From positions 7,936,501-8,000,500 of the forward strand of contig NZ_CP041186.1 in NCBI RefSeq assembly GCF_006517175.1: a stretch of DNA of 64,000 bases. Direction: 5' to 3'. This document shows positions 1 through 64,000 of this stretch, in pieces. Position numbers and translations under genes: made by a program. How positions within the stretch are numbered: the first letter of the stretch is position 1; each line of letters opens with the position of its first letter. The notes under the pieces are model-generated. The model saw only the letters and a program-made list of their open reading frames with translations. It ran no database searches and was not told the DNA's origin. The stretch comes from Persicimonas caeni (GTDB taxonomy: Bacteria > Myxococcota_A > Bradymonadia > Bradymonadales > Bradymonadaceae).

Positions 1-3000
1 CGGCGATCTCACCGGCGTCGAGCGCCCCGTGCTGGGCGATGGCGGCCAGGGCGAACAGGTAGTCGTCGCTCAACTGCTGGACCGGCTGCATCGACGGCTT
101 GCGGAACAGGCTCACCTGCATGTCGCCGTCGGCGTTGGGCTTGACGCTTCGCTTCCAGAAGCGCAGCGCCACCATCGGGTTGCCGCCGCTGAACTCGTGC
201 AGCAGGCGGAAGTAGCCGTTGGCCGTCTTGATGATCTCGTAGAAGTCGTGGTCGCCCTCTTCGTGAGCCACCACCAGGTCGGTGAAGCTGATATTGCGCC
301 CGGCGAGCGCGTTTCGGCGCTGGACGAGGTCCTGGATCTCGCGCTCGTTCCAGGGGCGAAGCTCCAAGATCTGGCCGAAATAGTGTTTTCGGGGGCGCAC
401 CCGGTTGATGTAGTTCCAGGCGTATTTGTTGAACGTGAGCACCCAGTAGTGGATGTCGTCGGTCAGGTTGACGACCTCCAAGAAGGTGTCCAGGCCGGCG
501 AAGCCGCCGATTTCGCGCACGAAGAAGTGGTGGCAGTCGTCGATGAGCAGCACGCGCGGCTCGAGCTCGCGAAGCGCTTCGACGAGCTCGACGCGCGACT
601 CGGGGACCTCGTCGAGCTCGAAGAGGTCGGCCAGAAAGCCGAGCACGCCGTCGTCGACGACCTTCGAGGCGAGCGAGGTGTACTTGCGCGTCAGGTCGGG
701 GAACTCCTTGGCGAAGGCGCGCGAGACGTCGTTGAGCAGGCTCGTCTTGCCCATGCCCTGCTCGGCGCTGATGGCGAGCGAGCCCTGCGGGCGCCCGTCG
801 CGCAAAAAGGCGCGCGCGTCGGCGACCACGTACTCGAGCTGGTCCTGGCGGATGACCTTGTAGTTCTCGTCGTCGAGCGGGCGCTGCTCGAAATAGGCAG
901 CGTAGTCGTCGGGCAGCGGCTCGCTCGTCGTGCTCGTGTCGACCTCTTCGCCGCTTCGCTCCTTTTGCTGCATCTCGATGCGCTTTCGGAACACGAAGTT
1001 GCTCACCCGCTTGCTCCACTCGGTGTCGCTGGCGTGGGTGCGGGCGAATTGGCCGATCTCGCGAAACGCCACGTAGATAAAGGCCACGGCGATGACGAGC
1101 ACGCCGTAAAAGCGGTCCTTGTGGTTTTTGACGAACTCGACCGAGCGCGGCAACCGGTCTTCGGCCAGGCGCACGAACAGGGCGGCGATATCGTCCTTCC
1201 AGGTCGACAGGACCATGTAGACGACGATGGCCAGGCCCCACACGAAGAAGGTCTTGACCAGCCAACTGATGACCGAGTGGCCCACCAATTCGGTGACCGC
1301 GCGGGGCACGTAGTGCTCGAGCAGCCAGAAGACCAGAATGATGCGCACGCTGCGCACGAGCTTCTGGGCGCGGGTGATCTCGATGGTGATGACGTCGACC
1401 GCCGACAGGGACTGACGCCCGTCGCTGGCGCCAATCTGGACCAGGTCGGGCGCCGGAGAGCGGCCGGCCTGCTCGCGGTAGCGCCGGGGCAGCACCATGA
1501 CCTTGACCAGCGTCATGACCACCCAGAACAAGAAGAAGGCGTCGACCGCCCAGCCCAAAAAGACCAGCTCGCCGAAGGCGTCGGCCACGTAGGCGACCAG
1601 CTTGTCGATGACCAGGTAGAGGACCACCGGGCGGATGATCGAGCGCAAGACCTCGGCGGCCTTGATGGTCACCCGCGCGTAGCGTTGGAAGAAGCGGCGT
1701 CGAAGCGCCCAGCCGGTCAGCTTGCGGATGAGCGGATCGGTGTAGTGCTGCGAGACGTAGATGACCCCGCCCAGGAGCAAAAACCAGCCGAGCAGCCCCA
1801 AGATCCAGCCCCACAGCTCCACCGAGGTCAGCCGGGTGGGAAGCTCGAGGGCCTGCTGCAGGCGCATTTCGGCGATATCGACGCTGCGCTCCAGCGCCTG
1901 AAGCACGCCAAACCAGGCGCTCTGCCAGTTCTCGTCGCTGAAGATGGAGTAGAACTTGTCGCGCTGCGCGTCGCTGATTCTGGGGAGCAGCCGCTCGATC
2001 GACTCGTTGTAGTAGTCGAGCTGCTCGCGATCGAGGGCGAGCTGCTTTTGGCGCGCCTGGGCGATGTCGCGGTAGGCCTCGAGCTTGCGCGCCTCGAGGT
2101 CGCGTTGGGCCTCGGCGAGCTTGACCTTCTGCTCGCCGACGACCGTCTGGCCGAGCTCGTCGAGCTCCTCGCGGGCCGTCTCGACCCGTTCTTTGGTCAG
2201 CTCGAGCGCCTCGTTGGCCGCGTCGAGCTTGTCCTGGGCGTTGTCGACCTGATTTCGGTGCAGCCGCAGCGAATCGCGCACCTCGCGGCGGTGCTCGAGC
2301 AGCTTGCGAAAGACCGGGTCGATAGCCTGCTGCGCGTACGACTGCGTCGGGAAACCGGGGAACGCAGAGATCTTCGCCTCGAACTCCTCGCGCGCCTTGG
2401 CGAACTCCTCGACGCGCTCGGCGCGGCGCTCGCTGGCCTCCTGGATCTGCTCGGTCTGGTGGCGGGCGACGTCGGCGATTTGCTCGAGCACCTCGCGGCG
2501 CTTGGAGATGAGGCGTCGCACCTGGGCGTCGCGCTCGCGAGCCTCGCGGGCCTTGGCGCGCTCGGCCTCGGCCAGCGCGGCCTTCTCGGCGGCGGCCGCC
2601 TCGTTGATGCGCACCTGCTGGCGCTGGGCCTGGTCGGCCACGAGTTTGGCTTCGCGGCGCAGGTTCTCGGCGCGCTCGGCCAACAGATCGATGAGCTTGC
2701 GGCGGCTCTCGATGGGCGCTCGAATCCCGGCGACCATCGCCTCGGTCATCCCCAGGCGAGCGCGCATGGTGGCGGCCTTGCAGGCCAGGCTCTGGCGAGC
2801 TTCGTCGGGCAGACTCTCGTCGGAGAGCTGCTCGTCGAGCACGACGCTGGAGGTCTCGAAAAAGGTCAGCCGCTTCTCGAGCGGCTCGAGGCGCGCCTCC
2901 AGGGCGGCGATCTCGCGGTGCGCCTGGGCGTCGAGCGCCTTGACGCGATCGAGCGTGGCCACCTGATCGGCGCTGATGCCGTGGTCGGCCACCAACTCGC

Positions 3001-3271
3001 CGAGCACGCTGTTGGGCGCAGGGGCGCCCTCGGCGGCCTTAGTCGCCTCGGAGCCGTCGCCGGAGGAAGCCTCTGCGACCGCTTTTGCTTGTTCTGCAGA
3101 AGAGCCCGATGAGGAATCAGATGAGGATGGCTCGGGCGAAGATGTCGCCTGGCCATCGTCGGTCTCTTGTGCGACAGCCGTCAGAGGCTCTACAAAGGAG
3201 ACCGCGAGAATCAGCAGCAAGCCCGCGAGGACGAGCTGCCGGAAGGCGAGTTTGGCCGAAGTTGAGGTCAT
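1..3271 (-). CDS. Large membrane protein: signal peptide, long coiled coil, TM block and STAND/AAA-like P-loop ATPase (C-terminus cut off)
   Basis: The frame is open from an ATG at 3271 to the left edge, about 1090 residues with no stop, so the C-terminus is missing. A signal peptide (about 1-35, ending near TAVAQE) is followed by a Ser/Ala-rich linker, then about 350 residues of Ala/Glu/Arg-rich heptad coiled coil (about 95-475), as in periplasmic parts of MscK-type channels. Hydrophobic segments lie at about 485-505, 540-600, 640-690 and 725-745. I see no MscS-type pore helix or beta domain. A cytosolic P-loop ATPase follows: Walker A EQGMGKTSLL near residue 837, Walker B VLLIDDCHHFF near 908, and a GGNP motif typical of STAND/AAA_16 ATPases near 1025. 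The gene is divergent from the lipoprotein and MCE operon. Function is unknown; force- or envelope-stress-sensing is only a guess. Confidence 0.8.
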   Translation of the reverse strand, partial: MTSTSAKLAFRQLVLAGLLLILAVSFVEPLTAVAQETDDGQATSSPEPSSSDSSSGSSAEQAKAVAEASSGDGSEATKAAEGAPAPNSVLGELVADHGISADQVATLDRVKALDAQAHREIAALEARLEPLEKRLTFFETSSVVLDEQLSDESLPDEARQSLACKAATMRARLGMTEAMVAGIRAPIESRRKLIDLLAERAENLRREAKLVADQAQRQQVRINEAAAAEKAALAEAERAKAREARERDAQVRRLISKRREVLEQIADVARHQTEQIQEASERRAERVEEFAKAREEFEAKISAFPGFPTQSYAQQAIDPVFRKLLEHRREVRDSLRLHRNQVDNAQDKLDAANEALELTKERVETAREELDELGQTVVGEQKVKLAEAQRDLEARKLEAYRDIAQARQKQLALDREQLDYYNESIERLLPRISDAQRDKFYSIFSDENWQSAWFGVLQALERSVDIAEMRLQQALELPTRLTSVELWGWILGLLGWFLLLGGVIYVSQHYTDPLIRKLTGWALRRRFFQRYARVTIKAAEVLRSIIRPVVLYLVIDKLVAYVADAFGELVFLGWAVDAFFLFWVVMTLVKVMVLPRRYREQAGRSPAPDLVQIGASDGRQSLSAVDVITIEITRAQKLVRSVRIILVFWLLEHYVPRAVTELVGHSVISWLVKTFFVWGLAIVVYMVLSTWKDDIAALFVRLAEDRLPRSVEFVKNHKDRFYGVLVIAVAFIYVAFREIGQFARTHASDTEWSKRVSNFVFRKRIEMQQKERSGEEVDTSTTSEPLPDDYAAYFEQRPLDDENYKVIRQDQLEYVVADARAFLRDGRPQGSLAISAEQGMGKTSLLNDVSRAFAKEFPDLTRKYTSLASKVVDDGVLGFLADLFELDEVPESRVELVEALRELEPRVLLIDDCHHFFVREIGGFAGLDTFLEVVNLTDDIHYWVLTFNKYAWNYINRVRPRKHYFGQILELRPWNEREIQDLVQRRNALAGRNISFTDLVVAHEEGDHDFYEIIKTANGYFRLLHEFSGGNPMVALRFWKRSVKPNADGDMQVSLFRKPSMQPVQQLSDDYLFALAAIAQHGALDAGEIA

Positions 3272-3430
3272 AGACTGCTACAGCACTCGCGTAACCAAGG
3301 CGCGCCCGATTCGCAGGAAACTCTGCGACGATCGAATGCAAGTGGCGCGCGACGTCTTGATTTTATACGATTTGGCTCCCGGTAAGTCACATAAAATTCC
3401 AAATCGGACCACCTGCCTGACGCAGTACAC

Positions 3431-4495
3431 TTGAACCAAACGACCTCTAAATTACTTCCAAGGCTCACCTTTTGGGCGCTCGCGGTGCTCATGATGGTGC
3501 TGTACGGCTGCGGCCGCGACCGCGTCGTCTATAAGTGGAACGAGCGCGTGCTGGCCGCAGGCGAGTTGCAGGACGAAGGGAAGCTCGACGAGGCCGAAGC
3601 GCGCTACAGGAAGCTTCTCGAGTCCTCGCCCGACGCCGACGCGCGCCGCCACGTGCTCAACGAGCTGGGCGCGATTGCCGAGGAGCGGGGCGACTGGAAA
3701 AGAGCGCTCGCCCTCTACAAAAAGGTCTGGACCGAAGAGATCGACGACGAGGCCGGCGGCCACGCGCTGTACCACGCGGCCACGATCGTCGACGAAGAGC
3801 TCGGCCAGACCGAGCGCGGCCTGGCGATGAAGCGCAAGGTCGCCAAGCGCTACCCCAAGTCGGTCTCCGCCGAGTTCGCCGCACGGGACCTGGTCGGGCA
3901 TTACGAGGCCAAGGGCGACTTCGACGCGATGCGTGCGGCCGTCGACGCCTTGTACGAGGACGTCGCCGACACGCCGGTCGCCGACAATATCCTCTTTGCG
4001 GCCGGCGAGTCGCTCGAGGTCGAAGCCAAAGACGAAGACGCCGCCCTGCCCTATTACCGAAAAGTCTACGACACCTACCCGGAGGGCGGCCTAGCCGACG
4101 ACGCGCTGTGGCAAGCGGCGATGATCTATCACCGCCGCCAGCAGTGGGCCCCGGCGATACGCCTGCTCACCCGGCTGGCCGACAACGTCGAGACCTCGTG
4201 GTTCGTGGGGAGCTACAACTCCCCGTGGGCGAACGACGCGCGCTTCGAGCTCGGCTTGATTCACCTGATGTACCTGGACGACTACGACGCCGCCCTGGCC
4301 CACTTCGAGCGCTACTTGGAGGATTTCCCGACGAGCCTGCAGCTCGACGACGCCGGCTGGCATATCGTGCACCTGTATCGGCTCATGGGCGACCAAGAGC
4401 GCTACCGCGAGGCGCTCGGCGAGTTCATCGAGCGCTACCCGGAGAGCCGGTACGTGCGCGATGCTCGCGAACTGCTCGAGGGGGACGGCCAATGA
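3431..4495 (+). CDS. TPR-repeat lipoprotein, first gene of the MCE transport operon
   Basis: 354 residues from a TTG start that supplies a proper n-region (K, R), a hydrophobic stretch and a lipobox ending LYGC, so the mature protein should be lipid-anchored. The first ATG (3491) would cut off most of the signal sequence. The remainder is helical with repeated TPR-like units (for example DEAEARYRKLLESSPD and YDAALAHFERYLEDFP), resembling YfgM/BamD/YbgF-type scaffolds. Its stop overlaps the start of the ATPase gene by 4 nt (ATGA), so translation is coupled. A role as a periplasmic scaffold for the lipid transporter is inferred from position. No strong Shine-Dalgarno is visible, so the exact start is uncertain. 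Confidence 0.75.
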   Translation: MNQTTSKLLPRLTFWALAVLMMVLYGCGRDRVVYKWNERVLAAGELQDEGKLDEAEARYRKLLESSPDADARRHVLNELGAIAEERGDWKRALALYKKVWTEEIDDEAGGHALYHAATIVDEELGQTERGLAMKRKVAKRYPKSVSAEFAARDLVGHYEAKGDFDAMRAAVDALYEDVADTPVADNILFAAGESLEVEAKDEDAALPYYRKVYDTYPEGGLADDALWQAAMIYHRRQQWAPAIRLLTRLADNVETSWFVGSYNSPWANDARFELGLIHLMYLDDYDAALAHFERYLEDFPTSLQLDDAGWHIVHLYRLMGDQERYREALGEFIERYPESRYVRDARELLEGDGQ

Positions 4496-5232
4496 TTCGG
4501 GTCGAAAATATCACCAAATTCCACCTGGGCCGCCCGGTGCTGCGCAACGTGTCGCTCGAGGTACCCGAGGGGTCGAACCTGGGGCTCATTGGCCCTGGCG
4601 GCGCGGGCAAGACGGTCTTGCTCAAGATCATCAGCGGGCTGATTCGCCCCGACGCCGGCAAGGTGTTCATCGGCGACGTCGACGTGCACAGCCTCAAAGA
4701 GACCGAGCTTGCCGAGCTTCGCCAAGACCTGGGGATGCTCTTCCAGAACTACGCGCTCTTCGACTTCATGACCGTCTCGGAGAATATCGCCTTCCCGCTG
4801 CGCCAGGAGGGCGAGGTCGACGACGAGACGATCGATAGGCGGGTCAAAGAGCTGCTCCAGGAGATCGGTTTGCCGACGGCGGCGGACAAATACCCCAACG
4901 AGCTGTCGGGAGGCATGAAGAAGCGCGTCAGCTACGCTCGCGCGGTGATTCAGGCCCCGCCGATTCTGTTCTACGACGACCCTACCGCCGGCCTCGACCC
5001 GGTGACGAGCTCCAAGATCTTCTTGCTGCTTCGGCGCATGCAGGCCGAGTACGGCACGACCTCGATCACCATCAGCCACGACATCGAGGGGATCAAAGAT
5101 ATCTGCGACCGCTTCGCGATGCTCGAACGCGGCGAACTTGTGTTCTATGGTACCCGGGACGACATCGAGACGACGGATCACAGCCTCGTCCGACAGTTCT
5201 GGGACGGCTTTAGCGACGACGAGCTTGGATAA
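4492..5232 (+). CDS. MCE/Mla-type ABC ATPase 1 (Walker B glutamate replaced by Asp)
   Basis: 246-residue ATP-binding subunit of an MlaF/Mkl-type phospholipid transporter. Visible motifs: Walker A GPGGAGKTVLLK, Q-loop MLFQNYALFD, intact signature LSGGMKKR (138-145), Walker B ILFYDD, and H-loop SHD. The usual catalytic glutamate after the Walker B Asp is Asp163 (YDDPTAGLD). This is seen in the degenerate half of heterodimeric ABC proteins. It overlaps the lipoprotein gene by 4 nt and lies 3 nt before the first permease. The second ATPase of this operon keeps its glutamate but has a broken signature, which suggests the two form a heterodimer. Membrane-peripheral, cytoplasmic. Family assignment is firm; heterodimerisation is inference. 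Confidence 0.93.
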   Translation: MIRVENITKFHLGRPVLRNVSLEVPEGSNLGLIGPGGAGKTVLLKIISGLIRPDAGKVFIGDVDVHSLKETELAELRQDLGMLFQNYALFDFMTVSENIAFPLRQEGEVDDETIDRRVKELLQEIGLPTAADKYPNELSGGMKKRVSYARAVIQAPPILFYDDPTAGLDPVTSSKIFLLLRRMQAEYGTTSITISHDIEGIKDICDRFAMLERGELVFYGTRDDIETTDHSLVRQFWDGFSDDELG

Positions 5233-5235
5233 GGA

Positions 5236-6006
5236 ATGCTCAACCCCGTTCGCTACATAGGTGAGAACTTTCTGCGCTGGTGCCACGATATCGGTGGCCT
5301 GGTCATGATGATGGGCAAGGTGTTCATCAACTTTGCCCCGTGGAAGCTCGACAAGCCCCAGATCTGGCGAAATATGTACCGCGTGGGGGTCAAGAGCTTC
5401 CCCATTGTCGTGGTCACCGCGCTCTTGACCGGCGCGATCATGGTCATCCAGAGCGGGCTGTATATCGAACAATACGGCGCGCACGGCCTGCTGGGCTGGG
5501 GCGCGGGCTACAGCGTGCTGCGCGAGGTCGGCCCGATCATGATCGGGCTGATGTTCTCGGGGCGAGTGGGCGCCAACAACACCGCCGAGCTCGGCACGAT
5601 GAAGGTCACCGAGCAGGTCGACGCGCTGCGCGCGCTGGCCATCGACCCGATCAGCTACCTGGTGATGCCGCGCGTCATCGCGATGATCGTCATGATGTTC
5701 CTGCTGGTCATCGTCGGCGACTTCACCGCCCTTCTGGGCGGCGCGGTCACCAGCCAGGTGCTCCTGGGCGTGGACATGAAGCTGTTCGCCTGGAGTATCG
5801 TCACCTACATCGAGTTGGGCGACTTCACCCACGGGCTGTGGAAGGCGGTGGCGTTTGGCTACGCGATCGCCATCATCTCGTGCCACTTCGGCATGAACAC
5901 CAGCGGCGGCGCCGTGGGCGTGGGCCGCGCGGTCAACGCCTCGGTCGTTGGCAGCGCGATCGCGATCTTTGTTTTGGACTACTTTATTACGTTCATGGTG
6001 CTGTAA
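5236..6006 (+). CDS. MlaE-family ABC permease 1
   Basis: 256-residue inner-membrane permease of the MlaE/YrbE family. The family landmarks are visible: a central LREVGPIMIGLMFSGRVG segment followed by ELGTMKVTEQVDALRAL, the conserved coupling region, and a C-terminal SGGAVGVGRAVNASVV loop before the last TM helix. Five to six hydrophobic segments fit the family. It starts 3 nt after ATPase 1 and is followed 4 nt later by a second MlaE paralogue. In E. coli one MlaE forms a homodimer; mycobacterial Mce systems use YrbEA/YrbEB pairs. A heterodimeric pair is therefore likely here. Confidence 0.94.
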   Translation: MLNPVRYIGENFLRWCHDIGGLVMMMGKVFINFAPWKLDKPQIWRNMYRVGVKSFPIVVVTALLTGAIMVIQSGLYIEQYGAHGLLGWGAGYSVLREVGPIMIGLMFSGRVGANNTAELGTMKVTEQVDALRALAIDPISYLVMPRVIAMIVMMFLLVIVGDFTALLGGAVTSQVLLGVDMKLFAWSIVTYIELGDFTHGLWKAVAFGYAIAIISCHFGMNTSGGAVGVGRAVNASVVGSAIAIFVLDYFITFMVL

Positions 6007-6010
6007 GCCC

Positions 6011-6847
6011 GTGGCCAACGAATCCAACAACCAATCCGCCCAACCCGGCCTCGTCGCCCGCGGCCTCGCCAGCATCGGTGCGCCGGTGCTCGAAGTGCAC
6101 CGCACCGTCAAGGACATCTTCCGGGTGTTGTGGCTGACGTTCTACTACATCCTGCACGGCAAGAAGGGAGAGCGGCGACGCAACGAGATCTTCGCCCAGA
6201 TGAACGAGATCGGGAACCGCTCCCTGGTGTTCATCGCGGTGACGCTGGGCTTTTTGGGGATGATCCTCATCTTTCAGGCCGGCTACCAGGCCAACAAGAT
6301 CACCGGCGACCTGCAATTGCTGGGCGCCCTCTTCTTGCAGCTGTTGTTGCGCGAGTTCGCCCCCACCATCACGGCCATGATGATCGCCACGCGCGTGGGC
6401 ACCGGCATGGCCGCCCAGATCGGCTCGATGGTGGTCACCGAGCAGGTCGACGCACTGCGCATGAGCGGCGCGCAGCCCATCGATTATCTGGTTGTGCCCC
6501 GCTTCATCGCCTCGACGGTGATGATGGTCGTGCTGACAATATTTGCTGTACTCGTTTCATATATCGCTGGGGCGCTCACCGCCTATTCGTTCTTCGGCCT
6601 GAACCTGCGAACCTTCTTCGATCTGTCGATGATCGGCTGGTTCGACATCAATATCGGGTTGGTCAAGGCCGTCGCGTACGGAATGGCTGTGCCTGTCACC
6701 GCCTGCCAAGCCGGTCTTTCGGTCGTCGGGGGAAGCGAAGGCGTCGGACAAGCCACCACTCAGGCGGTCGTCAACGCCAGCCTCGCCGTGGTCATCCTCG
6801 ACTTCATCATCTCGGGGTTGGGTTACGTCGTACTGGCGTTTTTGTGA
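6011..6847 (+). CDS. MlaE-family ABC permease 2
   Basis: 278 residues from a GTG at 6011, giving N-terminal VANESNNQ. This start avoids the overlap with permease 1 that a longer reading from 5948 would create. It carries the MlaE hallmarks LREFAPTITAMMIATRVGTG, IGSMVVTEQVDALRMSG and GGSEGVGQATTQAVV, and differs clearly from permease 1, including a longer cytoplasmic N-terminus rich in charged residues. Two non-identical permeases in one operon with a single MCE protein suggest a YrbEA/B-like heterodimer. The GTG start has no obvious Shine-Dalgarno, consistent with coupling to the gene before it. Confidence 0.92.
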   Translation: MANESNNQSAQPGLVARGLASIGAPVLEVHRTVKDIFRVLWLTFYYILHGKKGERRRNEIFAQMNEIGNRSLVFIAVTLGFLGMILIFQAGYQANKITGDLQLLGALFLQLLLREFAPTITAMMIATRVGTGMAAQIGSMVVTEQVDALRMSGAQPIDYLVVPRFIASTVMMVVLTIFAVLVSYIAGALTAYSFFGLNLRTFFDLSMIGWFDINIGLVKAVAYGMAVPVTACQAGLSVVGGSEGVGQATTQAVVNASLAVVILDFIISGLGYVVLAFL

Positions 6848-7122
6848 ACGGAAGAACGGAGGCGTCGGCCTTGCAAGGTTGACGTCCGCTATTTGGGGCG
6901 CCTGAACTGCGGCGCGGAACTACAATTTGAGGGTCGTTTCAATGCGGCTTTTGTGATGGGTGAGGCGACCCTCTAATCGTTGTTTCGTGAGGGCGTTGTT
7001 TGCCCTCGCCCCTAATAGCAGGCGCTACTGGCCTGCAAGACCATCATCGAAAGAAGCATCAATTATCGAGAGAAGTCTCAATTACCAGAAGCGCCAATTT
7101 CTTGATCTCGGGGGGGGACCAC

Positions 7123-7794
7123 ATGGCACGCAACAAACCTAAAGCGACACATCAGACTTTGCTCAGACTCCTCTCGACATTCCTCTTGGCGGCGGCGCTG
7201 GCCCTGCCCGCAGCGGCCAACGCGCAGTCGGTCAAACTCCCCAAGAAGGGGATGCAGTATTTCACCTTCGGATTGAGCCTCAATCCGGGGTTTCTGTACG
7301 ACGACACCGCCGAGATGCGCGGCGTACCCAACGCCTCGGCCGCCGCGGCGAGCATGGCCCAGATTGGCGTGACCCAAATCGTGACGCGCACCTTCTACAT
7401 GAGCGCCGAAGCGCAGGCCGGACTGCAGTGGCTCAACGACAACACCGCCGACAAAGACGGCAACGCGCCGTCGTCGACGAACTTCGCCTGGCAGTTGGGC
7501 CTCTACATGAATTGGCTTCCGCTTGGAGAAGAGCTAGGATTCGTGACCACCGGCGGCATCCAACTCTTTCAGGCGCACCTCGACGACGCCCCGCTGCAGA
7601 TTCTGGGCGGCGAGCTTCGCGTGGGAAAATATATCTGGACCGCGGAAGAAGACTTCTTGCTCGTTCAGGCCGGCTACACCGCCCCGTTTATCCAAGGCCT
7701 CGACCGGCCCACCGAGTTTGGCGAGACCTCCGAGTGGTCTGACCGCAACTGGTCGTTCCACCGCTTCAGCATCGGCTTTCAGTACGGGTTCTAA
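7123..7794 (+). CDS. Secreted beta-rich envelope protein between the permease and ATPase genes
   Basis: 223 residues from the ATG at 7123, preceded by a run of seven G that can act as Shine-Dalgarno. Longer readings from 7000 add non-conserved sequence. Residues 1-35 form a signal peptide (basic n-region, LLSTFLLAAALALP, cleavage near AANAQS). The mature part is rich in alternating aromatic and small residues and ends in GFQYGF, an aromatic terminus typical of outer-membrane barrels. I do not recognise a named family. It ends 5 nt before ATPase 2, so it belongs to the MCE operon and could be an outer-membrane partner of the MCE bridge (inference). Confidence 0.75.
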   Translation: MARNKPKATHQTLLRLLSTFLLAAALALPAAANAQSVKLPKKGMQYFTFGLSLNPGFLYDDTAEMRGVPNASAAAASMAQIGVTQIVTRTFYMSAEAQAGLQWLNDNTADKDGNAPSSTNFAWQLGLYMNWLPLGEELGFVTTGGIQLFQAHLDDAPLQILGGELRVGKYIWTAEEDFLLVQAGYTAPFIQGLDRPTEFGETSEWSDRNWSFHRFSIGFQYGF

Positions 7795-7799
7795 GGACG

Positions 7800-8555
7800 A
7801 TGGGTAGTATCGAGTTCAAAGGCATCTACAAGAGCTTCGGCGACAAGCATGTGCTTCGCGGCGTGGACCTGACGGTCAAACCCGGCGAGGTGATGTTCAT
7901 CATCGGGCAGTCCGGCGCGGGAAAGAGCGTGCTGGTCAAGCACCTGGTCGGCCTGCTGCGCCCGGACAGAGGAAGGGTCTACCTCGACGGCGTCGACGTG
8001 ACCGACTTCACCGAAAAGGAGTTCTATCCCATCCGCAAACGCTGCGCGATGGTGTTCCAGAACTCGACGCTCTTCGACTCGATGACGCTCGTAGAGAACG
8101 TGATGCTCCCCATCCGCAAGCACCGCAAGGTGACTGACGAGGAAGCCCACTCGCAGGCGATGGAGCAGTTGCAGAAGGTCGGCATGCAGCGCTACGCCGA
8201 CCGCTACCCGGCTGATTTCGGCGATGGCATGCGCAAAAAGGTCGCGATTGCGCGGGCGCTGACCCTCGACCCCGAGTACGTCATCTTCGACGAGCCGACC
8301 ACCGGCATCGACCCCATCTCGGCGGCGATGGTCGACAAGCTCATCCGCCACCTCGCCGACAATCTGGGCGTGACCAGCATCGTCATCTCCCACGATTTGC
8401 GCAGCATCTTTGGCATCGCCGACCGCGTCGCCATGCTCTACAAGGGTGAGTTGGCCGAGGACGGCACCCCCGAGGACTTCAAGAAGAGCACCAACCCGGT
8501 GGTCCAGCAGTTTATCCACGGCCGCCCGGAGGGCCCGATGGAGGAGCCGAACTGA
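7800..8555 (+). CDS. MCE/Mla-type ABC ATPase 2 (degenerate signature motif)
   Basis: 251 residues, MlaF-like. Walker A GQSGAGKSVLVK, Q-loop MVFQNSTLFD, Walker B VIFDEP with catalytic Glu165, and H-loop SHD are all intact. The ABC signature, normally LSGGM, reads FGDGM (140-144). This defect complements that of ATPase 1, which has a normal signature but lacks the Walker B glutamate. Paired, they would give one normal composite site (Walker B of ATPase 2 with signature of ATPase 1) and one degenerate site. It lies 5 nt after the barrel-like gene and 88 nt before the MCE gene. Confidence 0.93.
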   Translation: MGSIEFKGIYKSFGDKHVLRGVDLTVKPGEVMFIIGQSGAGKSVLVKHLVGLLRPDRGRVYLDGVDVTDFTEKEFYPIRKRCAMVFQNSTLFDSMTLVENVMLPIRKHRKVTDEEAHSQAMEQLQKVGMQRYADRYPADFGDGMRKKVAIARALTLDPEYVIFDEPTTGIDPISAAMVDKLIRHLADNLGVTSIVISHDLRSIFGIADRVAMLYKGELAEDGTPEDFKKSTNPVVQQFIHGRPEGPMEEPN

Positions 8556-8643
8556 GGCCCTCAGGTGACACGACAGTTGCGCTCCAGTACCTTCTGGACC
8601 AAGATAAGCCGTACTAAAAACTCTCAACAACGCAGTTGGTTAA

Positions 8644-9693
8644 ATGCAGAACAAAGAAACCGCCATCGAAGTCAAGGTGGGCGCCCTGGTGCTCTTCTCG
8701 CTCGGCCTGCTCGTAGCCTTCGTGCTCGTGCTGGGCGATTTCTCGTTCTCGGACGAGTTTACCTTTCACGTCGATTTCGAAAACGCCGGGGGTCTGAAGC
8801 CCGGCGCGGACGTGGCCATCGCCGGCATCAACGTGGGCAACGTCGAGAGGCTGGAGTTCCAGCCCAACAAGGGCAACGAGGGTCAGCCGGCCGTCGAGGT
8901 GCGCGCCACCCTGCGCATCAGCCCCGACTATGCGGACGCGGTGCGCCAGGACAGCGAGTTCTTCATCACCCGCCGCGGCGTGCTCGGCGAGCCGTATATC
9001 GAGATCGAGACGAACTCGTTCGACGCCCCGCAGGTCGAAGAAGGCGCGGTGCTACGCGGCGTTCAGCCGCCGCGCATGGATGTCATCGTGGCCAAGGCGA
9101 CCGAGCTGCTCGACACACTCGACGATCTGCTCAGCGACCCGGACATCCCGGCCTCCGAGCTGATCGGCAACGCCGCCTCACTGATGGGCAACCTCGACAA
9201 AGTCATCGTCGACAACCGCCAGGACATCGACGGCACCATCGAAGGGGCGCGCATGTCGACACAGGAGGCCGCCAAGCTGCTCCAGGCGCTCAATTATGCG
9301 GTCGAGGAAGGCGAAACCCTGCGCCGCACCCTCGCCGATGCACAGGCGACGGCGGCCAACGCGCGCGCCATTTCGAGCAAGGTCAACGGCCAGGTCGACC
9401 CGGTCATCGCCGACGTCCGAGCCGCCACCGAGAACGCGCGCAAGGTCAGCGAGACGGCCGCGCGCGTGCTGGGCGACAACGAGCAGAAGCTCGACGAATC
9501 GATCGCCAACGTTCACGCCAGCACCGAAGACTTGAAGAATATCTCCGAGGGCGCCAGCACGGTCGTGGGGCGCATCGAGTCGGGTGAAGGCACCGTCGGT
9601 CAGCTCCTGGCCGACCGCGAAATGTACGATGATATGAAAGAGTTGCTGCGCACCATCAAGCGCCGGCCCTGGAAGATTATCTGGAAGGAATAG
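8644..9693 (+). CDS. MCE-domain substrate-binding protein (MlaD-like)
   Basis: 349 residues. A short cytoplasmic N-terminus and one TM helix (about 13-33, VLFSLGLLVAFVLVLG) are followed by an MCE domain (about 38-145, with VDFENAGGLKPGADVAIAGI and a RRGVLGEPYIEIE strand). A long helical region then contains repeated Asn/Ala/Asp heptads, ending in the GEGTVGQLLAD motif frequent in MCE-protein C-termini. MCE proteins form hexameric rings or tubes carrying lipids between the membranes. This is the only MCE protein in the operon, so it should serve both permeases. Last gene of the MCE operon; the next gene is convergent. Confidence 0.93.
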   Translation: MQNKETAIEVKVGALVLFSLGLLVAFVLVLGDFSFSDEFTFHVDFENAGGLKPGADVAIAGINVGNVERLEFQPNKGNEGQPAVEVRATLRISPDYADAVRQDSEFFITRRGVLGEPYIEIETNSFDAPQVEEGAVLRGVQPPRMDVIVAKATELLDTLDDLLSDPDIPASELIGNAASLMGNLDKVIVDNRQDIDGTIEGARMSTQEAAKLLQALNYAVEEGETLRRTLADAQATAANARAISSKVNGQVDPVIADVRAATENARKVSETAARVLGDNEQKLDESIANVHASTEDLKNISEGASTVVGRIESGEGTVGQLLADREMYDDMKELLRTIKRRPWKIIWKE

Positions 9694-9744
9694 TCTAACT
9701 ATCCAGCAGCTCTCCCCGAGCCGGCCCGCCTGGCCTGCTCGACA

Positions 9745-11928
9745 TCAATGCCCATGTCCTTCGTGGCCGCCCTTGCCGGGAACCGGCAGTGGCGGCTTTC
9801 CTTCGCGCATCCTGCGCTGATTCTCGATCAGCGTGTCGATCCCCTTGAGCTTGTCTTTCAACTTGGCGCGCTGCTGGGGGTTCTCGATGAGGTTATAAGC
9901 ACGCTCGTAATGCTTTTTGGCGTCGGCGGGACGCTTGAGCATGTCGAGGTAGAGGTCGGCAGTCATCATGTGAAGCTGGGCGCGGTCGTCGCGCGGCGGC
10001 TCGCGCTCGAGGATTTCGAGGGCCTGCTCGACCGCCTCCTCGTAGCGTGAGCCGACGTCGAGCGCGGCGACCAGCAGTTTTCTGGCCTCCACGCTATTCG
10101 GATAGGCGTCGACGGCGCGCTTGCCGAGGCGAATGGCCTTCGACTTGTCCTTGTCGCCGAGCTCAGCACGCCCGTAGAGCGCCAGCGCTCGTACATCGTA
10201 GGGACGAAGGTCGACGGCCAGCTCGATCATCTCCTGATTCTTCTCGAGCTTGCCCTCCCGCTCGTACGCCAACGCGATATTATAGGGCACGTCACCGAAG
10301 GCCGGATACCATTTGCCGGCGGCGCGATAAGCCTCGATGGCGTCGGGGTACAACGTGCGAAGCATGTACTGGTCGGCTTGGCCGCGATAGTAGCCGGCGC
10401 CGAAATTGAGCACCGTGGGCACGAGCACCCCGAGCCCGACGAGCGCGGCCAGCGCGCCGGCGAGGTTGGAGTTGCTGGCGAATCCGCCGTCGCGGCCGCT
10501 TCGGGCGGCCCAGACGCTCGACCAGCCGCGGAAATCGTTGAGCGACGCCGAGAAGCGAGTGAGCACCGCCAGCCCTGCCACCCACGTGAGCGCCGCGGGA
10601 GCCAGTTCGATCAGCGGCGTGAAGAACATAAAGGCGAGTCCGGCGAGCGCGGCGGTCAACAGCGCCCAGTGCTCGACAATCCAGCCGGTGCGTTCGGTGC
10701 GCCGGGCCAACGCCCCCAACGTGACAGCAAACGTGGCCATCAGCCACAAGACGAAGAGCGCCAGGCCCACCACCCCGTACTCGACCAGTAACTTGGTGAC
10801 ACCGTTGTGCGGCGTGCGGAACGCCGGATAGTGGGCGAACATCGACTCGACGAACGGGTGGTCGATATTGGGAGACTCGGTCTGCAGCGGCCACCAACTT
10901 CCGGCGCCGTGACCGACAATAGGCTTCTCCGAGAACAGATCCGTGCCCACCGCGAGCAGATAACTGTGCGCGCGGCTGCTCGTGACCGATTCCCACCGGT
11001 CGGGCGCGAAGACGGTGTTTCGGACCTCCCCGCCCATCTTTCGAGGGTCGGCCGCCCCTGTCTGGACCAGTCGTGGAAGGCTCGTCGCCGGGCTGGTGCG
11101 CTCGGGCTGCGGCAGGCCCCACTGGGCGATGGCCACGAAGACGGCGACCACGCCAAGCAGCACCATCACGGGCCACAACACCATGACGGCCTCGGTGCGC
11201 TGGAAGGCGATTACGATCAGAGCGGCGAGCACGCACGCCCCGGCGAAAACCGCCGCCCAGGCCCAGCTGCTGACCAGCGCGAAGTGGAACCCAGCGAGCG
11301 CGAAGCAGACGCCAAAGAAGATGCGAGACTTCGAGGGGAAGCGAAACGTCGCCCCCAGAAGCACCGGAAGCGCGACCGCGTAATAGGCCGAGGCAAACTC
11401 CATGGCGTCGAAGGCGCCGGTGGGCCCGGGCGGGTCCCACACGATGGTAAAGAGGCCGATCCCAGCCAGGTCGAGAAACCCGAAGATCGACGCCAGAGCG
11501 GCTCCCACGCCGGTGGCGACCGCAAAGTCGTAGAACCGAAGCGGGCGTCCCACTGGTGATGTCACGATGAGGACCACCCCGGCCAACGCGACGAAATGGA
11601 GCGAGTCCCACAGCCCCAGAAGTTGATTGTCAGCCCACAGCGACGCGGCCAGCGCGTACAAGCCGAAGGCGAGCACCAAGACCGTCACCCGCCCGGCCAT
11701 CATCGACACGGCACGAGCACGAACGGCCTGGATGCCCCAAATGAGCAACGCCAGGCCGACGCCGCCGGTCAAGACGAGTTCCTTGAGCAGTTCGTAGTTC
11801 GAGAAGCCCGTGGCGAACGCCGGCGGTGTCAGGGCGAGCAACACCAGCACGATCCACGAAGGAATCGCCAGCGAAATCTCGGCCTTGGCTTCCTTTTTTG
11901 CACCGTCGCGACTCGATTCACTCATCAC
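9745..11928 (-). CDS. O-antigen ligase/polymerase-like membrane protein with C-terminal TPRs
   Basis: 727 residues. About ten to twelve hydrophobic helices fill residues 20-500, with the Wzy_C/WaaL-type periplasmic segment around 310-365 (SRAHSYLLAVGTDLF, then GHGAGSWW and FRTPHNGVTKLLVEYG), which matches the H-x3-G loop of O-antigen ligases. Residues 520-700 form TPR-like helices (YPDAIEAYRAAGKWYP and similar), and the tail is His/Gly-rich (GKGGHEGHGH). It probably transfers or polymerises a glycan at the periplasmic face. No sugar-nucleotide genes lie nearby, so the substrate cannot be named. It stands alone, convergent with the MCE operon and divergent from the SDR gene. Confidence 0.82.
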   Translation of the reverse strand: MMSESSRDGAKKEAKAEISLAIPSWIVLVLLALTPPAFATGFSNYELLKELVLTGGVGLALLIWGIQAVRARAVSMMAGRVTVLVLAFGLYALAASLWADNQLLGLWDSLHFVALAGVVLIVTSPVGRPLRFYDFAVATGVGAALASIFGFLDLAGIGLFTIVWDPPGPTGAFDAMEFASAYYAVALPVLLGATFRFPSKSRIFFGVCFALAGFHFALVSSWAWAAVFAGACVLAALIVIAFQRTEAVMVLWPVMVLLGVVAVFVAIAQWGLPQPERTSPATSLPRLVQTGAADPRKMGGEVRNTVFAPDRWESVTSSRAHSYLLAVGTDLFSEKPIVGHGAGSWWPLQTESPNIDHPFVESMFAHYPAFRTPHNGVTKLLVEYGVVGLALFVLWLMATFAVTLGALARRTERTGWIVEHWALLTAALAGLAFMFFTPLIELAPAALTWVAGLAVLTRFSASLNDFRGWSSVWAARSGRDGGFASNSNLAGALAALVGLGVLVPTVLNFGAGYYRGQADQYMLRTLYPDAIEAYRAAGKWYPAFGDVPYNIALAYEREGKLEKNQEMIELAVDLRPYDVRALALYGRAELGDKDKSKAIRLGKRAVDAYPNSVEARKLLVAALDVGSRYEEAVEQALEILEREPPRDDRAQLHMMTADLYLDMLKRPADAKKHYERAYNLIENPQQRAKLKDKLKGIDTLIENQRRMREGKPPLPVPGKGGHEGHGH

Positions 11929-12186
11929 ATCATCCAGTGTTGTCTAAGATTGACTCGTCGGCCCGGCGCCGGCGAAAGCACCATGCCGAGTAGGTCCGTA
12001 TAGCATCGACTGCCCCCACAAATGAAGGCATTGGGCCCCGTTCGTCAATCGTCGCGCGCTCGGTGTGGGGCCGACCCGCCGTCTTTTCAGCCTCTGGAGT
12101 GTGCTTAAACTGTAGGCACAGCAACAGGATCTCGGCACATCATCTCGATTCGTTCCACATCCGCCATCGACTCGCAGGGAGAGCAG

Positions 12187-13191
12187 ATGACCCAACGCAG
12201 CCATCCGGAGGTAGTCGTCATTACAGGTGCCACCGCAGGCGTCGGACGCGCCACCGCAGAGGCGTTTGCGCGCCAAGGCGCCCACATCGGACTGCTGGCC
12301 CGGGGCCAAGAGCGACTCGAATCGACCCGACGCCGGATCGAGGAACTGGGAGGAAAGGCCATCGGCATCTCGACCGACGTGGCCGACGCCGAACAGGTCG
12401 AGCGCGCGGCGGCGCGCGTCGAGGAGGAGTTCGGCCCCATCGACGTGTGGGTCAACAACGCCATGACCTCGGTGTTCTCGCCGGCCATCGAGATCGAGCC
12501 CGAGGAGTACAAGCGCGTCATGGAGGTCAACTTTCTGGGCTTTGTCCACGGCACGCAGAGCGCGCTCGAGCGTATGCTGCCGCGTAACCGCGGGTCGATC
12601 GTGCTGGTCGGCTCGGCGCTGGCCAAGCGCGGCATTCCGTTGCAAGCGCCCTACTGCGCCTCGAAACACGCCATTCAGGGCTACTTCGAATCGCTGCGCA
12701 CCGAGTTGCTCCACGATGACAGCGACATCAAGCTATCCATCGTGCACTTGCCGGCGATCAACACGCCGCAATTCGACTGGGTCAAGAGTCGGCTGGACAA
12801 CCGCGCTCAGCCCGTGCCGCCCATCTACCAGCCGGAGGTTGCTGCCGACGCCATCGTCTACGCGGCGCATAACGACCGGCGTGAGGTCTACGTCGGAGCG
12901 CCGACGGTCAAGACGATCTTCGGCAACAGAATCGCGCCTTGGTATGCCGACCGTTACCTGGCCAAAAACGGCTACGATGGCCAGCAGACCGACGAGCCCG
13001 AAGATCCCAACCGCCCCAACAACCTGTGGGAGCCTGCGCCTGGCGACCCCGGCGCCCACGGCCGCTTCGACGACCGCAACCCTCGCGCACGCAGCCCGCA
13101 ACTGTGGGCGACCCAGCACCGCACCGAGCTGGGCCTGGCGGCCATCGGCATCGGCTTGGCCATCGGTCTAACGGCCGGCCTGCGCTCCTAA
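12187..13191 (+). CDS. Short-chain dehydrogenase/reductase with C-terminal hydrophobic tail
   Basis: 334 residues. The classical SDR core is clear: cofactor loop TGATAGVG near the N-terminus, NNA (VNNAMTS) and active-site YCASK. The family core ends near 245. It is extended by a Pro/Asp/Asn-rich linker and a last hydrophobic segment (AAIGIGLAIGLTAGL) that may anchor it to the membrane. The substrate cannot be deduced. A GGGAGAGCAG sequence just upstream serves as Shine-Dalgarno. Its last 24 nt overlap the convergent EEP hydrolase gene. Confidence 0.88.
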   Translation: MTQRSHPEVVVITGATAGVGRATAEAFARQGAHIGLLARGQERLESTRRRIEELGGKAIGISTDVADAEQVERAAARVEEEFGPIDVWVNNAMTSVFSPAIEIEPEEYKRVMEVNFLGFVHGTQSALERMLPRNRGSIVLVGSALAKRGIPLQAPYCASKHAIQGYFESLRTELLHDDSDIKLSIVHLPAINTPQFDWVKSRLDNRAQPVPPIYQPEVAADAIVYAAHNDRREVYVGAPTVKTIFGNRIAPWYADRYLAKNGYDGQQTDEPEDPNRPNNLWEPAPGDPGAHGRFDDRNPRARSPQLWATQHRTELGLAAIGIGLAIGLTAGLRS

Positions 13192-13974
13192 CTCGAGACG
13201 CGCCCACACCGGCAGGTGATCGGAGGCGACGCGCGTCAGCGCGCCGTCCTCCACGCCCGAGTCGACGAGCACCGTCTTGGGCACCGCCCAGATGCGATCG
13301 AGCGAAAAGACCGGGCGCGACGACGGGAAGCTCGCCCTTCTGGGCTGAAAGCCGAGGTAAGTGTTGAGCCGGCGAAGGTTTCTGCTCCATCCAAACCACT
13401 CGTTGAAATCGCCCATCACCGCCACCGCGCGACCGCGTGGATGACGGTAGAGGTGGCTCAAGAGCCGGCCAATTTGGTCGGCACGCTCGCGCGTGGCCAA
13501 ACCGAGGTGCGTGGCGACCACGCGCAACGTCACACCGCCCACGTCGATGTCGACATCGAGCGCGCCACGCGGCTCGAACCCTGCGACACTCAAGTCCAGC
13601 CGGCGCTCACGACGCACGGGGAAACGCGTCAAGATGGCGTTGCCGTAAAAGCCGCCCTCGCGGGTCATCGTCGGCCCAACGACGGGCTCGAGGCCGGTTT
13701 CGGCCGCCAAGACGTGGAGTTGGCCGAGCTCGGTTCGGCTGTCGAGGCTCGTGTCCACCTCTTGGAGAGCGACGATGTCAGGCTCGAGCGCGTTGAGCAC
13801 CTGCGCGACGCGGCCAGGATCACGCTCGCCGTCGGTGCCGATGCAACTGTGGACGTTATAGCTCACCAGGCGCACGTCGTGCGCGTCGTCCTTCTCCCTC
13901 GGGTTATCGGGCTCCGTCGGGTTATCGGGCTCCGTCGGGTCAACGGGCTCTGTCGGGGCATCAGAATCAGACAT
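13168..13974 (-). CDS. Endonuclease/exonuclease/phosphatase (EEP) family hydrolase
   Basis: 268 residues from the ATG at 13974, preceded by GGAGG at a good distance; longer readings run into the upstream PLD gene. After an acidic Pro-rich N-terminus with PTEPDN repeats, the EEP fold shows its metal and catalytic motifs: VSYNVHSC, ALQEVD, TRFPV, GDFNEW and a C-terminal SDHLPVWA. This superfamily includes DNase I, exonuclease III and phospholipid or inositol phosphatases. Starting 4 nt after the PLD-VTT gene, it is probably cotranscribed and may act on the same membrane lipid. Convergent 24-nt overlap with the SDR gene. Confidence 0.88.
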   Translation of the reverse strand: MSDSDAPTEPVDPTEPDNPTEPDNPREKDDAHDVRLVSYNVHSCIGTDGERDPGRVAQVLNALEPDIVALQEVDTSLDSRTELGQLHVLAAETGLEPVVGPTMTREGGFYGNAILTRFPVRRERRLDLSVAGFEPRGALDVDIDVGGVTLRVVATHLGLATRERADQIGRLLSHLYRHPRGRAVAVMGDFNEWFGWSRNLRRLNTYLGFQPRRASFPSSRPVFSLDRIWAVPKTVLVDSGVEDGALTRVASDHLPVWARLELGAQAGR

Positions 13975-13978
13975 CGAC

Positions 13979-16156
13979 TCACGCCTCCGCCGAGGCCGCC
14001 GCGAGTGATCTCGGGTCGCCCTCCCCCGCGTCGGATTCCGGCCGGGGCGACGGTTTCGCGCTCCCCTTCCCTCGGGTCCATCTACGAATGAAGAAGCCGC
14101 CGACGGCGAAAAGCCCCACAATGCCGACCAACACCACCAGGCTCACCAAGTCAGGGTTGGCGATGAAGTCGGCCAGCTCGTCTCCGAACAGGCCCTTGAG
14201 GATGATGCCGGGGGTCATTCCGATGAGCGTGCCCCACATAAAGTCCCGCAGGGGGATGCGCGAGGAGCCCACGGCGAGGTTGACGACGCCATACGGAGCC
14301 ACGGGGACCATGCGCACTGCGACCACTGACCACACGCCGCGCTCGGCGACCCAGGTATGGATCTGACCAAAGCGCTTTCCGGCGATTTTTCCGACGCTAT
14401 CTGCACCAATCGCGTTACCGATTCCATAGGAGGCCGCCGCGCTCAACATGGCGCCGATCAGTCCGTAGAGCGAGCCCCACAACGCCCCGAAGATAAAGCC
14501 CATCGCCAGGATGAGAACACTGGTGGGAAAGGCGAGCACGCTGAGCGCGACGAAGGTGAGGATCGCGAGCGGCACGGACCACCACGATTGCGAGATGGGC
14601 TCGACCATCATCGCCAAGTTGCGCGGGCTGGCCCACTCGCCGAGCGGGGTCCAGTGCCACAACGCAGCAAGCACGACGAGCACGGCCAGCAGCCCGACCA
14701 GCCCGGCGTAGTTGATGCTCGTGCGTTTTTCATGAGCCGGCAACAGCCGCTTGGCGACTTGTTCGGCGTGCCACGGCGTCTCGGGGTCTAGGAGGCGCTC
14801 GTCTGCCCACTGACTCGCCGTCTCCGGGGAGATGTCGAGATGGAGCGGCACGAGCCGGCGCTCGCCACTTTGGTGGGCGTCGAGTACGGAGACCAGCGAG
14901 CCGCCGGATTCGATTTGCTCGGCCACCTGGTCGGGACTGAGTCCGAGATGGTGGCCAAGCAGGCGGTTGCGCACGTGGGTAATCTGTTGTCGGGTGTGCT
15001 CATCGTGCGCCTCGAGCACGAAATCGCACTCGCTGTCTACACCCAGCGAGCGGTTCGACAGGTTGGCGGAGCCGATATGGAGCAGACGATCGTCGACCAC
15101 ACAGATCTTGGCGTGCACGTAGACCTTCTTGCAGTCGCCGTCGTCTTCGACCTCCGGATGAACGATGCGAAAGCGATCATGCTCATCAGCCTCGCGCAAC
15201 CGCTCGACGGCTCGAGCTCGCAGGGAGTCGAGGGTCGCCTCCTCGATCATGCCGGCGGCGTCCTCGGGAACGATGATCACGATCTCGGGTCCGTCTTCCT
15301 CTTCGAGCCGCCGCGCGAGCCCGTCGGTGAGCTTCGACGACGACAGATATTGGCTCTCCAAGTAGATTTGGTCTTGGGCTGCAGCGAACGAATCGAGAAA
15401 GAGCGCCTCAATTTCGCGCACCTCCTCCTCTACGAGCCACTCGGGTAAGGTGCGCGCGATGCCGACCTCGACATCCTCGAAGTCAGGCTCGAGGTCGCCC
15501 GGCCACAGCCCCTGACGAGGCTGCGCCGCCTCGATTTGCTCGTCGAGCGCATGCTGCCAACGCCAACGCGCGAATTTGGCGACCTCGCGAGCGGCGTCAC
15601 CGTTGAAGACGGTGTGGGCATCGTGAAACGGATCGAAGCTCAACCGATTGGGGGTTTGGCGACGCTCGTCGTGAACTCGATGCTCAGCCGTATCCCAGCG
15701 CCGCTGGGCTATGTCGATACCTCCGACAAACGCCAACGAGTCGTCCACCGTCACGATCTTTTGGTGATGGGACGTCCCCATCGGCGCGGTCTCGTCGTGG
15801 GCGAACTCGACGTTGTCGGGTGCCTTTTGCCAAAACCGCAATCGCTGCATCATCTCGCGCTCGAAGCTGTAGATGATGTCCTCTTCCCAGACCAGCACCC
15901 GCACCTTTAGCTCGGGGTGCTCGCGAGCGCAGTCGTTGATGAGTTGCAACAGGTCGCGCGCGTCGTCGTCCCGTCGGCGCATCCGAACGCGCGAGTGGAT
16001 ATCCCAGCCGATGATCACAATCGACTCGCGGGCCAATTCGAAAGCGTCGGCGACGACCTCGAAAAACGTGGCCGTGTCGTCGAGCACCGACGCGCGTTGG
16101 GCCATCGCGGTCTGCCAGCAGTTTTCGCCGGCTCTGAGAATGTGCGAGTCAGTCAT
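13979..16156 (-). CDS. Phospholipase D-like protein fused to a VTT (SNARE-associated/DedA-like) membrane domain
   Basis: 725 residues from the ATG at 16156; a reading from 16300 adds 48 unlike residues. The N-terminal half is a PLD-superfamily enzyme with two HKD motifs, HQKIVTVD and HAKICVVD, each followed by a family-typical segment (VGGID; IGSANLSNRS), as in cardiolipin synthases and PLDs. The C-terminal half (about 505-690) has five to six TM helices with the VTT signature region (FGALWGSLYGLIGAM and VRMVPVAPYGVVN). VTT proteins act as lipid scramblases. The fusion is known in other bacteria and likely remodels phospholipids. It forms a two-gene unit with the EEP hydrolase and is divergent from Ku. 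Confidence 0.92.
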   Translation of the reverse strand: MTDSHILRAGENCWQTAMAQRASVLDDTATFFEVVADAFELARESIVIIGWDIHSRVRMRRRDDDARDLLQLINDCAREHPELKVRVLVWEEDIIYSFEREMMQRLRFWQKAPDNVEFAHDETAPMGTSHHQKIVTVDDSLAFVGGIDIAQRRWDTAEHRVHDERRQTPNRLSFDPFHDAHTVFNGDAAREVAKFARWRWQHALDEQIEAAQPRQGLWPGDLEPDFEDVEVGIARTLPEWLVEEEVREIEALFLDSFAAAQDQIYLESQYLSSSKLTDGLARRLEEEDGPEIVIIVPEDAAGMIEEATLDSLRARAVERLREADEHDRFRIVHPEVEDDGDCKKVYVHAKICVVDDRLLHIGSANLSNRSLGVDSECDFVLEAHDEHTRQQITHVRNRLLGHHLGLSPDQVAEQIESGGSLVSVLDAHQSGERRLVPLHLDISPETASQWADERLLDPETPWHAEQVAKRLLPAHEKRTSINYAGLVGLLAVLVVLAALWHWTPLGEWASPRNLAMMVEPISQSWWSVPLAILTFVALSVLAFPTSVLILAMGFIFGALWGSLYGLIGAMLSAAASYGIGNAIGADSVGKIAGKRFGQIHTWVAERGVWSVVAVRMVPVAPYGVVNLAVGSSRIPLRDFMWGTLIGMTPGIILKGLFGDELADFIANPDLVSLVVLVGIVGLFAVGGFFIRRWTRGKGSAKPSPRPESDAGEGDPRSLAAASAEA

Positions 16157-16332
16157 CAAAATCCCACGTCGAAGGCGCAATCTTCTCGCGCTCCTCAATG
16201 TAAACGTCGGTCTTGCTGCTGCAATGCAGCAGCGCCACAGCCCGGCGACCTTGCCGGAAAGCGATCGCTGTGAAGATTTGACGCCGTAGGCGGTGTGCAC
16301 TGCTCACTTCCCCACTCGCTCGAGGAGTCGCC

Positions 16333-17160
16333 GTGCCCAAGGTCATCTGGAAGGGACATATCAACTTCGGTTTGGTCAACGTGCCGGTCCGGCTCTACTC
16401 GGCCACGCGCAAGCGTAAGCTCGACTTTCACTTGATCGACAAGCGAGATCAGAGCCCGGTGGGATATCTCAAGATCAACAAAGATACGGGTCGGGAGGTA
16501 CGCCCCGAGGAGGTCGCGCGCGCCATCGAGGTCGATGGCGAGAAGGTTGTCGTGGAAGACGACGACTTCGAGCAGGCCGAGGCCCACACCGCTCAGAATA
16601 TCGACATCCAGCACTTCGTGCGCCGCGAGCAGATCAACCCGGCGTTTTTCGAAAAGCCCTACTACCTTGCCCCTATGGAAGGGGCCGAGAAGAGTTACAC
16701 GCTGTTGCGCGAGGTGATCGAGCGCACCGGCCGCGTGGGCATCGCCAAGGTGGTGTTGCGAAAGCGAGAGCACCTGGCTGCGCTGATGGTCCAAGACAAC
16801 GTGGTGGTACTCGAGATGCTACGCTTTGCCGACGAACTTCGCGACCCCTCCGAGCTCGACCTGCCCGCCGAGAGTGCGGGCGACCTGGGTGTCACCACCG
16901 ACGCTCTGGAGATGGCGACCGAGCTCGTCCAGCGCATGACCCGAGATTGGAAGCCCGATCAGTACCGCGACGAGTACCGAGAGGAGTTGCTCGAGCTTAT
17001 CGAGGACAAGGCACGCCGCGCGCGCGCCGGGACCGCGGAGCCATCCTCGCAGCCCGAAGAGAGTCGGCCGACGTCAGGTGAACCGGGAACCACCGAAGGT
17101 GCCGACCTGACTGAACGGCTGCGCCAGAGCATCGAGCGCGGAGGCGGCTCCCTCGCCTAA
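16333..17160 (+). CDS. ku: Ku protein (bacterial non-homologous end joining)
   Basis: 275 residues, the usual length for bacterial Ku. GTG start with a GGAG Shine-Dalgarno about 8 nt upstream. The family opening (PKVIWKGHINFGLVNVPVRLYSAT) and the core beta-barrel motifs are present (HLIDKRDQSPVGYLKINKDTG, YYLAPMEGAEKSYTLLREV). The C-terminal tail after about 230 is low-complexity and basic/acidic, as in other bacterial Ku. Ku dimers thread onto DNA ends and recruit LigD. No ligD lies in this window, so the partner must be elsewhere. The stop overlaps the convergent kinase gene by 4 nt. Confidence 0.97.
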   Translation: MPKVIWKGHINFGLVNVPVRLYSATRKRKLDFHLIDKRDQSPVGYLKINKDTGREVRPEEVARAIEVDGEKVVVEDDDFEQAEAHTAQNIDIQHFVRREQINPAFFEKPYYLAPMEGAEKSYTLLREVIERTGRVGIAKVVLRKREHLAALMVQDNVVVLEMLRFADELRDPSELDLPAESAGDLGVTTDALEMATELVQRMTRDWKPDQYRDEYREELLELIEDKARRARAGTAEPSSQPEESRPTSGEPGTTEGADLTERLRQSIERGGGSLA

Positions 17161-19295
17161 ATCGGTTGGCGCGCATCGAGGATCACCCTGAGCTGGGTGA
17201 GCAAGTCGCGCGAGCTCATCGGCTTGGCCACAAACGGCAAGTCGGCGAGCAGTTGCTCCTCCTGAAAGAGCTGCGCATCGGTGTAACCGGAGGTCATCAC
17301 GAACGGGATATGCGAGTAACGGTCGACCAGTTGCTCGCGCAGCTCTTCGGTGCTCAGGTTCGGCAGCACGACGTCGCAGATCACCGCGTCGATGCTATCG
17401 TGGTACATGTCGAGCAGCTCGAATGCCTTGATCGGGCCCCGGCTGGCGATGGCATCGTAGCCGTGGCGCTCGAGCACATCGGTCACAAAGTCGAGCACGT
17501 CGGGGTCATCCTCGACGACGAGCACCACCTCGTCCCCCTCGAGTTCGACTTGCTCGTCGAACTCCTCGTCCTGTTCGAATTGCACGGGTTCAGCGCGCGG
17601 GAAAAAGAGCTTGAAGCATGACCCCTGCTCCGGCCTCGAGGTCACTGCGATGTCTCCTCCTGCATCCGTGATAATGCGGAAGACCGTCGCCAGCCCGAGA
17701 CCGGTGCCCTGTTTGGCCTCTTTGGTCGTATAAAAGGGTTCGAAGAGATGTTCGAGCACCTCTTCGGTCATGCCCACTCCGGTATCACGCACTTCCAAGA
17801 CGACCGGGTCATGGCCCAACAGCTCGGCCCGCTCGAGTTTGTCGAGTTCGTCCGGGCGCGCCGAACGGGTCAGCAGCGTGATCGTGCCCTTGCCCTCGAT
17901 GGCATCGCGAGCGTTGACGGCCAGGTTCAAGATCACCTGCTCCAGATCGCTCGGATCGGCCTCTACATAATAAGACGCACCGTCGACCACGCAGTTCAGG
18001 GCGATATTCTCGCCGATGAGGCTGCGCAACATATCGTAAAGGCTATGGACAGCCGCGTTGAGATCGAGGACGCGTGGTTGGCGTACTTTGCGTCGGCTGA
18101 AGGTCAAGAGTTGGTCAGCCAGGTGCTGCGCCTTCTCCGAGACGTGGTGAATCTTGCACAGTTGCGCCCGCCGGGCATCGCCGTCGGGCAGGCTGGCCAG
18201 CAGCAACTCGGAGTAGCCCTTGATGACCGTCAGATGATTATTGAAGTCGTGGGCGACGCCGCCGGCGAGCAGCCCGAGGGCCTCGAGCTTCTGAGACTGG
18301 CGCAGTTGCTCTTGGAGTTGTTTCTGCTCGGAGACGTCTCGCAGAATGGTCGCAAAGCCGACGGCACGGCGCGTGCCAGGCTCCCGAAGAATGATAATCG
18401 TGGTTTCGGTCTGATGGGTGGAAGACGAGTCGAGGCTGACGACTGTCAACGGCCCACTCCAAGACCCGCGGGCGCGAACCTGAGGCACGATCTCGCCGAA
18501 AAGGCGCGCCGCTTCATCATCGGGGAGAAACTTCTCGACCGCCCGACTGACCGGCTTGCCGTGCTCGACTCCGAACAAGGCACAGCCTGCGGGGTTTAGA
18601 TAAGTGACCTGCCCCTCCATGTCGGACATGCCAATGATGTCGGTGGCGTTTTCGACGAGCAGGAAAAAGCGCTCGTACTCCGCCTCAGCCAGCCGCTTTT
18701 CATCAACTTGGTTCTTCTCGCGCTCGATGCGCTCCAAGGCGACACCGAGCAAGTCACAGACCATCGCGACAAACCTGGTGTGCTCCTCGGTGACTTGATT
18801 TGCGTCCTGCCAGAACAGCTCGCAGACGCCCCACGCCTGTCCGCCGGCGCTGATCGCCACCGAAATCCCACTCTTGCAGTCATGTCGAGAAGCGACCGGC
18901 GAGGGCAGGAAGCGACTCTCGGTGTCGGTGTCGTCGACCACCAACGGCTCATCGAGTTCCAAGGCGAAGTCGGAGGCTGTTCCGGCGCCGACGTCGACCA
19001 TGCGGGTGCCCAGCAACGAGTCTTCGACGCCCCAACCGGCCAACAAGTCGAGCCCCTCGCCGTCCGCCGAGCAACGGAGCGCGGCGACGCAATCGACGGC
19101 GAGCGGTTCACGCAGAATTTCGACCACGCCAGCCCACAACTCCTCCTCATCGACGGCTTCGAGGGTGCACTTTCCCAGCTCGACCAGCGCAAGCTGCGGG
19201 TCACTCAAGTCCTCGGACCAAGATGAGGCCGTCTGCTCCATATTAATCTGTCCCCCCTTTGGGGCGGGCGACGCGCCTACGGGCGTCGGAGTCAT
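17157..19295 (-). CDS. GAF-PAS hybrid histidine kinase with receiver domain
   Basis: 712 residues; the ATG at 19295 has a good Shine-Dalgarno (GAGGA, 6 nt spacing). There are no TM helices, so it is cytoplasmic. Order: GAF-like domain (about 35-190, with a DVGAGTASDFALELDEPLVV core), PAS domain (about 210-325), HisKA with H-box GVAHDFNNHLTVI, HATPase with N-box NLAVNARDAIEG, G1 DTGVGM and G2 GTGLGLATV, then a receiver domain with phospho-acceptor in CDVVLPN and KP near the end. An internal receiver suggests phosphorelay to an unlinked partner. The ligand is unknown and no cognate regulator is adjacent. Confidence 0.93.
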   Translation of the reverse strand: MTPTPVGASPAPKGGQINMEQTASSWSEDLSDPQLALVELGKCTLEAVDEEELWAGVVEILREPLAVDCVAALRCSADGEGLDLLAGWGVEDSLLGTRMVDVGAGTASDFALELDEPLVVDDTDTESRFLPSPVASRHDCKSGISVAISAGGQAWGVCELFWQDANQVTEEHTRFVAMVCDLLGVALERIEREKNQVDEKRLAEAEYERFFLLVENATDIIGMSDMEGQVTYLNPAGCALFGVEHGKPVSRAVEKFLPDDEAARLFGEIVPQVRARGSWSGPLTVVSLDSSSTHQTETTIIILREPGTRRAVGFATILRDVSEQKQLQEQLRQSQKLEALGLLAGGVAHDFNNHLTVIKGYSELLLASLPDGDARRAQLCKIHHVSEKAQHLADQLLTFSRRKVRQPRVLDLNAAVHSLYDMLRSLIGENIALNCVVDGASYYVEADPSDLEQVILNLAVNARDAIEGKGTITLLTRSARPDELDKLERAELLGHDPVVLEVRDTGVGMTEEVLEHLFEPFYTTKEAKQGTGLGLATVFRIITDAGGDIAVTSRPEQGSCFKLFFPRAEPVQFEQDEEFDEQVELEGDEVVLVVEDDPDVLDFVTDVLERHGYDAIASRGPIKAFELLDMYHDSIDAVICDVVLPNLSTEELREQLVDRYSHIPFVMTSGYTDAQLFQEEQLLADLPFVAKPMSSRDLLTQLRVILDARQPI

Positions 19296-19374
19296 GCTGA
19301 TTCCTCAGGAGGAGTCGCAAATTCGCATGACGAAGCTATGCACAGGCGCGAAGCGTCAATTGATCAGATTTTGA

Positions 19375-20580
19375 TCATGCACCGAATTTGTCGAGGCGCA
19401 AGGCGTTGGCCAGCGCCAAGGGCATCAAATCGACCGCCGGAAGCCGAGCGCCCAAGCCGCCGCGTAGGCAGTCGCGCTCGCCGAAGGTTTCGACGCCGTC
19501 GGTTCGGCATTGCTCGGACCACAACAGCACCGGCACCGGATGCCAGCTATGGTACGCCAGTTGGGCCGGCGTGGAGTGGTCACCCGTGACAATGACCACG
19601 TCGGGCTCCAGATCGAGCAGCGCTTGAAGCTGCGCGTCGGCCTCCTCGATGGCGCGCACCTTGGCTTCGAAGTCTCCGTCTTCACCACGGCTGTCGACGC
19701 TCTTCTTGTGAATGAAGAAGAAGTCGTAGTCATCCCAGTGCTCGCGCGCCACGGCAGCCTTCTCTTCGATCGATGCCGGCCCCTCGAGGGTGTCCATCCC
19801 CAGAAGCTTGGCGACACCGCGGTACATGGGGTAGCTGGCGATGGCCGCCGAGCGAAGCCCGAAGGCCTCCTGGAAGGTCGGCCAACCGGGACGCTGGGCG
19901 AAGCCGCGAAGCAGCAACATATTGGCCGGCGCGTGGTCGGCGAGCTTCTCGGCCGCCTGGTTCAAGAACTCCTTGACCAGCCGCGAGGTCTTCTGCGCAG
20001 CCTCGGTGGCCGGCACGGGCTCTTCGGGCTTCTTGCCGGTCTCCTGCGGGTCGGTGTCGTTGATCTCGTCGGACAGACCCTCACCACGCAACACGAAGAG
20101 CATGCGGTGCTCTTTGACCGTCTCGATGTGAATCTCGGCCCCTTCGACCTCGATCTCGCGCAGCAACTCGCACAGTTCCTCGTTCTTCTCGGTGCTGATG
20201 CGTCCGGCGCGCCGGTCGGTCACCAGGCCCTCGTCGTCGACGGTGCAGAAGTTGCCTCGCGCGGCGACGTCGCCGTGCTGCAAATCGAACTCGACGCCCA
20301 GCGCCGACAAAACACCCCGGCCGACCTTGTATTCGGTAGGATCGTAGCCGAACAGACCCAGGTGGCCCGGGCCGCTTCCCGGCGTGATGCCCGGGCCGAC
20401 GGGCACGTGCAGCCCGCAGATGCCACGGCGAGCCAATTCGTCGAGGTTCGGGGTATTCGCCGCCTCGAGTTCCGTGCGCCCCTGGGGGCCGCTCGGCAGC
20501 CCGCCGAGGCCGTCGAGCACCAGAAGCACGATTTTGGAGTCGGCGGGTTTGACCAGATTTTGGATAAACTCGAGTTTCAT
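19375..20580 (-). CDS. apgM: 2,3-bisphosphoglycerate-independent phosphoglycerate mutase, archaeal type
   Basis: 401 residues, the usual length of aPGAM. It interconverts 3- and 2-phosphoglycerate in glycolysis and gluconeogenesis. Alkaline-phosphatase-superfamily metal motifs are visible: VLDGLGGLP at the N-terminus, AANTPNLDELAR with the catalytic hydroxyl residue, PGSGPGHLGLFGYDP (family-diagnostic), and the C-terminal VTGDHSTPAQLAYHSWHPVPVL. A Pro/Glu-rich insertion sits near residues 185-205. Single gene, cytosolic, divergent from the signal-peptidase-like gene. Confidence 0.93.
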   Translation of the reverse strand: MKLEFIQNLVKPADSKIVLLVLDGLGGLPSGPQGRTELEAANTPNLDELARRGICGLHVPVGPGITPGSGPGHLGLFGYDPTEYKVGRGVLSALGVEFDLQHGDVAARGNFCTVDDEGLVTDRRAGRISTEKNEELCELLREIEVEGAEIHIETVKEHRMLFVLRGEGLSDEINDTDPQETGKKPEEPVPATEAAQKTSRLVKEFLNQAAEKLADHAPANMLLLRGFAQRPGWPTFQEAFGLRSAAIASYPMYRGVAKLLGMDTLEGPASIEEKAAVAREHWDDYDFFFIHKKSVDSRGEDGDFEAKVRAIEEADAQLQALLDLEPDVVIVTGDHSTPAQLAYHSWHPVPVLLWSEQCRTDGVETFGERDCLRGGLGARLPAVDLMPLALANALRLDKFGA

Positions 20581-20762
20581 GACAGCACCTGCCCTGATTG
20601 CTGGGTTGTTTTCATTTGTCGCGAAGGCTCCGTGAGCCTAACCGCACAGGCCCTGTGGTCAAGGGTCTTCGATGCCTCGACCCCGCCACGCTCTAGACTG
20701 GCTTCGCAGGGTCATGCAGGAATGTCGAATGTGGCAGAGTCGTTTTCGAGCAGGAGCAGCAA

Positions 20763-20791
20763 TTGACCTGCGATCGACCTGGATCTACATT
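20763..20791 (+). promoter_or_regulatory. Sigma-70-like promoter for the signal-peptidase-like gene
   Basis: TTGACC (20763-20768), a 17-nt spacer and TACATT (20786-20791) lie about 80 nt before the GTG start of the S26-like gene, in an intergenic region otherwise lacking coding signal. Prediction from sequence only. Confidence 0.5.
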
Positions 20792-20869
20792 TTTCTTGAA
20801 GCAACGCCGCTCTGTGCCGTCGATTCACGGCCTCGGCCTCGTTCCTCCTTTCCATGCAGGCACCGACTC

Positions 20870-21865
20870 GTGACCACTGCCGACGCCACTTACAACGGAG
20901 AGACCAAGCCCCGCAGCAAGTGGGTCGCCATCGCGCTGACCTACCTGTGCCCCGGCCTCGGCTACATGTACGTCGGCGAGTTCATCAAGGGCCTGACCGT
21001 CAACCTGCTCTTCTTGTTGATGCTCGAGGTGTTCATCATCTCGTTCAGCATCCTCAAGTTCTTCCCGCTGCTCCCGTTCCTGGTCGTGGTGGCTGCGTGG
21101 CTGATCTTCAGCACCCTGATCGCCATGGACATTGCCCAAAAGGCGGACCGCGCCGGCGACAGGTATGTCCTCAAAGGATATAACCACTGGACGATCTACC
21201 TGGTCGTGTTCCTGCTCAGCTTCTTGGTGCCCATCGTGCTCACCCTCGACTTCACCCGCTCGAGCCTCTGGACGCTCGAACGGGTCGAGAATGGGGCGAT
21301 GTACCCGACCATTCAGCCGGGCGATACGGTGCTCGTCGACCTGAACGCCTTTCGTGAAGCCCCGCCGGTGCGCGGCGAGGTAGTCGCGACCGCCCCATCG
21401 GAGAGCGATGACTTGCAGTTTCTGAGGGTCGTCGGCGTCCAAGACGACGTGGTGCGCATGGAGGGCAACACCTTGTACGTCAATGACGAGGCCGTGGGAC
21501 ACTCGCCGCTTAAAGAAGAAGAGATCGCCCACGCCGAGCTCGACAAAGAGAGCGGGCTTCTGGCCTGGGTCGAGCACAACCAGGGTGAGCGTTACGTCAT
21601 CTCGGTCTCGCCGCGGGTTTATACCGAGCTGACCATGCCGCCGACACGCTTGGCCTCCGACGAGTACTTCCTTCTGGCCGACAACCGCAGCCAAGTGCCC
21701 ATTCAGGGCGTGCAGACCGAAGAGCGTGACAGCCAGATTCGCGACAGCCGCAACTTCGGCAAAGTCTCCGGGCCCGAGTTGGCCGGCGTGCCACGTTTCA
21801 TTTTCTGGTCGCGCGGCCCCGACGGCTCGATTCGCTGGGACCGCATCGGCCTTCGCGTCCACTGA
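20870..21865 (+). CDS. Signal peptidase I-like (S26) protein lacking catalytic Ser and Lys, with N-terminal TM domain
   Basis: 331 residues from a GTG at 20870. A reading from 20672 would add 66 low-quality residues and cross the predicted promoter. Residues 15-90 form a TM2-like pair of helices (IALTYLCPGLGYMYVGEFIKG motif region), and a third TM lies at about 108-126. An S26-like catalytic fold follows. The family motif SGSMxPT reads NGAMYPT: the nucleophile is Ala143 (GCG at 21296). The general-base motif YIKRVIG reads QFLRVVG: the Lys is Leu185. The downstream GDxxxxxDNR-type box survives as FLLADNRSQ. The protein is therefore probably not a protease, but a membrane pseudoenzyme. Standalone gene. 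Confidence 0.85.
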   Translation: MTTADATYNGETKPRSKWVAIALTYLCPGLGYMYVGEFIKGLTVNLLFLLMLEVFIISFSILKFFPLLPFLVVVAAWLIFSTLIAMDIAQKADRAGDRYVLKGYNHWTIYLVVFLLSFLVPIVLTLDFTRSSLWTLERVENGAMYPTIQPGDTVLVDLNAFREAPPVRGEVVATAPSESDDLQFLRVVGVQDDVVRMEGNTLYVNDEAVGHSPLKEEEIAHAELDKESGLLAWVEHNQGERYVISVSPRVYTELTMPPTRLASDEYFLLADNRSQVPIQGVQTEERDSQIRDSRNFGKVSGPELAGVPRFIFWSRGPDGSIRWDRIGLRVH

Positions 21866-22019
21866 TCTTTCCGAAGCTTTTCCCCTCCAAAACTAACAAG
21901 TTCCGGAGCCAACGGGCGCGAACACACTGTTTCGCTCCCCGAGGCTTGCTCCATCGTACAGAACGTGTTTTAACCCCCGGTGGTCGACCCGATCGTACCG
22001 GTGCATTACCTCCAAGCCC

Positions 22020-23933
22020 ATGACTCAGCAAACCGACTCCGACAACAACGACGCCGACAAGCCGTCGGTGGACCGAACGGTTCGCAACCGCAAGCTGTGG
22101 GAGTATTTCTCGCGCTACAAGGGCTGGTTTGCCATCGGCGCGGTCTTTCTGGGGCTGACCAATATTCTCAACCTGGCCATCCCCGCCTATATCGGCGACG
22201 CGGTGCAGATGATGCGCGACGCGGTCGGCGGTGAGGGGCTTGGCACCGTTCGCGGCGACCTCATCGACATCGGCTTGATGATCATCGCGCTGGCCATCGG
22301 CGGCGGTATCGCGCGGGTGTTCAGCCGCATCTTCATCTTCAACGCCGGGCGCCACATCGAGTTCGACGTACGCAACGAGATGTACAGCAAGCTCGGCACG
22401 CTCAGCGCCAAGTTCTTCAACGGGATGCCCACCGGCGATATCACCAGCCGGTCGGCCAACGACGTCAGCTATATCCGGCTGCTGTACGCCATCTCGTTTC
22501 TGCACGTCATCAACACCACCATCGCCTACAGCATCGCCATGTCGCGCATGGCCGACATCAGCTGGAAGCTCACGCTGGTCTGTCTGGTGCCCTACCCGGT
22601 CATCCTCTACTTCCTGCTGATGATCATGCGCGCGCTCTTTCGCCAAACGAAGATCGTGCAGGCGCAGATGTCGGACATCTCGACGAAGGTCCAGGAGAAC
22701 CTGGGCGGCGTGTCGGTGGTCAAATGCTACGCCATCGAGGACCGCGAGAAGGAGTCCTTCGGCCTGATGAACGAGGACTACTACGGCAAGAGCATGAAAC
22801 TGGCGACCATCCGCGGCGGCATGCAATCGCTGATGACCCTGGTCGCCGGCGTGGGCACCTTTGCGGTGCTCATCGTGGGCACGGGCATGGTCATCGACGG
22901 GGATTTGAAGCTGGGCGCGTTCGTCGAGTTCAACTCCTACGTCGTCGCCCTGGCCTTCCCGACCATCGCGATGGGCTGGGTCTTCTCGGTGTGGAACCGA
23001 GGGCTCGCCGCCTTCGACCGCGTGCTCGAGATCCTGCAGATCGAGCCCGCTGTCCTAGACCCCGCGCCCGACGAGCAGCGCGAACTCCCCGCGCTCATCC
23101 CGGGCGAGAAGCGCGGCGCGGTCCGCCTCGAGAACGTCTCGTTTGCGTACCCCGATGAAGACGAGCCGGTACTTCGCGACATCGACATCGACATCGAAGC
23201 CGGTTCGACCGTCGCCATCGTCGGTCGCACAGGCTCGGGCAAAACCACCTTGGTCAAGCTCATCTCGCGGCTGTACGACCCGACCGAAGGCACCGTGTAT
23301 ATCGACGGAGAGCCGCTGCCGAAACTGCCCCTTCGCGACACCCGCAGCGAAGTCGGGTTCGTGTCGCAAGAGCCGTTTTTGTTCTCGATGACCATCGGCC
23401 AGAACGTGCGCTTCGGCGTCGACGCGCTCGAGTACGACGAGACCGTCCACCGCGAGCCCCCGACGCGAGCGCTGCTCACCGGGGACAAGCGCGAGGACGT
23501 CTCGCAGCAAGAGCGCATCGAGCAAGCCGTGCGCGTGGCCGGGCTCGAGCCGGACATCAAGGGCTTCACCAAGGGCCTCGACACCCTCGTGGGCGAGCGC
23601 GGCGTGACGCTGTCGGGCGGCCAGAAACAGCGCGTGACCATCGCGCGCGCCCTGCTCGTCGACCCGCGCATCCTCATCCTCGACGACGCCCTGTCGAGCG
23701 TGGACACCAAGACCGAGGAGGTCATCCTCGACCACCTCGACGAGCTGATGGCCGACCGCACGAGCATCATCTTGACTCACCGCTTCAACGCTCTGGCCCG
23801 GGTCGACAAGATCTTCGTGCTCGAGGACGGCCGGGTCGTCGAAGCCGGCTCCCACGACGAGTTGCTCGCCAAGGGAGGCACCTACGCCGAGATGTGTGAG
23901 CGCCAGCGCCTCGAGGAGAGTTTGAAGTCGTGA
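22020..23933 (+). CDS. ABC exporter half-transporter A (permease-ATPase fusion, degenerate catalytic site)
   Basis: 637 residues: six-TM exporter domain (about 35-330) followed by an ATPase domain (about 370-625). Walker A GRTGSGKTTLVK and signature LSGGQKQR are intact. Walker B reads ILILDDALSSVD, with Asp where the catalytic glutamate normally is. This is the usual sign of the degenerate half in heterodimeric exporters such as TM287/288, LmrCD and MdlAB-type. The stop overlaps the partner gene by 4 nt (GTGA). Possible cargo: lipid, drug or peptide; not determinable. Confidence 0.93.
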   Translation: MTQQTDSDNNDADKPSVDRTVRNRKLWEYFSRYKGWFAIGAVFLGLTNILNLAIPAYIGDAVQMMRDAVGGEGLGTVRGDLIDIGLMIIALAIGGGIARVFSRIFIFNAGRHIEFDVRNEMYSKLGTLSAKFFNGMPTGDITSRSANDVSYIRLLYAISFLHVINTTIAYSIAMSRMADISWKLTLVCLVPYPVILYFLLMIMRALFRQTKIVQAQMSDISTKVQENLGGVSVVKCYAIEDREKESFGLMNEDYYGKSMKLATIRGGMQSLMTLVAGVGTFAVLIVGTGMVIDGDLKLGAFVEFNSYVVALAFPTIAMGWVFSVWNRGLAAFDRVLEILQIEPAVLDPAPDEQRELPALIPGEKRGAVRLENVSFAYPDEDEPVLRDIDIDIEAGSTVAIVGRTGSGKTTLVKLISRLYDPTEGTVYIDGEPLPKLPLRDTRSEVGFVSQEPFLFSMTIGQNVRFGVDALEYDETVHREPPTRALLTGDKREDVSQQERIEQAVRVAGLEPDIKGFTKGLDTLVGERGVTLSGGQKQRVTIARALLVDPRILILDDALSSVDTKTEEVILDHLDELMADRTSIILTHRFNALARVDKIFVLEDGRVVEAGSHDELLAKGGTYAEMCERQRLEESLKS

Positions 23934-25822
23934 GTGACGAAGCCAAACACAACAAGGCCGACAGCTCGAAGCCAGCGAAGCCAGAGAAGCAAGAGAAGTC
24001 AGAGAAACAAGATCGGCCCAAAGACGCCGCCATCGGCTCCGGCTTCAAAGAGCAGAAGCTCGGCAACGTCACCGATGCCACGCTCATCAAGCGGCTGTGG
24101 ACGTTCATGCGTCCGTACCGCTTCACCTTCCTGCTCTGCCTTCTGCTCTTGCCGGTACTCGCCGGCTTCAAGCTCGTCCAGCCGCACCTCTTGCAGGTGG
24201 CCATCGACGATTACCTCGTCCCAGGCGAGTACGGCGGGCTGACCTGGGTCATCGCTGCGTTCGGCGCGGCGGTCTTCTTGCAGGCCGGCACGGGCTTTTT
24301 GCAGTTCTACCTGATGCAGAAGGCCGGCCAGCGCGCGCTGTACGACCTTCGCCAAAAGGTCTTCGACCACGTGCAGTCGCTGTCGGTGAACTTCTTTCAC
24401 CGCCACCCGACCGGCCGGCTGATGACGCGCATGACCACCGACGTCGAATCGCTCCAGGAGGCGCTCTCCTCGGGCATGATTACGATGATCGGCGACATCA
24501 TCATGCTGGTGGGCATCGTCGTCATCTTGCTGCTCAAGGACTGGAAGCTCGCGCTCGTCAGCTTCACGGTGGTGCCCTTTCTGGCGGTATTGACCGCCAT
24601 CTTCCGCCACTTTCTGCGCAAGGCCTTCCGCGAGATTCGCGTCAAGATCGCCCGGCTCTACGCGCACCTGCAGGAGTCGGTGACCGGCATCGAGATCATC
24701 CAGCTCTTTGTGCGCGAGAACGTCAGCGCCGAAGAATACCGCGACATCAACGAGGATTATCGCGACGCCAACGTCCTGTCGATTCGCTACGACGCCATGC
24801 TCTACGCGGTCGTCGAGGCGGTCGGCGCGATCAGCGTGGGCGCGATCATCTGGTACGGAAGCGGCCAGGTGCTCGACGATATCCTGACCATCGGTGTGCT
24901 CGTGGCGTTCATCGAGTACATGCAGAAATTCTTCGTGCCCATCCGCGACCTCGCCCAAAAGTACAACCTTTTGCAGAGCGCGATGGCCAGCAGCGAGCGC
25001 ATCTTCGAGCTGCTCGACTCCGACGACCAGATCCCGCAGCCCGACAACCCCAAGCCGCTGCCCGACGAGCCGCTGCATATCGAGTTCGAGAACGTCTGGT
25101 TCGCCTACAACGACGACGAATGGGTCATCAAAGACCTGAGCTTCGAGGTCAAATCGTGCGAGAAGGTCGCGCTGGTAGGCCACACCGGCGCAGGCAAGAC
25201 GACGATCATCAGCCTGCTGATGCGCCTGTACGACGTCACCCGGGGACGCATCCTCATCAACGGGATCGACATCCGCGAGTTCGACCTGCACGCCTACCGC
25301 CGCGCGTTCGCCGCGGTGCTGCAGGACTCGTTTTTGTTCCAGGGGAGCATCCGCGAGAACCTGACGCTGGGCGAGGAGAGCATCACCGACGACGAGCTCG
25401 TCGAGGCCGCCAAGATCGTGCACGCCCACCCGCTCATCTCGCGCTACGCCGACGACTACGACCACCGCATCGCCGAGCGCGGCTCGAACCTGTCGTCGGG
25501 CGAAAAGCAACTGCTTTCGTTCGCCCGCGCGCTCGTCCAGAAGCCCGAGATCCTCATCCTCGACGAGGCCACCGCCAACGTCGACACCGACACCGAAGCG
25601 ATCATCCAGGACGCCATCGACAAGCTGATGGCCCGCCAGACCTCGGTCGTCATCGCCCACCGCCTGTCGACCATCCAGAAGGCCGACCGCATCATCGTCT
25701 TGCACAAAGGCGAGATCATGGAGCAAGGCACCCACCACGAGTTGCTCGAGCACGGCGGCCACTACGAGACGCTCTACCGGCTCCAATACGCCTTCGACGC
25801 GGACGCGCAGGCGGCTGAGTAA
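23930..25822 (+). CDS. ABC exporter half-transporter B (permease-ATPase fusion, catalytic half)
   Basis: 630 residues from a GTG overlapping the stop of half-transporter A. A charged Lys/Glu/Ser-rich N-terminus (about 1-50) precedes six TM helices (about 60-345) and the ATPase domain. Walker A GHTGAGKTTI, Walker B ILILDEATANVD with the catalytic glutamate, H-loop AHRLS. The signature reads LSSGEKQ instead of LSGGQ, a mild change common in the catalytic subunit of such pairs. With half A it should form a heterodimeric exporter in the inner membrane. Confidence 0.93.
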   Translation: MSDEAKHNKADSSKPAKPEKQEKSEKQDRPKDAAIGSGFKEQKLGNVTDATLIKRLWTFMRPYRFTFLLCLLLLPVLAGFKLVQPHLLQVAIDDYLVPGEYGGLTWVIAAFGAAVFLQAGTGFLQFYLMQKAGQRALYDLRQKVFDHVQSLSVNFFHRHPTGRLMTRMTTDVESLQEALSSGMITMIGDIIMLVGIVVILLLKDWKLALVSFTVVPFLAVLTAIFRHFLRKAFREIRVKIARLYAHLQESVTGIEIIQLFVRENVSAEEYRDINEDYRDANVLSIRYDAMLYAVVEAVGAISVGAIIWYGSGQVLDDILTIGVLVAFIEYMQKFFVPIRDLAQKYNLLQSAMASSERIFELLDSDDQIPQPDNPKPLPDEPLHIEFENVWFAYNDDEWVIKDLSFEVKSCEKVALVGHTGAGKTTIISLLMRLYDVTRGRILINGIDIREFDLHAYRRAFAAVLQDSFLFQGSIRENLTLGEESITDDELVEAAKIVHAHPLISRYADDYDHRIAERGSNLSSGEKQLLSFARALVQKPEILILDEATANVDTDTEAIIQDAIDKLMARQTSVVIAHRLSTIQKADRIIVLHKGEIMEQGTHHELLEHGGHYETLYRLQYAFDADAQAAE

Positions 25823-25823
25823 G

Positions 25824-25918
25824 CCCCCCTTCCTCTGCGGAGCGGGGGCTTGCCCCCAGCGGAGCCCTCGCCCGCGCAGCCCCAAGGCTTGCCTTGGGGC
25901 AAACCTCCGCTGAAGGCG
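25824..25918. repeat. GC-rich hairpin-forming intergenic repeat (copy 1)
   Basis: It lies between two convergent genes. It holds a 9-bp perfect stem (GCCCCAAGG / CCTTGGGGC, 25879-25900, loop CTTG) and a second stem (AGCCCCC / GGGGGCT near its left end). The reverse complement closely matches the sequence at the right edge of the window (63927-64000). It could act as a bidirectional transcription stop, though no T-run follows the stems. Confidence 0.65.
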
Positions 25919-25922
25919 TGGC

Positions 25923-26609
25923 TCAATTGACCGTTTGTTCCGAAGGAACCTGCTCATCCACCGACCTCGCAATCAACTCCACGAGACGATCGAGGATGCC
26001 CTCGAGACGCGCCACCACGTCCGGCTCGCTCAACGCGCGCTGGCGGTTGAGGCTGTCGCCGAAGACCACCGCCGCCAGCACGTCGGCCACGGCGCCGGGC
26101 GTGTCGACCTCGGTGAACGCCTCGACGAGGAAGTCGACGACCTCGGAGTTGTCGGTCTGGACGTTGAACAGGCAGTTCTGGATGGTCTTGAGCAGGATAT
26201 CGGCCTGTCGAAAGTCGCCGACGCGGTCTTCGAGCAGCTCGGCGCGCACGCGCCGGTACGGCGTCGCCACGTCGAGCTCCTCGACGATGCGCGCGCGACC
26301 GACGCCGCGCACCAAGATATTGAAGCGCCCGCCAGCCAACTCTTGGTGGGCGATGATCTTTCCGGCGCCGGCGACCTTGTGCAGATGGGGACGCCCTTGC
26401 GCGTCGGAGCGGCCGTTCGCGACGATCATCGGCACCAACATCGGCGCCTCCTTGTCCAGGCAATGCTCGACCAGCGCGCGGTAGCGCGGCTCGAACACGT
26501 GCAGTCGAATGGTCGTGTGCGGGAAGAGAATGCCGTCGGGGAGAGGGAAGATGGCAAGATCTTCGAGATCGTGCGGCTCGATGGCCAAAGTGGGCAAGGC
26601 GTGGTTCAT
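25923..26609 (-). CDS. LON substrate-binding-domain protein
   Basis: 228 residues from the ATG at 26609; a longer reading to 27650 is antisense to the deacetylase gene. The N-terminal region shows the LON domain (PF02190-type) features: LAIFPLPDGILFPHTTIRLHVFEPRYRALVEHCL, followed by a predicted beta-barrel and a helical tail. No ATPase or protease domain is attached, so this is a stand-alone LON-domain protein of the YcaO/YbhB-neighbour type found widely in bacteria. Its biochemical role is not established. Divergent from the deacetylase-family gene. Confidence 0.85.
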   Translation of the reverse strand: MNHALPTLAIEPHDLEDLAIFPLPDGILFPHTTIRLHVFEPRYRALVEHCLDKEAPMLVPMIVANGRSDAQGRPHLHKVAGAGKIIAHQELAGGRFNILVRGVGRARIVEELDVATPYRRVRAELLEDRVGDFRQADILLKTIQNCLFNVQTDNSEVVDFLVEAFTEVDTPGAVADVLAAVVFGDSLNRQRALSEPDVVARLEGILDRLVELIARSVDEQVPSEQTVN

Positions 26610-26750
26610 ATTTGTTCCCGCGAGCGTTCGGCGTGGGTCTGCCTCGACTATACCACAGACGGCGGGCCAAAAAACCTGCGCGTTGAAGGGAAGCCTTTGG
26701 GCGGCTAGCTTGTTGAGGGGAAGGAACCATCCTGCTCGCAGTGTAGTATC

Positions 26751-27776
26751 ATGCCCAAAAACGTAGTCCTGCTGTACGACAAGTTGATGCTCTCCCACGA
26801 TACCGGCCAGCTGCATCCCGAGCGGCCGGATAGGCTCTACGCCATCCAAGACGCGCTTCGCTGCGCTGAGGTACCCGGCGTGCGCTGGCAAGCCCCCAAG
26901 CCGGCCACCCGAAAACAGATCGAGCGCATCCACACCTGCGACCACGTCGACCAGATCGAAGCGTTCCGCGGCCGCGCCGGGCGCCTCGACGCCGACACGC
27001 CGCTCTCCGAAGACAGCGTGGCGGCCGCCTACTTGGCCGCCGGCGCCGCCATCGACGCGGTCGACGTCGTCCACAAGAACCCCAGCGAGAGCGCCTTCGC
27101 GCTCGTGCGCCCGCCCGGCCACCACGCCGAGCGCGACCAGGCGATGGGCTTTTGCCTGTTCAACAATATCGCCGTCGCCGCCGCCCACGCCGTCGATACG
27201 CTCGGCTACAAGCGCGTGCTCGTCATCGACTGGGACGTCCACCACGGAAACGGCACCCACTACTCGTTTTACGACCGCCGCGAGGTGATGGTCTTCAACA
27301 CCCACCGCTACCCGTTCTACCCGGGCACCGGCCAGGCCAAGGAGACCGGCATCAGCAACGGCGCGGGCTACACGGTCAATGTGCCGCTCCCCCCGGGAAT
27401 GGGCGACGGGGACTACAAGCACGCCTTCGAGACCGTCCTGGAGCCCATCGCCGACGCCTACGAGCCCGATCTGGTGCTCGTCTCGGCCGGCTTCGACTCG
27501 CATCGCCTCGACCCGTTGGGCGGCATGGAAGTCACCTCCGAGGGCTTCGGCGGCCTGTGCACGATGGTCCAGCGCATCGCCGACAAACACGCCGACGGGC
27601 GCCTCGCGCTCATCTTGGAGGGCGGCTACAGCCTCGAAGGCCTGTCGCAAAGCGTGCTCAAATGCGTCGAGGTGCTCGCCGGCACCCCCTACGAGATCGA
27701 CGACGAGCCCAGCGAGAACGGGTACGCGGCGATTGTACGCGCGAGGCGACAGCTTCGGATGTATTGGAACGTGTGA
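26751..27776 (+). CDS. Histone deacetylase-family (class II-like) zinc hydrolase
   Basis: 341 residues. Catalytic motifs are intact: RPPGHHAERDQAMGFC (charge-relay His pair), DWDVHHGNG (Zn-ligand region), SAGFDSHRLDPLGG (Zn Asp) and LEGGYSLEGL. Bacterial members act as deacetylases of small molecules (acetoin utilisation, acetylpolyamines) or proteins. The substrate is not evident here. The N-terminus has the LSHDTGQLHPERPDRL substrate-loop typical of the class II and acetylpolyamine groups. It is a single gene, followed convergently by the toxin-antitoxin pair. Confidence 0.93.
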   Translation: MPKNVVLLYDKLMLSHDTGQLHPERPDRLYAIQDALRCAEVPGVRWQAPKPATRKQIERIHTCDHVDQIEAFRGRAGRLDADTPLSEDSVAAAYLAAGAAIDAVDVVHKNPSESAFALVRPPGHHAERDQAMGFCLFNNIAVAAAHAVDTLGYKRVLVIDWDVHHGNGTHYSFYDRREVMVFNTHRYPFYPGTGQAKETGISNGAGYTVNVPLPPGMGDGDYKHAFETVLEPIADAYEPDLVLVSAGFDSHRLDPLGGMEVTSEGFGGLCTMVQRIADKHADGRLALILEGGYSLEGLSQSVLKCVEVLAGTPYEIDDEPSENGYAAIVRARRQLRMYWNV

Positions 27777-27790
27777 GGCCTACAGAGACG

Positions 27791-28324
27791 TTAAGCTCGT
27801 GGCTGGTCGTCACAGAGAAACAAGTCATTCTCGCCAACTCGGCCACAGTCGCCGGCGTCGAGTTCGACGACTGTCCTCTCCGCATTGCGATCGAAGGCGG
27901 AGACTCCTTCGATCCGGTGAATGAACCCTTCCCGACCGCGCTCGTTTGCTTCAAACCTCTCCCAAACCTCTTCAGGGAGCGCCTCCAGGATACGGCAGCG
28001 AAGCAAGATCTCAGTGCTCTTGTGCATCCCTGTCGGTTGGTTCTCCTTTGCCTCCCACTTCATCACCGACTGGTGGGAAGTCATGCCCACGAGTTGGGCG
28101 AAGTCGGCGAGCGTCTTCTGCATCCACTGGCGGATGAACCGAACCTGGCGTCCACTGAGAGGTTCTGGGCGATGCGCCAGCAACCACAAGACTGCGTGCT
28201 GGAAGTCATGGGCGTTGACCTGCGGCGCGACATCCCCTCGCACCTGCGCCATGGGTACGTTCTTGAGAAGCACCGGAAAGCCGAGGCTCCAGTCTTCAAA
28301 CTCGTCTCGAATATGAGTTTGCAT
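27791..28324 (-). CDS. HTH antitoxin of a type II toxin-antitoxin pair
   Basis: 177 residues. The centre (about 55-115) contains a Cro/CI-like helix-turn-helix: LSGRQVRFIRQWM, then TLADFAQLVGMTSHQSVMKW, as in MqsA-type antitoxins and XRE regulators. Unlike MqsA it has no N-terminal zinc-binding CxxC pair. It is the second gene of the unit, 12 nt after the toxin-like gene. The palindrome upstream of the unit (28663-28677) is a likely operator. It may act both as antitoxin and autorepressor (inference). Confidence 0.75.
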   Translation of the reverse strand: MQTHIRDEFEDWSLGFPVLLKNVPMAQVRGDVAPQVNAHDFQHAVLWLLAHRPEPLSGRQVRFIRQWMQKTLADFAQLVGMTSHQSVMKWEAKENQPTGMHKSTEILLRCRILEALPEEVWERFEANERGREGFIHRIEGVSAFDRNAERTVVELDAGDCGRVGENDLFLCDDQPRA

Positions 28325-28336
28325 CGCATTTCCTTA

Positions 28337-28639
28337 CTAGTTCAGGTCGATCACGGTGACCACGAGCATGTCATCATCGAACGTCACGATGATACGAAGC
28401 TCGCGCTCGTCAGCCACCGTCTTGCCTCTCACGGCGTAGTTCCAAGCCTGATAAGTCTCGTCAAAGCGGTCTTTTCTCTTCTCGTGCCACCCATGCGTCA
28501 GCACAAATTCGACTTCCGGACGAGTGATAGCCCGCTGTGCGCCGCGTTGTTGGGCGTGAGTTGTGAGCAGATAATCGCCGGACTCTACATGCTCAGAAAC
28601 GACCTCCAACAAATTGTCGAGCTTCTTCGGTCGCCCCAT
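28337..28639 (-). CDS. DUF4258-like RNase-type toxin
   Basis: 100 residues, ATG with a GGGAG Shine-Dalgarno 9 nt upstream. The central YLLTTHAQQRGAQRAITRPEVEFVL segment and the ending ELRIIVTFDDDMLVVTVIDLN match the pattern of DUF4258 proteins, which have a BrnT/RelE-like fold and are often toxins. Toxin-first order, as in mqsRA and higBA. Family call by recognition of pattern, without a profile search. Confidence 0.7.
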   Translation of the reverse strand: MGRPKKLDNLLEVVSEHVESGDYLLTTHAQQRGAQRAITRPEVEFVLTHGWHEKRKDRFDETYQAWNYAVRGKTVADERELRIIVTFDDDMLVVTVIDLN

Positions 28640-28662
28640 TTCTTGCAGCTCCCTTGGCGAAA

Positions 28663-28677
28663 TGTAACCTAGTTACA
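28663..28677. promoter_or_regulatory. Palindromic operator candidate for the toxin-antitoxin unit
   Basis: TGTAAC-CTA-GTTACA is a perfect 6-bp inverted repeat placed 24 nt before the toxin start codon. It resembles the short AACCT/AGGTT-type operators of MqsA-like antitoxins. Confidence 0.5.
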
Positions 28678-29280
28678 CTCTCATGACAACGTGCGGCCGA
28701 TTGCCGCCCCCTCTTTACTGTTTTCGGCAATCTGCAGAAATTGTTGCGTGGAAGCCGAGAAATCAGCCCGTGGCAAGACGTATGGCGGGATATTTTCTGT
28801 TTCGGAGTAAGTGGCGTCCGTCGACGTCTTCGAGCAATCTGCCCAAGACTCGACACACGCCTCGCGAGGTGCACGAACGATCGAGCCGCGACTCGATACA
28901 GCTCCGGAAAGGTGGACGAACCAATAAGGTCGCGAAGAATTGCGTCGGGCAAGCTCCGAGATATCGCGACCTGAGACCCGCCCCTCAGATTTGGATATGC
29001 CAGATCTCCGCGCCCGACACCCCGGTCGGAGTCTGCAACCCCGTAGGACTCTCCGTTCACCATCGGACGTCAGCCCGAGATATCCGACCATTTCGAGGTT
29101 GAGTGTCGACAGGCGCCCTGAAGGGTGCTCCCACTCGCCAGGAGTCTATGGGACTCGAACTCGGACGTCCTCAGAACCTTCCGGACGCGATTTTTCGCGA
29201 CCCAAGAAGGTCGAAGAGCTCTTCGCTGGGCGTCGGGTGTCAGCGAAGAGCTCTTCAAAGTTCGTTTTGAAGGTCTGCCC
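28678..29280. other. Gene-free stretch with inverted repeats
   Basis: About 600 nt between the toxin-antitoxin unit and the ankyrin gene. Reading frames on both strands overlap one another and show no family features or codon pattern like the neighbours. The right half holds CGCGATTTTTCGCG (29187-29200) and a large inverted repeat (29213-29256). It may be decayed sequence. Confidence 0.5.
29213..29256. repeat. 16-bp perfect inverted repeat with palindromic arms
   Basis: Arm 29213-29228 (GAAGAGCTCTTCGCTG), 12-nt loop, arm 29241-29256. Each arm itself contains the 12-bp palindrome GAAGAGCTCTTC. It sits 24 nt past the stop of the ankyrin gene, so a role in transcript termination or stability is possible, but no T-run follows on that strand. 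Confidence 0.7.
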
Positions 29281-30534
29281 TCAACCTTGCTGGGCGGTCA
29301 ACAGCTGCAGAATCTCGTCGAGGCCGAGCATCTCGGCCAGGTCGGCGGGGGTCTTGCCGTTCCACATCGCGGCGGTGGTGTCCGCGCCCTCCTCGACGAG
29401 CAACTCGACGAGCACGAGGCTGCCGTCACGCGTGGCGATATGCAGCGGCGTGGTGCCGTCCTGGGCGGCCACGTTGACGTCGGCGCCCCTTTTCAAGAGC
29501 TGTCGCACAATGGACACGTCGCCGCCTTCGACCGCCCAGGTCAGCGCCGTCTGCCCGAAGCGGTTGGCCAAGTGGCAGTCCGCGCCCGCTGCGAGGAGCA
29601 GGTTCGCCACGTCGTGGTGCTCGGCCTTGAGCGCCTGAATCAGCGGGGTATCGCCCTCGGGCACGTACTCCCATTGCCCTTCGACGGTGCGCGTGTTGAT
29701 GTCGGCGCCGTTCTCGAGAAGCTTGCGGACCCGCGCGACGTCGCCCTCACGCGCCGCCTCGACGAGCGCATAAGCCTCTTCACCGACATCTTCGATCACC
29801 TGGGCGCGGTGGTCTTCTTCGCCAGCCGCAAGCCGACGCTCGAGCTCGTCGACGGGCACGTCCCAGTCGACGCCCATCAGAGCGAGATGCTCGGCGGCGG
29901 CCTGCGCCGACTCGACGGTGACCACCGAGATGTCGTTGGGGACCTCGAGCAACACCAGGTTGTCGGCGTCGCTCACCGATACGCGTTTTCCTTCGTCGAG
30001 CGCGTCGAGCCACGACAAGACCACCTCGCAATGCGCCGGCGACAGCGACGTATCGTGCGACCACGGCATCGTGAGCACCTCACCGAACATCGCCTCACGC
30101 GCGTCGAGGCCGAAGCCGGCCAACTGCTCGAGCCCGTCGGCCCAGTTGGTGTTCATCGGCTGGCTCATCCCACACTCGTCGCCTCGGCACCACAGCCCCG
30201 CCGACGCCAGGTGCTCGACCGCCTCGGCGGCGTACTCGCCGAGCTCGCGAAGCTCGTCGGGCAGGTCCTCGAACCGCTCGAGCGGCTCGCGCTCTTCTTC
30301 GGGTAGATAGGCTTCGTAGTATTGGGACTCGTCCGACGCCGCCAGCCCCACGAGCGCCTTGTCGTTCCAGGCCAGGCAAAAGTGCTCGCCCATGCCGTTG
30401 TCGAAGACGTAGCGCCCGTCCTCGGCGCTCTCCTGCCAGTCGCCGGCGTTGATGCCAAAATACATCATGCTCAAGCTATACAGCGCATGATGCAGGCGTG
30501 CCTGACGGACCACTCGATCTCGAGAAAACTCCAT
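29281..30534 (-). CDS. Ankyrin-repeat protein
   Basis: 417 residues from the ATG at 30534, which has GGGAGGA just upstream; the reading from 30591 is less likely. The N-terminal about 245 residues are acidic and Trp/Met-rich and match nothing I recognise. The C-terminal half carries about five ankyrin repeats (for example YALVEAAREGDVARVRKLLE, LIQALKAEHHDVANLLLAAG, TPLHIATRDGSLVLVELLVE). No signal peptide, so cytoplasmic. Ankyrins bind proteins; the partner is unknown. It lies upstream of no operon partner and follows hisD in the same direction after a short gap. Confidence 0.85.
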   Translation of the reverse strand: MEFSRDRVVRQARLHHALYSLSMMYFGINAGDWQESAEDGRYVFDNGMGEHFCLAWNDKALVGLAASDESQYYEAYLPEEEREPLERFEDLPDELRELGEYAAEAVEHLASAGLWCRGDECGMSQPMNTNWADGLEQLAGFGLDAREAMFGEVLTMPWSHDTSLSPAHCEVVLSWLDALDEGKRVSVSDADNLVLLEVPNDISVVTVESAQAAAEHLALMGVDWDVPVDELERRLAAGEEDHRAQVIEDVGEEAYALVEAAREGDVARVRKLLENGADINTRTVEGQWEYVPEGDTPLIQALKAEHHDVANLLLAAGADCHLANRFGQTALTWAVEGGDVSIVRQLLKRGADVNVAAQDGTTPLHIATRDGSLVLVELLVEEGADTTAAMWNGKTPADLAEMLGLDEILQLLTAQQG

Positions 30535-30606
30535 CGCTTCCTCCCACTTGGTAAGGTTCAATTTTGTACGACGTGGGAGGAATCGTAGCATCGATGGACG
30601 AGGTCG

Positions 30607-31878
30607 TCATTCATCCAATTTGCGGCGCTCCGCGGAGCGCGCGTGGCCTTCGAGGCCCTCGAGCCGCGCCAACGCGATCGCGTCGTCGACGAGTTCCTGG
30701 GAGGCCTCGAGGTCGTCCATCTCCATCCAGGTGCGCACCCGCAGGAAGGTGAAGACCGACAGGCCGCCGGTCGAGCGGGCGGTGCCGCCGGTGGGCAGCG
30801 TGTGGTTGGGGCCGGCGCCGTAGTCGCCCAAGACCTCGGCGGTGCCGTGGCCCACGAAGAGGCCGCCGTAGTGGTTGACCTTGTCGGCGACCTGGGCGGC
30901 GTCTTCGACGATGACCTCGAGGTGCTCGGCGGCGATGCGGTCGCACAGGTCGATGCCCTGCTCGACGCTCTCGGCGATGACGGCAAAGCCGTTTTCGAGG
31001 GCGGCCGAAGCGGTCTCTTTGGTAGGCAGAATGTCGAGCTGGCGCACGAGTTCGTCGTCGACGGCCTTTACGAGCGCTTTGTCGAGCGAGATGAGAATCG
31101 GCAGCGCGTCGGGGTCGTGCTCGGCCTGCGCGAGCAGGTCGGCGGCGACGGTGACCGGGTCGGCGGTATGGTCGGCAAAGACCACGAGCTCCGAGGGCCC
31201 GGCGAGCATGTCGATGCGCACCCGCCCGCTGACGAGCTTTTTGGCCGCGGTGACCCAGCGGTTGCCGGGGCCGACGACGACGTCACACGCGGGCACTTCG
31301 CCCGCACCGTAGGCCATCGCGGCGATGGCTTGCGCCCCGCCGATGCCCAGCAACGCGTCCGCGCCGGCGACCGCAGCCGCGGCGAGCGTGACCTGGTCGG
31401 GCTTGGGCGAGGCGACCCAAACGGTCTCGACGCCAGCGACGCGTGCGGTGCACGCGGTCATCAGCACCGACGACGGCAGCGGGAAACGCCCGCCCGGCGC
31501 GTAGCACCCGGCGCGGTCGACCGGCACGACGGTGTGCCCTGCCCGGCCGCCTGGAATCGGCACGTCGACGTCGGTAATGGCGTCGCGCTGCGCCTTGCAG
31601 AACGCCTCGATCCGCTCGGCGGTGCGCTCGAGCACGCCGCGCTGCTCGTCGGGCAGCTCCTCGAGCGCGGCCTCGAGCTGCTCGCGCTCGTAGATCGCCG
31701 GCTCGCCGTGCTGGATATCGCCCAGGCGCAGCCCGTGCTCGTACAGCGCCTCTTCGCCGCGCTCACGCACGTCGTCGACGATCTTCGCGGCCTCGCGAAG
31801 GGTGTCGGCGTCGACGGCGTCGCGGCGCAGGTAGGGGACTTCGTCGGGGGCGAGTAGTTTGAGGAGTTTGGTTTTCAT
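30607..31878 (-). CDS. hisD: Histidinol dehydrogenase
   Basis: 423 residues; catalyses the last two oxidations from histidinol to histidine with NAD and zinc. Motifs: YAPGGRFPLPSSVLM, GIGGAQAIAAMAYG, VVGPGNRWVTAAKK, DMLAGPSELVVFAD, the catalytic Glu-His pair in AAEHLEV, and GPNHTLPTGG. The start is 3 nt after the stop of the HisA-HisI-HisE gene, so the two are tightly coupled. Last gene of the histidine operon. Confidence 0.96.
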   Translation of the reverse strand: MKTKLLKLLAPDEVPYLRRDAVDADTLREAAKIVDDVRERGEEALYEHGLRLGDIQHGEPAIYEREQLEAALEELPDEQRGVLERTAERIEAFCKAQRDAITDVDVPIPGGRAGHTVVPVDRAGCYAPGGRFPLPSSVLMTACTARVAGVETVWVASPKPDQVTLAAAAVAGADALLGIGGAQAIAAMAYGAGEVPACDVVVGPGNRWVTAAKKLVSGRVRIDMLAGPSELVVFADHTADPVTVAADLLAQAEHDPDALPILISLDKALVKAVDDELVRQLDILPTKETASAALENGFAVIAESVEQGIDLCDRIAAEHLEVIVEDAAQVADKVNHYGGLFVGHGTAEVLGDYGAGPNHTLPTGGTARSTGGLSVFTFLRVRTWMEMDDLEASQELVDDAIALARLEGLEGHARSAERRKLDE

Positions 31879-31881
31879 CGT

Positions 31882-33144
31882 TCACTCTTTTGCGTCGCCT
31901 TTGCGGCGGGTGACCTTCAGGGCGCGGCGGTCGAGTTCGCGTTCGACGTCGCGCAGGCTCACGCCTGCTTTGGTGGCGGCGACGAGGGCGAAGTAGAGGA
32001 CGTCGGCGGTCTCCCAGGTGACTTCGTCTTTGGTGTCCGCCTCGGCGAGTTCGCGGGCTTCTTCGAGGAGCTTCTTGCCCAGAAGCTCGGGGTCTTCGAA
32101 GAGTCGCTTCGTATAGGAACCTTCCGGGGCGTTCTCGAGGCGGCTCTGCAGCGTGCGCTCGAGGGCGGTGAGCCCGTCGTCGTCGCCCCAGCAGGTGCGC
32201 GTGTCTTTGTGGCAGAAGCCGGGCCCGTGCTGGCGCACGCGGAAGCGAACCGCGTCGGAGTCGCAATCGAGGTCGATGCTCAGCAGGTCCTGGGTCGCCC
32301 CGCTCGTCTTGCCTTTGACCCACAGGCCGCGCGAGCGCGACTGGTAGACTCCCTGCTGCAGGTCGACGGCCTCGCGCAGGCTCTCGTCGCTCGAGTAGGC
32401 TAGGCCCAGCGCCTTGCCGTATTCGTCGCACACCACCGTCGGGTAGAGCCCGTCGGGGCGGTCGGAGCTAATCGGCGCGCAGATAGCGTCGGCCAGGTGA
32501 ATCTTGTCGGTGTAGAGCGCCATGCCCACCTGGGCGTCGACGCCCAGCTTGTGCAGCGCGGCGAGCTCGTCGAGCGTGCTCACGCCGCCGGCGACCGTCA
32601 GGTGAGCGTCGCCGGCTGCTTCGAGCAGCGCCTCGACGCGCTCGAGGTCGGTGCCCTCCAGGCGCCCTTCGCGCTCGACGAAGGTGACCATGAAGCCACC
32701 GACATACTCGCGAAGCTCCTCCATGCGCTCGACCACCCCGCGGCCCGTCTTGGTCTGCCAGCCCTCCACAACGACCTCGCCGTCGACCGCGTCGAGCGCG
32801 GCGATGACGCGCTCGGGCGGAAGCTCGCGCAGGATCTCCGGCCTGGCGGCGGTGCCCAGAATGATCTTGTCGGCGCCGGCGTCGAGCCACTCGATGGCGG
32901 TGTCGACGTCGCGGATGCCGCCGCCCACGCGGACTCGGCCCATCGAGCACAGCTCGCGGATGAGCTCTTTATTCGAGCCCTTGCCGAGCGCGGCGTCCAG
33001 GTCGATCACGGCGACGTCGCCGGCGAGGCGAAACTTCTCCATGATCGGGCGCGGGTCGCCGGCGTCGACTTCTTTGTCTTCGGCTTTGCCGCCTACGAGT
33101 TGGACGGCGTTGCCGTCCATGATGTCTATGGATGGGATGATCAT
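31882..33144 (-). CDS. hisAIE: Trifunctional HisA-HisI-HisE fusion (HIS4-like)
   Basis: 420 residues. Residues 1-220: HisA-type beta-alpha barrel (ProFAR isomerase) with Asp7 in IIPSIDIMDG and VRVGGGIRD. Residues 228-320: HisI (PRA-CH) with SRSRGLWVKGKTSG, DCDSD and GFCHKDTRTCW supplying the Zn cysteines. Residues 325-420: HisE (PRA-PH) with EEARELAEA and WETADVLYFAL. It thus performs the second to fourth steps of histidine synthesis if all domains are active. The HisI-HisE part (DRPDGLYPTVV, ENAPEGSYTKRLF, LKVTRRKGDAK) strongly resembles fungal HIS4 from memory. The HisA loop reads TFVEREG (154-160) where I expect TDxxRDG, so HisA activity deserves testing. Confidence 0.92.
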   Translation of the reverse strand: MIIPSIDIMDGNAVQLVGGKAEDKEVDAGDPRPIMEKFRLAGDVAVIDLDAALGKGSNKELIRELCSMGRVRVGGGIRDVDTAIEWLDAGADKIILGTAARPEILRELPPERVIAALDAVDGEVVVEGWQTKTGRGVVERMEELREYVGGFMVTFVEREGRLEGTDLERVEALLEAAGDAHLTVAGGVSTLDELAALHKLGVDAQVGMALYTDKIHLADAICAPISSDRPDGLYPTVVCDEYGKALGLAYSSDESLREAVDLQQGVYQSRSRGLWVKGKTSGATQDLLSIDLDCDSDAVRFRVRQHGPGFCHKDTRTCWGDDDGLTALERTLQSRLENAPEGSYTKRLFEDPELLGKKLLEEARELAEADTKDEVTWETADVLYFALVAATKAGVSLRDVERELDRRALKVTRRKGDAKE

Positions 33145-33161
33145 TGAAAGTCCAAGCCTTT

Positions 33162-33208
33162 GGAGGCAGACCTTCCAGGTCTGGTCCAGCGCTGGAAGCG
33201 CTGCCTCC
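33162..33208. repeat. Cruciform-like element between hisF and hisAIE
   Basis: Outer arms GGAGGCAG (33162-33169) and CTGCCTCC (33201-33208) enclose the nested short palindromes ACCTTCCAGGT and CCAGCGCTGG. It fills most of the only sizeable gap (72 nt) in the histidine operon, and could attenuate or process the transcript or be a mobile repeat. Confidence 0.6.
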
Positions 33209-33216
33209 TATTGTCG

Positions 33217-33978
33217 TCAGATGCTCTGTCGAACCTCGAAGCCAGCTTCCGCCAACTCCTCTTTGACCTCGGCGACCGTGTAGTCGCCCTCGTGGAAGAT
33301 CGAGGCGGCGAGGACGGCGTCGGCGCCGGCGTCGAACGCTTCGGCGAGGTGCGTGGGGTTGTCGGCGCCGCCCGAGGCGATGATCGGGATGGGGACGGCG
33401 TCGGAGGCGGCTTCGAGCAGCGTCAGGTCGTAGCCCTCGCGGGTGCCGTCGCGGTCCCAGCTCGTCAGCAGGATTTCGCCGGCGCCGCGGCGGTAGACCT
33501 CGCCGATCCACTCGATGGCGTCGATGCCGGTGGGCTTTCGGCCGCCGCTGACGACGACCTCCCAGCTCCCCTGCCCGTCGCCTTTGGCGTCGACGGCGAT
33601 GACGGTGCACTGGCTGCCGAAACGCTCGGCCATCTGGTCGACGATGTCGGGGTTTCGGACCGCGGCGGTGTTGATGGAGACCTTGTCGGCGCCGGCGTTC
33701 AGAAGTTGCTCGGCGTCGTCGAGCTCGCGCACGCCGCCGCCGACGGTCAGCGGGATCGACAGGCGCTCGCGGATCTTGCGCACGGTCTCGAGCTGCGTGC
33801 CGCGGCCCTCGGGGGTCGCCGAGACGTCGAGCATGACGATCTCGTCGGCGCCCTGCCCTTCGTAAGCCGCCGCGAGCTCGTCGGGCGCGCCCTGGTCGCG
33901 AAGGCCCTGGAACTTGACGCCTTTGACCACGCGGCCGTGTTTGACGTCGAGGCATGGAATGATGCGTACGGTCAGCAT
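33217..33978 (-). CDS. hisF: Imidazole glycerol phosphate synthase, cyclase subunit
   Basis: 253 residues, beta-alpha barrel. Catalytic Asp in [17 protein letters not shown], second catalytic Asp in [10 protein letters not shown], phosphate loops [12 protein letters not shown] and [12 protein letters not shown]. With HisH it makes IGP and AICAR. Its start overlaps the hisH stop by 7 nt. A 72-nt gap with a structured repeat separates it from the HisA-I-E gene. Confidence 0.97.
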
Positions 33979-34571
33979 TGTAGCCACCTCTCGAGCAAGC
34001 CGAGGCCCCATTTGCCGGAGATCTCCGGGTGGAATTGGCAGGCCAAGATATTTTCGCGCTCCATCGCCGCCACAAAAGGCCCGCCGTGCTCGGCCGTCGC
34101 CGGCGACCAGCCCTCGGGCGCCTCTCGGAGGCGGTAGGAGTTGGCAAAATAGGCGTAGCCGCTGGTCAGGAGCCGACACGATTCGTCGGCGGCCACGCGG
34201 TTCCAGCCAAATTGGGGGATGCGCACGGTGTCGGGAAAGCGCGTGATCTTGGCGGGCACGATGCCCAGGCCCTCGACGCCGGCGCTCTCCTCGCTCTCCG
34301 CGCACAGGAGCTGCAGGCCCAGACATACCGCCAAGAGCGGTTTTCCGGCCGCGGCGCGCTCGACGAGCGCCTCGCGCATGCCCAGCTCCTCGATGCGCTG
34401 CATGCCCGCGCCGAACGAGCCGACGCCGGGGAGCACGACCCAGTCGTCGCCGCGCACATGGTCTGGATTTTCGGTCAACTCCGGCTCACCGCCCAGGCGG
34501 CGAAACGCGGCCATCATCGAGGCGATATTGGCCACGCCGGTCTTGATGATATGGACCTTTTTGGTCGCCAT
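33972..34571 (-). CDS. hisH: Imidazole glycerol phosphate synthase, glutaminase subunit
   Basis: 199 residues, class I glutamine amidotransferase. Nucleophile Cys in [11 protein letters not shown], oxyanion [12 protein letters not shown], and catalytic His-Glu in QFHPEISG. It feeds ammonia to HisF. The ATG at 34571 has AGGAG 10 nt upstream; a GTG at 34577 overlapping hisB is possible but too near that Shine-Dalgarno. Confidence 0.95.
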
Positions 34572-34573
34572 CG

Positions 34574-35161
34574 TCACAACACTCCTTTGGTGCTCGGCAC
34601 GTCGTCGGTCCCGGTGCGGGCGACGGCCTTTCGAAGAGCAATCGCCATCGCCTTGAAGGCAGCTTCGGCCCGGTGGTGGTCGTTGTCGCCGCGCAGCACG
34701 TCGACGTGAATCGCCGCGCGCGCCTCCATGGCGAACGATTGGAAGACATGGCCGATATTCTCGCAGGCCAGCTGGCCGATCGACTCACGCTTCAGCCCCA
34801 GGTTGACGACTGCGTAGGGCCGGCCGGACAGGTCGACGACGACGCGGGCGAGCGCCTCGTCGAGCGGGGCGTAGGCGTGGGCGAAGCGCTCGATGCCGCG
34901 GCGCTCGCCGAGCGCCTCGTGAAAGGCACGGCCCAGCGCCAACGCGCAATCCTCGACGGTGTGGTGGTCGTCGACCTCCAGGTCACCGTCGCACTCGAGC
35001 TGCAGGTCGAAGCGGCCGTGCTTGGCCATCGCGCCCAACATATGATCGTAGAAGCCGATGCCCGTCGAGATGTCGGACGTGCCCTCTCCGTCGAGGTTCA
35101 GGCGTAGCCGAATATCGGTCTCGCGGGTGGTTCGCTCGATTCTGGATTCACGACTGCTCAT
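34574..35161 (-). CDS. hisB: Imidazoleglycerol-phosphate dehydratase (monofunctional)
   Basis: 195 residues, the length of the single-domain enzyme; no HAD phosphatase domain is attached. Metal motifs [13 protein letters not shown] and [13 protein letters not shown], and [19 protein letters not shown] overlaps the stop of the hisC/HAD gene (ATGA). Confidence 0.97.
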
Positions 35162-36873
35162 GGCAAATACTCCTCGAGTTCGTCGACGCCGTGCAACACG
35201 ACCGCGCAGCCCGAGCGGGTCAGCGCCGGCTCGAGCACGTTGTGGTCGTGGCCGGGCGCGATCATGCCGATGGGAAGCACGCGCGCGCCGCGCGCGGCCT
35301 TGGCGTCGTCGGGTGTGTCGCCCACGAGCCAACCGGTACGCGCGTCGAGCCCTTCCAACAAGAGTTCGACCGGCTCCGGGTCGGGCTTGAGCTTGGCATC
35401 TTCCATGCAGACGACCGCGCCGAAATACTCGGCGATGCCCTTCTCGCTCAAAAAGCGCTCGGCGTCCTTGCGCGGCCGCCCGGTCACGATGCCGAGCTTG
35501 TAGCGCTCGGCCAGCGAGGCCAAGTACTGAGATTCACACAGCAGCGATTCGGTGCGCCGAAGCCCGGGCTCCTCTTCGGTGCCCTGATAGATCTGCTCGA
35601 AGCGCTCGGTCACCTCGTCCAGGCTCGCCTCGACACCGCGCTCGGCGAGCATGCGCCGGGTCAGAATCCAGTCGTTGTTGGCGTCGCCGGCGGCCTTGGC
35701 CTCGGAGATGTCTTCGGGGGTGAGCTCGACGCCGAACGACTCGGCCGTAGCGACGATCGATTTGCGGTACGACTGGGAGACGTCGGCCAGAACGCCGTCG
35801 AGGTCGAAGAGGATCGACTCGGGGGCGAAGATCGTGTCGATCGCGTGCTGCAAGCGCTCGAAATTGGCCTCGTCGCCCGGGCAGGTGATGCGCAGCGCGT
35901 CGTCGAGCAACTCGTTGCCCGGAAAGGCGCGCACCATGATGCCCATGCCGGCCAGTGCATCGCGCACCCAGAGGGCGTCGTCGGTGCGCGCGAACACGAA
36001 ATTCCCCTGCGACGGCGTGACACGAAGCCCCGCCTCGCTCAGGCGCGCCTCGAGTGCGCCGCGCTCCTCTTTGACGCGTTCGACAAACGAGGCGACCCGG
36101 GCGTCGCCCTCCTCGAGCCTGCGCGCCACAAAGGCGAGCGAGGGACCCGAGACCGCGTACGGCAGGCCGGCGGTGTGCATCCAGTCGATGACCTGCGGGC
36201 TGCTCAACGCGTAGCCGACGCGCACGCCGGCCATGCCCCACGCCTTCGACATCGTGCGCGTGACGACCGTGTTCGGGTACTCGAGGGCGACCTGGGTGAG
36301 GTTCTCCTCGCCGAACTCGACGTAAGCGTGGTCGACGATGACGAGCGCGTGCGGCGCGGCTTCGGCGATGCGACGCACGTCGTCTGCAGTCGCCACGGCG
36401 CCTGTCGGGTTATTCGGGCTGACGATGGCCACCAACGTGGTCTGGTCGTCGATGGCGTCGAGGACCGCCTCGGTCGGATACTCCGGCCCCTCCCAGGGCA
36501 CCGAGACGACCTCACCGCCGGCCCGCGCGGCGAACCGGCGAAACATGACGAACGTCGGCTCGGGCAGCACCATATTGCGGCCCGGGGCGAGCAGCGCCCG
36601 GCAGATGCGGTCGAGCGCGTCGTCGGCGCCGGCGGTCACGATGACCTGCTCGCGGTCGACCCCCTCGCGCTCGGCGATGAGCTCTTCGAGCGGCTTGGCG
36701 TTGGGGTAGTCCCGGAGCAAGTCGACGCCGCGCTCACCGAGCGCGTCCAACACGGTGTCGGTGGGCGCCGGCCCCTCATTGCCGTGGAGGTACAGGTCGA
36801 CCGGAATCTCCGGGCGCGGCACCGAATAGGCGGTGATGCCAGTGATGGCTGGGGATGGTTTGAGTTTTGGCAT
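35158..36873 (-). CDS. hisC: Histidinol-phosphate aminotransferase fused to HAD-type phosphatase
   Basis: 571 residues from the ATG at 36873. Residues 1-345: fold-type I aminotransferase, with PLP Lys in [16 protein letters not shown] and [10 protein letters not shown]. Residues about 350-571: HAD hydrolase with [11 protein letters not shown] (nucleophile and acid Asp), [10 protein letters not shown] (motif II), [12 protein letters not shown] (Lys) and [11 protein letters not shown]. Since no other histidinol-phosphatase is present in the operon and hisB is monofunctional, the HAD domain likely does that step, directly after the aminotransferase reaction. Fusion of a HAD domain to another histidine enzyme is known (E. 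coli hisB). The fusion order here is seen in the sequence; its activity is inferred. Confidence 0.92.
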
Positions 36874-36884
36874 GGGTTCGCCGT

Positions 36885-37775
36885 TCAAGGAACAATCTGA
36901 GCCAACGAAGTCACCACGATATCCGTCCCGCCATGCTCTTTGAGCTCGGGAATGACCGTCGGCAACACGTCGCGCGGCACGGCCGCTTTGACCGCATAGC
37001 CCGACTGACTGTGCAGCGGCGAGATGGTCGGCTCGCGCATGCACGGCAGGACATCGACGAGCTCGTCGAGGCGGTCGGCGGTCACGTTGACCTCGACCAT
37101 GACGCGAGCGCGCGCCTCGAGCACCGAGCGAAGCACCATGACCAGCCGGTCGACGGCTTCTTTCTTGTCGGGGTCCTCGAGTACGTCGGGGTGGGCGTAC
37201 AGCCGCGTCGACGAGGTCATCAGCTCACCGACGACCTCCAGATCGTTGGCTTCGAGCGTCGAGCCGGTCGCCGAGTTGTCGACGATGCAGTCGGCATCCT
37301 CGGGCGGGAAGACCTCGGTGGCGCCGAAGGACTTGACCACGCTGGCGTCCAGCCCCTCGTCTTCGATCCACTGCTCGGTCAGGCGCACGTACTCCGAGGC
37401 GATGACCAGGTGACGGTCGGGCAAGCCGCCGTCGTGGGCGTCGAGCAGCTCGCGCGGGGCGGCGGCGACCAGACGCACCGGGTCGAGGCCGGTGTCGAGC
37501 ACCTCGACGAGCTCGGCGTCGAGCTCGGCGACCCAGTCGGCGCCGGCAAAGCCGATGTCTCGCGATCCCAGATGGAGCATCTCGACGATATTCTGCGGCT
37601 TGAGCAGCTTGACCTCGACGCCCTCGAGCGAAATCTTGGGACGATAATTGCGGCTGCCGTGATGCAGACGGATGCCGGCTTCGGCCAGAAGGTCGAAGAC
37701 GGCCGTTTTCATGTGGCCTTTGGGCAGAGCGAGGCGAAGTAGCGGGGTTTCTTGGGTTTCGTCGCGGGCAGGCAT
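36885..37775 (-). CDS. hisG: ATP phosphoribosyltransferase, long form
   Basis: 296 residues, long HisG with a C-terminal regulatory domain (about 220-296), so histidine feedback inhibition is likely and no HisZ is needed. Landmarks: RLALPKGHMKTAVFDLL, DIGFAGADWVAEL, IVDNSATGSTLEAN. AGGAG Shine-Dalgarno 7 nt before the ATG. First gene of the histidine operon; it lies 11 nt before hisC/HAD. Confidence 0.96.
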   Translation of the reverse strand: MPARDETQETPLLRLALPKGHMKTAVFDLLAEAGIRLHHGSRNYRPKISLEGVEVKLLKPQNIVEMLHLGSRDIGFAGADWVAELDAELVEVLDTGLDPVRLVAAAPRELLDAHDGGLPDRHLVIASEYVRLTEQWIEDEGLDASVVKSFGATEVFPPEDADCIVDNSATGSTLEANDLEVVGELMTSSTRLYAHPDVLEDPDKKEAVDRLVMVLRSVLEARARVMVEVNVTADRLDELVDVLPCMREPTISPLHSQSGYAVKAAVPRDVLPTVIPELKEHGGTDIVVTSLAQIVP

Positions 37776-37814
37776 CGTCGTGCTCCTGTGTGTAGGTCAC
37801 AGTGGGTCGCTGAA

Positions 37815-37843
37815 TGTATATGCCCTCGGGCACTGGGAATCAA
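37815..37843 (-). promoter_or_regulatory. Sigma-70-like promoter of the histidine operon with palindrome in the spacer
   Basis: On the minus strand TTGATT (37843-37838), a 17-nt spacer and TATACA (37820-37815), 40 nt before hisG. The spacer holds the inverted repeat TGCCC-GA-GGGCA (37821-37832), a possible operator. Confidence 0.55.
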
Positions 37844-37937
37844 CTGCAGCGCTTCCCAAAAGGCCCGGAATCCTGTACCACATCGCGTTGTTGAACTGAT
37901 TCGAGATTGTCTACCCAGCCACCCTTTGTTGGCGAAG

Positions 37938-39212
37938 ATGAACGATATATCCAAAGCAGACCAGCCCCAATCAGACCAGCAAGTTGACCAGCCCGACGCT
38001 GACCAGCCCCAGTCAGGCCAGCAAGCTGACCAACAGGAACAGCAAGTCGTCGAGACCGACGTCACTCGCGTGCAGCTCGGCGACACCGAAGTCATCCTCA
38101 TCGGCACCGCGCATATCTCGCAGGAGTCGGTGGAGACTGTCGAGCGGGTCATCGAGGCCGAGCAGCCCGACGTGGTCGCCGTCGAGCTCGACAAGGAGCG
38201 ATTCCAGTCGCTGCGAAACGAGACCAACTGGGAAGATCTCGACCTGCTCGAGATCATCAAGAAGGGTCAACTGACCTTCTTGCTGGCTCGCCTGGCGCTG
38301 ACCGCCTTCCAGAAACGCATGGGCGGCTACACGGGCGTGAAGCCCGGCGCCGAGATGTCGGCCGCCATCGAGGCCGCCGAGGCCAACGGCGTCGAGGTCG
38401 AGCTCATCGACCGCAACGTGCGCACCACCTTGTTGCGCGCCTGGCGAAACACCCCCTGGTGGCGCCGCGCCGAGCTGGCCATGATGCTCATGATGGGCGT
38501 CTTCCAGCGCGGCGAGGTCAGCGAGGAGGAGCTCAGCGACCTGCGCGAGATGCAAAATATCTCGGTCATCCTCGACCAGCTCGGTGAGGCTCTGCCCGAC
38601 GTCAAAGAGGTGCTCGTCGACGAGCGCGACACCTTCATGGCGCACAAGCTGCAGAATATCGACGCCAAGAAGGTCGTCGCCGTCATCGGCGCCGCCCACA
38701 AACCCGGCATCCTGCGCCAGATCGAGCAAGCGATTCCCGAGGCGACCGTCGAGGAGATTTCGACCGTCCCGCCCAAGCACCCGATCTCGAAGGTGCTCCC
38801 GTGGATCCTGCCGGCCATCGTCATCGGCGTCTTCGTCTGGGGCTTCTTCAACGGCGACACCACCCAACTCAAGACCGCCGCGTGGGCGTGGGTGCTGTCG
38901 AACGGCATCCTGTCGGCCCTGGGCGCGGTCATCGCGCTGGCCAACCCACTCACGGTCATCGCCGCCTTCATCGCCGCCCCGCTCACCTCGTTGAACCCCA
39001 CGGTGGGCGCAGGCATGGTCACCGCGCTCGTCCAGACGATCGCGTCGTCCCCCAAAGTCAGTGATTTCCAGACCATCGGCGACGATATCGCCGAGTGGAA
39101 GGGATGGTGGAGCAACAAGCTCGGGCGGGTGTTGTTGGTGTTTTTGTTCTCGTCGATCGGCAGCTCGATCGGGACGTTTGTGGCGTTTGGGTGGTTGAAG
39201 AATCTTCTTTGA
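37938..39212 (+). CDS. TraB/PrgY-family membrane protein
   Basis: 424 residues from the ATG at 37938; the earlier reading frame overlaps hisG upstream sequence. A Gln/Asp-rich linker with short repeats (about 1-38, DQPQSDQQ-like) leads into the TraB/GumN-like domain: VILIGTAHISQESVETVERVIE, PDVVAVELDKERFQSL and VIGAAHKPGI, which carry the conserved GxxH and E residues. Three to four TM helices follow from about 287. Related PrgY proteins inhibit pheromone signals; related eukaryotic TraB proteins act at organelle membranes. Function here is unproven. Confidence 0.9.
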   Translation: MNDISKADQPQSDQQVDQPDADQPQSGQQADQQEQQVVETDVTRVQLGDTEVILIGTAHISQESVETVERVIEAEQPDVVAVELDKERFQSLRNETNWEDLDLLEIIKKGQLTFLLARLALTAFQKRMGGYTGVKPGAEMSAAIEAAEANGVEVELIDRNVRTTLLRAWRNTPWWRRAELAMMLMMGVFQRGEVSEEELSDLREMQNISVILDQLGEALPDVKEVLVDERDTFMAHKLQNIDAKKVVAVIGAAHKPGILRQIEQAIPEATVEEISTVPPKHPISKVLPWILPAIVIGVFVWGFFNGDTTQLKTAAWAWVLSNGILSALGAVIALANPLTVIAAFIAAPLTSLNPTVGAGMVTALVQTIASSPKVSDFQTIGDDIAEWKGWWSNKLGRVLLVFLFSSIGSSIGTFVAFGWLKNLL

Positions 39213-39233
39213 GAATCCCTTGCTTCCCGTCGC

Positions 39234-39378
39234 GTCCCCTCCGTCGGCTTCCGCTACGCTACAGCCGACACCTCCCCTCGCGCTGAAAAACGCGCTGGGG
39301 AGGAACCTGCACCTCTGAACCACCTACCTTCCTTGCAATCCCCTTCCCCAGCGCGCTTTTCAGCGCATGGGGAAGTGC
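39234..39378 (+). repeat. 145-bp direct repeat, copy 1
   Basis: Nearly identical to 41926-42070, with scattered substitutions and equal length. It contains two imperfect hairpins (CCTCCCC / GGGGAGG, and CTTCCCC / GGGGAAG). With copy 2 it brackets about 2.5 kb holding two hypothetical genes and a toxin-antitoxin pair. Confidence 0.9.
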
Positions 39379-39385
39379 CTCGCGT

Positions 39386-39429
39386 AGTCTGCGAGGCGAA
39401 GGGGACGTTACAAAAAGCGAGGGATTCAC
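39386..39429 (+). repeat. Short repeat, copy 1
   Basis: AGTCTGCGAGGCGAAGGGG followed by a diverged CAAAAAGCGAGGGAT, matched at 43628-43668 downstream of the transposase. Directly follows the 145-bp repeat. Confidence 0.7.
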
Positions 39430-39437
39430 AGTAACAG

Positions 39438-39496
39438 CCGGGGCGCGGTGCTCTGCGCCGCCGCGATGCGTCTCGCGTCGCCTCGCGTGGTCGACC
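39438..39496 (+). repeat. 59-bp repeat, copy 1
   Basis: GCCGGGGCGCGGTGCTCTGC through to GTGGTCGAC, matching 41201-41259 with one visible substitution. Confidence 0.85.
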
Positions 39497-39592
39497 TGCT
39501 TGCCGACCGCGGCTCGACCGCGCAAGCAACCTCGTGTACGCTTCCTGCAAACCAAACCTTCGATACGCTCTCGAACCGTCGAGGGGGATCCC

Positions 39593-40114
39593 ATGACGAC
39601 AAACAGCTCTCTCGACTTCTGGCGAGGCACGCTTGCGGTCTTGGTGTTGGTCGCTCTTACGGGCACATCGGCGACGGCACAGGCCGATGACAGCATGCAG
39701 GACGAGTGGTACGGCTGGCAGATCATGCCCGTCGACGCCGCATCAGTTGGTCTGATGGTGTGTGGCATGGCCGAACTCGAACAGACCGCGATGTTCAGCG
39801 GATTCGCTGGCTATGCGCTGGGAGGGCCGATCGTTCATCTGGCTCACGAGCAGTGGTGGAAGTCGGTGGGTAGTCTGGGCCTTCGGCTCGGGGTTCCGAC
39901 GACCAGTGTATTAATCGCCAGCGCTTTCAGCTCGAGCAGCGGCAATTCCCAGGCAGCGTTCGCTGATGCGATGGGCAAAGGGATCTTGGCGTTGGGGCTG
40001 GGCGCCGTAGCCGCGATGGCACTCGACTACATATTCCTCGCCCGAAAGCCCATGCCCTCGTCGAATAGCTCGGCTTCCCAGGTGCAGATGCTACAATTGC
40101 GATGGCAGTTTTGA
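39593..40114 (+). CDS. Hypothetical secreted/membrane protein
   Basis: 173 residues from the ATG at 39593, with GAGGGGG just before it. A signal-like N-terminus (FWRGTLAVLVLVALTG, cleavage near ATAQA) and two to three further hydrophobic stretches (VGLMVCGMAEL, IFLARKP before the tail). I recognise no family. It lies inside the segment bracketed by the 145-bp repeats. A lipoprotein gene follows. Confidence 0.65.
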   Translation: MTTNSSLDFWRGTLAVLVLVALTGTSATAQADDSMQDEWYGWQIMPVDAASVGLMVCGMAELEQTAMFSGFAGYALGGPIVHLAHEQWWKSVGSLGLRLGVPTTSVLIASAFSSSSGNSQAAFADAMGKGILALGLGAVAAMALDYIFLARKPMPSSNSSASQVQMLQLRWQF

Positions 40115-40228
40115 GCTCGAGGTCTCACGGTGTCAGCCACCGTCTTGCCCGGCCTAGACACGAAGTGGGCGCGGGCGCTGGAACATGGTGCAACATACCA
40201 TGGTGTTCGAGAGAAGGTGACGGAAGCG

Positions 40229-41056
40229 ATGGCCCGGCAACACTACCACATCTTGTTGTTCACGCTCGTCTGCTGCAGTTGCTCGACAACGAGCGAAGTT
40301 GAACATGGTGCGACGCGCCCGTCCCGACCAGTGTCGGCAGCGACGAAGCCAGTCGAACAGCGTACTGAGGGGAACGCTGCTCGACTACCTCACACTGTTG
40401 GCATACGTGCCGAGAAGGCCGAGAATGATAATGTCGACAAGCCCTGCGAGATGTTGACGTGGAGCTTTGCTACACCGGACTCAGCAGAGTTGACTCAGTA
40501 TCAGCCGCCTCAGTGTACCTACCCAGGGACCTATCCAGCGCAGCCCGTCTCACCGTCCGAAACACGCGTCTTTCTTCCTAGCGGCGACTCGAATGAATTC
40601 TATGTCGTCGAAGCGCCTCATCTAATGGATTTCTTGGGAGGCAAGCGCGGTCCGAGCCAGACCTTCGAGCCGCCGGTCAAGGAGGGATGCGATCAGCGAT
40701 GGACTCCGGTGCAGTGGCTCGATGACTGCGCATTTCTCTTCGAGGTGGGCATCTGCGATGTCGAAGAAGCGTTTATCAAAGACTTCTGTACTGACGAGTT
40801 GTCACAAATAACAACGCGCGAACGCTCTCGCGCCGGAGACCTACAAATGCGCTCCTCGGTTTCAGGCGACTACTTGTTGATACGGCGTGGCGAACAATGG
40901 CGAATCGCCTCTCGCGAGGACGTCGCGGAAGGCGGCTTCGAGCAATCTCAGCCGATCGATGTTGGGAAGCAGCAGGAAGTCCGCGGCAACAATTTTCGGG
41001 CAGAGAGGTTGCCCGACGGCAAACTCGAAGTGATTTGGATATCGGCAGGTCAGTGA
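40229..41056 (+). CDS. Putative lipoprotein of unknown function
   Basis: 275 residues from the ATG at 40229, giving a short n-region and hydrophobic stretch ILLFTLVCCSC, a plausible lipobox. The reading from 40130 lacks a signal sequence. The mature part is Pro/Ser/Glu-rich and has several Cys (CEMLTW, QCTYPG, CDQRW, CAFLFEVGICD, DFCTDE), suggesting disulfides in the periplasm or outside. No family recognised. Lower GC-bias than neighbours suggests acquisition. Confidence 0.55.
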   Translation: MARQHYHILLFTLVCCSCSTTSEVEHGATRPSRPVSAATKPVEQRTEGNAARLPHTVGIRAEKAENDNVDKPCEMLTWSFATPDSAELTQYQPPQCTYPGTYPAQPVSPSETRVFLPSGDSNEFYVVEAPHLMDFLGGKRGPSQTFEPPVKEGCDQRWTPVQWLDDCAFLFEVGICDVEEAFIKDFCTDELSQITTRERSRAGDLQMRSSVSGDYLLIRRGEQWRIASREDVAEGGFEQSQPIDVGKQQEVRGNNFRAERLPDGKLEVIWISAGQ

Positions 41057-41200
41057 CATTCACTTTGCATCTCGGCATCTGTCGTCTGTCATCCGCCGCA
41101 GATCCTGAGCCTCATTGTTCCTAGACCACGTTCGGCGGGCCGGAGGCGCCGCCGGCGGTCGCGACGACCGCGCCCCACCTCAGCTGAACGCCACAACCAA

Positions 41201-41259
41201 GCCGGGGCGCGGTGCTCTGCGCCGCCGCGACGCGTCTCGCGTCGCCTCGCGTGGTCGAC
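41201..41259 (+). repeat. 59-bp repeat, copy 2
   Basis: Direct-orientation match to 39438-39496. Sits between the lipoprotein gene and the broken ParE gene. Confidence 0.85.
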
Positions 41260-41309
41260 GCGCGACCGCCCACACACGTTTGGCGGTCGGTCTAACAGTC
41301 TTGGTTGAA

Positions 41310-41614
41310 CTACTCGTCGTCGCCGGTCGGCGGCGTCGGAGGGAGCTTCTGAGCGCCGTGCAGCACAGCTAACACTTCCACGGCGTCGTCGGTGGTGCGA
41401 TAAATCACTCGGTAGGAGCCGCGCCGATCTCGCGAACAGAAGCCGTGCCGTATTCAGGCACAGCCCTGCCAGACTGAGGGAAAGTTTCCAGTCGTGTTGG
41501 AGCACTGAGAAGGTCGGCAACGACGCGATCGGCCTCAGCTGGCGCGTCTTCAGCGATGTACGCGCGAATCGACTCGAGGTTGCGAGCGGCGTTGGCGGTC
41601 CAGCGAACCTTCAT
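41310..41614 (-). pseudogene. ParE/RelE-family toxin, broken by a 1-nt frameshift
   Basis: Reading from ATG 41614: MKVRWTANAARNLESIRAYI, typical ParE/RelE opening, continues to ASVREIG and then runs into a stop after about 69 residues. The next frame continues with the family ending GSYRVIYRTTDDAVEVLAVL and stops at 41310. The span is 305 nt, one short of a multiple of three, which fits a single deletion near 41420. The start overlaps the antitoxin stop by 4 nt. Either the toxin is dead or the sequence has an error there. Confidence 0.8.
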
Positions 41615-41802
41615 TCGTCATCCAGACCAAGACGCTCGCGCAACTCCTCGGTGCTCATCGTACGTCCTGCTTCGGCATCTTGCAGACCCTGCTCGATCTG
41701 CTGACGCACGTGCATTGCGTACTCGAGGTCTTTCCATGTCGCGTCTTCGGGAAGCTCGTCGATTAGACGGTGTGCTTCTTCTTTGATGTTCGGGGTCGCC
41801 AC
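41611..41802 (-). CDS. Antitoxin of the ParE/RelE-type pair
   Basis: 63 residues: IKEEAHRLIDELPEDATWKD, VRQQIEQGLQDAEAG and a C-terminal STEELRERLGL. This is the small addiction-module protein commonly found before RelE/ParE toxins. The stop overlaps the toxin ATG (ATGA). Antitoxin intact while the toxin is frameshifted. Confidence 0.8.
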   Translation of the reverse strand: MATPNIKEEAHRLIDELPEDATWKDLEYAMHVRQQIEQGLQDAEAGRTMSTEELRERLGLDDE

Positions 41803-41925
41803 AACAAGCCTCCGGTCTCGAGTTTCCCGACAATCTTACCACTTTGGCGTCAGTTTCCAACCTGGGAGCCGGGAGGTTGACGCAGTAAGATCCGCTACCG
41901 TTTCACCTCCCTTGCTGGCTGAGAA

Positions 41926-42070
41926 GTCCCCTCCGTCGGCCTTCGCTACGCTACAGCCGACACCTCCCCTCGCGCTGAAAAACGCGCTGGGGAGGAACCT
42001 GCACCTCTGAACCACTTCCCTTGCCTGCAATCCCCTTCCCCAGCGCGCTTTTCAGCGCATGGGGAAGTGC
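41926..42070 (+). repeat. 145-bp direct repeat, copy 2
   Basis: Same length and orientation as 39234-39378. Ends 95 nt before the transposase gene. Confidence 0.9.
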
Positions 42071-43627
42071 CGAGCGCGCCGGGAGATAGGATCGAAGAAC
42101 GCCCCCTGAAGGGTGTACGGTGTGGTTGCGATTCCAATCCACCATTCACCCAAAAGGAGGCGTGATGAGTACTATGTACGTTGGCGCAGACATTCACAAG
42201 TCGACCTCAACCGTTGTGGTCAAAGACGAGCAAGGGAGGACGGTAAGCAAGTGGGTCGGCCACACCAGCGCAGAGAATCTGTCGACGCAGGTCATGGCCA
42301 TCCCCGGTACAGTGCACATGACCTTTGAAGAGTCTCCGTACGCTGCTTGGATGTGGGATACGCTGCATCCGCTTGTCGACAAGCTGGTGGTGTGTGACCC
42401 GAGACGAAACAAGCTCATTGCCGAAGATGACAAGAGTGACGAAATCGATGCGGAGACCCTGGCTGATCTGCTCCGCGGTGGATTCCTCAAGCCAGTGTAC
42501 CATGGCTCCCATAGCAGCCGTGATATTCGCCATCTGGTCAAGAGTTATCAGCAGGTCATCTCGGATCGAGTGCGCATTAAAAACCGTTTATGCGGGCTCT
42601 TCGACGGCTACGGTGTTCGGACAAACGCCAAAGAGCGCTACACATGTGATCAAAAGGCTCGCGAGACACTGCTCAAGAAGCTTCCAGGGCGCGGCATCCA
42701 ACAGCGAGGGCGTCGACTCTATGTCCAGCTTGATCTGCTCGATGAACTGGTCGACGAGGCCCTTCGAGACATGATCGCTGAGGCTCGGCGCTTCGATGCC
42801 TTCGAATGGATCAAGAGCATCCCGGGATTCGGTGATAAGCGAGCTGCCGCGACCATCGGCTGGGTGCGCACCCCCCATCGGTTTCGAGGCAAGCGCCAGT
42901 TCTTCAAGTATGTCGGATTGGCTGTCGTGCATCGAAGCACGTCAGATTGGAGGCAAGGAGCAAAAGGCCTCGAGCGAAAGAACAATGGCCAGACGATGGG
43001 GCTCAACAACAAGTACAGCCGGCCGCTCAAAGATATCATCAAAGGCGCCGCAGTGACGGCCGCAACGACGGACCCGGCATGGGGCGCACATGAGGCTGCA
43101 CTGATCGATGACGGGATGGACCGGGAGATCGCCCGGCTGACCATCGCCCGGAAGCTCGCGTCGATCTTATTGTCCATCTGGAAACGAGGAGAACACTACA
43201 ACGCAGAAAAGACAGTGCTAAGAGGGTCGTGACGTCCACCTGACTCGGAGCGCCAGCTGGCGAGTCCGTGAACAGCGTGGGACGACCTGGTCGGGAAGAG
43301 ACTCTCGTCGCTTCGTGAGCCGGCTCAAGCCAGCCGAGTTCCACTGGGAGATTAGTCCACCCGCATGACCAGAACTTATCTTGGCCCTCGAGGTCCAAAT
43401 AGGAGCGTGGTCGGCACTTTTGCTACGACCCGATTTAGATAAATGCCCCCCATGAGCATTCACCCAGACTTGTCGCAGGAGATCTCCGAACATACGGGGG
43501 TTCCGGACGACACAACCGGTGTTGCCGGGGGCTAGAAGCTCAAAAGACGAGGGCCCCTTGGAACGAACCACTCTGCTCTTGACCTTCTTCTTCATAGGAG
43601 CGAAGCGACCAAGTACCCTTGGGGTGC
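42071..43627 (+). mobile_element. IS110-family insertion sequence (ends not determined)
   Basis: One IS110-type transposase gene with about 95 nt upstream and about 395 nt downstream before recognisable repeats. IS110 elements lack ordinary terminal inverted repeats, so the borders given are the limits of neighbouring repeats, not proven ends. The 3' region (43233-43480) has strong local folding potential, for example GACTCG (43244-43249) pairing with CGAGTC around CCAGCTGG. It is a place to look for a bridge RNA. Confidence 0.45.
42165..43232 (+). CDS. IS110-family transposase (DEDD recombinase)
   Basis: 355 residues from ATG 42165, with GGAGG 5 nt upstream. The N-terminal DEDD RuvC-like domain shows YVGADIHKST (first Asp), CDPRRNKLIAED and DKSDEIDAETLADLLR (acidic cluster). 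The C-terminal Transposase_20 part has IKSIPGFGDKRAAATIGWV and FKYVGLAVVHRS with the region of the catalytic Ser. Length is normal and no frameshift is seen, so it may be active. Confidence 0.93.
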   Translation: MSTMYVGADIHKSTSTVVVKDEQGRTVSKWVGHTSAENLSTQVMAIPGTVHMTFEESPYAAWMWDTLHPLVDKLVVCDPRRNKLIAEDDKSDEIDAETLADLLRGGFLKPVYHGSHSSRDIRHLVKSYQQVISDRVRIKNRLCGLFDGYGVRTNAKERYTCDQKARETLLKKLPGRGIQQRGRRLYVQLDLLDELVDEALRDMIAEARRFDAFEWIKSIPGFGDKRAAATIGWVRTPHRFRGKRQFFKYVGLAVVHRSTSDWRQGAKGLERKNNGQTMGLNNKYSRPLKDIIKGAAVTAATTDPAWGAHEAALIDDGMDREIARLTIARKLASILLSIWKRGEHYNAEKTVLRGS

Positions 43628-43668
43628 AGTCTGCGAGGCGAAGGGGCCCGTGCAAAAAGCAAGGGATC
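43628..43668 (+). repeat. Short repeat, copy 2
   Basis: AGTCTGCGAGGCGAAGGGG followed by GCAAAAAGCAAGGGAT, matching 39386-39429 in the same orientation. Confidence 0.7.
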
Positions 43669-43679
43669 TCACTGAGAGC

Positions 43680-45026
43680 TCACCGCCCCCCACCCTTCAC
43701 TTCCACACCCGGCCTGCCGCCGCGGTCTTTCATGTTGTTCACGATAAAAACGCTGGCGCCGAACGGGCCGCATTGGCGCTGGTCGCGCCAGAAGTTCCAG
43801 TGGATGTAGACCTTGCCGTCGGGGCTGACGATCTCGCCGGGGGGGCTGCGGTGCGGCCCGATCATGTACGAGATGGAGACGGCCTCGGCGTCGAACATCA
43901 ACTCGCCGGAGGATTCGACGATATTGACCGAGTCGACCTTGCCTGACTTGGCGTCGATGACGAACTCGAGCTTGCTGTTGAGGCTCGAGTCGTTGAGCGG
44001 GTGGCCGGCCGGGTACTGGGTGTCGAGGCGCGGCAGGTAGCTCGCGCCCCAGTGGGCGTGGATCTTTCGGTGGATGCGGCCGATGTAGTTGGCGTAGATC
44101 GCCGGCTTGGCGTTGACGCCGGTGTGGTTGCCCGGTTTGACCTCGGTGATGTGGTTCTCGAGGCTGGCGCGGACGGCCTTCTCGCGCTCCTTCCAGCCGG
44201 CCAAAAGCTTGCGGCCCCGCGTCTCTTCTTTCATCTGGCTTTTGAGCTTCTTGTCGGTCTCGCCGAAGACCTTGTCGTAGTCCTTGGCGGAGGGCTGGAA
44301 GAGCTTTTGCGGGTTGACCTTGCCCGACTTGCGCTTGACCACCGGCGAGTCGCTCGCCTCTTTGCGAGCCTCGAGCGCGCCCTCCTCGGCTTCGGCCTCT
44401 TCGGCCAGGGTCGGCTCGGAGGCCTCCTGGGCCTGGGGCGGCGTCGGCTCCTGTTCGGTGGGCGCGGGCTTGGTGGGCTCTTCGACGGGTTCGGTGCGCG
44501 AGGCGAGCTCTTCGGCCTCGTTGGATTTCTCCTCCGAGCCGGTCAGCTCCTCAATCTCCTCGGGGACGGTCTTTCCGGGGAGCACGTCCTTGGTCGTCGT
44601 CTCGCGGGCGCGGGTCTCCTCTTCGACCTTGTTGGCCTGCTGCGACAGATAGTCGGCCTTCTCGGGCATCTCCTCGTTGGTCTGCTGCTGGACCACCTTG
44701 CGGTTGAGGTCGACGTCTTCGAGCTCCTTCTTCTCTGTCTGTTCCTCTTTGGGCTCGGGCTTTTCTTCTTCTTTGGGCTCGATGGGCTCGAGCGGCTCGG
44801 TCTCGACGAGCTTGTCCGGCTCGGGGTCGGACTCCGGGTCGGGTTCGGCCTCTTCGAAGGTCGTGGTGACCTCGAATTCCTTGTTTTCTTCTTCTTTGGC
44901 CCGATTCTTCCATTCGGCGAGCTTGGGCGGCAGGAACACTGCCACGATGATCAAGTGGACCACCACAGAGACCACCACCGCGATCCATGCTCCCTTCTTG
45001 TTGTCGCGTTGTGGTCTTTGGGTCAT
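43680..45026 (-). CDS. TonB-like energy transducer
   Basis: 448 residues from ATG 45026. One TM helix near the N-terminus (about 13-33, AWIAVVVSVVVHLIIVAVFL, including the Ser/His typical of TonB) is followed by a long Glu/Pro/Lys-rich periplasmic spacer (about 40-245) and a C-terminal domain (about 330-430) with IHRKIHAHWGASYLPRL and LEFVIDAKSGKVDSVNIVES, matching TonB/TolA C-terminal folds. No exbB/exbD in the window, so it must use distant motor proteins. The last 40 residues are unusual and basic. Confidence 0.82.
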   Translation of the reverse strand: MTQRPQRDNKKGAWIAVVVSVVVHLIIVAVFLPPKLAEWKNRAKEEENKEFEVTTTFEEAEPDPESDPEPDKLVETEPLEPIEPKEEEKPEPKEEQTEKKELEDVDLNRKVVQQQTNEEMPEKADYLSQQANKVEEETRARETTTKDVLPGKTVPEEIEELTGSEEKSNEAEELASRTEPVEEPTKPAPTEQEPTPPQAQEASEPTLAEEAEAEEGALEARKEASDSPVVKRKSGKVNPQKLFQPSAKDYDKVFGETDKKLKSQMKEETRGRKLLAGWKEREKAVRASLENHITEVKPGNHTGVNAKPAIYANYIGRIHRKIHAHWGASYLPRLDTQYPAGHPLNDSSLNSKLEFVIDAKSGKVDSVNIVESSGELMFDAEAVSISYMIGPHRSPPGEIVSPDGKVYIHWNFWRDQRQCGPFGASVFIVNNMKDRGGRPGVEVKGGGR

Positions 45027-45115
45027 CTTGTCATTGGCTCGCAACGGATGTACAAGCACGGGCCGAGGGCCCGTTCACCGTATGGCAGCGTCAGCTGCAT
45101 GGACACAAACACACG

Positions 45116-45484
45116 ATGGCTCAACATCTCTTCCATTCGAGGCCGCTTTTTCGGCTCGCCAGTCTTCTCCTCGCGGTCGCCTTCGCCGTTTTATGCGGCT
45201 GTTCGCCGTCGATAGGCGACGAGTGCGAGACCGGCTCGGACTGCCCGTCGGGCGTCGGCGCCATCTGTGACAACACCGTCGAGGGCGGCTACTGCACCGT
45301 CCCCAATTGCCAGCCGGGCACCTGCCCCGAAGAATCGGTCTGCGTGGTCTTCGATCGCGACACGCGCTTCTGCATGGCGATTTGTGAAGACGACGCCGAG
45401 TGCCGCGACGGCTACGCCTGCCGCATGGACAACAACTTCGAGGGCGAGCCGTTCGGCTACTGCTACGAGCCGCCGGCCGAATAA
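45116..45484 (+). CDS. Small Cys-rich lipoprotein
   Basis: 122 residues. Signal peptide with a lipobox (LLLAVAFAVLCGC). The mature part has about twelve Cys in spaced pairs (CETGSDCPSG, CDNTVEGGYC, CQPGTCPEESVC, CEDDAECRDGYAC), the spacing of bacterial disulfide-rich surface lipoproteins. No enzyme motif. It shares its Cys pattern with the larger lipoprotein downstream, so they may be paralogous modules. Confidence 0.75.
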   Translation: MAQHLFHSRPLFRLASLLLAVAFAVLCGCSPSIGDECETGSDCPSGVGAICDNTVEGGYCTVPNCQPGTCPEESVCVVFDRDTRFCMAICEDDAECRDGYACRMDNNFEGEPFGYCYEPPAE

Positions 45485-45599
45485 GCCTCACAAGCGAGCC
45501 CACCGGGTCGAATCATGGCCTCATTTTGACCGACACCGCAACTGAGAGCAACGTCTCAGACCCGCGCGTCGGTCTAATCTCTTCGATTCCCTAACAAAA

Positions 45600-45762
45600 C
45601 TAAGGCACTCCTACTCCAGAACCAGAGTTTTGGCTTCGTCAGGCCAGTGTCTGTCGGCTTGTCCTCCTTCGACGGAGCGCTGCTACGCCTCAGTCGGCCA
45701 AACCAACATCCATCTGACCTGACTGTGCCAATTCCTCCGGCTTCCGAAGTAGGAGCGCCTTA
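45600..45762. repeat. MITE-like element with terminal inverted repeats
   Basis: Terminal arms CTAAGGCACTCCTACT (45600-45615) and AGTAGGAGCGCCTTAG (45747-45762) are reverse complements with one mismatch, and further partial pairing continues inward. The 163-nt element has no ORF and lies in an otherwise empty 324-nt gap. Confidence 0.7.
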
Positions 45763-45808
45763 GTCGCGATTGTTTTGTCACAACGTCATCGGGTACTCTT
45801 TGGGCGCG

Positions 45809-47680
45809 ATGACTGATGTGAGTCGACATATCGTGGTGTGGCTGGCGTTTGTGTGCCTGGCGTTCGCGGCCGGCACCCTTTCGGGGTGCTTTACCGACTA
45901 CTCGTGCACCGAGATCGGCTGCGAGGGCAACCTGCAGTGCAACGCCTCCACCGGCAAGTGCGAGGCGTTGGTGCGCTCGTGCCAGCCCGGAAGCTGCCCC
46001 AGCGGAACCGTGTGCAACGAGTCGACCGGCATCTGCCAGTCGGCCGGCGCTCGGTGCGTCGACGACAGCTGCCCGGCGCGCCAAGTGTGTAACGCGCAGA
46101 CCGGATTTTGCGAAGCCCGCTCCAACTGCGAGCTCGATCCGTGCGCCTCGGCCGCCGAAGAGTGTGACACCCTCACCGGCCAGTGCGTGCCGCGCTCGTG
46201 TGCGGACGACTCGGAGTGCCCGTTTTCGTTCTATTGCGCCGCCTCGGGCGTCTGCCGCTCGGGATGCCGCGTCGACGAAGCCGACGCCTGTCCGGACGGC
46301 GAATTCTGCCGCGCTGCCGTCGGCGAGCCCATTGGACAGTGTCGCGAGCAATGCCATGCCGACGATGATTGCCCCCTGGGCCAGCAGTGCGAGCAGACCC
46401 GCGACGGCTCCTCCTGCGAGCTCGAGCCCCCCTGCGCCGAAGACGAAGACTGTCGCGGCCAGGCCGTCTGTCGCCAAAATCGCTGCCAGCCGCCGCCGTG
46501 CACCGCCAACGCCGACTGCGCCGGTGATGAAGTCTGCGACTTGGCCACCGGCACCTGTGTCGGCGGAAACTGCGAGGAAGACATCCACGCGCCCAACCAG
46601 ACTCCGGATGAGGCCGCCGAACTCGACCCGGGAAGTTTCGCGCAGCTGCGGCTGTGCCCCGGCAAAGCCGACTGGTTCTCCTTGAGAATGCGCTCGTCGG
46701 ACGCCTTCGAGCTTCGCCTGGAGCACGCCCCTTCGGCCGACCTCGACATCTTCGTCTGGGGTCCCAACGGCTATCTGCTGGCGGCCAATCAGCAAACCGG
46801 ACCGGTGACCACCCTCGAGGTGAACTCGCAGGTCACGCAACAGGTCGCCGTCCAAATCGTGGGGCTCGACCTCGACGAGGAGACCTACGATCTCGAGGTG
46901 ACTCGCAATCCCGACGCGCTCTTTTGCCGCGACGACACGTCCGAGGAGAACGACCACCCCGGCCAGCCGGTGGTGCTCCCCACCGATACGAGCGCGCCGT
47001 TCGAAGCCTCGCTGAGCGTCTGCGGCGCTGATGAAGATTGGTTTGTCTTGCCCGAACTGCAGCGAGACCAGGGGCTGGTCGTCGCCCGCTCCGAGGTGAC
47101 CTCGCAGCTCGTCGTCGAGCTGCTGACGCCCGACGGTTATACCTACGCGCTCGCCCCTCCCTCGGCCATCGAGCCCGACGAGATCCGCCTCGAGCGCCTT
47201 GGCGCCGAGGGGGACTATCTGTTGCGGGTGCGCGACTGGTTGTCGCGCGCAGGCACCTATCGGCTGCGCACCCAGGTGCTCGCGCCCTTCGACTGCCCCG
47301 ACGCCACGGCCCACAACACGGCCGAGACTGCGGTGCAAGTGCCTATCAACGCCGTCCAACTCTACTCGTTCTGCCCCCTCGAGCAGGCCTGGGAGATCGA
47401 CTGGCTGGCGCTCACGCCCGCGCAACAAGACGGCACCCTGACCGCGCAAGTCGTGGCAGTCGGCGACCTCCCCGACCTCGACGTCGTCGTCTTCGAACAG
47501 ACCGTCGACGGACTCGAGCGCGTGCGAAGCGCCGCGCGCACCGACCAGTACTACCAGGTCCGCCTGCCGGTCGAAGCCGGGGAGTCCTACCTGTTCCGGA
47601 TCAGCGCCAACGGCGTGCCCGGCCGTATTGTCGACGGGGTGAACTACCAGGTCTTCTACCGCTACGAGTCGTCGGACTGA
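45809..47680 (+). CDS. Large Cys-rich lipoprotein with PPC-like domains
   Basis: 623 residues from ATG 45809, giving a signal peptide and lipobox LSGC. Residues about 25-250 contain some ten repeats of a short Cys module (CQPGSCPSGTVCNESTGIC type). Residues 260-600 hold three beta-sandwich segments with the ADWFSL/DEDWFVL/EIDWLAL motif of bacterial pre-peptidase C-terminal (PPC) domains. Probably a surface-exposed binding protein. Its last 19 nt overlap the convergent trmJ gene. Confidence 0.82.
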   Translation: MTDVSRHIVVWLAFVCLAFAAGTLSGCFTDYSCTEIGCEGNLQCNASTGKCEALVRSCQPGSCPSGTVCNESTGICQSAGARCVDDSCPARQVCNAQTGFCEARSNCELDPCASAAEECDTLTGQCVPRSCADDSECPFSFYCAASGVCRSGCRVDEADACPDGEFCRAAVGEPIGQCREQCHADDDCPLGQQCEQTRDGSSCELEPPCAEDEDCRGQAVCRQNRCQPPPCTANADCAGDEVCDLATGTCVGGNCEEDIHAPNQTPDEAAELDPGSFAQLRLCPGKADWFSLRMRSSDAFELRLEHAPSADLDIFVWGPNGYLLAANQQTGPVTTLEVNSQVTQQVAVQIVGLDLDEETYDLEVTRNPDALFCRDDTSEENDHPGQPVVLPTDTSAPFEASLSVCGADEDWFVLPELQRDQGLVVARSEVTSQLVVELLTPDGYTYALAPPSAIEPDEIRLERLGAEGDYLLRVRDWLSRAGTYRLRTQVLAPFDCPDATAHNTAETAVQVPINAVQLYSFCPLEQAWEIDWLALTPAQQDGTLTAQVVAVGDLPDLDVVVFEQTVDGLERVRSAARTDQYYQVRLPVEAGESYLFRISANGVPGRIVDGVNYQVFYRYESSD

Positions 47681-48477
47681 CGGGCGTCGAGCGACTTCTG
47701 AATCTCGCGGAAAATCCCGAACCACAACGATTGCTCGCGCTGGTCGAGACCGGCGCGCAGCAGCACGCTGCGCACCGTGCGCATGATGTGTTCATTGGTG
47801 GGCGTCTTGAAGAAGCCGACCCGGTCGAGCACGCCTTCGGCGAGGCCGAACATATGCTCCATCGTCTCGAGTCGCGCCGGCGGATGTTCACTCTCGGGGC
47901 GAGTCAACTCGATGCCCGGCGCTTCGACGGCGATTCCGCTGGCGACGCGAAACACCTCCCAGACATTCAAGAGCACCGCCTGTCCCAGGTTCAGCGAGCT
48001 GTAGTCGGGACGCGTCGGGATGGTGACCACCGAGCGGCACCGATCGATGGCGGTATTCGGCAGGCCCGAATCCTCGCGGCCGAACAAGTAGGCGACCTTG
48101 CCGGTCTCGGCCACCTCGATGGCCTTGTGCGCCGCTCCGCGCGGCTCGGTGAAGACGCGCTGGTGGTGGCGCGGCCTGGCGGTGGTGCCGATGGCGTACA
48201 CGCATCCCTCGAGCGCCTCCTCGAGGTCGTCGCAGCGCTTGATCTGCGAGATGACGTCGTCGGCCTTCGGCGCGCTGATGGCGATACGCTTCGGGTCGGC
48301 TTTGCGCGGGCGAACCAGTCGGATGTCGGTCACGCCGAAGTTCTTACAGGCGCGCACCGTGTTGCCGATATTGATGTCGTCTTGCGGCTCCCACAGCACG
48401 ACGACCACGTTGTCGAGAAGCTCGCGGGCCTCCCGTTGCTCTCGTTGTTGGTCTCGGTCTTGCTTTTCTTCAGTCAT
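47662..48477 (-). CDS. trmJ: tRNA 2'-O-methyltransferase, TrmJ/SpoU family
   Basis: 271 residues from ATG 48477; a start at 48507 would lie inside the terminator hairpin. SPOUT knot motifs: VVLWEPQDDINIGNTVRACKN (motif 1), AYLFGREDSGLP (motif 2), PTRPDYSSLNLGQAVLLNVWE (motif 3). TrmJ modifies Nm32 in the anticodon loop; related SpoU enzymes act at other sites, so the target is inferred. C-terminal extension of about 80 residues as in TrmJ. Confidence 0.88.
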   Translation of the reverse strand: MTEEKQDRDQQREQREARELLDNVVVVLWEPQDDINIGNTVRACKNFGVTDIRLVRPRKADPKRIAISAPKADDVISQIKRCDDLEEALEGCVYAIGTTARPRHHQRVFTEPRGAAHKAIEVAETGKVAYLFGREDSGLPNTAIDRCRSVVTIPTRPDYSSLNLGQAVLLNVWEVFRVASGIAVEAPGIELTRPESEHPPARLETMEHMFGLAEGVLDRVGFFKTPTNEHIMRTVRSVLLRAGLDQREQSLWFGIFREIQKSLDARQSDDS

Positions 48478-48499
48478 GACGTCTTTCTCACGGTGCTTC

Positions 48500-48529
48500 A
48501 AAAGCAAAAGCCGCCCCGAAGGGACGGCC
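48500..48529 (-). terminator. Intrinsic terminator after ftsZ
   Basis: On the minus strand GCCG-T-CCC, loop TTCG, GGG-CGGC, then TTTTGCTTTT. A GC-rich stem with a single bulge followed by a U-rich tract, 26 nt after the ftsZ stop: a good end for the dcw transcript. Confidence 0.8.
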
Positions 48530-48554
48530 TCTGCTCTACGAATGTTTTGCGGAC

Positions 48555-49853
48555 TTAGGACGAGCCGTCGTTTCGCCGCTTGGGCTTACGAAGGAAGGTA
48601 GGCACGTCCATTTGCTCTTCCTCGGTCGGCGTCAGGCCTCCGGTCGCCGGACGAACGCTGCCGGTCGGCGTGCGGATGAAGCTGGCGCGGCGGTCTTCGT
48701 CTTCCTGCTCGCGGTCCTGAGCTTCGAACGTCCCGCTGGTGACGTGGCGGCGACGTTGCCGCTCCTGAGTCTCGTCGGGCTGCGTCTGGTCGGCCTGCGA
48801 CTCTTCTTGACGCGTCTGTCGCGCGGTGCGCCGGCTGCTTCGACCCTGGTTGCGGCTCTGGGCCTGGTTGGCGACCGACTCCTTCTTCTGGCGACTCTGC
48901 TCGAACCCGGTCGCGATGACCGTGATCTGGATCTCGTCGCGCATATCCTCTTCGATGACGTTACCGAAGATGATGTGGGCGTCTTCGTCCGAAGCCGACT
49001 CGATGAAGCTGGCCGCGTCGTTGATCTCTTTGAGGGTCAGATCGTAGCCGCCGGTGATATTGATGAGAATACCGGTGGCGCCCTCGATGGAGACGTCTTC
49101 GAGAAGCGGCGAGGAGACGGCCATCTCGGCGGCCTCCAGGGCGCGGTCGGGTCCGCTGGCGCGGCCGGTGCCCATAAGCGCGAGGCCCTTGCTGTTCATG
49201 ATCGTGCGCACGTCGGCGAAGTCGACGTTGACCAAGCCGCGCACGGTGATCAAATCGCTGATCCCTTGGACGGCATGCAGCAACACCTCGTCGGCCTTCT
49301 TGAACGCCTCCAAGATGGTGGTGTCCTCGCCGGAGATGGCCAGCAGACGCTGGTTGGGGATCGTGATCAGGGTGTCGACCGCCGAGGCCAGGTTCTGGAT
49401 GCCCAGCTCGGCCTGCCGGCGGCGCCGCCGCCCTTCGAAGTGGAAGGGTTTGGTGACCACACCGACGGTCAACGCGCCGATCTCGCGACCGATATTCGCG
49501 ATCACAGGCGCAGCGCCCGTGCCGGTTCCGCCGCCCATACCCGCCGTAACAAACACCATGTCTGCGCCGTGGAGCGCTTCCTCGATGCGCCCCTGATCCT
49601 CGAGCGCGGAGTTGCGTCCGATCTCGGGATCGGCTCCCGCGCCAAGCCCCTTGGTCAGGTTGCCTCCCAGCTGGACCTTGACCGGAGCGAGGTTGTTTTC
49701 GAGCGCCTGGAGATCGGTGTTGGCGGCGATAAACTCGACGCTGTCGATCCCCTCGGTGATCATGGTGTTGATGGCGTTACCCCCACCGCCGCCGACGCCG
49801 ATCACTTTGATCTTGGCCGACTCTGGTAGCTGGTCGTCATCGAATTCGAGCAT
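48555..49853 (-). CDS. ftsZ: Cell-division GTPase FtsZ
   Basis: 432 residues. Tubulin signature [11 protein letters not shown], early [18 protein letters not shown] and NVDFADV (T7) are intact. A long linker rich in Gln/Arg/Ser (about 318-410) separates the GTPase from the C-terminal conserved peptide [12 protein letters not shown], the docking site for FtsA. Last gene of the dcw run; terminator follows. Confidence 0.98.
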
Positions 49854-49991
49854 GGTGAGGTACCCCGATGTATCTACAACTCAAGACGTGCAACGGCTGA
49901 TTTCGCGCCCATTTCGTGGCGTGGTGGGGAAGATAACACTGCCCCTCAAAGCCTTCAAGACTGCGCCGAAGTTTTGAGCCGATATCGGCCC

Positions 49992-51218
49992 TTAAAACAT
50001 CTCGGCAAACCATTGACCTACGCGCGAGGCGAACCGGCGATAGAACCCGGGCTCCTCGGCGCTGAAGACGGCGCGCTCGGGCTGACACGAACCGTGCAGC
50101 ACCAGACCCACGCCGGTGGCGAATTTCGGATTGCGCACCACGTCGACCAAGCCGCCCACGCCCTTGGGCACACCGCGGCGCACCGGCAGGCCGAGCACTT
50201 CTTCGGCCAGCTCGGGCATATTCTCTAAAATGGTCGTGCCGCCGGTGATCACCACGCCGCTGGCGATCAGATCTTCGTAGCCCGAGTTTTTGAGCTCGCG
50301 ACCCACGTACGCAAAGATCTCTTCGACGCGCGGCTCGATGATCTCGCTCAAGATCTGCCGGCTCAACACGCGCGGCGGACGCCCGCCCACCGAGGGCACC
50401 TCGATGGTCTCTTCGGGGGAGATCTTGTCGGTCATCGCGCAGCCATATTTCTGCTTGATGCGCTCGGCCTCGGCCATCGGCGTGCGCAATCCCACGGCGA
50501 TGTCGTTCGTCAGGTGGTTGCCCCCGATCGACAGCACGGCGGTGTGCACCAGGCTTCCCTGGCTGTAGATGGCGATGTCGGTGGTGCCGCCACCCACGTC
50601 GACCACGGCCACGCCCAGCTCCTTTTCGTCCTCGCTCAAGACCGCCTCCGAGCTTGCAAGCTGCTCGAGGACGATGTCGGCGACCTCCAGGCCGCAGGCG
50701 TTGGCGCACTTGACGATATTCTGCGCGCTGGTGACCGAGGCGGTCACGATGTGCACGTTGGCCTCCAAGCGCACGCCGGTCATGCCCAGCGGCTCTTTGA
50801 TGCCGTCCTGATCGTCGATGATATATTCTTGGGGGATGACGTGGATGACCTTGCGATCCATCGGCATGGCCACCGCACGCGCCGCGTCGACCACGCGCGC
50901 CAGATCTTGGCGGCGCACCTCTTTGTCTTTGACCGCGACGATCCCGCGCGAGTTAAACCCTTTGACGTGCCCGCCGGCGATGCCGGCGTAGACTCGGTTG
51001 ACCTCGCAGCCGGCCATCAACTCGGCCTCTTCGACCGCCTTGGCGATCGAGTTGATCGTGGCGTCGATATTGATGACCACACCTTTGCGCAGGCCCGTCG
51101 ACGGATGACTGCCGATCCCGATGATGTCGAGGCCCTCATCGGTGACCTCACCGATGATGCACGCAATTTTGGTGGTCCCGATATCGAGGCCAACGATGAT
51201 TTCGTCTCTGCGTCCCAT
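49992..51218 (-). CDS. ftsA: Cell-division actin-like protein FtsA
   Basis: 408 residues. ATPase motifs VGLDIGTTKIACIIGE, VAVVDVGGGTTDIAIY, ASGVVITGGTTILENMPE. C-terminal amphipathic helix (FASRVGQWFAEMF) provides membrane attachment. It tethers FtsZ to the membrane. 138 nt separate it from ftsZ. Confidence 0.97.
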   Translation of the reverse strand: MGRRDEIIVGLDIGTTKIACIIGEVTDEGLDIIGIGSHPSTGLRKGVVINIDATINSIAKAVEEAELMAGCEVNRVYAGIAGGHVKGFNSRGIVAVKDKEVRRQDLARVVDAARAVAMPMDRKVIHVIPQEYIIDDQDGIKEPLGMTGVRLEANVHIVTASVTSAQNIVKCANACGLEVADIVLEQLASSEAVLSEDEKELGVAVVDVGGGTTDIAIYSQGSLVHTAVLSIGGNHLTNDIAVGLRTPMAEAERIKQKYGCAMTDKISPEETIEVPSVGGRPPRVLSRQILSEIIEPRVEEIFAYVGRELKNSGYEDLIASGVVITGGTTILENMPELAEEVLGLPVRRGVPKGVGGLVDVVRNPKFATGVGLVLHGSCQPERAVFSAEEPGFYRRFASRVGQWFAEMF

Positions 51219-51290
51219 TTAGCTCCCTTCCGTGGTTGCGACCTTCTGCAGCGGCTCCGTGCTGCAGGTGCCTATCTCTGGTTTAGGGGT

Positions 51291-52172
51291 TCAGTCGACC
51301 CGCGCGCCCTCACCAGGGCCCGTCCGTGGCCGGTGACGACGTCCGACTGCCACCCGACTCAAATCCGACTCCTGATCGATCAGAATATAATCGACCTCCA
51401 TTGCCCGCTGGACAATGGACCGTTGAACGACCGCCAGTCGTTCGAGGCGCTCCCGGTAGCGCCCACGACCCAGCCGTATCTCGACGCCCGTATCGGCCGT
51501 GACCAAGGTCAGGCCGAGCACCGAGTCGACGTGGATCTCGCTGAGGGGTTCCCAATTGGTCAGCCCCAGCTCACCGTACATCTGCACCACATCCATCGCC
51601 TCGAGAAACAGCGCCCTTCCCTCGGGCTCCTCGAGTGAGGCGACCTCCATGCCGGTCACCAGCGGCAAAGCCATCAACTCGTCGACCGGGTCGCTGCTCT
51701 CGAGCGCCTTGAACGCCACCGCGTCGGTGTCGACCAGGTGATAACGCTCGTCGATGAGCAAAGCGATCGGCTCCTCTTCAGAGACTCGGACCGAGACCTG
51801 GTCGGGCAGACGACGCTCGACCTCGGCGCTCTTGATCCACGGATGGGCCTCGATGGCCCTATCCGCGCGCTCGAGATCGACGTCGAAGATATTTAACCCG
51901 ATCAGAAGCCCCGCACTTTCGAGCAGAGCATCCTCGTCGACGTTATGCAGCCCTTCGACCTCCACCTCTTGGAGTTGGAAGTACGAGCCGCTGACGGTGC
52001 GAATGTAAGCGTGAAAAATGCCGTAGGGCAAGCCGATGGCCACCGCCACCAAAAACGCCACGGGCAGGGCCTTTCGACCCAGGGACCCGATCTTGGTGCC
52101 CAGCGATTTGAGTCGCTGGCCCAGGGCCCGACGTCTGCGGTTTTTGCGGCGATTACCAAACATCAACTTCAT
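51291..52172 (-). CDS. ftsQ: Cell-division protein FtsQ
   Basis: 293 residues. Basic N-terminus (RRKNRRRR), one TM helix (about 36-55), then a POTRA domain with FQLQEVEVEGLHNVDEDAL and the FtsQ beta domain (VERRLPDQVSVRVSEEEPIA). It links FtsL-type partners to the divisome in the periplasm. Poorly conserved in sequence; order and features support the call. Confidence 0.92.
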   Translation of the reverse strand: MKLMFGNRRKNRRRRALGQRLKSLGTKIGSLGRKALPVAFLVAVAIGLPYGIFHAYIRTVSGSYFQLQEVEVEGLHNVDEDALLESAGLLIGLNIFDVDLERADRAIEAHPWIKSAEVERRLPDQVSVRVSEEEPIALLIDERYHLVDTDAVAFKALESSDPVDELMALPLVTGMEVASLEEPEGRALFLEAMDVVQMYGELGLTNWEPLSEIHVDSVLGLTLVTADTGVEIRLGRGRYRERLERLAVVQRSIVQRAMEVDYILIDQESDLSRVAVGRRHRPRTGPGEGARVD

Positions 52173-52255
52173 CCGTGAATCTACGGCCGGCTCTCATCCT
52201 TGAGAGCTCTTTTGTCAAACATGGGAGCGCCAGTGTGTGGCGCTGCTGCCCGGCG

Positions 52256-53251
52256 CTACCGCTGCATCTCGCAGCTGGCCGAGGCGAGCATGTACTCAGT
52301 GAAATCTTCGAAGCTAATCCCGTGGCTTCCTGCCAACTTAGGGACCAAGCTCGTGGCTGTCATGCCAGGAATCGTGTTGACCTCGAGCACGTACAGCTCG
52401 AGCTCATCCGGACCCCGATTGGCCTTGATATCGACCCGGGCAACACCTCGACAGCCGAGGGCGTTGTAGGCATCTCGGCCGATGCTTTCAAGCCTCGATT
52501 TTAGCCCCCCTTCCTCGACCGTTTCGTAGCGGGTTTCGGAGGACTCGTACTTGGCTTTGAAATCGTAAAACTGCTCGCCGGGGGTCACTTCGATCGACCC
52601 GAGACAGATCTCATCGAAAAAGCCGACGGTGTACTCGGCGCCGTCCAAGAATTGCTCGATCAAAATCGCCTGGGTGCCTTCGCCGACTTCGCGATTCCAC
52701 AGCGACTCGATCGCCTCGGCCAACTCGGTCTCCTCGCGGCACAGATGCACGCCTACCGAACTGCCTTCGTCGTTGGGTTTGACTACCAGCGGAAGCTCCA
52801 ACCCTTCGAGCTCGAGCTCCGCCTCGATCGCTTCGAAGTCGAGTTCGCCATGACCCGCCAGACGAAGTCCGGCCGGGGTGGGAACGTCCACGTCGCGAAG
52901 CACCGCCTTGGCCCGGCCTTTGTCCATCGCCAGCGCAGAGGCGAGCACGCCGCTGCCGGTATACGGAATCCCCAGCGCTTCCAGATAGCCCTGGAGCACG
53001 CCGTTTTCCCCGGCACCGCCGTGCAACCCCAAGATGACCGCCGCCGGCTTCTCCTGGGCCAGGCGAGCGAAGTCCCCCGGGACATCGTAAACTTCGGTGT
53101 CGTAACCGAGCGCGCGGAGCGCCTCGGCGAAACCGCGGCCGGTCTTCAGGCTGATCTCGCGCTCCGAAGATTGCCCTCCGGTCACGACTCCAACCTTCTG
53201 GCCACGAAACCGCGTCTTGTCGACATGTGTAAGGTCGATATCTGTCAGCAT
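52256..53251 (-). CDS. ddl: D-alanine--D-alanine ligase
   Basis: 331 residues. ATP-grasp motifs: GGQSSEREISLKTG at the N-terminus, LGLHGGAGENG, KPNDEGSSVGVHL, GCRGVARVD, and LEVNTIPGMT. Makes the D-Ala-D-Ala dipeptide for MurF. Its start overlaps the murB stop by 7 nt. Confidence 0.96.
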   Translation of the reverse strand: MLTDIDLTHVDKTRFRGQKVGVVTGGQSSEREISLKTGRGFAEALRALGYDTEVYDVPGDFARLAQEKPAAVILGLHGGAGENGVLQGYLEALGIPYTGSGVLASALAMDKGRAKAVLRDVDVPTPAGLRLAGHGELDFEAIEAELELEGLELPLVVKPNDEGSSVGVHLCREETELAEAIESLWNREVGEGTQAILIEQFLDGAEYTVGFFDEICLGSIEVTPGEQFYDFKAKYESSETRYETVEEGGLKSRLESIGRDAYNALGCRGVARVDIKANRGPDELELYVLEVNTIPGMTATSLVPKLAGSHGISFEDFTEYMLASASCEMQR

Positions 53252-54258
53252 CCTTGCTCTTCCAATCGACGCTCGTACTCGAGCATACGCTTAAAACCGT
53301 CGAATCCGACGAACCTCACCTCCGGGCGAAGCTCCAGGCCAAACCTATGCCGAACTCGGCTGCGGGCCAGCGCCATCAACTCCAAAAAGTCGGCAGCGGT
53401 GGCCCCATTTTCATTGATGAAGAAGTTTGCGTGAAGCTCGCTGATCCGTGCGCCGCCGATGGCGTGTCCCTTCAGGCCTACTTCTTCGATGACCCGTCCA
53501 GCATAATCGCCTTTGGGGTTGGCGAACGTACTCCCGACACTGGCCAGCTTATACGGCTGGGTGCGGTTGCGCCGCGCCTTGTCTCGTCGGACTGCCTGCC
53601 GGGCCTCGTCGACATCACCGCGACGTATGCGAATGCGCCCGCCGAGCACCAACACGTCATCGGACACTTCCGAATGACGGTACGAGAGCCCTAACTTCGC
53701 GGGCTCCCAGGTGCTGCGTCGATATCCGCCGGCGCCGTCAGGCTCGAGCACGTCGACATCGAGCAAGACCTCGGAGAGCTCGGCCTCTTTGGTCCCGGCG
53801 TTCATCACCACGGCCCCGCCGAACGTGCCTGGAATCAGCGCCAAAAACTCGGCGCCGACCCAACCACCCTTGTGCAGGGCGCGAACGACGTGGGCGTTGA
53901 CCGCGCCAGCTCCAATTCGCATCACCGCCGTATCATCGTCGGCCTCAGCCGCGATTTCGAAGGCGGCGAGCTCGCCGGTCAGTCGGGCGACAATGCCCCG
54001 AATCCCTTCGTCCGGAAACAACGTGTTGCTTCCCAGGCCTGCGATGGTGAGTTCGAGCCCTTCAGCCTCTCCTGCCCGAGCGAGCTCGACGAGCTCTTCG
54101 GCAGTTTCGACCTCGGCCCAGACCGCCGCCGGTCCTCCGATGCGCAGCGAGCAATGCTTCGCCAGCGGCTCGTTGAATACGACCCGCGCACCGAATCGGC
54201 TCTCCGCAGCAAGCGCGAGCAGGCCTTCGCCTGGCTCGAAATTGACAGTGTCTGTCAT
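53245..54258 (-). CDS. murB: UDP-N-acetylenolpyruvoylglucosamine reductase
   Basis: 337 residues from ATG 54258; the longer frame to 54423 adds a Cys-rich low-quality stretch. FAD-binding motifs HCSLRIGGPAAVW, GLGSNTL, IPGTFGGAVVMNAG and catalytic Ser in VGSTFANP with AGRVIEE. Reduces the enolpyruvyl group to make UDP-MurNAc. It lies right after the missing murC slot. Confidence 0.96.
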   Translation of the reverse strand: MTDTVNFEPGEGLLALAAESRFGARVVFNEPLAKHCSLRIGGPAAVWAEVETAEELVELARAGEAEGLELTIAGLGSNTLFPDEGIRGIVARLTGELAAFEIAAEADDDTAVMRIGAGAVNAHVVRALHKGGWVGAEFLALIPGTFGGAVVMNAGTKEAELSEVLLDVDVLEPDGAGGYRRSTWEPAKLGLSYRHSEVSDDVLVLGGRIRIRRGDVDEARQAVRRDKARRNRTQPYKLASVGSTFANPKGDYAGRVIEEVGLKGHAIGGARISELHANFFINENGATAADFLELMALARSRVRHRFGLELRPEVRFVGFDGFKRMLEYERRLEEQGC

Positions 54259-54583
54259 TTGCTGCGACGTCCGCTGGATTCCCGATAAACAACGCTTCTG
54301 TTCCGGCATATGTCCTCTAAGACAGGTGTCAGCATACAACAAAGCTATATGCCTGCAAGCGCCACCGAGGCCCTCCAAACGAAACCTCAAGCACCGCAAT
54401 TTCAGGCATTTAACCGAACACACCTAAAGCTCCACTCGAACTCTCGTCCGTTTATTCATGTGGATTCTTGATATATTTTTTTGATCGTGAAGTGCCACGT
54501 CAAAAAGTAATCGGCGGGCCCAAACTTCTACTTAAAGGATGTGTCGACAGGGCTGGCGAATTCCAGCCCCCTGAAGTGGATGT
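54259..54583. other. AT-richer gap at the usual murC position, with hairpin
   Basis: 325 nt between murG and murB, more A/T-rich than the rest of the cluster. It holds a 7-bp stem (GGGCTGG / CCAGCCC, 54550-54569) soon after the murG stop, and on the minus strand a TTGACG (54503-54498) followed by an A/T run (54470-54490), which could be a weak promoter for murB-ddl-ftsQ. No remains of a murC coding sequence are seen. Confidence 0.55.
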
Positions 54584-55705
54584 TCAAGCGTCCATCATTG
54601 CCATGCAACGCTCGGCAACTTGCTCGGCAGCATGGGGCCGCCCGAGCTTGCGAGCTTGTTCGGCGATATTAGCCAACGAGATCGGATTGTGGATCAAGCC
54701 GCTGATCAGGCGGGTCGCCCGGCCCTGCCCGACATCGGCGTCGGCAATGGCGATACCCGCGCCCGATTCGGCGATCGCCTGGGCGTTTTTGGTCTGGTGG
54801 TCGTCCGCGGCGTGTGCGAAAGGCACATACAAGGCAGGGATGCCGAGGACGAGAACTTCGGCGATGGTCGAGGCGCCGGCGCGGCAGATCAACAGGTCGC
54901 ACCAATCGTAGGCAGCGGCCATGTCGTCGATGAATTCGACGACTTCGGCCTGTCCGGCGAACTCGTCGTAGCCACCGTCGACCTCGCTCAGTCGGCCCTT
55001 TCCACATTGATGGCGAACCACCACGCGCTCGGCGAGATCGCCCAGAGCACAGAGGTCGGCGGGCAGATGGCTGTTGAAGCTGGCGGCCCCGCCGCTTCCA
55101 CCGATGATCAGAATACGAAATTCGTCACGGTTGGTCGGCGGCTCGTACTCGAAGTCTTCGGCGAGTTCGAGCAGACTGGAGCGCACCGGGTTGCCAACGA
55201 CTTCGCAGTCGACGTCGGGGAAATGGCGCTCGCTGGCATCGAAGGTCAGGAATGCGCGGTCGACGACTTTGCCCAGCAGCCGGTTCGTCATGCCCGGCAC
55301 CGAGTTTTGCTCCATGAGCGCCGTGGGCACGCCGCGTACCGCCGCTAGCATCGTAAAGGGCCCGGCCGCATAACCACCGACGCTGACGACCAGCCCCGGG
55401 TTGAGTTTGGAGAAGACGCCCATCGATTGCATACCGCTGAACGGCAGCTTCGACAGGCCCTTCGCCCACCCCAGCGCCCCGCCCCCTTTGAGCATGGGCA
55501 CGTCGACCAACTCGAGGCGATAGCCGAGCTCGGGAATCACACGCGCCTCGATGCCGCGCTCCGTACCGACAAAGGCGATATCGACCGTGGGATCGAGCTT
55601 TTGAATCGCCTCGGCGACGGCGACCCCCGGAAACAGATGGCCTCCAGTGCCCCCTCCAGCGATGACTACACGGCGGTCACGTTTTTTACTTCCAAACAGC
55701 GGCAT
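54584..55705 (-). CDS. murG: Undecaprenyl-PP-MurNAc-pentapeptide GlcNAc transferase
   Basis: 373 residues. Glycine-rich loops GGGTGGHLFPGVAVAEAI and GGSGGAASFN, donor-binding CRAGASTIAEV and VPFAHAADDHQ. Makes lipid II on the inner leaflet. ATG overlaps the ftsW stop by 1 nt (TAATG). Confidence 0.97.
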   Translation of the reverse strand: MPLFGSKKRDRRVVIAGGGTGGHLFPGVAVAEAIQKLDPTVDIAFVGTERGIEARVIPELGYRLELVDVPMLKGGGALGWAKGLSKLPFSGMQSMGVFSKLNPGLVVSVGGYAAGPFTMLAAVRGVPTALMEQNSVPGMTNRLLGKVVDRAFLTFDASERHFPDVDCEVVGNPVRSSLLELAEDFEYEPPTNRDEFRILIIGGSGGAASFNSHLPADLCALGDLAERVVVRHQCGKGRLSEVDGGYDEFAGQAEVVEFIDDMAAAYDWCDLLICRAGASTIAEVLVLGIPALYVPFAHAADDHQTKNAQAIAESGAGIAIADADVGQGRATRLISGLIHNPISLANIAEQARKLGRPHAAEQVAERCMAMMDA

Positions 55706-56973
55706 TAGAGGTCCAGGTCGTTACGCAAGTCGTCTCGACGATCGAGAATCCGTCGCTTCTTTTTCTTCCAGCGCCGCTCGGCCTTCCTGGCTTCCCGCTC
55801 CTCGCGGTTGAGCTCCCAGTAATCGGGCTGGTTCTTCGAGATATTGAGCAGCACACCCACCGAGAAGAGCGCCACGATCATGGAGCTGCCGCCGAAGCTG
55901 ACGAACGGAAGCGTCAGCCCTTTGTTGGGGAGCAGTCCGGTGACGACGCACAGGTTGGCGACCGCCTGCATACCAATGAGGGCGGTCAGACCAAAGGCGA
56001 GATAGCGTCCGAATTCATCGTTCGCCTCGAAGGCGATTTTGGTGCCGCGCCACAAGAAGGTCATGAAGAGCCCGACGAGGAGCACCACGCCCAGCAAGCC
56101 GAGCTCTTCGGCCACGATCGTGCCGATGAAGTCGTTCCAAAGCTCGGGCACGTAGCCCAGCTTGCCGGTGCCGTTCCCGAGGCCCACGCCGGTCAACCCG
56201 CCCGAGCCAATGGAGATGAGCGACTCGCTGATTTGGTAGCCGATTCCGGTGCGGTAGCTGAACGGGTCCAGATAGGCTTGGACACGCTCCATGCGGTACT
56301 CGCGGGCGGTGATGGCAAAGTAAGCGAGCACGCCACCGGCGACGACAAAGCCGCTCAGATAGCGGATCTTGGCGCCGCTCACGAACAGCAAGATCCCCAT
56401 GATGGTCAACAGGATCACCGACGAACCGAAGTCGGGCTGCTGCATGAGCAGGCCGACAAACAGCCCCACCATGGCCACGTGCGGGACGAAAGCGACGCTG
56501 AATTTGTCCATCTTGTCGCCCTTTTTGCTCACGGAGTACGCCATGAACATCACCGTGGCGATCTTGGCGACCTCGGCAGGCTGGAAGCTCATCCCTCCGA
56601 TACTAAACCAACGCTGCGCGCCGTTTTGGACCGCGCCGATGCCCGGGATCAGGACCAGAATGAGCATGATGAAGGTCCCCCCGAGGATGGGATAGACCAG
56701 CCGCTGGTACCAGCGATAGTCGAGGCGAAGCGCCCCGAAGAGCACCACCACGCCGAGCACGATCTTTTGGAGCTGATTTTTGACCAAGTAGAGGTGGTCG
56801 CCAAACTTGTCGGCCGCCATCACGGCGCTGGCCGAGTACAGCATCACCACACCAAAGCCGACGAGCAAGAACACCGAGGCCAGAAGCCACATGTCCCAGC
56901 TCGAGTCGGACTCGGCGTCGGCCGTCTTGACCGGCCGCTGATTGGCAAGGGTAGAGAGAAGGTCGGTACTCAT
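55705..56973 (-). CDS. ftsW: SEDS glycosyltransferase FtsW
   Basis: 422 residues, ten TM helices. SEDS signature GVGLGNGTGKLGYVPE followed by NDFIGTIVAEELG, which carries the catalytic Asp region. C-terminal tail is strongly basic (WKKKKRRILDRRDD). It polymerises septal glycan with FtsI. murD, usually just before ftsW, is absent. Confidence 0.96.
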   Translation of the reverse strand: MSTDLLSTLANQRPVKTADAESDSSWDMWLLASVFLLVGFGVVMLYSASAVMAADKFGDHLYLVKNQLQKIVLGVVVLFGALRLDYRWYQRLVYPILGGTFIMLILVLIPGIGAVQNGAQRWFSIGGMSFQPAEVAKIATVMFMAYSVSKKGDKMDKFSVAFVPHVAMVGLFVGLLMQQPDFGSSVILLTIMGILLFVSGAKIRYLSGFVVAGGVLAYFAITAREYRMERVQAYLDPFSYRTGIGYQISESLISIGSGGLTGVGLGNGTGKLGYVPELWNDFIGTIVAEELGLLGVVLLVGLFMTFLWRGTKIAFEANDEFGRYLAFGLTALIGMQAVANLCVVTGLLPNKGLTLPFVSFGGSSMIVALFSVGVLLNISKNQPDYWELNREEREARKAERRWKKKKRRILDRRDDLRNDLDL

Positions 56974-57012
56974 CGTCGGCCCTCCGTGGCCTACGTCGTA
57001 CTACTTCCTCAC

Positions 57013-58152
57013 TCAGCGCAGTTTGAGCGAGGCTAATGCAATCAGACTCAACAATATCGCGATAATCCAAAAGCGCACGATAATCTTCGGCTCCGGCCAC
57101 CCCTTCATCTCGAAGTGGTGGTGGATCGGCGCCATGCGAAACACCCGCTTGCCGGTCAGCTTATAGCTGGTGGTCTGGGTGATGACGCTGATCGCCTCGA
57201 CCAAGAAGATACCGAAGATGATCGTCGACAACAGCTCGTGTTTGGTGACCACGGCCAGCGTGCCCAGCGCGCCGCCGAGCGACAAACTGCCCACATCACC
57301 CATGAAGACCTGTGCCGGAAACGCGTTGTACCACAAAAAGCCGACGCCCGCGCCAATGATCGAGGCGCAGAAGATGGCGAGTTCTTGGGCGCCCTCGACC
57401 TTGGGAATCATCAGGTATGCCGCCAGGTCGAATTTGCGAATTTCGGTGACGCCATCGACGACGACCTCGTAGCCGAGGACTGTGGCGGAGCTGTAGGCGA
57501 GGATCAAGAATGTCCCGGCCGCGACAATGACCGGCCCGATGGCGAGTCCGTCGAGGCCGTCGGTCAGGTTGACCGCGTTCGCCGTGCCGACGATGACGAG
57601 CAACGCAAAGGGCACGTACACCGCCAGCGGCAGCTGCAGCGAGAATTTCTCGGTACTCACGAACGGCAGATACAGCGTCGTCGAGTAGTCGAAGACCTCG
57701 AAGTTGAACATGATCATCATGGCGCCGGCAGCGACGCCGAATTCGATCAGAAGTCGCCACTTGCCCGACAATCCCGCCGAGGACTGACCGCTGAGTTTCA
57801 TGTAATCGTCGAAGAACCCCACCACCCCGAAGAGCACGGTGATACCGAGCACCACGCCGACATAGGGGTTTTTGAGGTCGGCCCACATCAGCGTCGAAAA
57901 GACGACGGCAAACAAAATGAGCACCCCGCCCATCGTGGGCGTGCCCGCTTTGCTGAAGTGGCTCTCCGGCCCGTCCTCGCGGATCACTTGGCCGATCTGG
58001 CGCATCTGCAACTTGCGGATGAACCAGGGGTACAAAAACATGCTCAAGAGCAGCGACGTCATCATCGCCGCCACGGTCCGGAAGCTGACGTAGCGAAATA
58101 CGTTCAGCGGTCCGAACTCATCTTTGAGCCAGAAGAACAGTTCAAAAAGCAT
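57013..58152 (-). CDS. mraY: Phospho-MurNAc-pentapeptide translocase
   Basis: 379 residues from ATG 58152, ten TM helices. Catalytic motifs FFDDYMKL, NLTDGLDGLA and APIHHHFEMKG are intact. Makes lipid I. The gap to ftsW is 39 nt with no murD. Confidence 0.97.
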   Translation of the reverse strand: MLFELFFWLKDEFGPLNVFRYVSFRTVAAMMTSLLLSMFLYPWFIRKLQMRQIGQVIREDGPESHFSKAGTPTMGGVLILFAVVFSTLMWADLKNPYVGVVLGITVLFGVVGFFDDYMKLSGQSSAGLSGKWRLLIEFGVAAGAMMIMFNFEVFDYSTTLYLPFVSTEKFSLQLPLAVYVPFALLVIVGTANAVNLTDGLDGLAIGPVIVAAGTFLILAYSSATVLGYEVVVDGVTEIRKFDLAAYLMIPKVEGAQELAIFCASIIGAGVGFLWYNAFPAQVFMGDVGSLSLGGALGTLAVVTKHELLSTIIFGIFLVEAISVITQTTSYKLTGKRVFRMAPIHHHFEMKGWPEPKIIVRFWIIAILLSLIALASLKLR

Positions 58153-58227
58153 GATCTCGTCCTGCCAGTCGACTAAAACGGGGCCAGAAACCGCCAAAAC
58201 CCGAATCTTTTTCGGGCTTTGGACAAG

Positions 58228-59697
58228 TCAGGTTTGTTCGACGGGTCGTTTTTCGCCTTTTGCTTCGATCAGGTCAACCACTCTTTCGAGTCTTGCGCCT
58301 CGGCTCGCCTTCAAGAAGACGAACGCTGGCCCCTTGGACGCCAGCCAGCGGGCGGCGTGAGCGACCTCGGCAAATCCTTTGGCCTCGAGAGGTCCGGCAG
58401 CATTGGCGCGGGCAGCCTCGGCCATTTTGTCGGCGAACTCGCCGACGGCGATAAACGCATCGAGGCGCTTGTGCCCGGCGATCGCCGCGGCCACCTCGAG
58501 GTGCCACTCCTCGGCGTCGGCGCCCAACTCGAGCATCTCGCCGATGATCGCCACGCGCGGCCGTTCGTCGGGGTCGTTCGTCCCCATGAAGGCATCAAAA
58601 GAGGCTTTCATGCTCGACGGATTGGCGTTGTAGGCATCGTCGACAAAACACTTCTCGTCCACCTCGACCACCCGCCAACGGCCCTGCGGCAGCGCCAACT
58701 CGGCGAGTTGGGCGTTGCACATATCTTCGCGCAGGCTCAGTCCGCGGGCCAGAAGCGTCGCGATCGATGTGCCGACGTTGAGCGCGTGGTGCTCGCCGGG
58801 AATCGGCAAACAAATGGTCCACTCGTCGTCGCCGAAGCTGACCGAAACTCGAAGCGCCTCTCGCCCTGCCTCGTCCGGCTCGAGCAGTCTCACGGTCAGA
58901 TCGGCCTCTTCTTCGAAGCCGACGGTGATGACGCGGCCGGGGAAATCGGCACCAATGAGGTTATCGACCTCGGTATACGGCACGATGGCCGTCGTCTCTT
59001 CGTCAGCCCCCTCGAAAATCTCGGACTTGCCGCGCCGAATGCCGTCGACCGAGCCGAACCCCTCGATATGGGCCACGCCGATCGAGGTGATAATCCGCTC
59101 GGTGCCCGGAGCGAGCGCCACCAGGTGAGAAATCTCGTCGGGACCGTTCGCTCCCATCTCGAGGACCAAATGGTCGCAATCGGCCGGAATGTCGCACAAG
59201 ACGAGCGGCACGCCGATGTGGTTGTTCAGGTTGCCGGGGGTGGCGAAGACCGCGCCGCGCACGCCCCAGAGCAAGGCGAGCATCTCTTTGACGGTGGTCT
59301 TGCCGTTCGAACCGGTCACGTCGATGGTGTGCAACCCGGCCTCGCTCGCCTCCTGCCACACTGCCGTTCCAAGCGCCGTCAGCCCGTCGAGGGTATCGTC
59401 GACGATTACCAGCGGGAGGTCGGTGTCGAGGCCTTCGGTGCGATCGACCATCGCGGCGACCGCCCCGGCCTCCTCTGCCCGAGCCAAGAAGTCATGAGCG
59501 TCGAAGTTCTCGCCGCGAAGGGCCACGAACAGTTCGCCGCCTTTGAGGGAACGAGTATCCGAGGAGACTCGGCTAGGCCGGATATTCGCGGCGTCGGCGC
59601 CCTGCAGGTGCCCGCCAACCGCATCGGCAATCTTGGCGAGTGTCCAGCTGGCGATACGCCGCGGCTCTAGGGAGTTGTCGGGTAGGATTCCTGCCAT
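58228..59697 (-). CDS. murF: UDP-MurNAc-tripeptide D-Ala-D-Ala ligase
   Basis: 489 residues. P-loop VTGSNGKTTVKEML, NTPGNLNNH-type loop, and EMGANGPDEI. Adds D-Ala-D-Ala to the stem. Start overlaps the murE stop (TGATG). Confidence 0.96.
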   Translation of the reverse strand: MAGILPDNSLEPRRIASWTLAKIADAVGGHLQGADAANIRPSRVSSDTRSLKGGELFVALRGENFDAHDFLARAEEAGAVAAMVDRTEGLDTDLPLVIVDDTLDGLTALGTAVWQEASEAGLHTIDVTGSNGKTTVKEMLALLWGVRGAVFATPGNLNNHIGVPLVLCDIPADCDHLVLEMGANGPDEISHLVALAPGTERIITSIGVAHIEGFGSVDGIRRGKSEIFEGADEETTAIVPYTEVDNLIGADFPGRVITVGFEEEADLTVRLLEPDEAGREALRVSVSFGDDEWTICLPIPGEHHALNVGTSIATLLARGLSLREDMCNAQLAELALPQGRWRVVEVDEKCFVDDAYNANPSSMKASFDAFMGTNDPDERPRVAIIGEMLELGADAEEWHLEVAAAIAGHKRLDAFIAVGEFADKMAEAARANAAGPLEAKGFAEVAHAARWLASKGPAFVFLKASRGARLERVVDLIEAKGEKRPVEQT

Positions 59698-61235
59698 CAG
59701 ACTCTTTCCTTGGAGGTGTTCACGGAGGAGCGGACGTGCTCGACGTCATCGAACGCCACCCGCTCCCGTCCAATCTCTTGGTACGTCTCGTGGCCTTTGC
59801 CCGCGATCAGCACCACGTCGTCGCGGCCGGTGGCCGGCAGAATTCTGCGAATCGCCTCGGCGCGGTCGGGCTCGACCCAGACCCCAGTCGTTGCTCGGGC
59901 GAGGTCGCCAAGCTCGATCCTGGGGGCGTCGCCCACCCCTTCGAGGATCTGCGAAATGATCGTCTCGGGCTCTTCGGTACGCGGGTTGTCGGAGGTCACG
60001 ACCACCAGGTCGGCGCCATCGACGGCATTTCGGCCCATGGGCGCACGCTTGTCGCGGTCACGATCGCCGCCGCAGCCAAAGACGACCATCAGCCGCCCGC
60101 GGCAAAGGGGTCGCAGAGTTGCCAAGGCACGCTCGAGGGCGTCGGGAGTGTGCGCATAGTCGACAAAGACCGTCGGTTGCCCGTCGTGCTCGACGCGCTG
60201 CATACGGCCGGGCACATGGCCGAGCGCCCCGAAGCCGGCTGTAATCTCGTCGGGAGTCAAGCCCACAGTACGCGCTGCAACCGCGGCGGCCAGCGCATTC
60301 GATACGTTGAAATCACCCAGCAGCGGGATTTCTACCGCAAACTGCTCGTGGGGCCCGCAGATTAAAAAACGCGAACCTTCCAAGCGCTGCTCGACCTCCC
60401 GAGCCTGCCAATCGACGCCATCCGAAAGTCCAAAGGTGACTGTCTGCACGCCCTGCTCACGCGACCTGTCGGCGAACCATTTCCCGTGCTCGTCGTCCAT
60501 ATTGACGATGGCCGTCGGGCTCTTGCCCGAGCGCGCGGAAGCCGGAAGAAGTTCGTCGAATAGGCGGACTTTCGCTCGCCGGTAGGCGTCCATGTCGCCG
60601 TGAAAGTCGAGGTGGTCTTGGGTCAGATTCGTAAAGATCGCGGCGTCGAAGCGCGTCCCGCGAAGCCGATGCGTCGACAGGCCGTGGCTCGACACCTCCA
60701 TGGCCACGTGGGTGACGCGGGCCTCGCGCATGCGCGCCAGGAGCTTCTGGACGACCAAGCTTTCGGGAGTGGTGTTGACCGCCGGCTCCTCGTGCTCGCC
60801 CCATCGGTAGCCGATCGTGCCGATGAGCCCACTCCTTCGGCCGGCCGCCAAGAAGAGCGACTCGAGCATCCAGGTTGTGGTGGTCTTGCCGTTGGTCCCG
60901 GTGACACCCACGAGGCTCAACGCCGAGGAGGGGTGTTCGTAGAAGGCCGCGCCGACCGCACCGAGTGTGGCCCGGGTGTTGTTGGAGGTGAGCACGGGGC
61001 AGTCGACCTCGAACGGAAGCCGGTCGCGGTCGACGAGGACCCCGGCGGCGCCGGCATCAGCTGCTGCCTCGACAAAACGATGACCGTCGACGTTCGCGCC
61101 GCGAAGCGCCACAAAGAGCGTGCCCGGCCCGACCTCGCGCGAGTCGAATGCCACGTCGCACACGTCGACGTCGTCGGCTCGCCCGCTCGCGAGCTCGATC
61201 TCGTCGATCTGTTCGAGAAGTGAGGAGAGTTTCAT
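59697..61235 (-). CDS. murE: UDP-MurNAc-dipeptide:meso-diaminopimelate ligase
   Basis: 512 residues from ATG 61235. P-loop VTGTNGKTTTTW, MEVSSHGL and the substrate motif SDNPRTEEP: the DNPR box is diagnostic for meso-DAP, so the stem peptide carries DAP. The 102-nt gap to ftsI carries three ATTGCAC copies. Confidence 0.97.
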   Translation of the reverse strand: MKLSSLLEQIDEIELASGRADDVDVCDVAFDSREVGPGTLFVALRGANVDGHRFVEAAADAGAAGVLVDRDRLPFEVDCPVLTSNNTRATLGAVGAAFYEHPSSALSLVGVTGTNGKTTTTWMLESLFLAAGRRSGLIGTIGYRWGEHEEPAVNTTPESLVVQKLLARMREARVTHVAMEVSSHGLSTHRLRGTRFDAAIFTNLTQDHLDFHGDMDAYRRAKVRLFDELLPASARSGKSPTAIVNMDDEHGKWFADRSREQGVQTVTFGLSDGVDWQAREVEQRLEGSRFLICGPHEQFAVEIPLLGDFNVSNALAAAVAARTVGLTPDEITAGFGALGHVPGRMQRVEHDGQPTVFVDYAHTPDALERALATLRPLCRGRLMVVFGCGGDRDRDKRAPMGRNAVDGADLVVVTSDNPRTEEPETIISQILEGVGDAPRIELGDLARATTGVWVEPDRAEAIRRILPATGRDDVVLIAGKGHETYQEIGRERVAFDDVEHVRSSVNTSKERV

Positions 61236-61301
61236 CGAGTGCCCTAGCATGCGGCCGTGCGTTGACGTTCGCGTTTTACAACGGCGAACAAATCCGGATT
61301 T

Positions 61302-61337
61302 ATTGCACCTCCTGCGCCAATTGCACAGGAATTGCAC
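61302..61337. repeat. Three ATTGCAC copies before murE
   Basis: ATTGCAC at 61302-61308, 61320-61326 and 61331-61337, in the same orientation, between the ftsI stop and murE. May be a regulatory binding array. Confidence 0.5.
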
Positions 61338-63410
61338 TTACTTGACCGAGCCGGCCGCCGGTTCGTCGGAGAAGAGCGCGCCGCGGGTGGCGGGCGACAG
61401 AACCAGCGTCAGCCGCGTCTGTTCACCGATGGGTTGGCCCGGGGCGGGCTCTTGGGAGACCACCCTGCCCCACCCGTCGATCTGGGGCAACACGCCGATG
61501 CGGCGAGCCTTGGCCAACGCCTGACGCAGGGTCAATCCGCGAAGGTCGGGAAGCGTGCCGTCCTGGGCGGCTTGGTCCGCATCGGGCGACTCGACGCGCA
61601 CCGTCGGCAGCGTCACCACGTCTTCGGGCACAGTCGACTCGACGCTCTTGGCGCTTTCAGCAACCGCCTGGGCGTCTTCATCGTCGAAGTGAAAGCGCTC
61701 TTCTTCGGGCAGCGGCATCACGCCGCGCACCGACAGCGCCTCCTTCATGATCTTCTTGAAGGCCGGCGCGGCGACCACACCGCCGTAGTGGGTGTCTTGG
61801 GGTTCGTCGATCATGACGATCACGGCGACCTCGGGCTTTTCGGCCGGCGCGAAGCCCACAAAGCTACCCACCCACATGTCGGGGTCGTAGCGGCGCGTCT
61901 CCGGATTGACCTTTTGGGCGGTGCCCGTCTTACCAGCCACGGTGAAGTGCTCCATCGCGGCGTTGGTGCCCGTGCCGTCTTCGAGGGTGACCAAGCTCAT
62001 CGCCCAAGCCGTCTTGCGGGCGGACTCGGGCGAGATGACACGCCGAACAAGCGTCGGGCGGGTCTGCTCGACCACCTCACCGTCTTTGTCACGGACTTCC
62101 TTGATGATGCGCGGCTTCATGAGCATACCGCCGTTCGCCAACGCGGCGATGCCCGTGGCCGTCTGGAGCGGCGTGGCTGTCAGCCCCTGCCCGAAGGCGA
62201 TATTGGCAAAACTAACCTCTGCCCAACGATCCGGCGGCCAGATCAGGCCGGGCTGTTCGCCACGTAACCCGACGCCGGTGCGGCTGCCAAAACCGAAGTC
62301 ACGAAGGGTCTGGTACAGCCCCTTTTTGCCCAGCGTCTGAGCAATTTTGTAGACGCCGATATTGCTCGAGACTTGGATGATCTCGGCCGCCGAGAGCATG
62401 TCGTGAGCGTGGCTATCGCGGATGGTGTAGCGACCGATCTTGATACGGCCCTTCTCGGTGTCGAACTGGGTGTTCAGGTTGACCGTGCCTTTCTCGAGGG
62501 CGGCCGCCAACACGAACGGCTTGAAGGTCGAGCCCGGCTCGAAAGTGTCGGTGATGTTGCGCATCCGCCAATCTTTGGACGAGAAGTCCCCGAAGCGATT
62601 GGGGTCGAAGTTCGGAGTATTGGCCAGGGCGAGCACCTCGCCGGTGTTCACGTCGATGGCGACGGCGTAGCCGCCTTTGGCGTCATGCTTTTCGACCTGC
62701 TCGGTGACAGCCTGCTCGGCCACGCGCTGGATGCGCTCGTCGATGGTCAAGACGACACTGTCGCCCTCGAATTTGCGAAATTGCGGGAGGTCGCGCGTCA
62801 AGAGCGTGCGACCGCGCGCGTCGCGCATGCCGGCGATACTAAATTCGCCGCCGGCCAGCGTCTCGTCGAGGGTACGCTCGAGTCCTTCGAGACCGTTTCC
62901 GTCGATGCCGACAAAGCCGAGAAGCTGCCCGGCGCGCTCTTGTAGCGGATAGTAGCGCTTGCTGCCGGTGGTGATGCCGATGCCGTCGATGTCGAGCTTT
63001 TTGATGGCCTTGGCCGAGCTCGGCTTGGCTTGCCGGTCGAGCCACACAAAGGGGCTGTCCGACTCGAGCTTTTTGACGAGCGTCTTGAAGCTGACGTCCA
63101 TGTGCGGCATGAGCCGCCGGGCGGCGAGCCGCGGGTTTTCGATCTGTTTGGGGCGGGCGAAGATGCTGGGAACCTCGATGGTCACCGCCAGTTCGACGCC
63201 GCGACGATCGAGGATGCTTCCCCGCTTGGCTTTGACTTTGATCTTGCGAGCGGTCTGGTCGACCGACATCTCCTGCAGGTCAGCCGCTTGCACGGTCTGG
63301 AGGTAGTAGACGCGGCCGATGACGGCAGCCAACCCACACACCAGCAGTGTGATCACGAACGCCATGCGCACGCGCACCCACTTCTGCCGGTTTTTCGACT
63401 CGCTGCTCAT
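61338..63410 (-). CDS. ftsI: Septal transpeptidase FtsI (PBP3) with C-terminal PASTA domain
   Basis: 690 residues. One TM helix (about 17-37), pedestal domain, transpeptidase with SxxK motif GSTFKPF, SSN, and KTGT. An acidic linker then leads to a PASTA domain (about 622-680, LPDLRGLTLRQALAKARRIG). It crosslinks septal peptidoglycan with FtsW. PASTA domains bind peptidoglycan or lipid II. Confidence 0.97.
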   Translation of the reverse strand: MSSESKNRQKWVRVRMAFVITLLVCGLAAVIGRVYYLQTVQAADLQEMSVDQTARKIKVKAKRGSILDRRGVELAVTIEVPSIFARPKQIENPRLAARRLMPHMDVSFKTLVKKLESDSPFVWLDRQAKPSSAKAIKKLDIDGIGITTGSKRYYPLQERAGQLLGFVGIDGNGLEGLERTLDETLAGGEFSIAGMRDARGRTLLTRDLPQFRKFEGDSVVLTIDERIQRVAEQAVTEQVEKHDAKGGYAVAIDVNTGEVLALANTPNFDPNRFGDFSSKDWRMRNITDTFEPGSTFKPFVLAAALEKGTVNLNTQFDTEKGRIKIGRYTIRDSHAHDMLSAAEIIQVSSNIGVYKIAQTLGKKGLYQTLRDFGFGSRTGVGLRGEQPGLIWPPDRWAEVSFANIAFGQGLTATPLQTATGIAALANGGMLMKPRIIKEVRDKDGEVVEQTRPTLVRRVISPESARKTAWAMSLVTLEDGTGTNAAMEHFTVAGKTGTAQKVNPETRRYDPDMWVGSFVGFAPAEKPEVAVIVMIDEPQDTHYGGVVAAPAFKKIMKEALSVRGVMPLPEEERFHFDDEDAQAVAESAKSVESTVPEDVVTLPTVRVESPDADQAAQDGTLPDLRGLTLRQALAKARRIGVLPQIDGWGRVVSQEPAPGQPIGEQTRLTLVLSPATRGALFSDEPAAGSVK

Positions 63411-63428
63411 TGCTCACAACCTGAGAAC

Positions 63429-63504
63429 TCACCACGGAGAGCACGGGGGACACGGAGAGTTCGCTAAACTCCTCTCACCGTGGCCACCGTGGTCCCCGTG
63501 GTGA
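63429..63504. repeat. Imperfect inverted repeat with CACGG units between ftsL and ftsI
   Basis: TCACCACGG (63429-63437) pairs with CCGTGGTGA (63496-63504). Inside, further CACGG-containing units mirror one another. It fills the whole 103-nt gap between ftsL and ftsI, where these genes normally lie close. Confidence 0.75.
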
Positions 63505-63513
63505 ACAAATCGT

Positions 63514-63870
63514 TCATTCTCTCGTGCGAAGGTCGAGCGAGGCCTGCTCTTCGGAGGCGCCGCCGAAGGCGGTCTCGTCGATCTGGATGACCTGCTCGGG
63601 CTCGAGCGGCTCGAGGCCGAAGCGCTCCTTGGCCACGGTGAGCACGCGCTCGGAGCGGCCCTGGAAGGTCGCTTCGATACTCAGCTTGCGCCGCTCCTCG
63701 ATCAACTCGCGGTGGTCGCGTGTCTGCTGAGCCACCTCGTAGCCGAGTTCGGTGATGCGGAATTGATTCCAGACGTGGAACAACAAAATGCATACCGGAA
63801 TGGCGACCACGACGAGCACTTTGAGCACTCGAAATCCGTCTCCCATTCCCTCAGACAACCACTTCTTCAT
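63514..63870 (-). CDS. ftsL: Cell-division protein FtsL
   Basis: 118 residues. Short cytoplasmic N-terminus, one TM helix (about 15-35, VLKVLVVVAIPVCILLFHVW), then a coiled-coil periplasmic part (ELGYEVAQQTRDHRELIEER) and a family-typical AKERFGLEPLEPEQVIQI segment. Located immediately before ftsI as usual. Confidence 0.92.
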   Translation of the reverse strand: MKKWLSEGMGDGFRVLKVLVVVAIPVCILLFHVWNQFRITELGYEVAQQTRDHRELIEERRKLSIEATFQGRSERVLTVAKERFGLEPLEPEQVIQIDETAFGGASEEQASLDLRTRE

Positions 63871-63926
63871 CGGACAACCTGTAGAGCTTCTTGCTTTCGG
63901 TTAATGAGACAATCCGTGTCGTTGGC

Positions 63927-64000
63927 GCCCCCAAGGCAAGCCTCGGGGCTGCACCGGCGAGAGCTACGCTTGCCTAGCGAAACATGCAGGCAAGCCCCCG
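63927..64000. repeat. GC-rich hairpin repeat (copy 2, runs off the edge)
   Basis: GCCCCCAAGGCAAGCCTCGG with following GGCGAGAGCT and the ending CAAGCCCCCG match the reverse complement of 25824-25918, with an AACATGCAGG-containing insertion. Located upstream of ftsL. Confidence 0.65.

Follow-up and report, generated by a model that had tools for sequence, protein, structure and literature searches.

MCE transporters carry lipids from one bacterial membrane to another, and both the direction of movement and the coupling to ATP are debated. The closest described systems are the type VIII ABC transporters MlaFEDB of E. coli and the minimal MlaEFD of Veillonella parvula, and what the operon of Persicimonas caeni described here has in common with them is that an MlaE-family permease, an MlaF-like ATPase and an MCE protein are encoded together. 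In V. parvula MlaEFD mlaB is likewise missing (PMC10665443). MlaF of E. coli forms a homodimer whose two sites are equal (PMC7367683), whereas the P. caeni operon encodes two unequal ATPases and two permeases and, compared to both of these systems, adds a TPR lipoprotein and a beta-barrel. Two different MlaE-family permeases are also found in mycobacterial Mce1 (YrbE1A, YrbE1B, MceG and six Mce proteins), where they form a heterodimer in the structure (PMC9882608). Mce1, however, has one homodimeric ATPase and six MCE proteins while the P. caeni operon has two ATPases and one MCE protein, and with the permeases also falling in separate clades, membership of the actinobacterial Mce group is not met. 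A further likeness is to the exporters TM287/288, TAP and BmrCD, which show the same partition of motifs, one subunit being without the Walker B Glu and its partner without the signature, so that the heterodimer has one consensus and one degenerate site. In TM287/288 hydrolysis takes place mainly at the consensus site (PMC5216877). In these exporters, however, the ABC_membrane exporter domain is fused to the ATPase, whereas in P. caeni permease and ATPase are made as separate chains and the permease belongs to the MlaE family.

Layout and parts of the P. caeni operon

The window is the whole stretch of P. caeni DNA that was analysed, 64,000 nucleotides long, and within it the operon at 3431-9693 codes for a TPR lipoprotein, the ATPase F1, the permeases E1 and E2, a small beta-barrel, the ATPase F2 and a single MCE protein (Table 1), the start of the F1 gene overlapping the lipoprotein gene by 4 bases.

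Table 1. Features of the operon, in positions of the window
Feature	Position	Strand	Support
TPR-repeat lipoprotein, lipobox LYGC	3431..4495	+	TPR families in Pfam
ATPase F1, signature LSGGM (residues 138-142) and D-loop both intact, Asp163 in place of the Walker B Glu	4492..5235	+	
MlaE-family permease E1	5236..6006	+	Pfam PF02405, 239.8 bits
Second MlaE-family permease E2, divergent, GTG at 6011 as probable start	~6011..6847	+	PF02405, ~198 bits (198.1)
Signal peptide and 8-stranded outer-membrane beta-barrel, OmpA/OmpW type	7123..7794	+	AlphaFold2 and Foldseek
ATPase F2, signature FGDGM (residues 140-144) broken, Walker A, Walker B Glu165 and H-loop His198 intact	7800..8555	+	
MCE (MlaD-like) protein	8644..9693	+	Pfam PF02470, 62.9 bits

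The Pfam cut-offs are 22.5 bits for PF02405 and 25.1 bits for PF02470. F1 and F2 each have an ABC_tran domain and no other domain. Among NCBIfam models MlaF ranks first for F2 and within the top five for F1 but neither reaches its equivalog cut-off; annotation hides the system, as the only families that the two ATPases match are general ABC ATPase ones. The features of an MCE-type transporter, namely an MlaE-family permease, an MCE-domain protein in the operon and an MlaF-like ATPase, are all met; that lipids are transported is inferred from this family membership only. mlaA, mlaB and mlaC are all absent from the operon. The P. caeni genome has two more MlaE loci, with one permease each.

The MCE protein has one transmembrane helix and one MCE domain followed by about 200 residues that are predicted, with low confidence, to be helical; the AlphaFold2 model is confident over the MCE domain only and poor outside it (mean pLDDT 50), and the length of a needle cannot be inferred from it. 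A relative of the TPR lipoprotein lies directly 5' of F1 in 43 of the 96 loci with room upstream, split operons included, and it is probably an envelope partner, its function being inferred. The beta-barrel protein was modelled with a mean pLDDT of 83 and matched OmpA, OmpW and NspA in Foldseek, and its gene is confined, within the operon, to the nearest relatives. The first-pass annotation had described the genes and their coordinates, LSGGM with Asp163 in F1, FGDGM with Glu165 in F2, and one MCE protein with two ATPases and two permeases; all of this held, the last by Pfam, and the beta-barrel gene was absent from it.

Complementary motif loss on one composite site

In P. caeni, F1 has GPGGAGKT as its Walker A, YDDPT as its Walker B and ISHD as its H-loop, and the corresponding motifs of F2 are GQSGAGKS, FDEPT and ISHD. 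In all 73 Myxococcota genomes where both ATPases were readable, the signature of F2 is broken and its Walker A Gly, Walker B Glu and H-loop His are intact, and in the same 73 genomes the F1 half-site is damaged, with SGG kept in F1 of 72 of them. The damage to F1 in these 73 genomes is the loss of the Walker B Glu, of the H-loop His, or of both; in many relatives the defect of F1 lies at the H-loop His or the Walker A Gly, with the Walker B Glu either kept or lost as well. Not one of 92 F1 sequences has both the Walker B Glu and the H-loop His, and SGG is present in the signature of 91 of them. Motifs in relatives were read from alignments, and the genomes counted are not independent of each other; counts made on the tree are lower. 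On the tree, F1 changed at least 5 times at Walker B, at least 7 times at the H-loop and at least 6 times at the Walker A Gly, and in 76 F2 sequences no change was seen at the Walker A Gly, Walker B Glu or H-loop His while their signature underwent at least 15 changes. In F1 the D-loop is GLDP without exception, and in F2 it varies. F1 is the faster-evolving copy (mean column entropy 1.84 vs 1.54 in F2), and its most conserved motifs are the signature and the D-loop. What the sequences show is that all the catalytic-motif losses are located at a single composite ATP site. A sequencing error, a frameshift or a chance oddity is ruled out, as the same split is found in every relative read.

The MlaFs of single-permease loci in Myxococcota and Bdellovibrionota have canonical motifs. 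An apparent exception among the 29 control MlaFs, with ISYGM as its signature, was L243, a Bdellovibrionota F2 that had been misfiled by score, and an apparently defective F2 in L246 was an assembly gap of N.

Co-occurrence and age of the pair

F2 and E2 orthologues each occur in 115 of the 286 genomes sampled and in 112 of these they occur together, including genomes in which the operon lies on more than one contig. Of the 3 exceptions each way, one is a contig end and the others are drafts of 86-90% completeness; no complete genome with only one member of the pair was found among the 286. F1 was found in 35 of the 36 genomes searched for it, unlinked cases included, and in the remaining one there is a fragment.

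Bdellovibrionota have the same system and follow the same rule with other residues, in 14 of 14 readable F1/F2 pairs. The F1 and F2 labels there were set by motif, and gene order and profile scores agree with them. In a tree from which the motif columns were removed, and in which rows L234-L243 are Bdellovibrionota, F1 is one clade and F2 is one clade, each spanning both phyla; E2 is likewise one clade of Myxococcota and Bdellovibrionota, and E1 forms its own. This tree places the split of F1 and F2 before the divergence of the two phyla and gives no support to separate duplications in each. F1 and F2 are ancient paralogues that have been inherited together, as the sequences show. Bdellovibrio bacteriovorus is probably among the carriers. 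An E2 profile built from both phyla does not separate E2 from ordinary MlaE, which reaches 1e-70; in other phyla the best-scoring loci that were read hold a single permease each, and those with an ATPase in reach show LSGGM, DEP and His in it, but the score alone cannot prove absence.

The criterion for an asymmetric ABC pair, complementary motif loss on one composite site, is met (73/73 Myxococcota genomes and 14/14 Bdellovibrionota pairs). This is the check that the first-pass annotation had asked for, whether the defects always lie on opposite paralogues, and relatives with only one of the two ATPases, which would have refuted its reading, were not found in any complete genome. Its heterodimer with one normal and one degenerate site is supported, though by inference from co-conservation and complementarity and without data on physical assembly. 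No described MCE system with such ATPase asymmetry was known to it, and we found no description of a complementary ATPase pair for the MCE transporter class.

A putative asymmetric motor and its alternatives

The explanation that we find very likely, inferred from sequence and without biochemical proof, is an MCE transporter of obligate F1F2-E1E2 make-up, in which one ATP site is hydrolytic and the other degenerate. Its core would be an obligate F1-F2-E1-E2 heterotetramer under a ring of the one MCE protein. F1 and F2 would pair head to tail, and ATP would be hydrolysed at the site made of the Walker A, Walker B Glu and H-loop His of F2 with the signature and D-loop of F1. At the other site, made of the Walker A, Walker B and H-loop of F1 with the signature of F2, ATP would be bound and hydrolysed little or not at all, and by analogy with exporters like TM287/288 this site may be a clamp or regulator that holds the ATPases together between strokes. 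It may keep some activity, since hydrolysis is not necessarily abolished in full by an Asp in Walker B or a Ser in the H-loop. More weakly inferred is that an asymmetric handling of lipids is coupled to this one-stroke-per-cycle motor through an E1/E2 heterodimer, and that the TPR lipoprotein, with the beta-barrel in the nearest relatives, is an outer-envelope partner. There is no physical evidence for the heterodimer, as single chains only were folded. An equal two-copy ATPase and permease as in E. coli MlaFEDB would not be expected from two co-conserved unequal genes for each, although there are no stoichiometry data.

Four other explanations can be considered. The first is that two separate homodimeric transporters share the operon, each ATPase being paired with a permease of its own and working with two weakened sites. 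Two ATPases and two permeases are indeed encoded, and some ABC ATPases tolerate single motif changes. However, this leaves unexplained why all the losses, at least a dozen independent changes, are on one composite site, why neither ATPase copy is kept without the other and why most operons have one MCE gene. An F1 homodimer would have both sites without the catalytic Glu or His and an F2 homodimer both without the signature; the Walker B Glu (E170) is essential in E. coli MlaF (PMC7367683) and F1 homodimers should therefore be inactive. We regard this reading as very unlikely. Equally hard to sustain is that an F2 homodimer is the motor and F1 a captured pseudo-enzyme with a regulatory role, or the reverse. 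F1 is without catalytic residues and evolves faster, as this would predict, but it retains exactly what the partner site needs (SGG in 91/92 and the invariant D-loop), and a usable signature is missing from F2 everywhere so that its homodimer would be without any normal site. The third is that E1 and E2 pair while the ATPases exchange in mixed dimers, for which there is a precedent in Mce1, where YrbE1A-YrbE1B work with a MceG homodimer (PMC9882608). This too has little chance of being right, because MceG is a single ATPase gene of canonical type whereas neither F1 nor F2 can form a normal homodimeric site, and the actinobacterial permease pairs are a separate branch. That one ATPase is a decaying duplicate, for which only the faster evolution of F1 speaks, is all but excluded, as both copies are open and conserved over two phyla and it is the signature and D-loop that are best conserved in F1.

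The obligate F1F2-E1E2 transporter is likely to represent a widespread MCE class, older than the divergence of Myxococcota and Bdellovibrionota, with an obligate heterodimeric ATPase, a single hydrolytic site and a heterodimeric MlaE permease. If this is true, MCE transporters would have their first known asymmetric motor, and a naturally occurring form in which one ATP site is live and the other silent, on a permease with two different halves, would offer a way to probe the role of each site and each half. The group is large and old, being found across Myxococcota and also in Bdellovibrionota, and genetics is possible in B. bacteriovorus.

The likeness to TAP or TM287/288 that the first-pass annotation had drawn is limited to the logic of the ATPases; the permeases are MlaE-family proteins. 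The F1F2 system would work like these exporters but it is not one of them, because the fused ABC_membrane domain that defines membership is missing in both F1 and F2. A classic exporter pair with the same motif partition is present elsewhere in the same window, at 22020-25822.

The operon and its two ATPases

In Persicimonas caeni, whose genome is a single contig of 8.05 Mb and which is closest, among named taxa, to Lujinxingia and other Bradymonadia (Myxococcota), seven co-directional genes encode, in this order, a TPR-repeat lipoprotein, an MlaF-like ATPase (F1), two MlaE-family permeases (E1 and E2), a beta-barrel protein, a second MlaF-like ATPase (F2) and a single MCE (MlaD-like) protein. 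E1 abuts F1 without a gap and E2 starts 5 bases past E1. The signature of F1 is LSGGM and its Walker B motif is YDDPT (Asp163), those of F2 are FGDGM and FDEPT (Glu165), and the Walker A, Q-loop and H-loop are normal-looking in both. The first-pass annotation had predicted an asymmetric heterodimeric Mla system with two complementary ATPases, and its residue assignments held exactly. The same genome has two more MlaE loci, each with one permease. E. coli MlaF is a homodimer whose function is abolished by E170Q and by K47A (PMC7367683). A survey of Mla in 1083 genomes found several duplications in Gracilicutes and excluded MlaF from its phylogeny owing to uncertain annotation (PMC10665443). An MCE system with unequal ATPases was not found in the open-access full texts searched, subscription papers and preprints being outside the scope.

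Distribution of the pair and of its motif losses

Almost all sampled relatives from the same family or order have the tandem-permease operon, as do many from the class, and in every class-level operon read F1 had LSGGM (ISGGM once) with DDP and F2 had [FIV]GDG[ML] with DEP. Among 286 Myxococcota genomes, F2 and E2 orthologues, which are separable by score from ordinary MlaF and MlaE, were each found in 115 and together in 112 (Fisher p 8e-72, uncorrected for kinship). Six genomes break this co-occurrence: two that have F1 (G172 and G195) are drafts of 88-90% completeness, in G174 F2 is truncated by a contig end, and the three that remain are drafts with 86-87% completeness. F1 is damaged by a second route in other lineages, where the Walker B Glu is kept and the H-loop His is gone (ISSD for ISHD), often together with the fourth Walker A Gly (GPGASGKS). 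The F2 signature is highly variable (GDG, SDG, GPS, GPG, GAG, NQS, NIS and others). In 73 of 73 genomes where both ATPases were readable, the half-site of F1 (its Walker A/B and H-loop residues) was damaged, the F2 signature was broken and the F2 half-site was intact; the F1 signature was SGG in 72 and AGG in one. Ordinary single-permease MlaFs were canonical in 28 of 28 cases, as were 4 more read in Bdellovibrionota.

In one group (f12) the operon is split over three contigs, one with F1, the TPR gene and E1, one with E2 alone and one with F2 and MCE (the three measure 138, 504 and 139 kb in genome G061), and F1 is unlinked in further groups as well. The pair is retained and complementary despite this splitting, which disfavours mere hitch-hiking within an operon.

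In Bdellovibrionota, entered through an Oligoflexia contig, the operon is compact (F1-F2-E1-E2-MCE). Here F1 has an ISGGM-like signature with DDP, apart from one DSP and three DEP; its H-loop carries N, S or T in all but the DSP sequence. F2 has S[YF]G (SYV once), DEP and SHD or THD. The labels were assigned by motif and agree with profile scores and with the order of the genes, in which F1 leads. All 14 readable pairs obeyed the rule of complementary damage; a fifteenth, with N over the signature, was left out. Trees computed after removal of the motif columns united F1 from the two phyla in one clade (SH-aLRT 97) and F2 in another (92); E2 of both also formed one clade (97-98), and E1 formed one branch in one tree and was unresolved in another. 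Since F1, F2 and E2 are each one clade across the phyla, the F1/F2 duplication is most likely older than the split between Myxococcota and Bdellovibrionota.

Outside these phyla, the top loci for the E2 profile had single permeases only in the samples taken from Pseudomonadota (200), Bacteroidota (80) and Cyanobacteriota (59), which does not prove absence; ATPases within reach of these loci carried LSGGM, DEP and His. Some single MlaFs of Pseudomonadota (loci L266, L268, L270, L271, L273 and L274) keep the Glu and His, have DEPL[AT] past Walker B, and end the H-loop with HS or HN and not HD. Permease pairs are present in Actinomycetota, but their YrbEA/B fall outside both E1 and E2 in the tree; the Mce1 structure shows MceG as a homodimer (PMC9882608).

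The case for a heterodimer

Each ATP site of an ABC dimer combines the Walker A/B and H-loop of one subunit with the signature and D-loop of the other. Every loss maps to the site formed by the F1 half-site and the F2 signature and D-loop, and none to the reciprocal site, barring one conservative Ser to Ala change. When changes were counted on trees that left out the motif columns, F1 had changed at least 5 times at Walker B, at least 7 times at the H-loop and at least 6 times at the Walker A Gly, and F2 at none of these positions; the signature changed at least 15 times in F2 and once in F1. None of 92 F1 sequences has both the Walker B Glu and the H-loop His. The D-loop GLDP is invariant in F1, the faster-evolving gene, and drifts in F2. 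This confinement of losses to one composite site, with an invariant F1 D-loop, makes an F1-F2 heterodimer very likely, although this is inferred from sequence alone. Two homodimers decaying independently are a very unlikely alternative, as they would not yield losses at one site only. If F1 and F2 do form a heterodimer, it very probably has one hydrolytic and one degenerate ATP site, hydrolysis itself being inferred. In TM287/288 the consensus site does most or all of the hydrolysis and the degenerate site holds the ATPases in contact (PMC5216877). We also infer that F1F2E1E2 probably act in a single complex with one MCE ring.

Partner genes and other features

Coordinates of the operon and of other features in the window
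Feature	Positions	Strand
Seven-gene operon	3431-9693	+
TPR lipoprotein gene	3431-4495	+
Overlap of F1 start with 3' end of TPR gene (ATGA)	4492-4495	
Beta-barrel gene, between E2 and F2	7123-7794	+
Fusion of phospholipase D domains with a VTT (DedA-like) membrane domain at the C-terminus	13979-16300	-
Two adjoining ABC exporter half-transporters	22020-25822	+
His_biosynth (HisA/HisF type), PRA-CH and PRA-PH domains in one frame	31882-33144	-
Class I/II aminotransferase and HAD-type phosphatase in one frame, near histidine genes	35158-37044	-

Where there was enough sequence upstream of F1 to look (96 loci), the TPR lipoprotein gene was linked to it in 43, and it keeps this position even in lineages whose operon is otherwise scattered; therefore, its product may be an unrecognised subunit of the transporter. 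The beta-barrel product is confidently modelled as 8-stranded (AlphaFold2 pLDDT 83; OmpA/OmpW-like by Foldseek) and has no match in Pfam or NCBIfam, and its gene is confined to the nearest relatives and weakly conserved in sequence. That either protein has a role in lipid passage is possible but a guess.

The exporter half-transporters have an asymmetry as in F1/F2, the first having LSGGQ with a Walker B Asp (DDALS) and the second LSSGE with Glu (DEATA); this pattern is like that of TM287/288-like heterodimers and offers a comparison within the window for the MCE-type pair. The phospholipase D fusion, the 3' end of which is overlapped by an endonuclease/exonuclease/phosphatase gene, is a further lipid-related gene near the transporter. 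The fused histidine-synthesis frame adjoins histidinol dehydrogenase, and the aminotransferase-phosphatase frame may be a fusion of HisC with a phosphatase.
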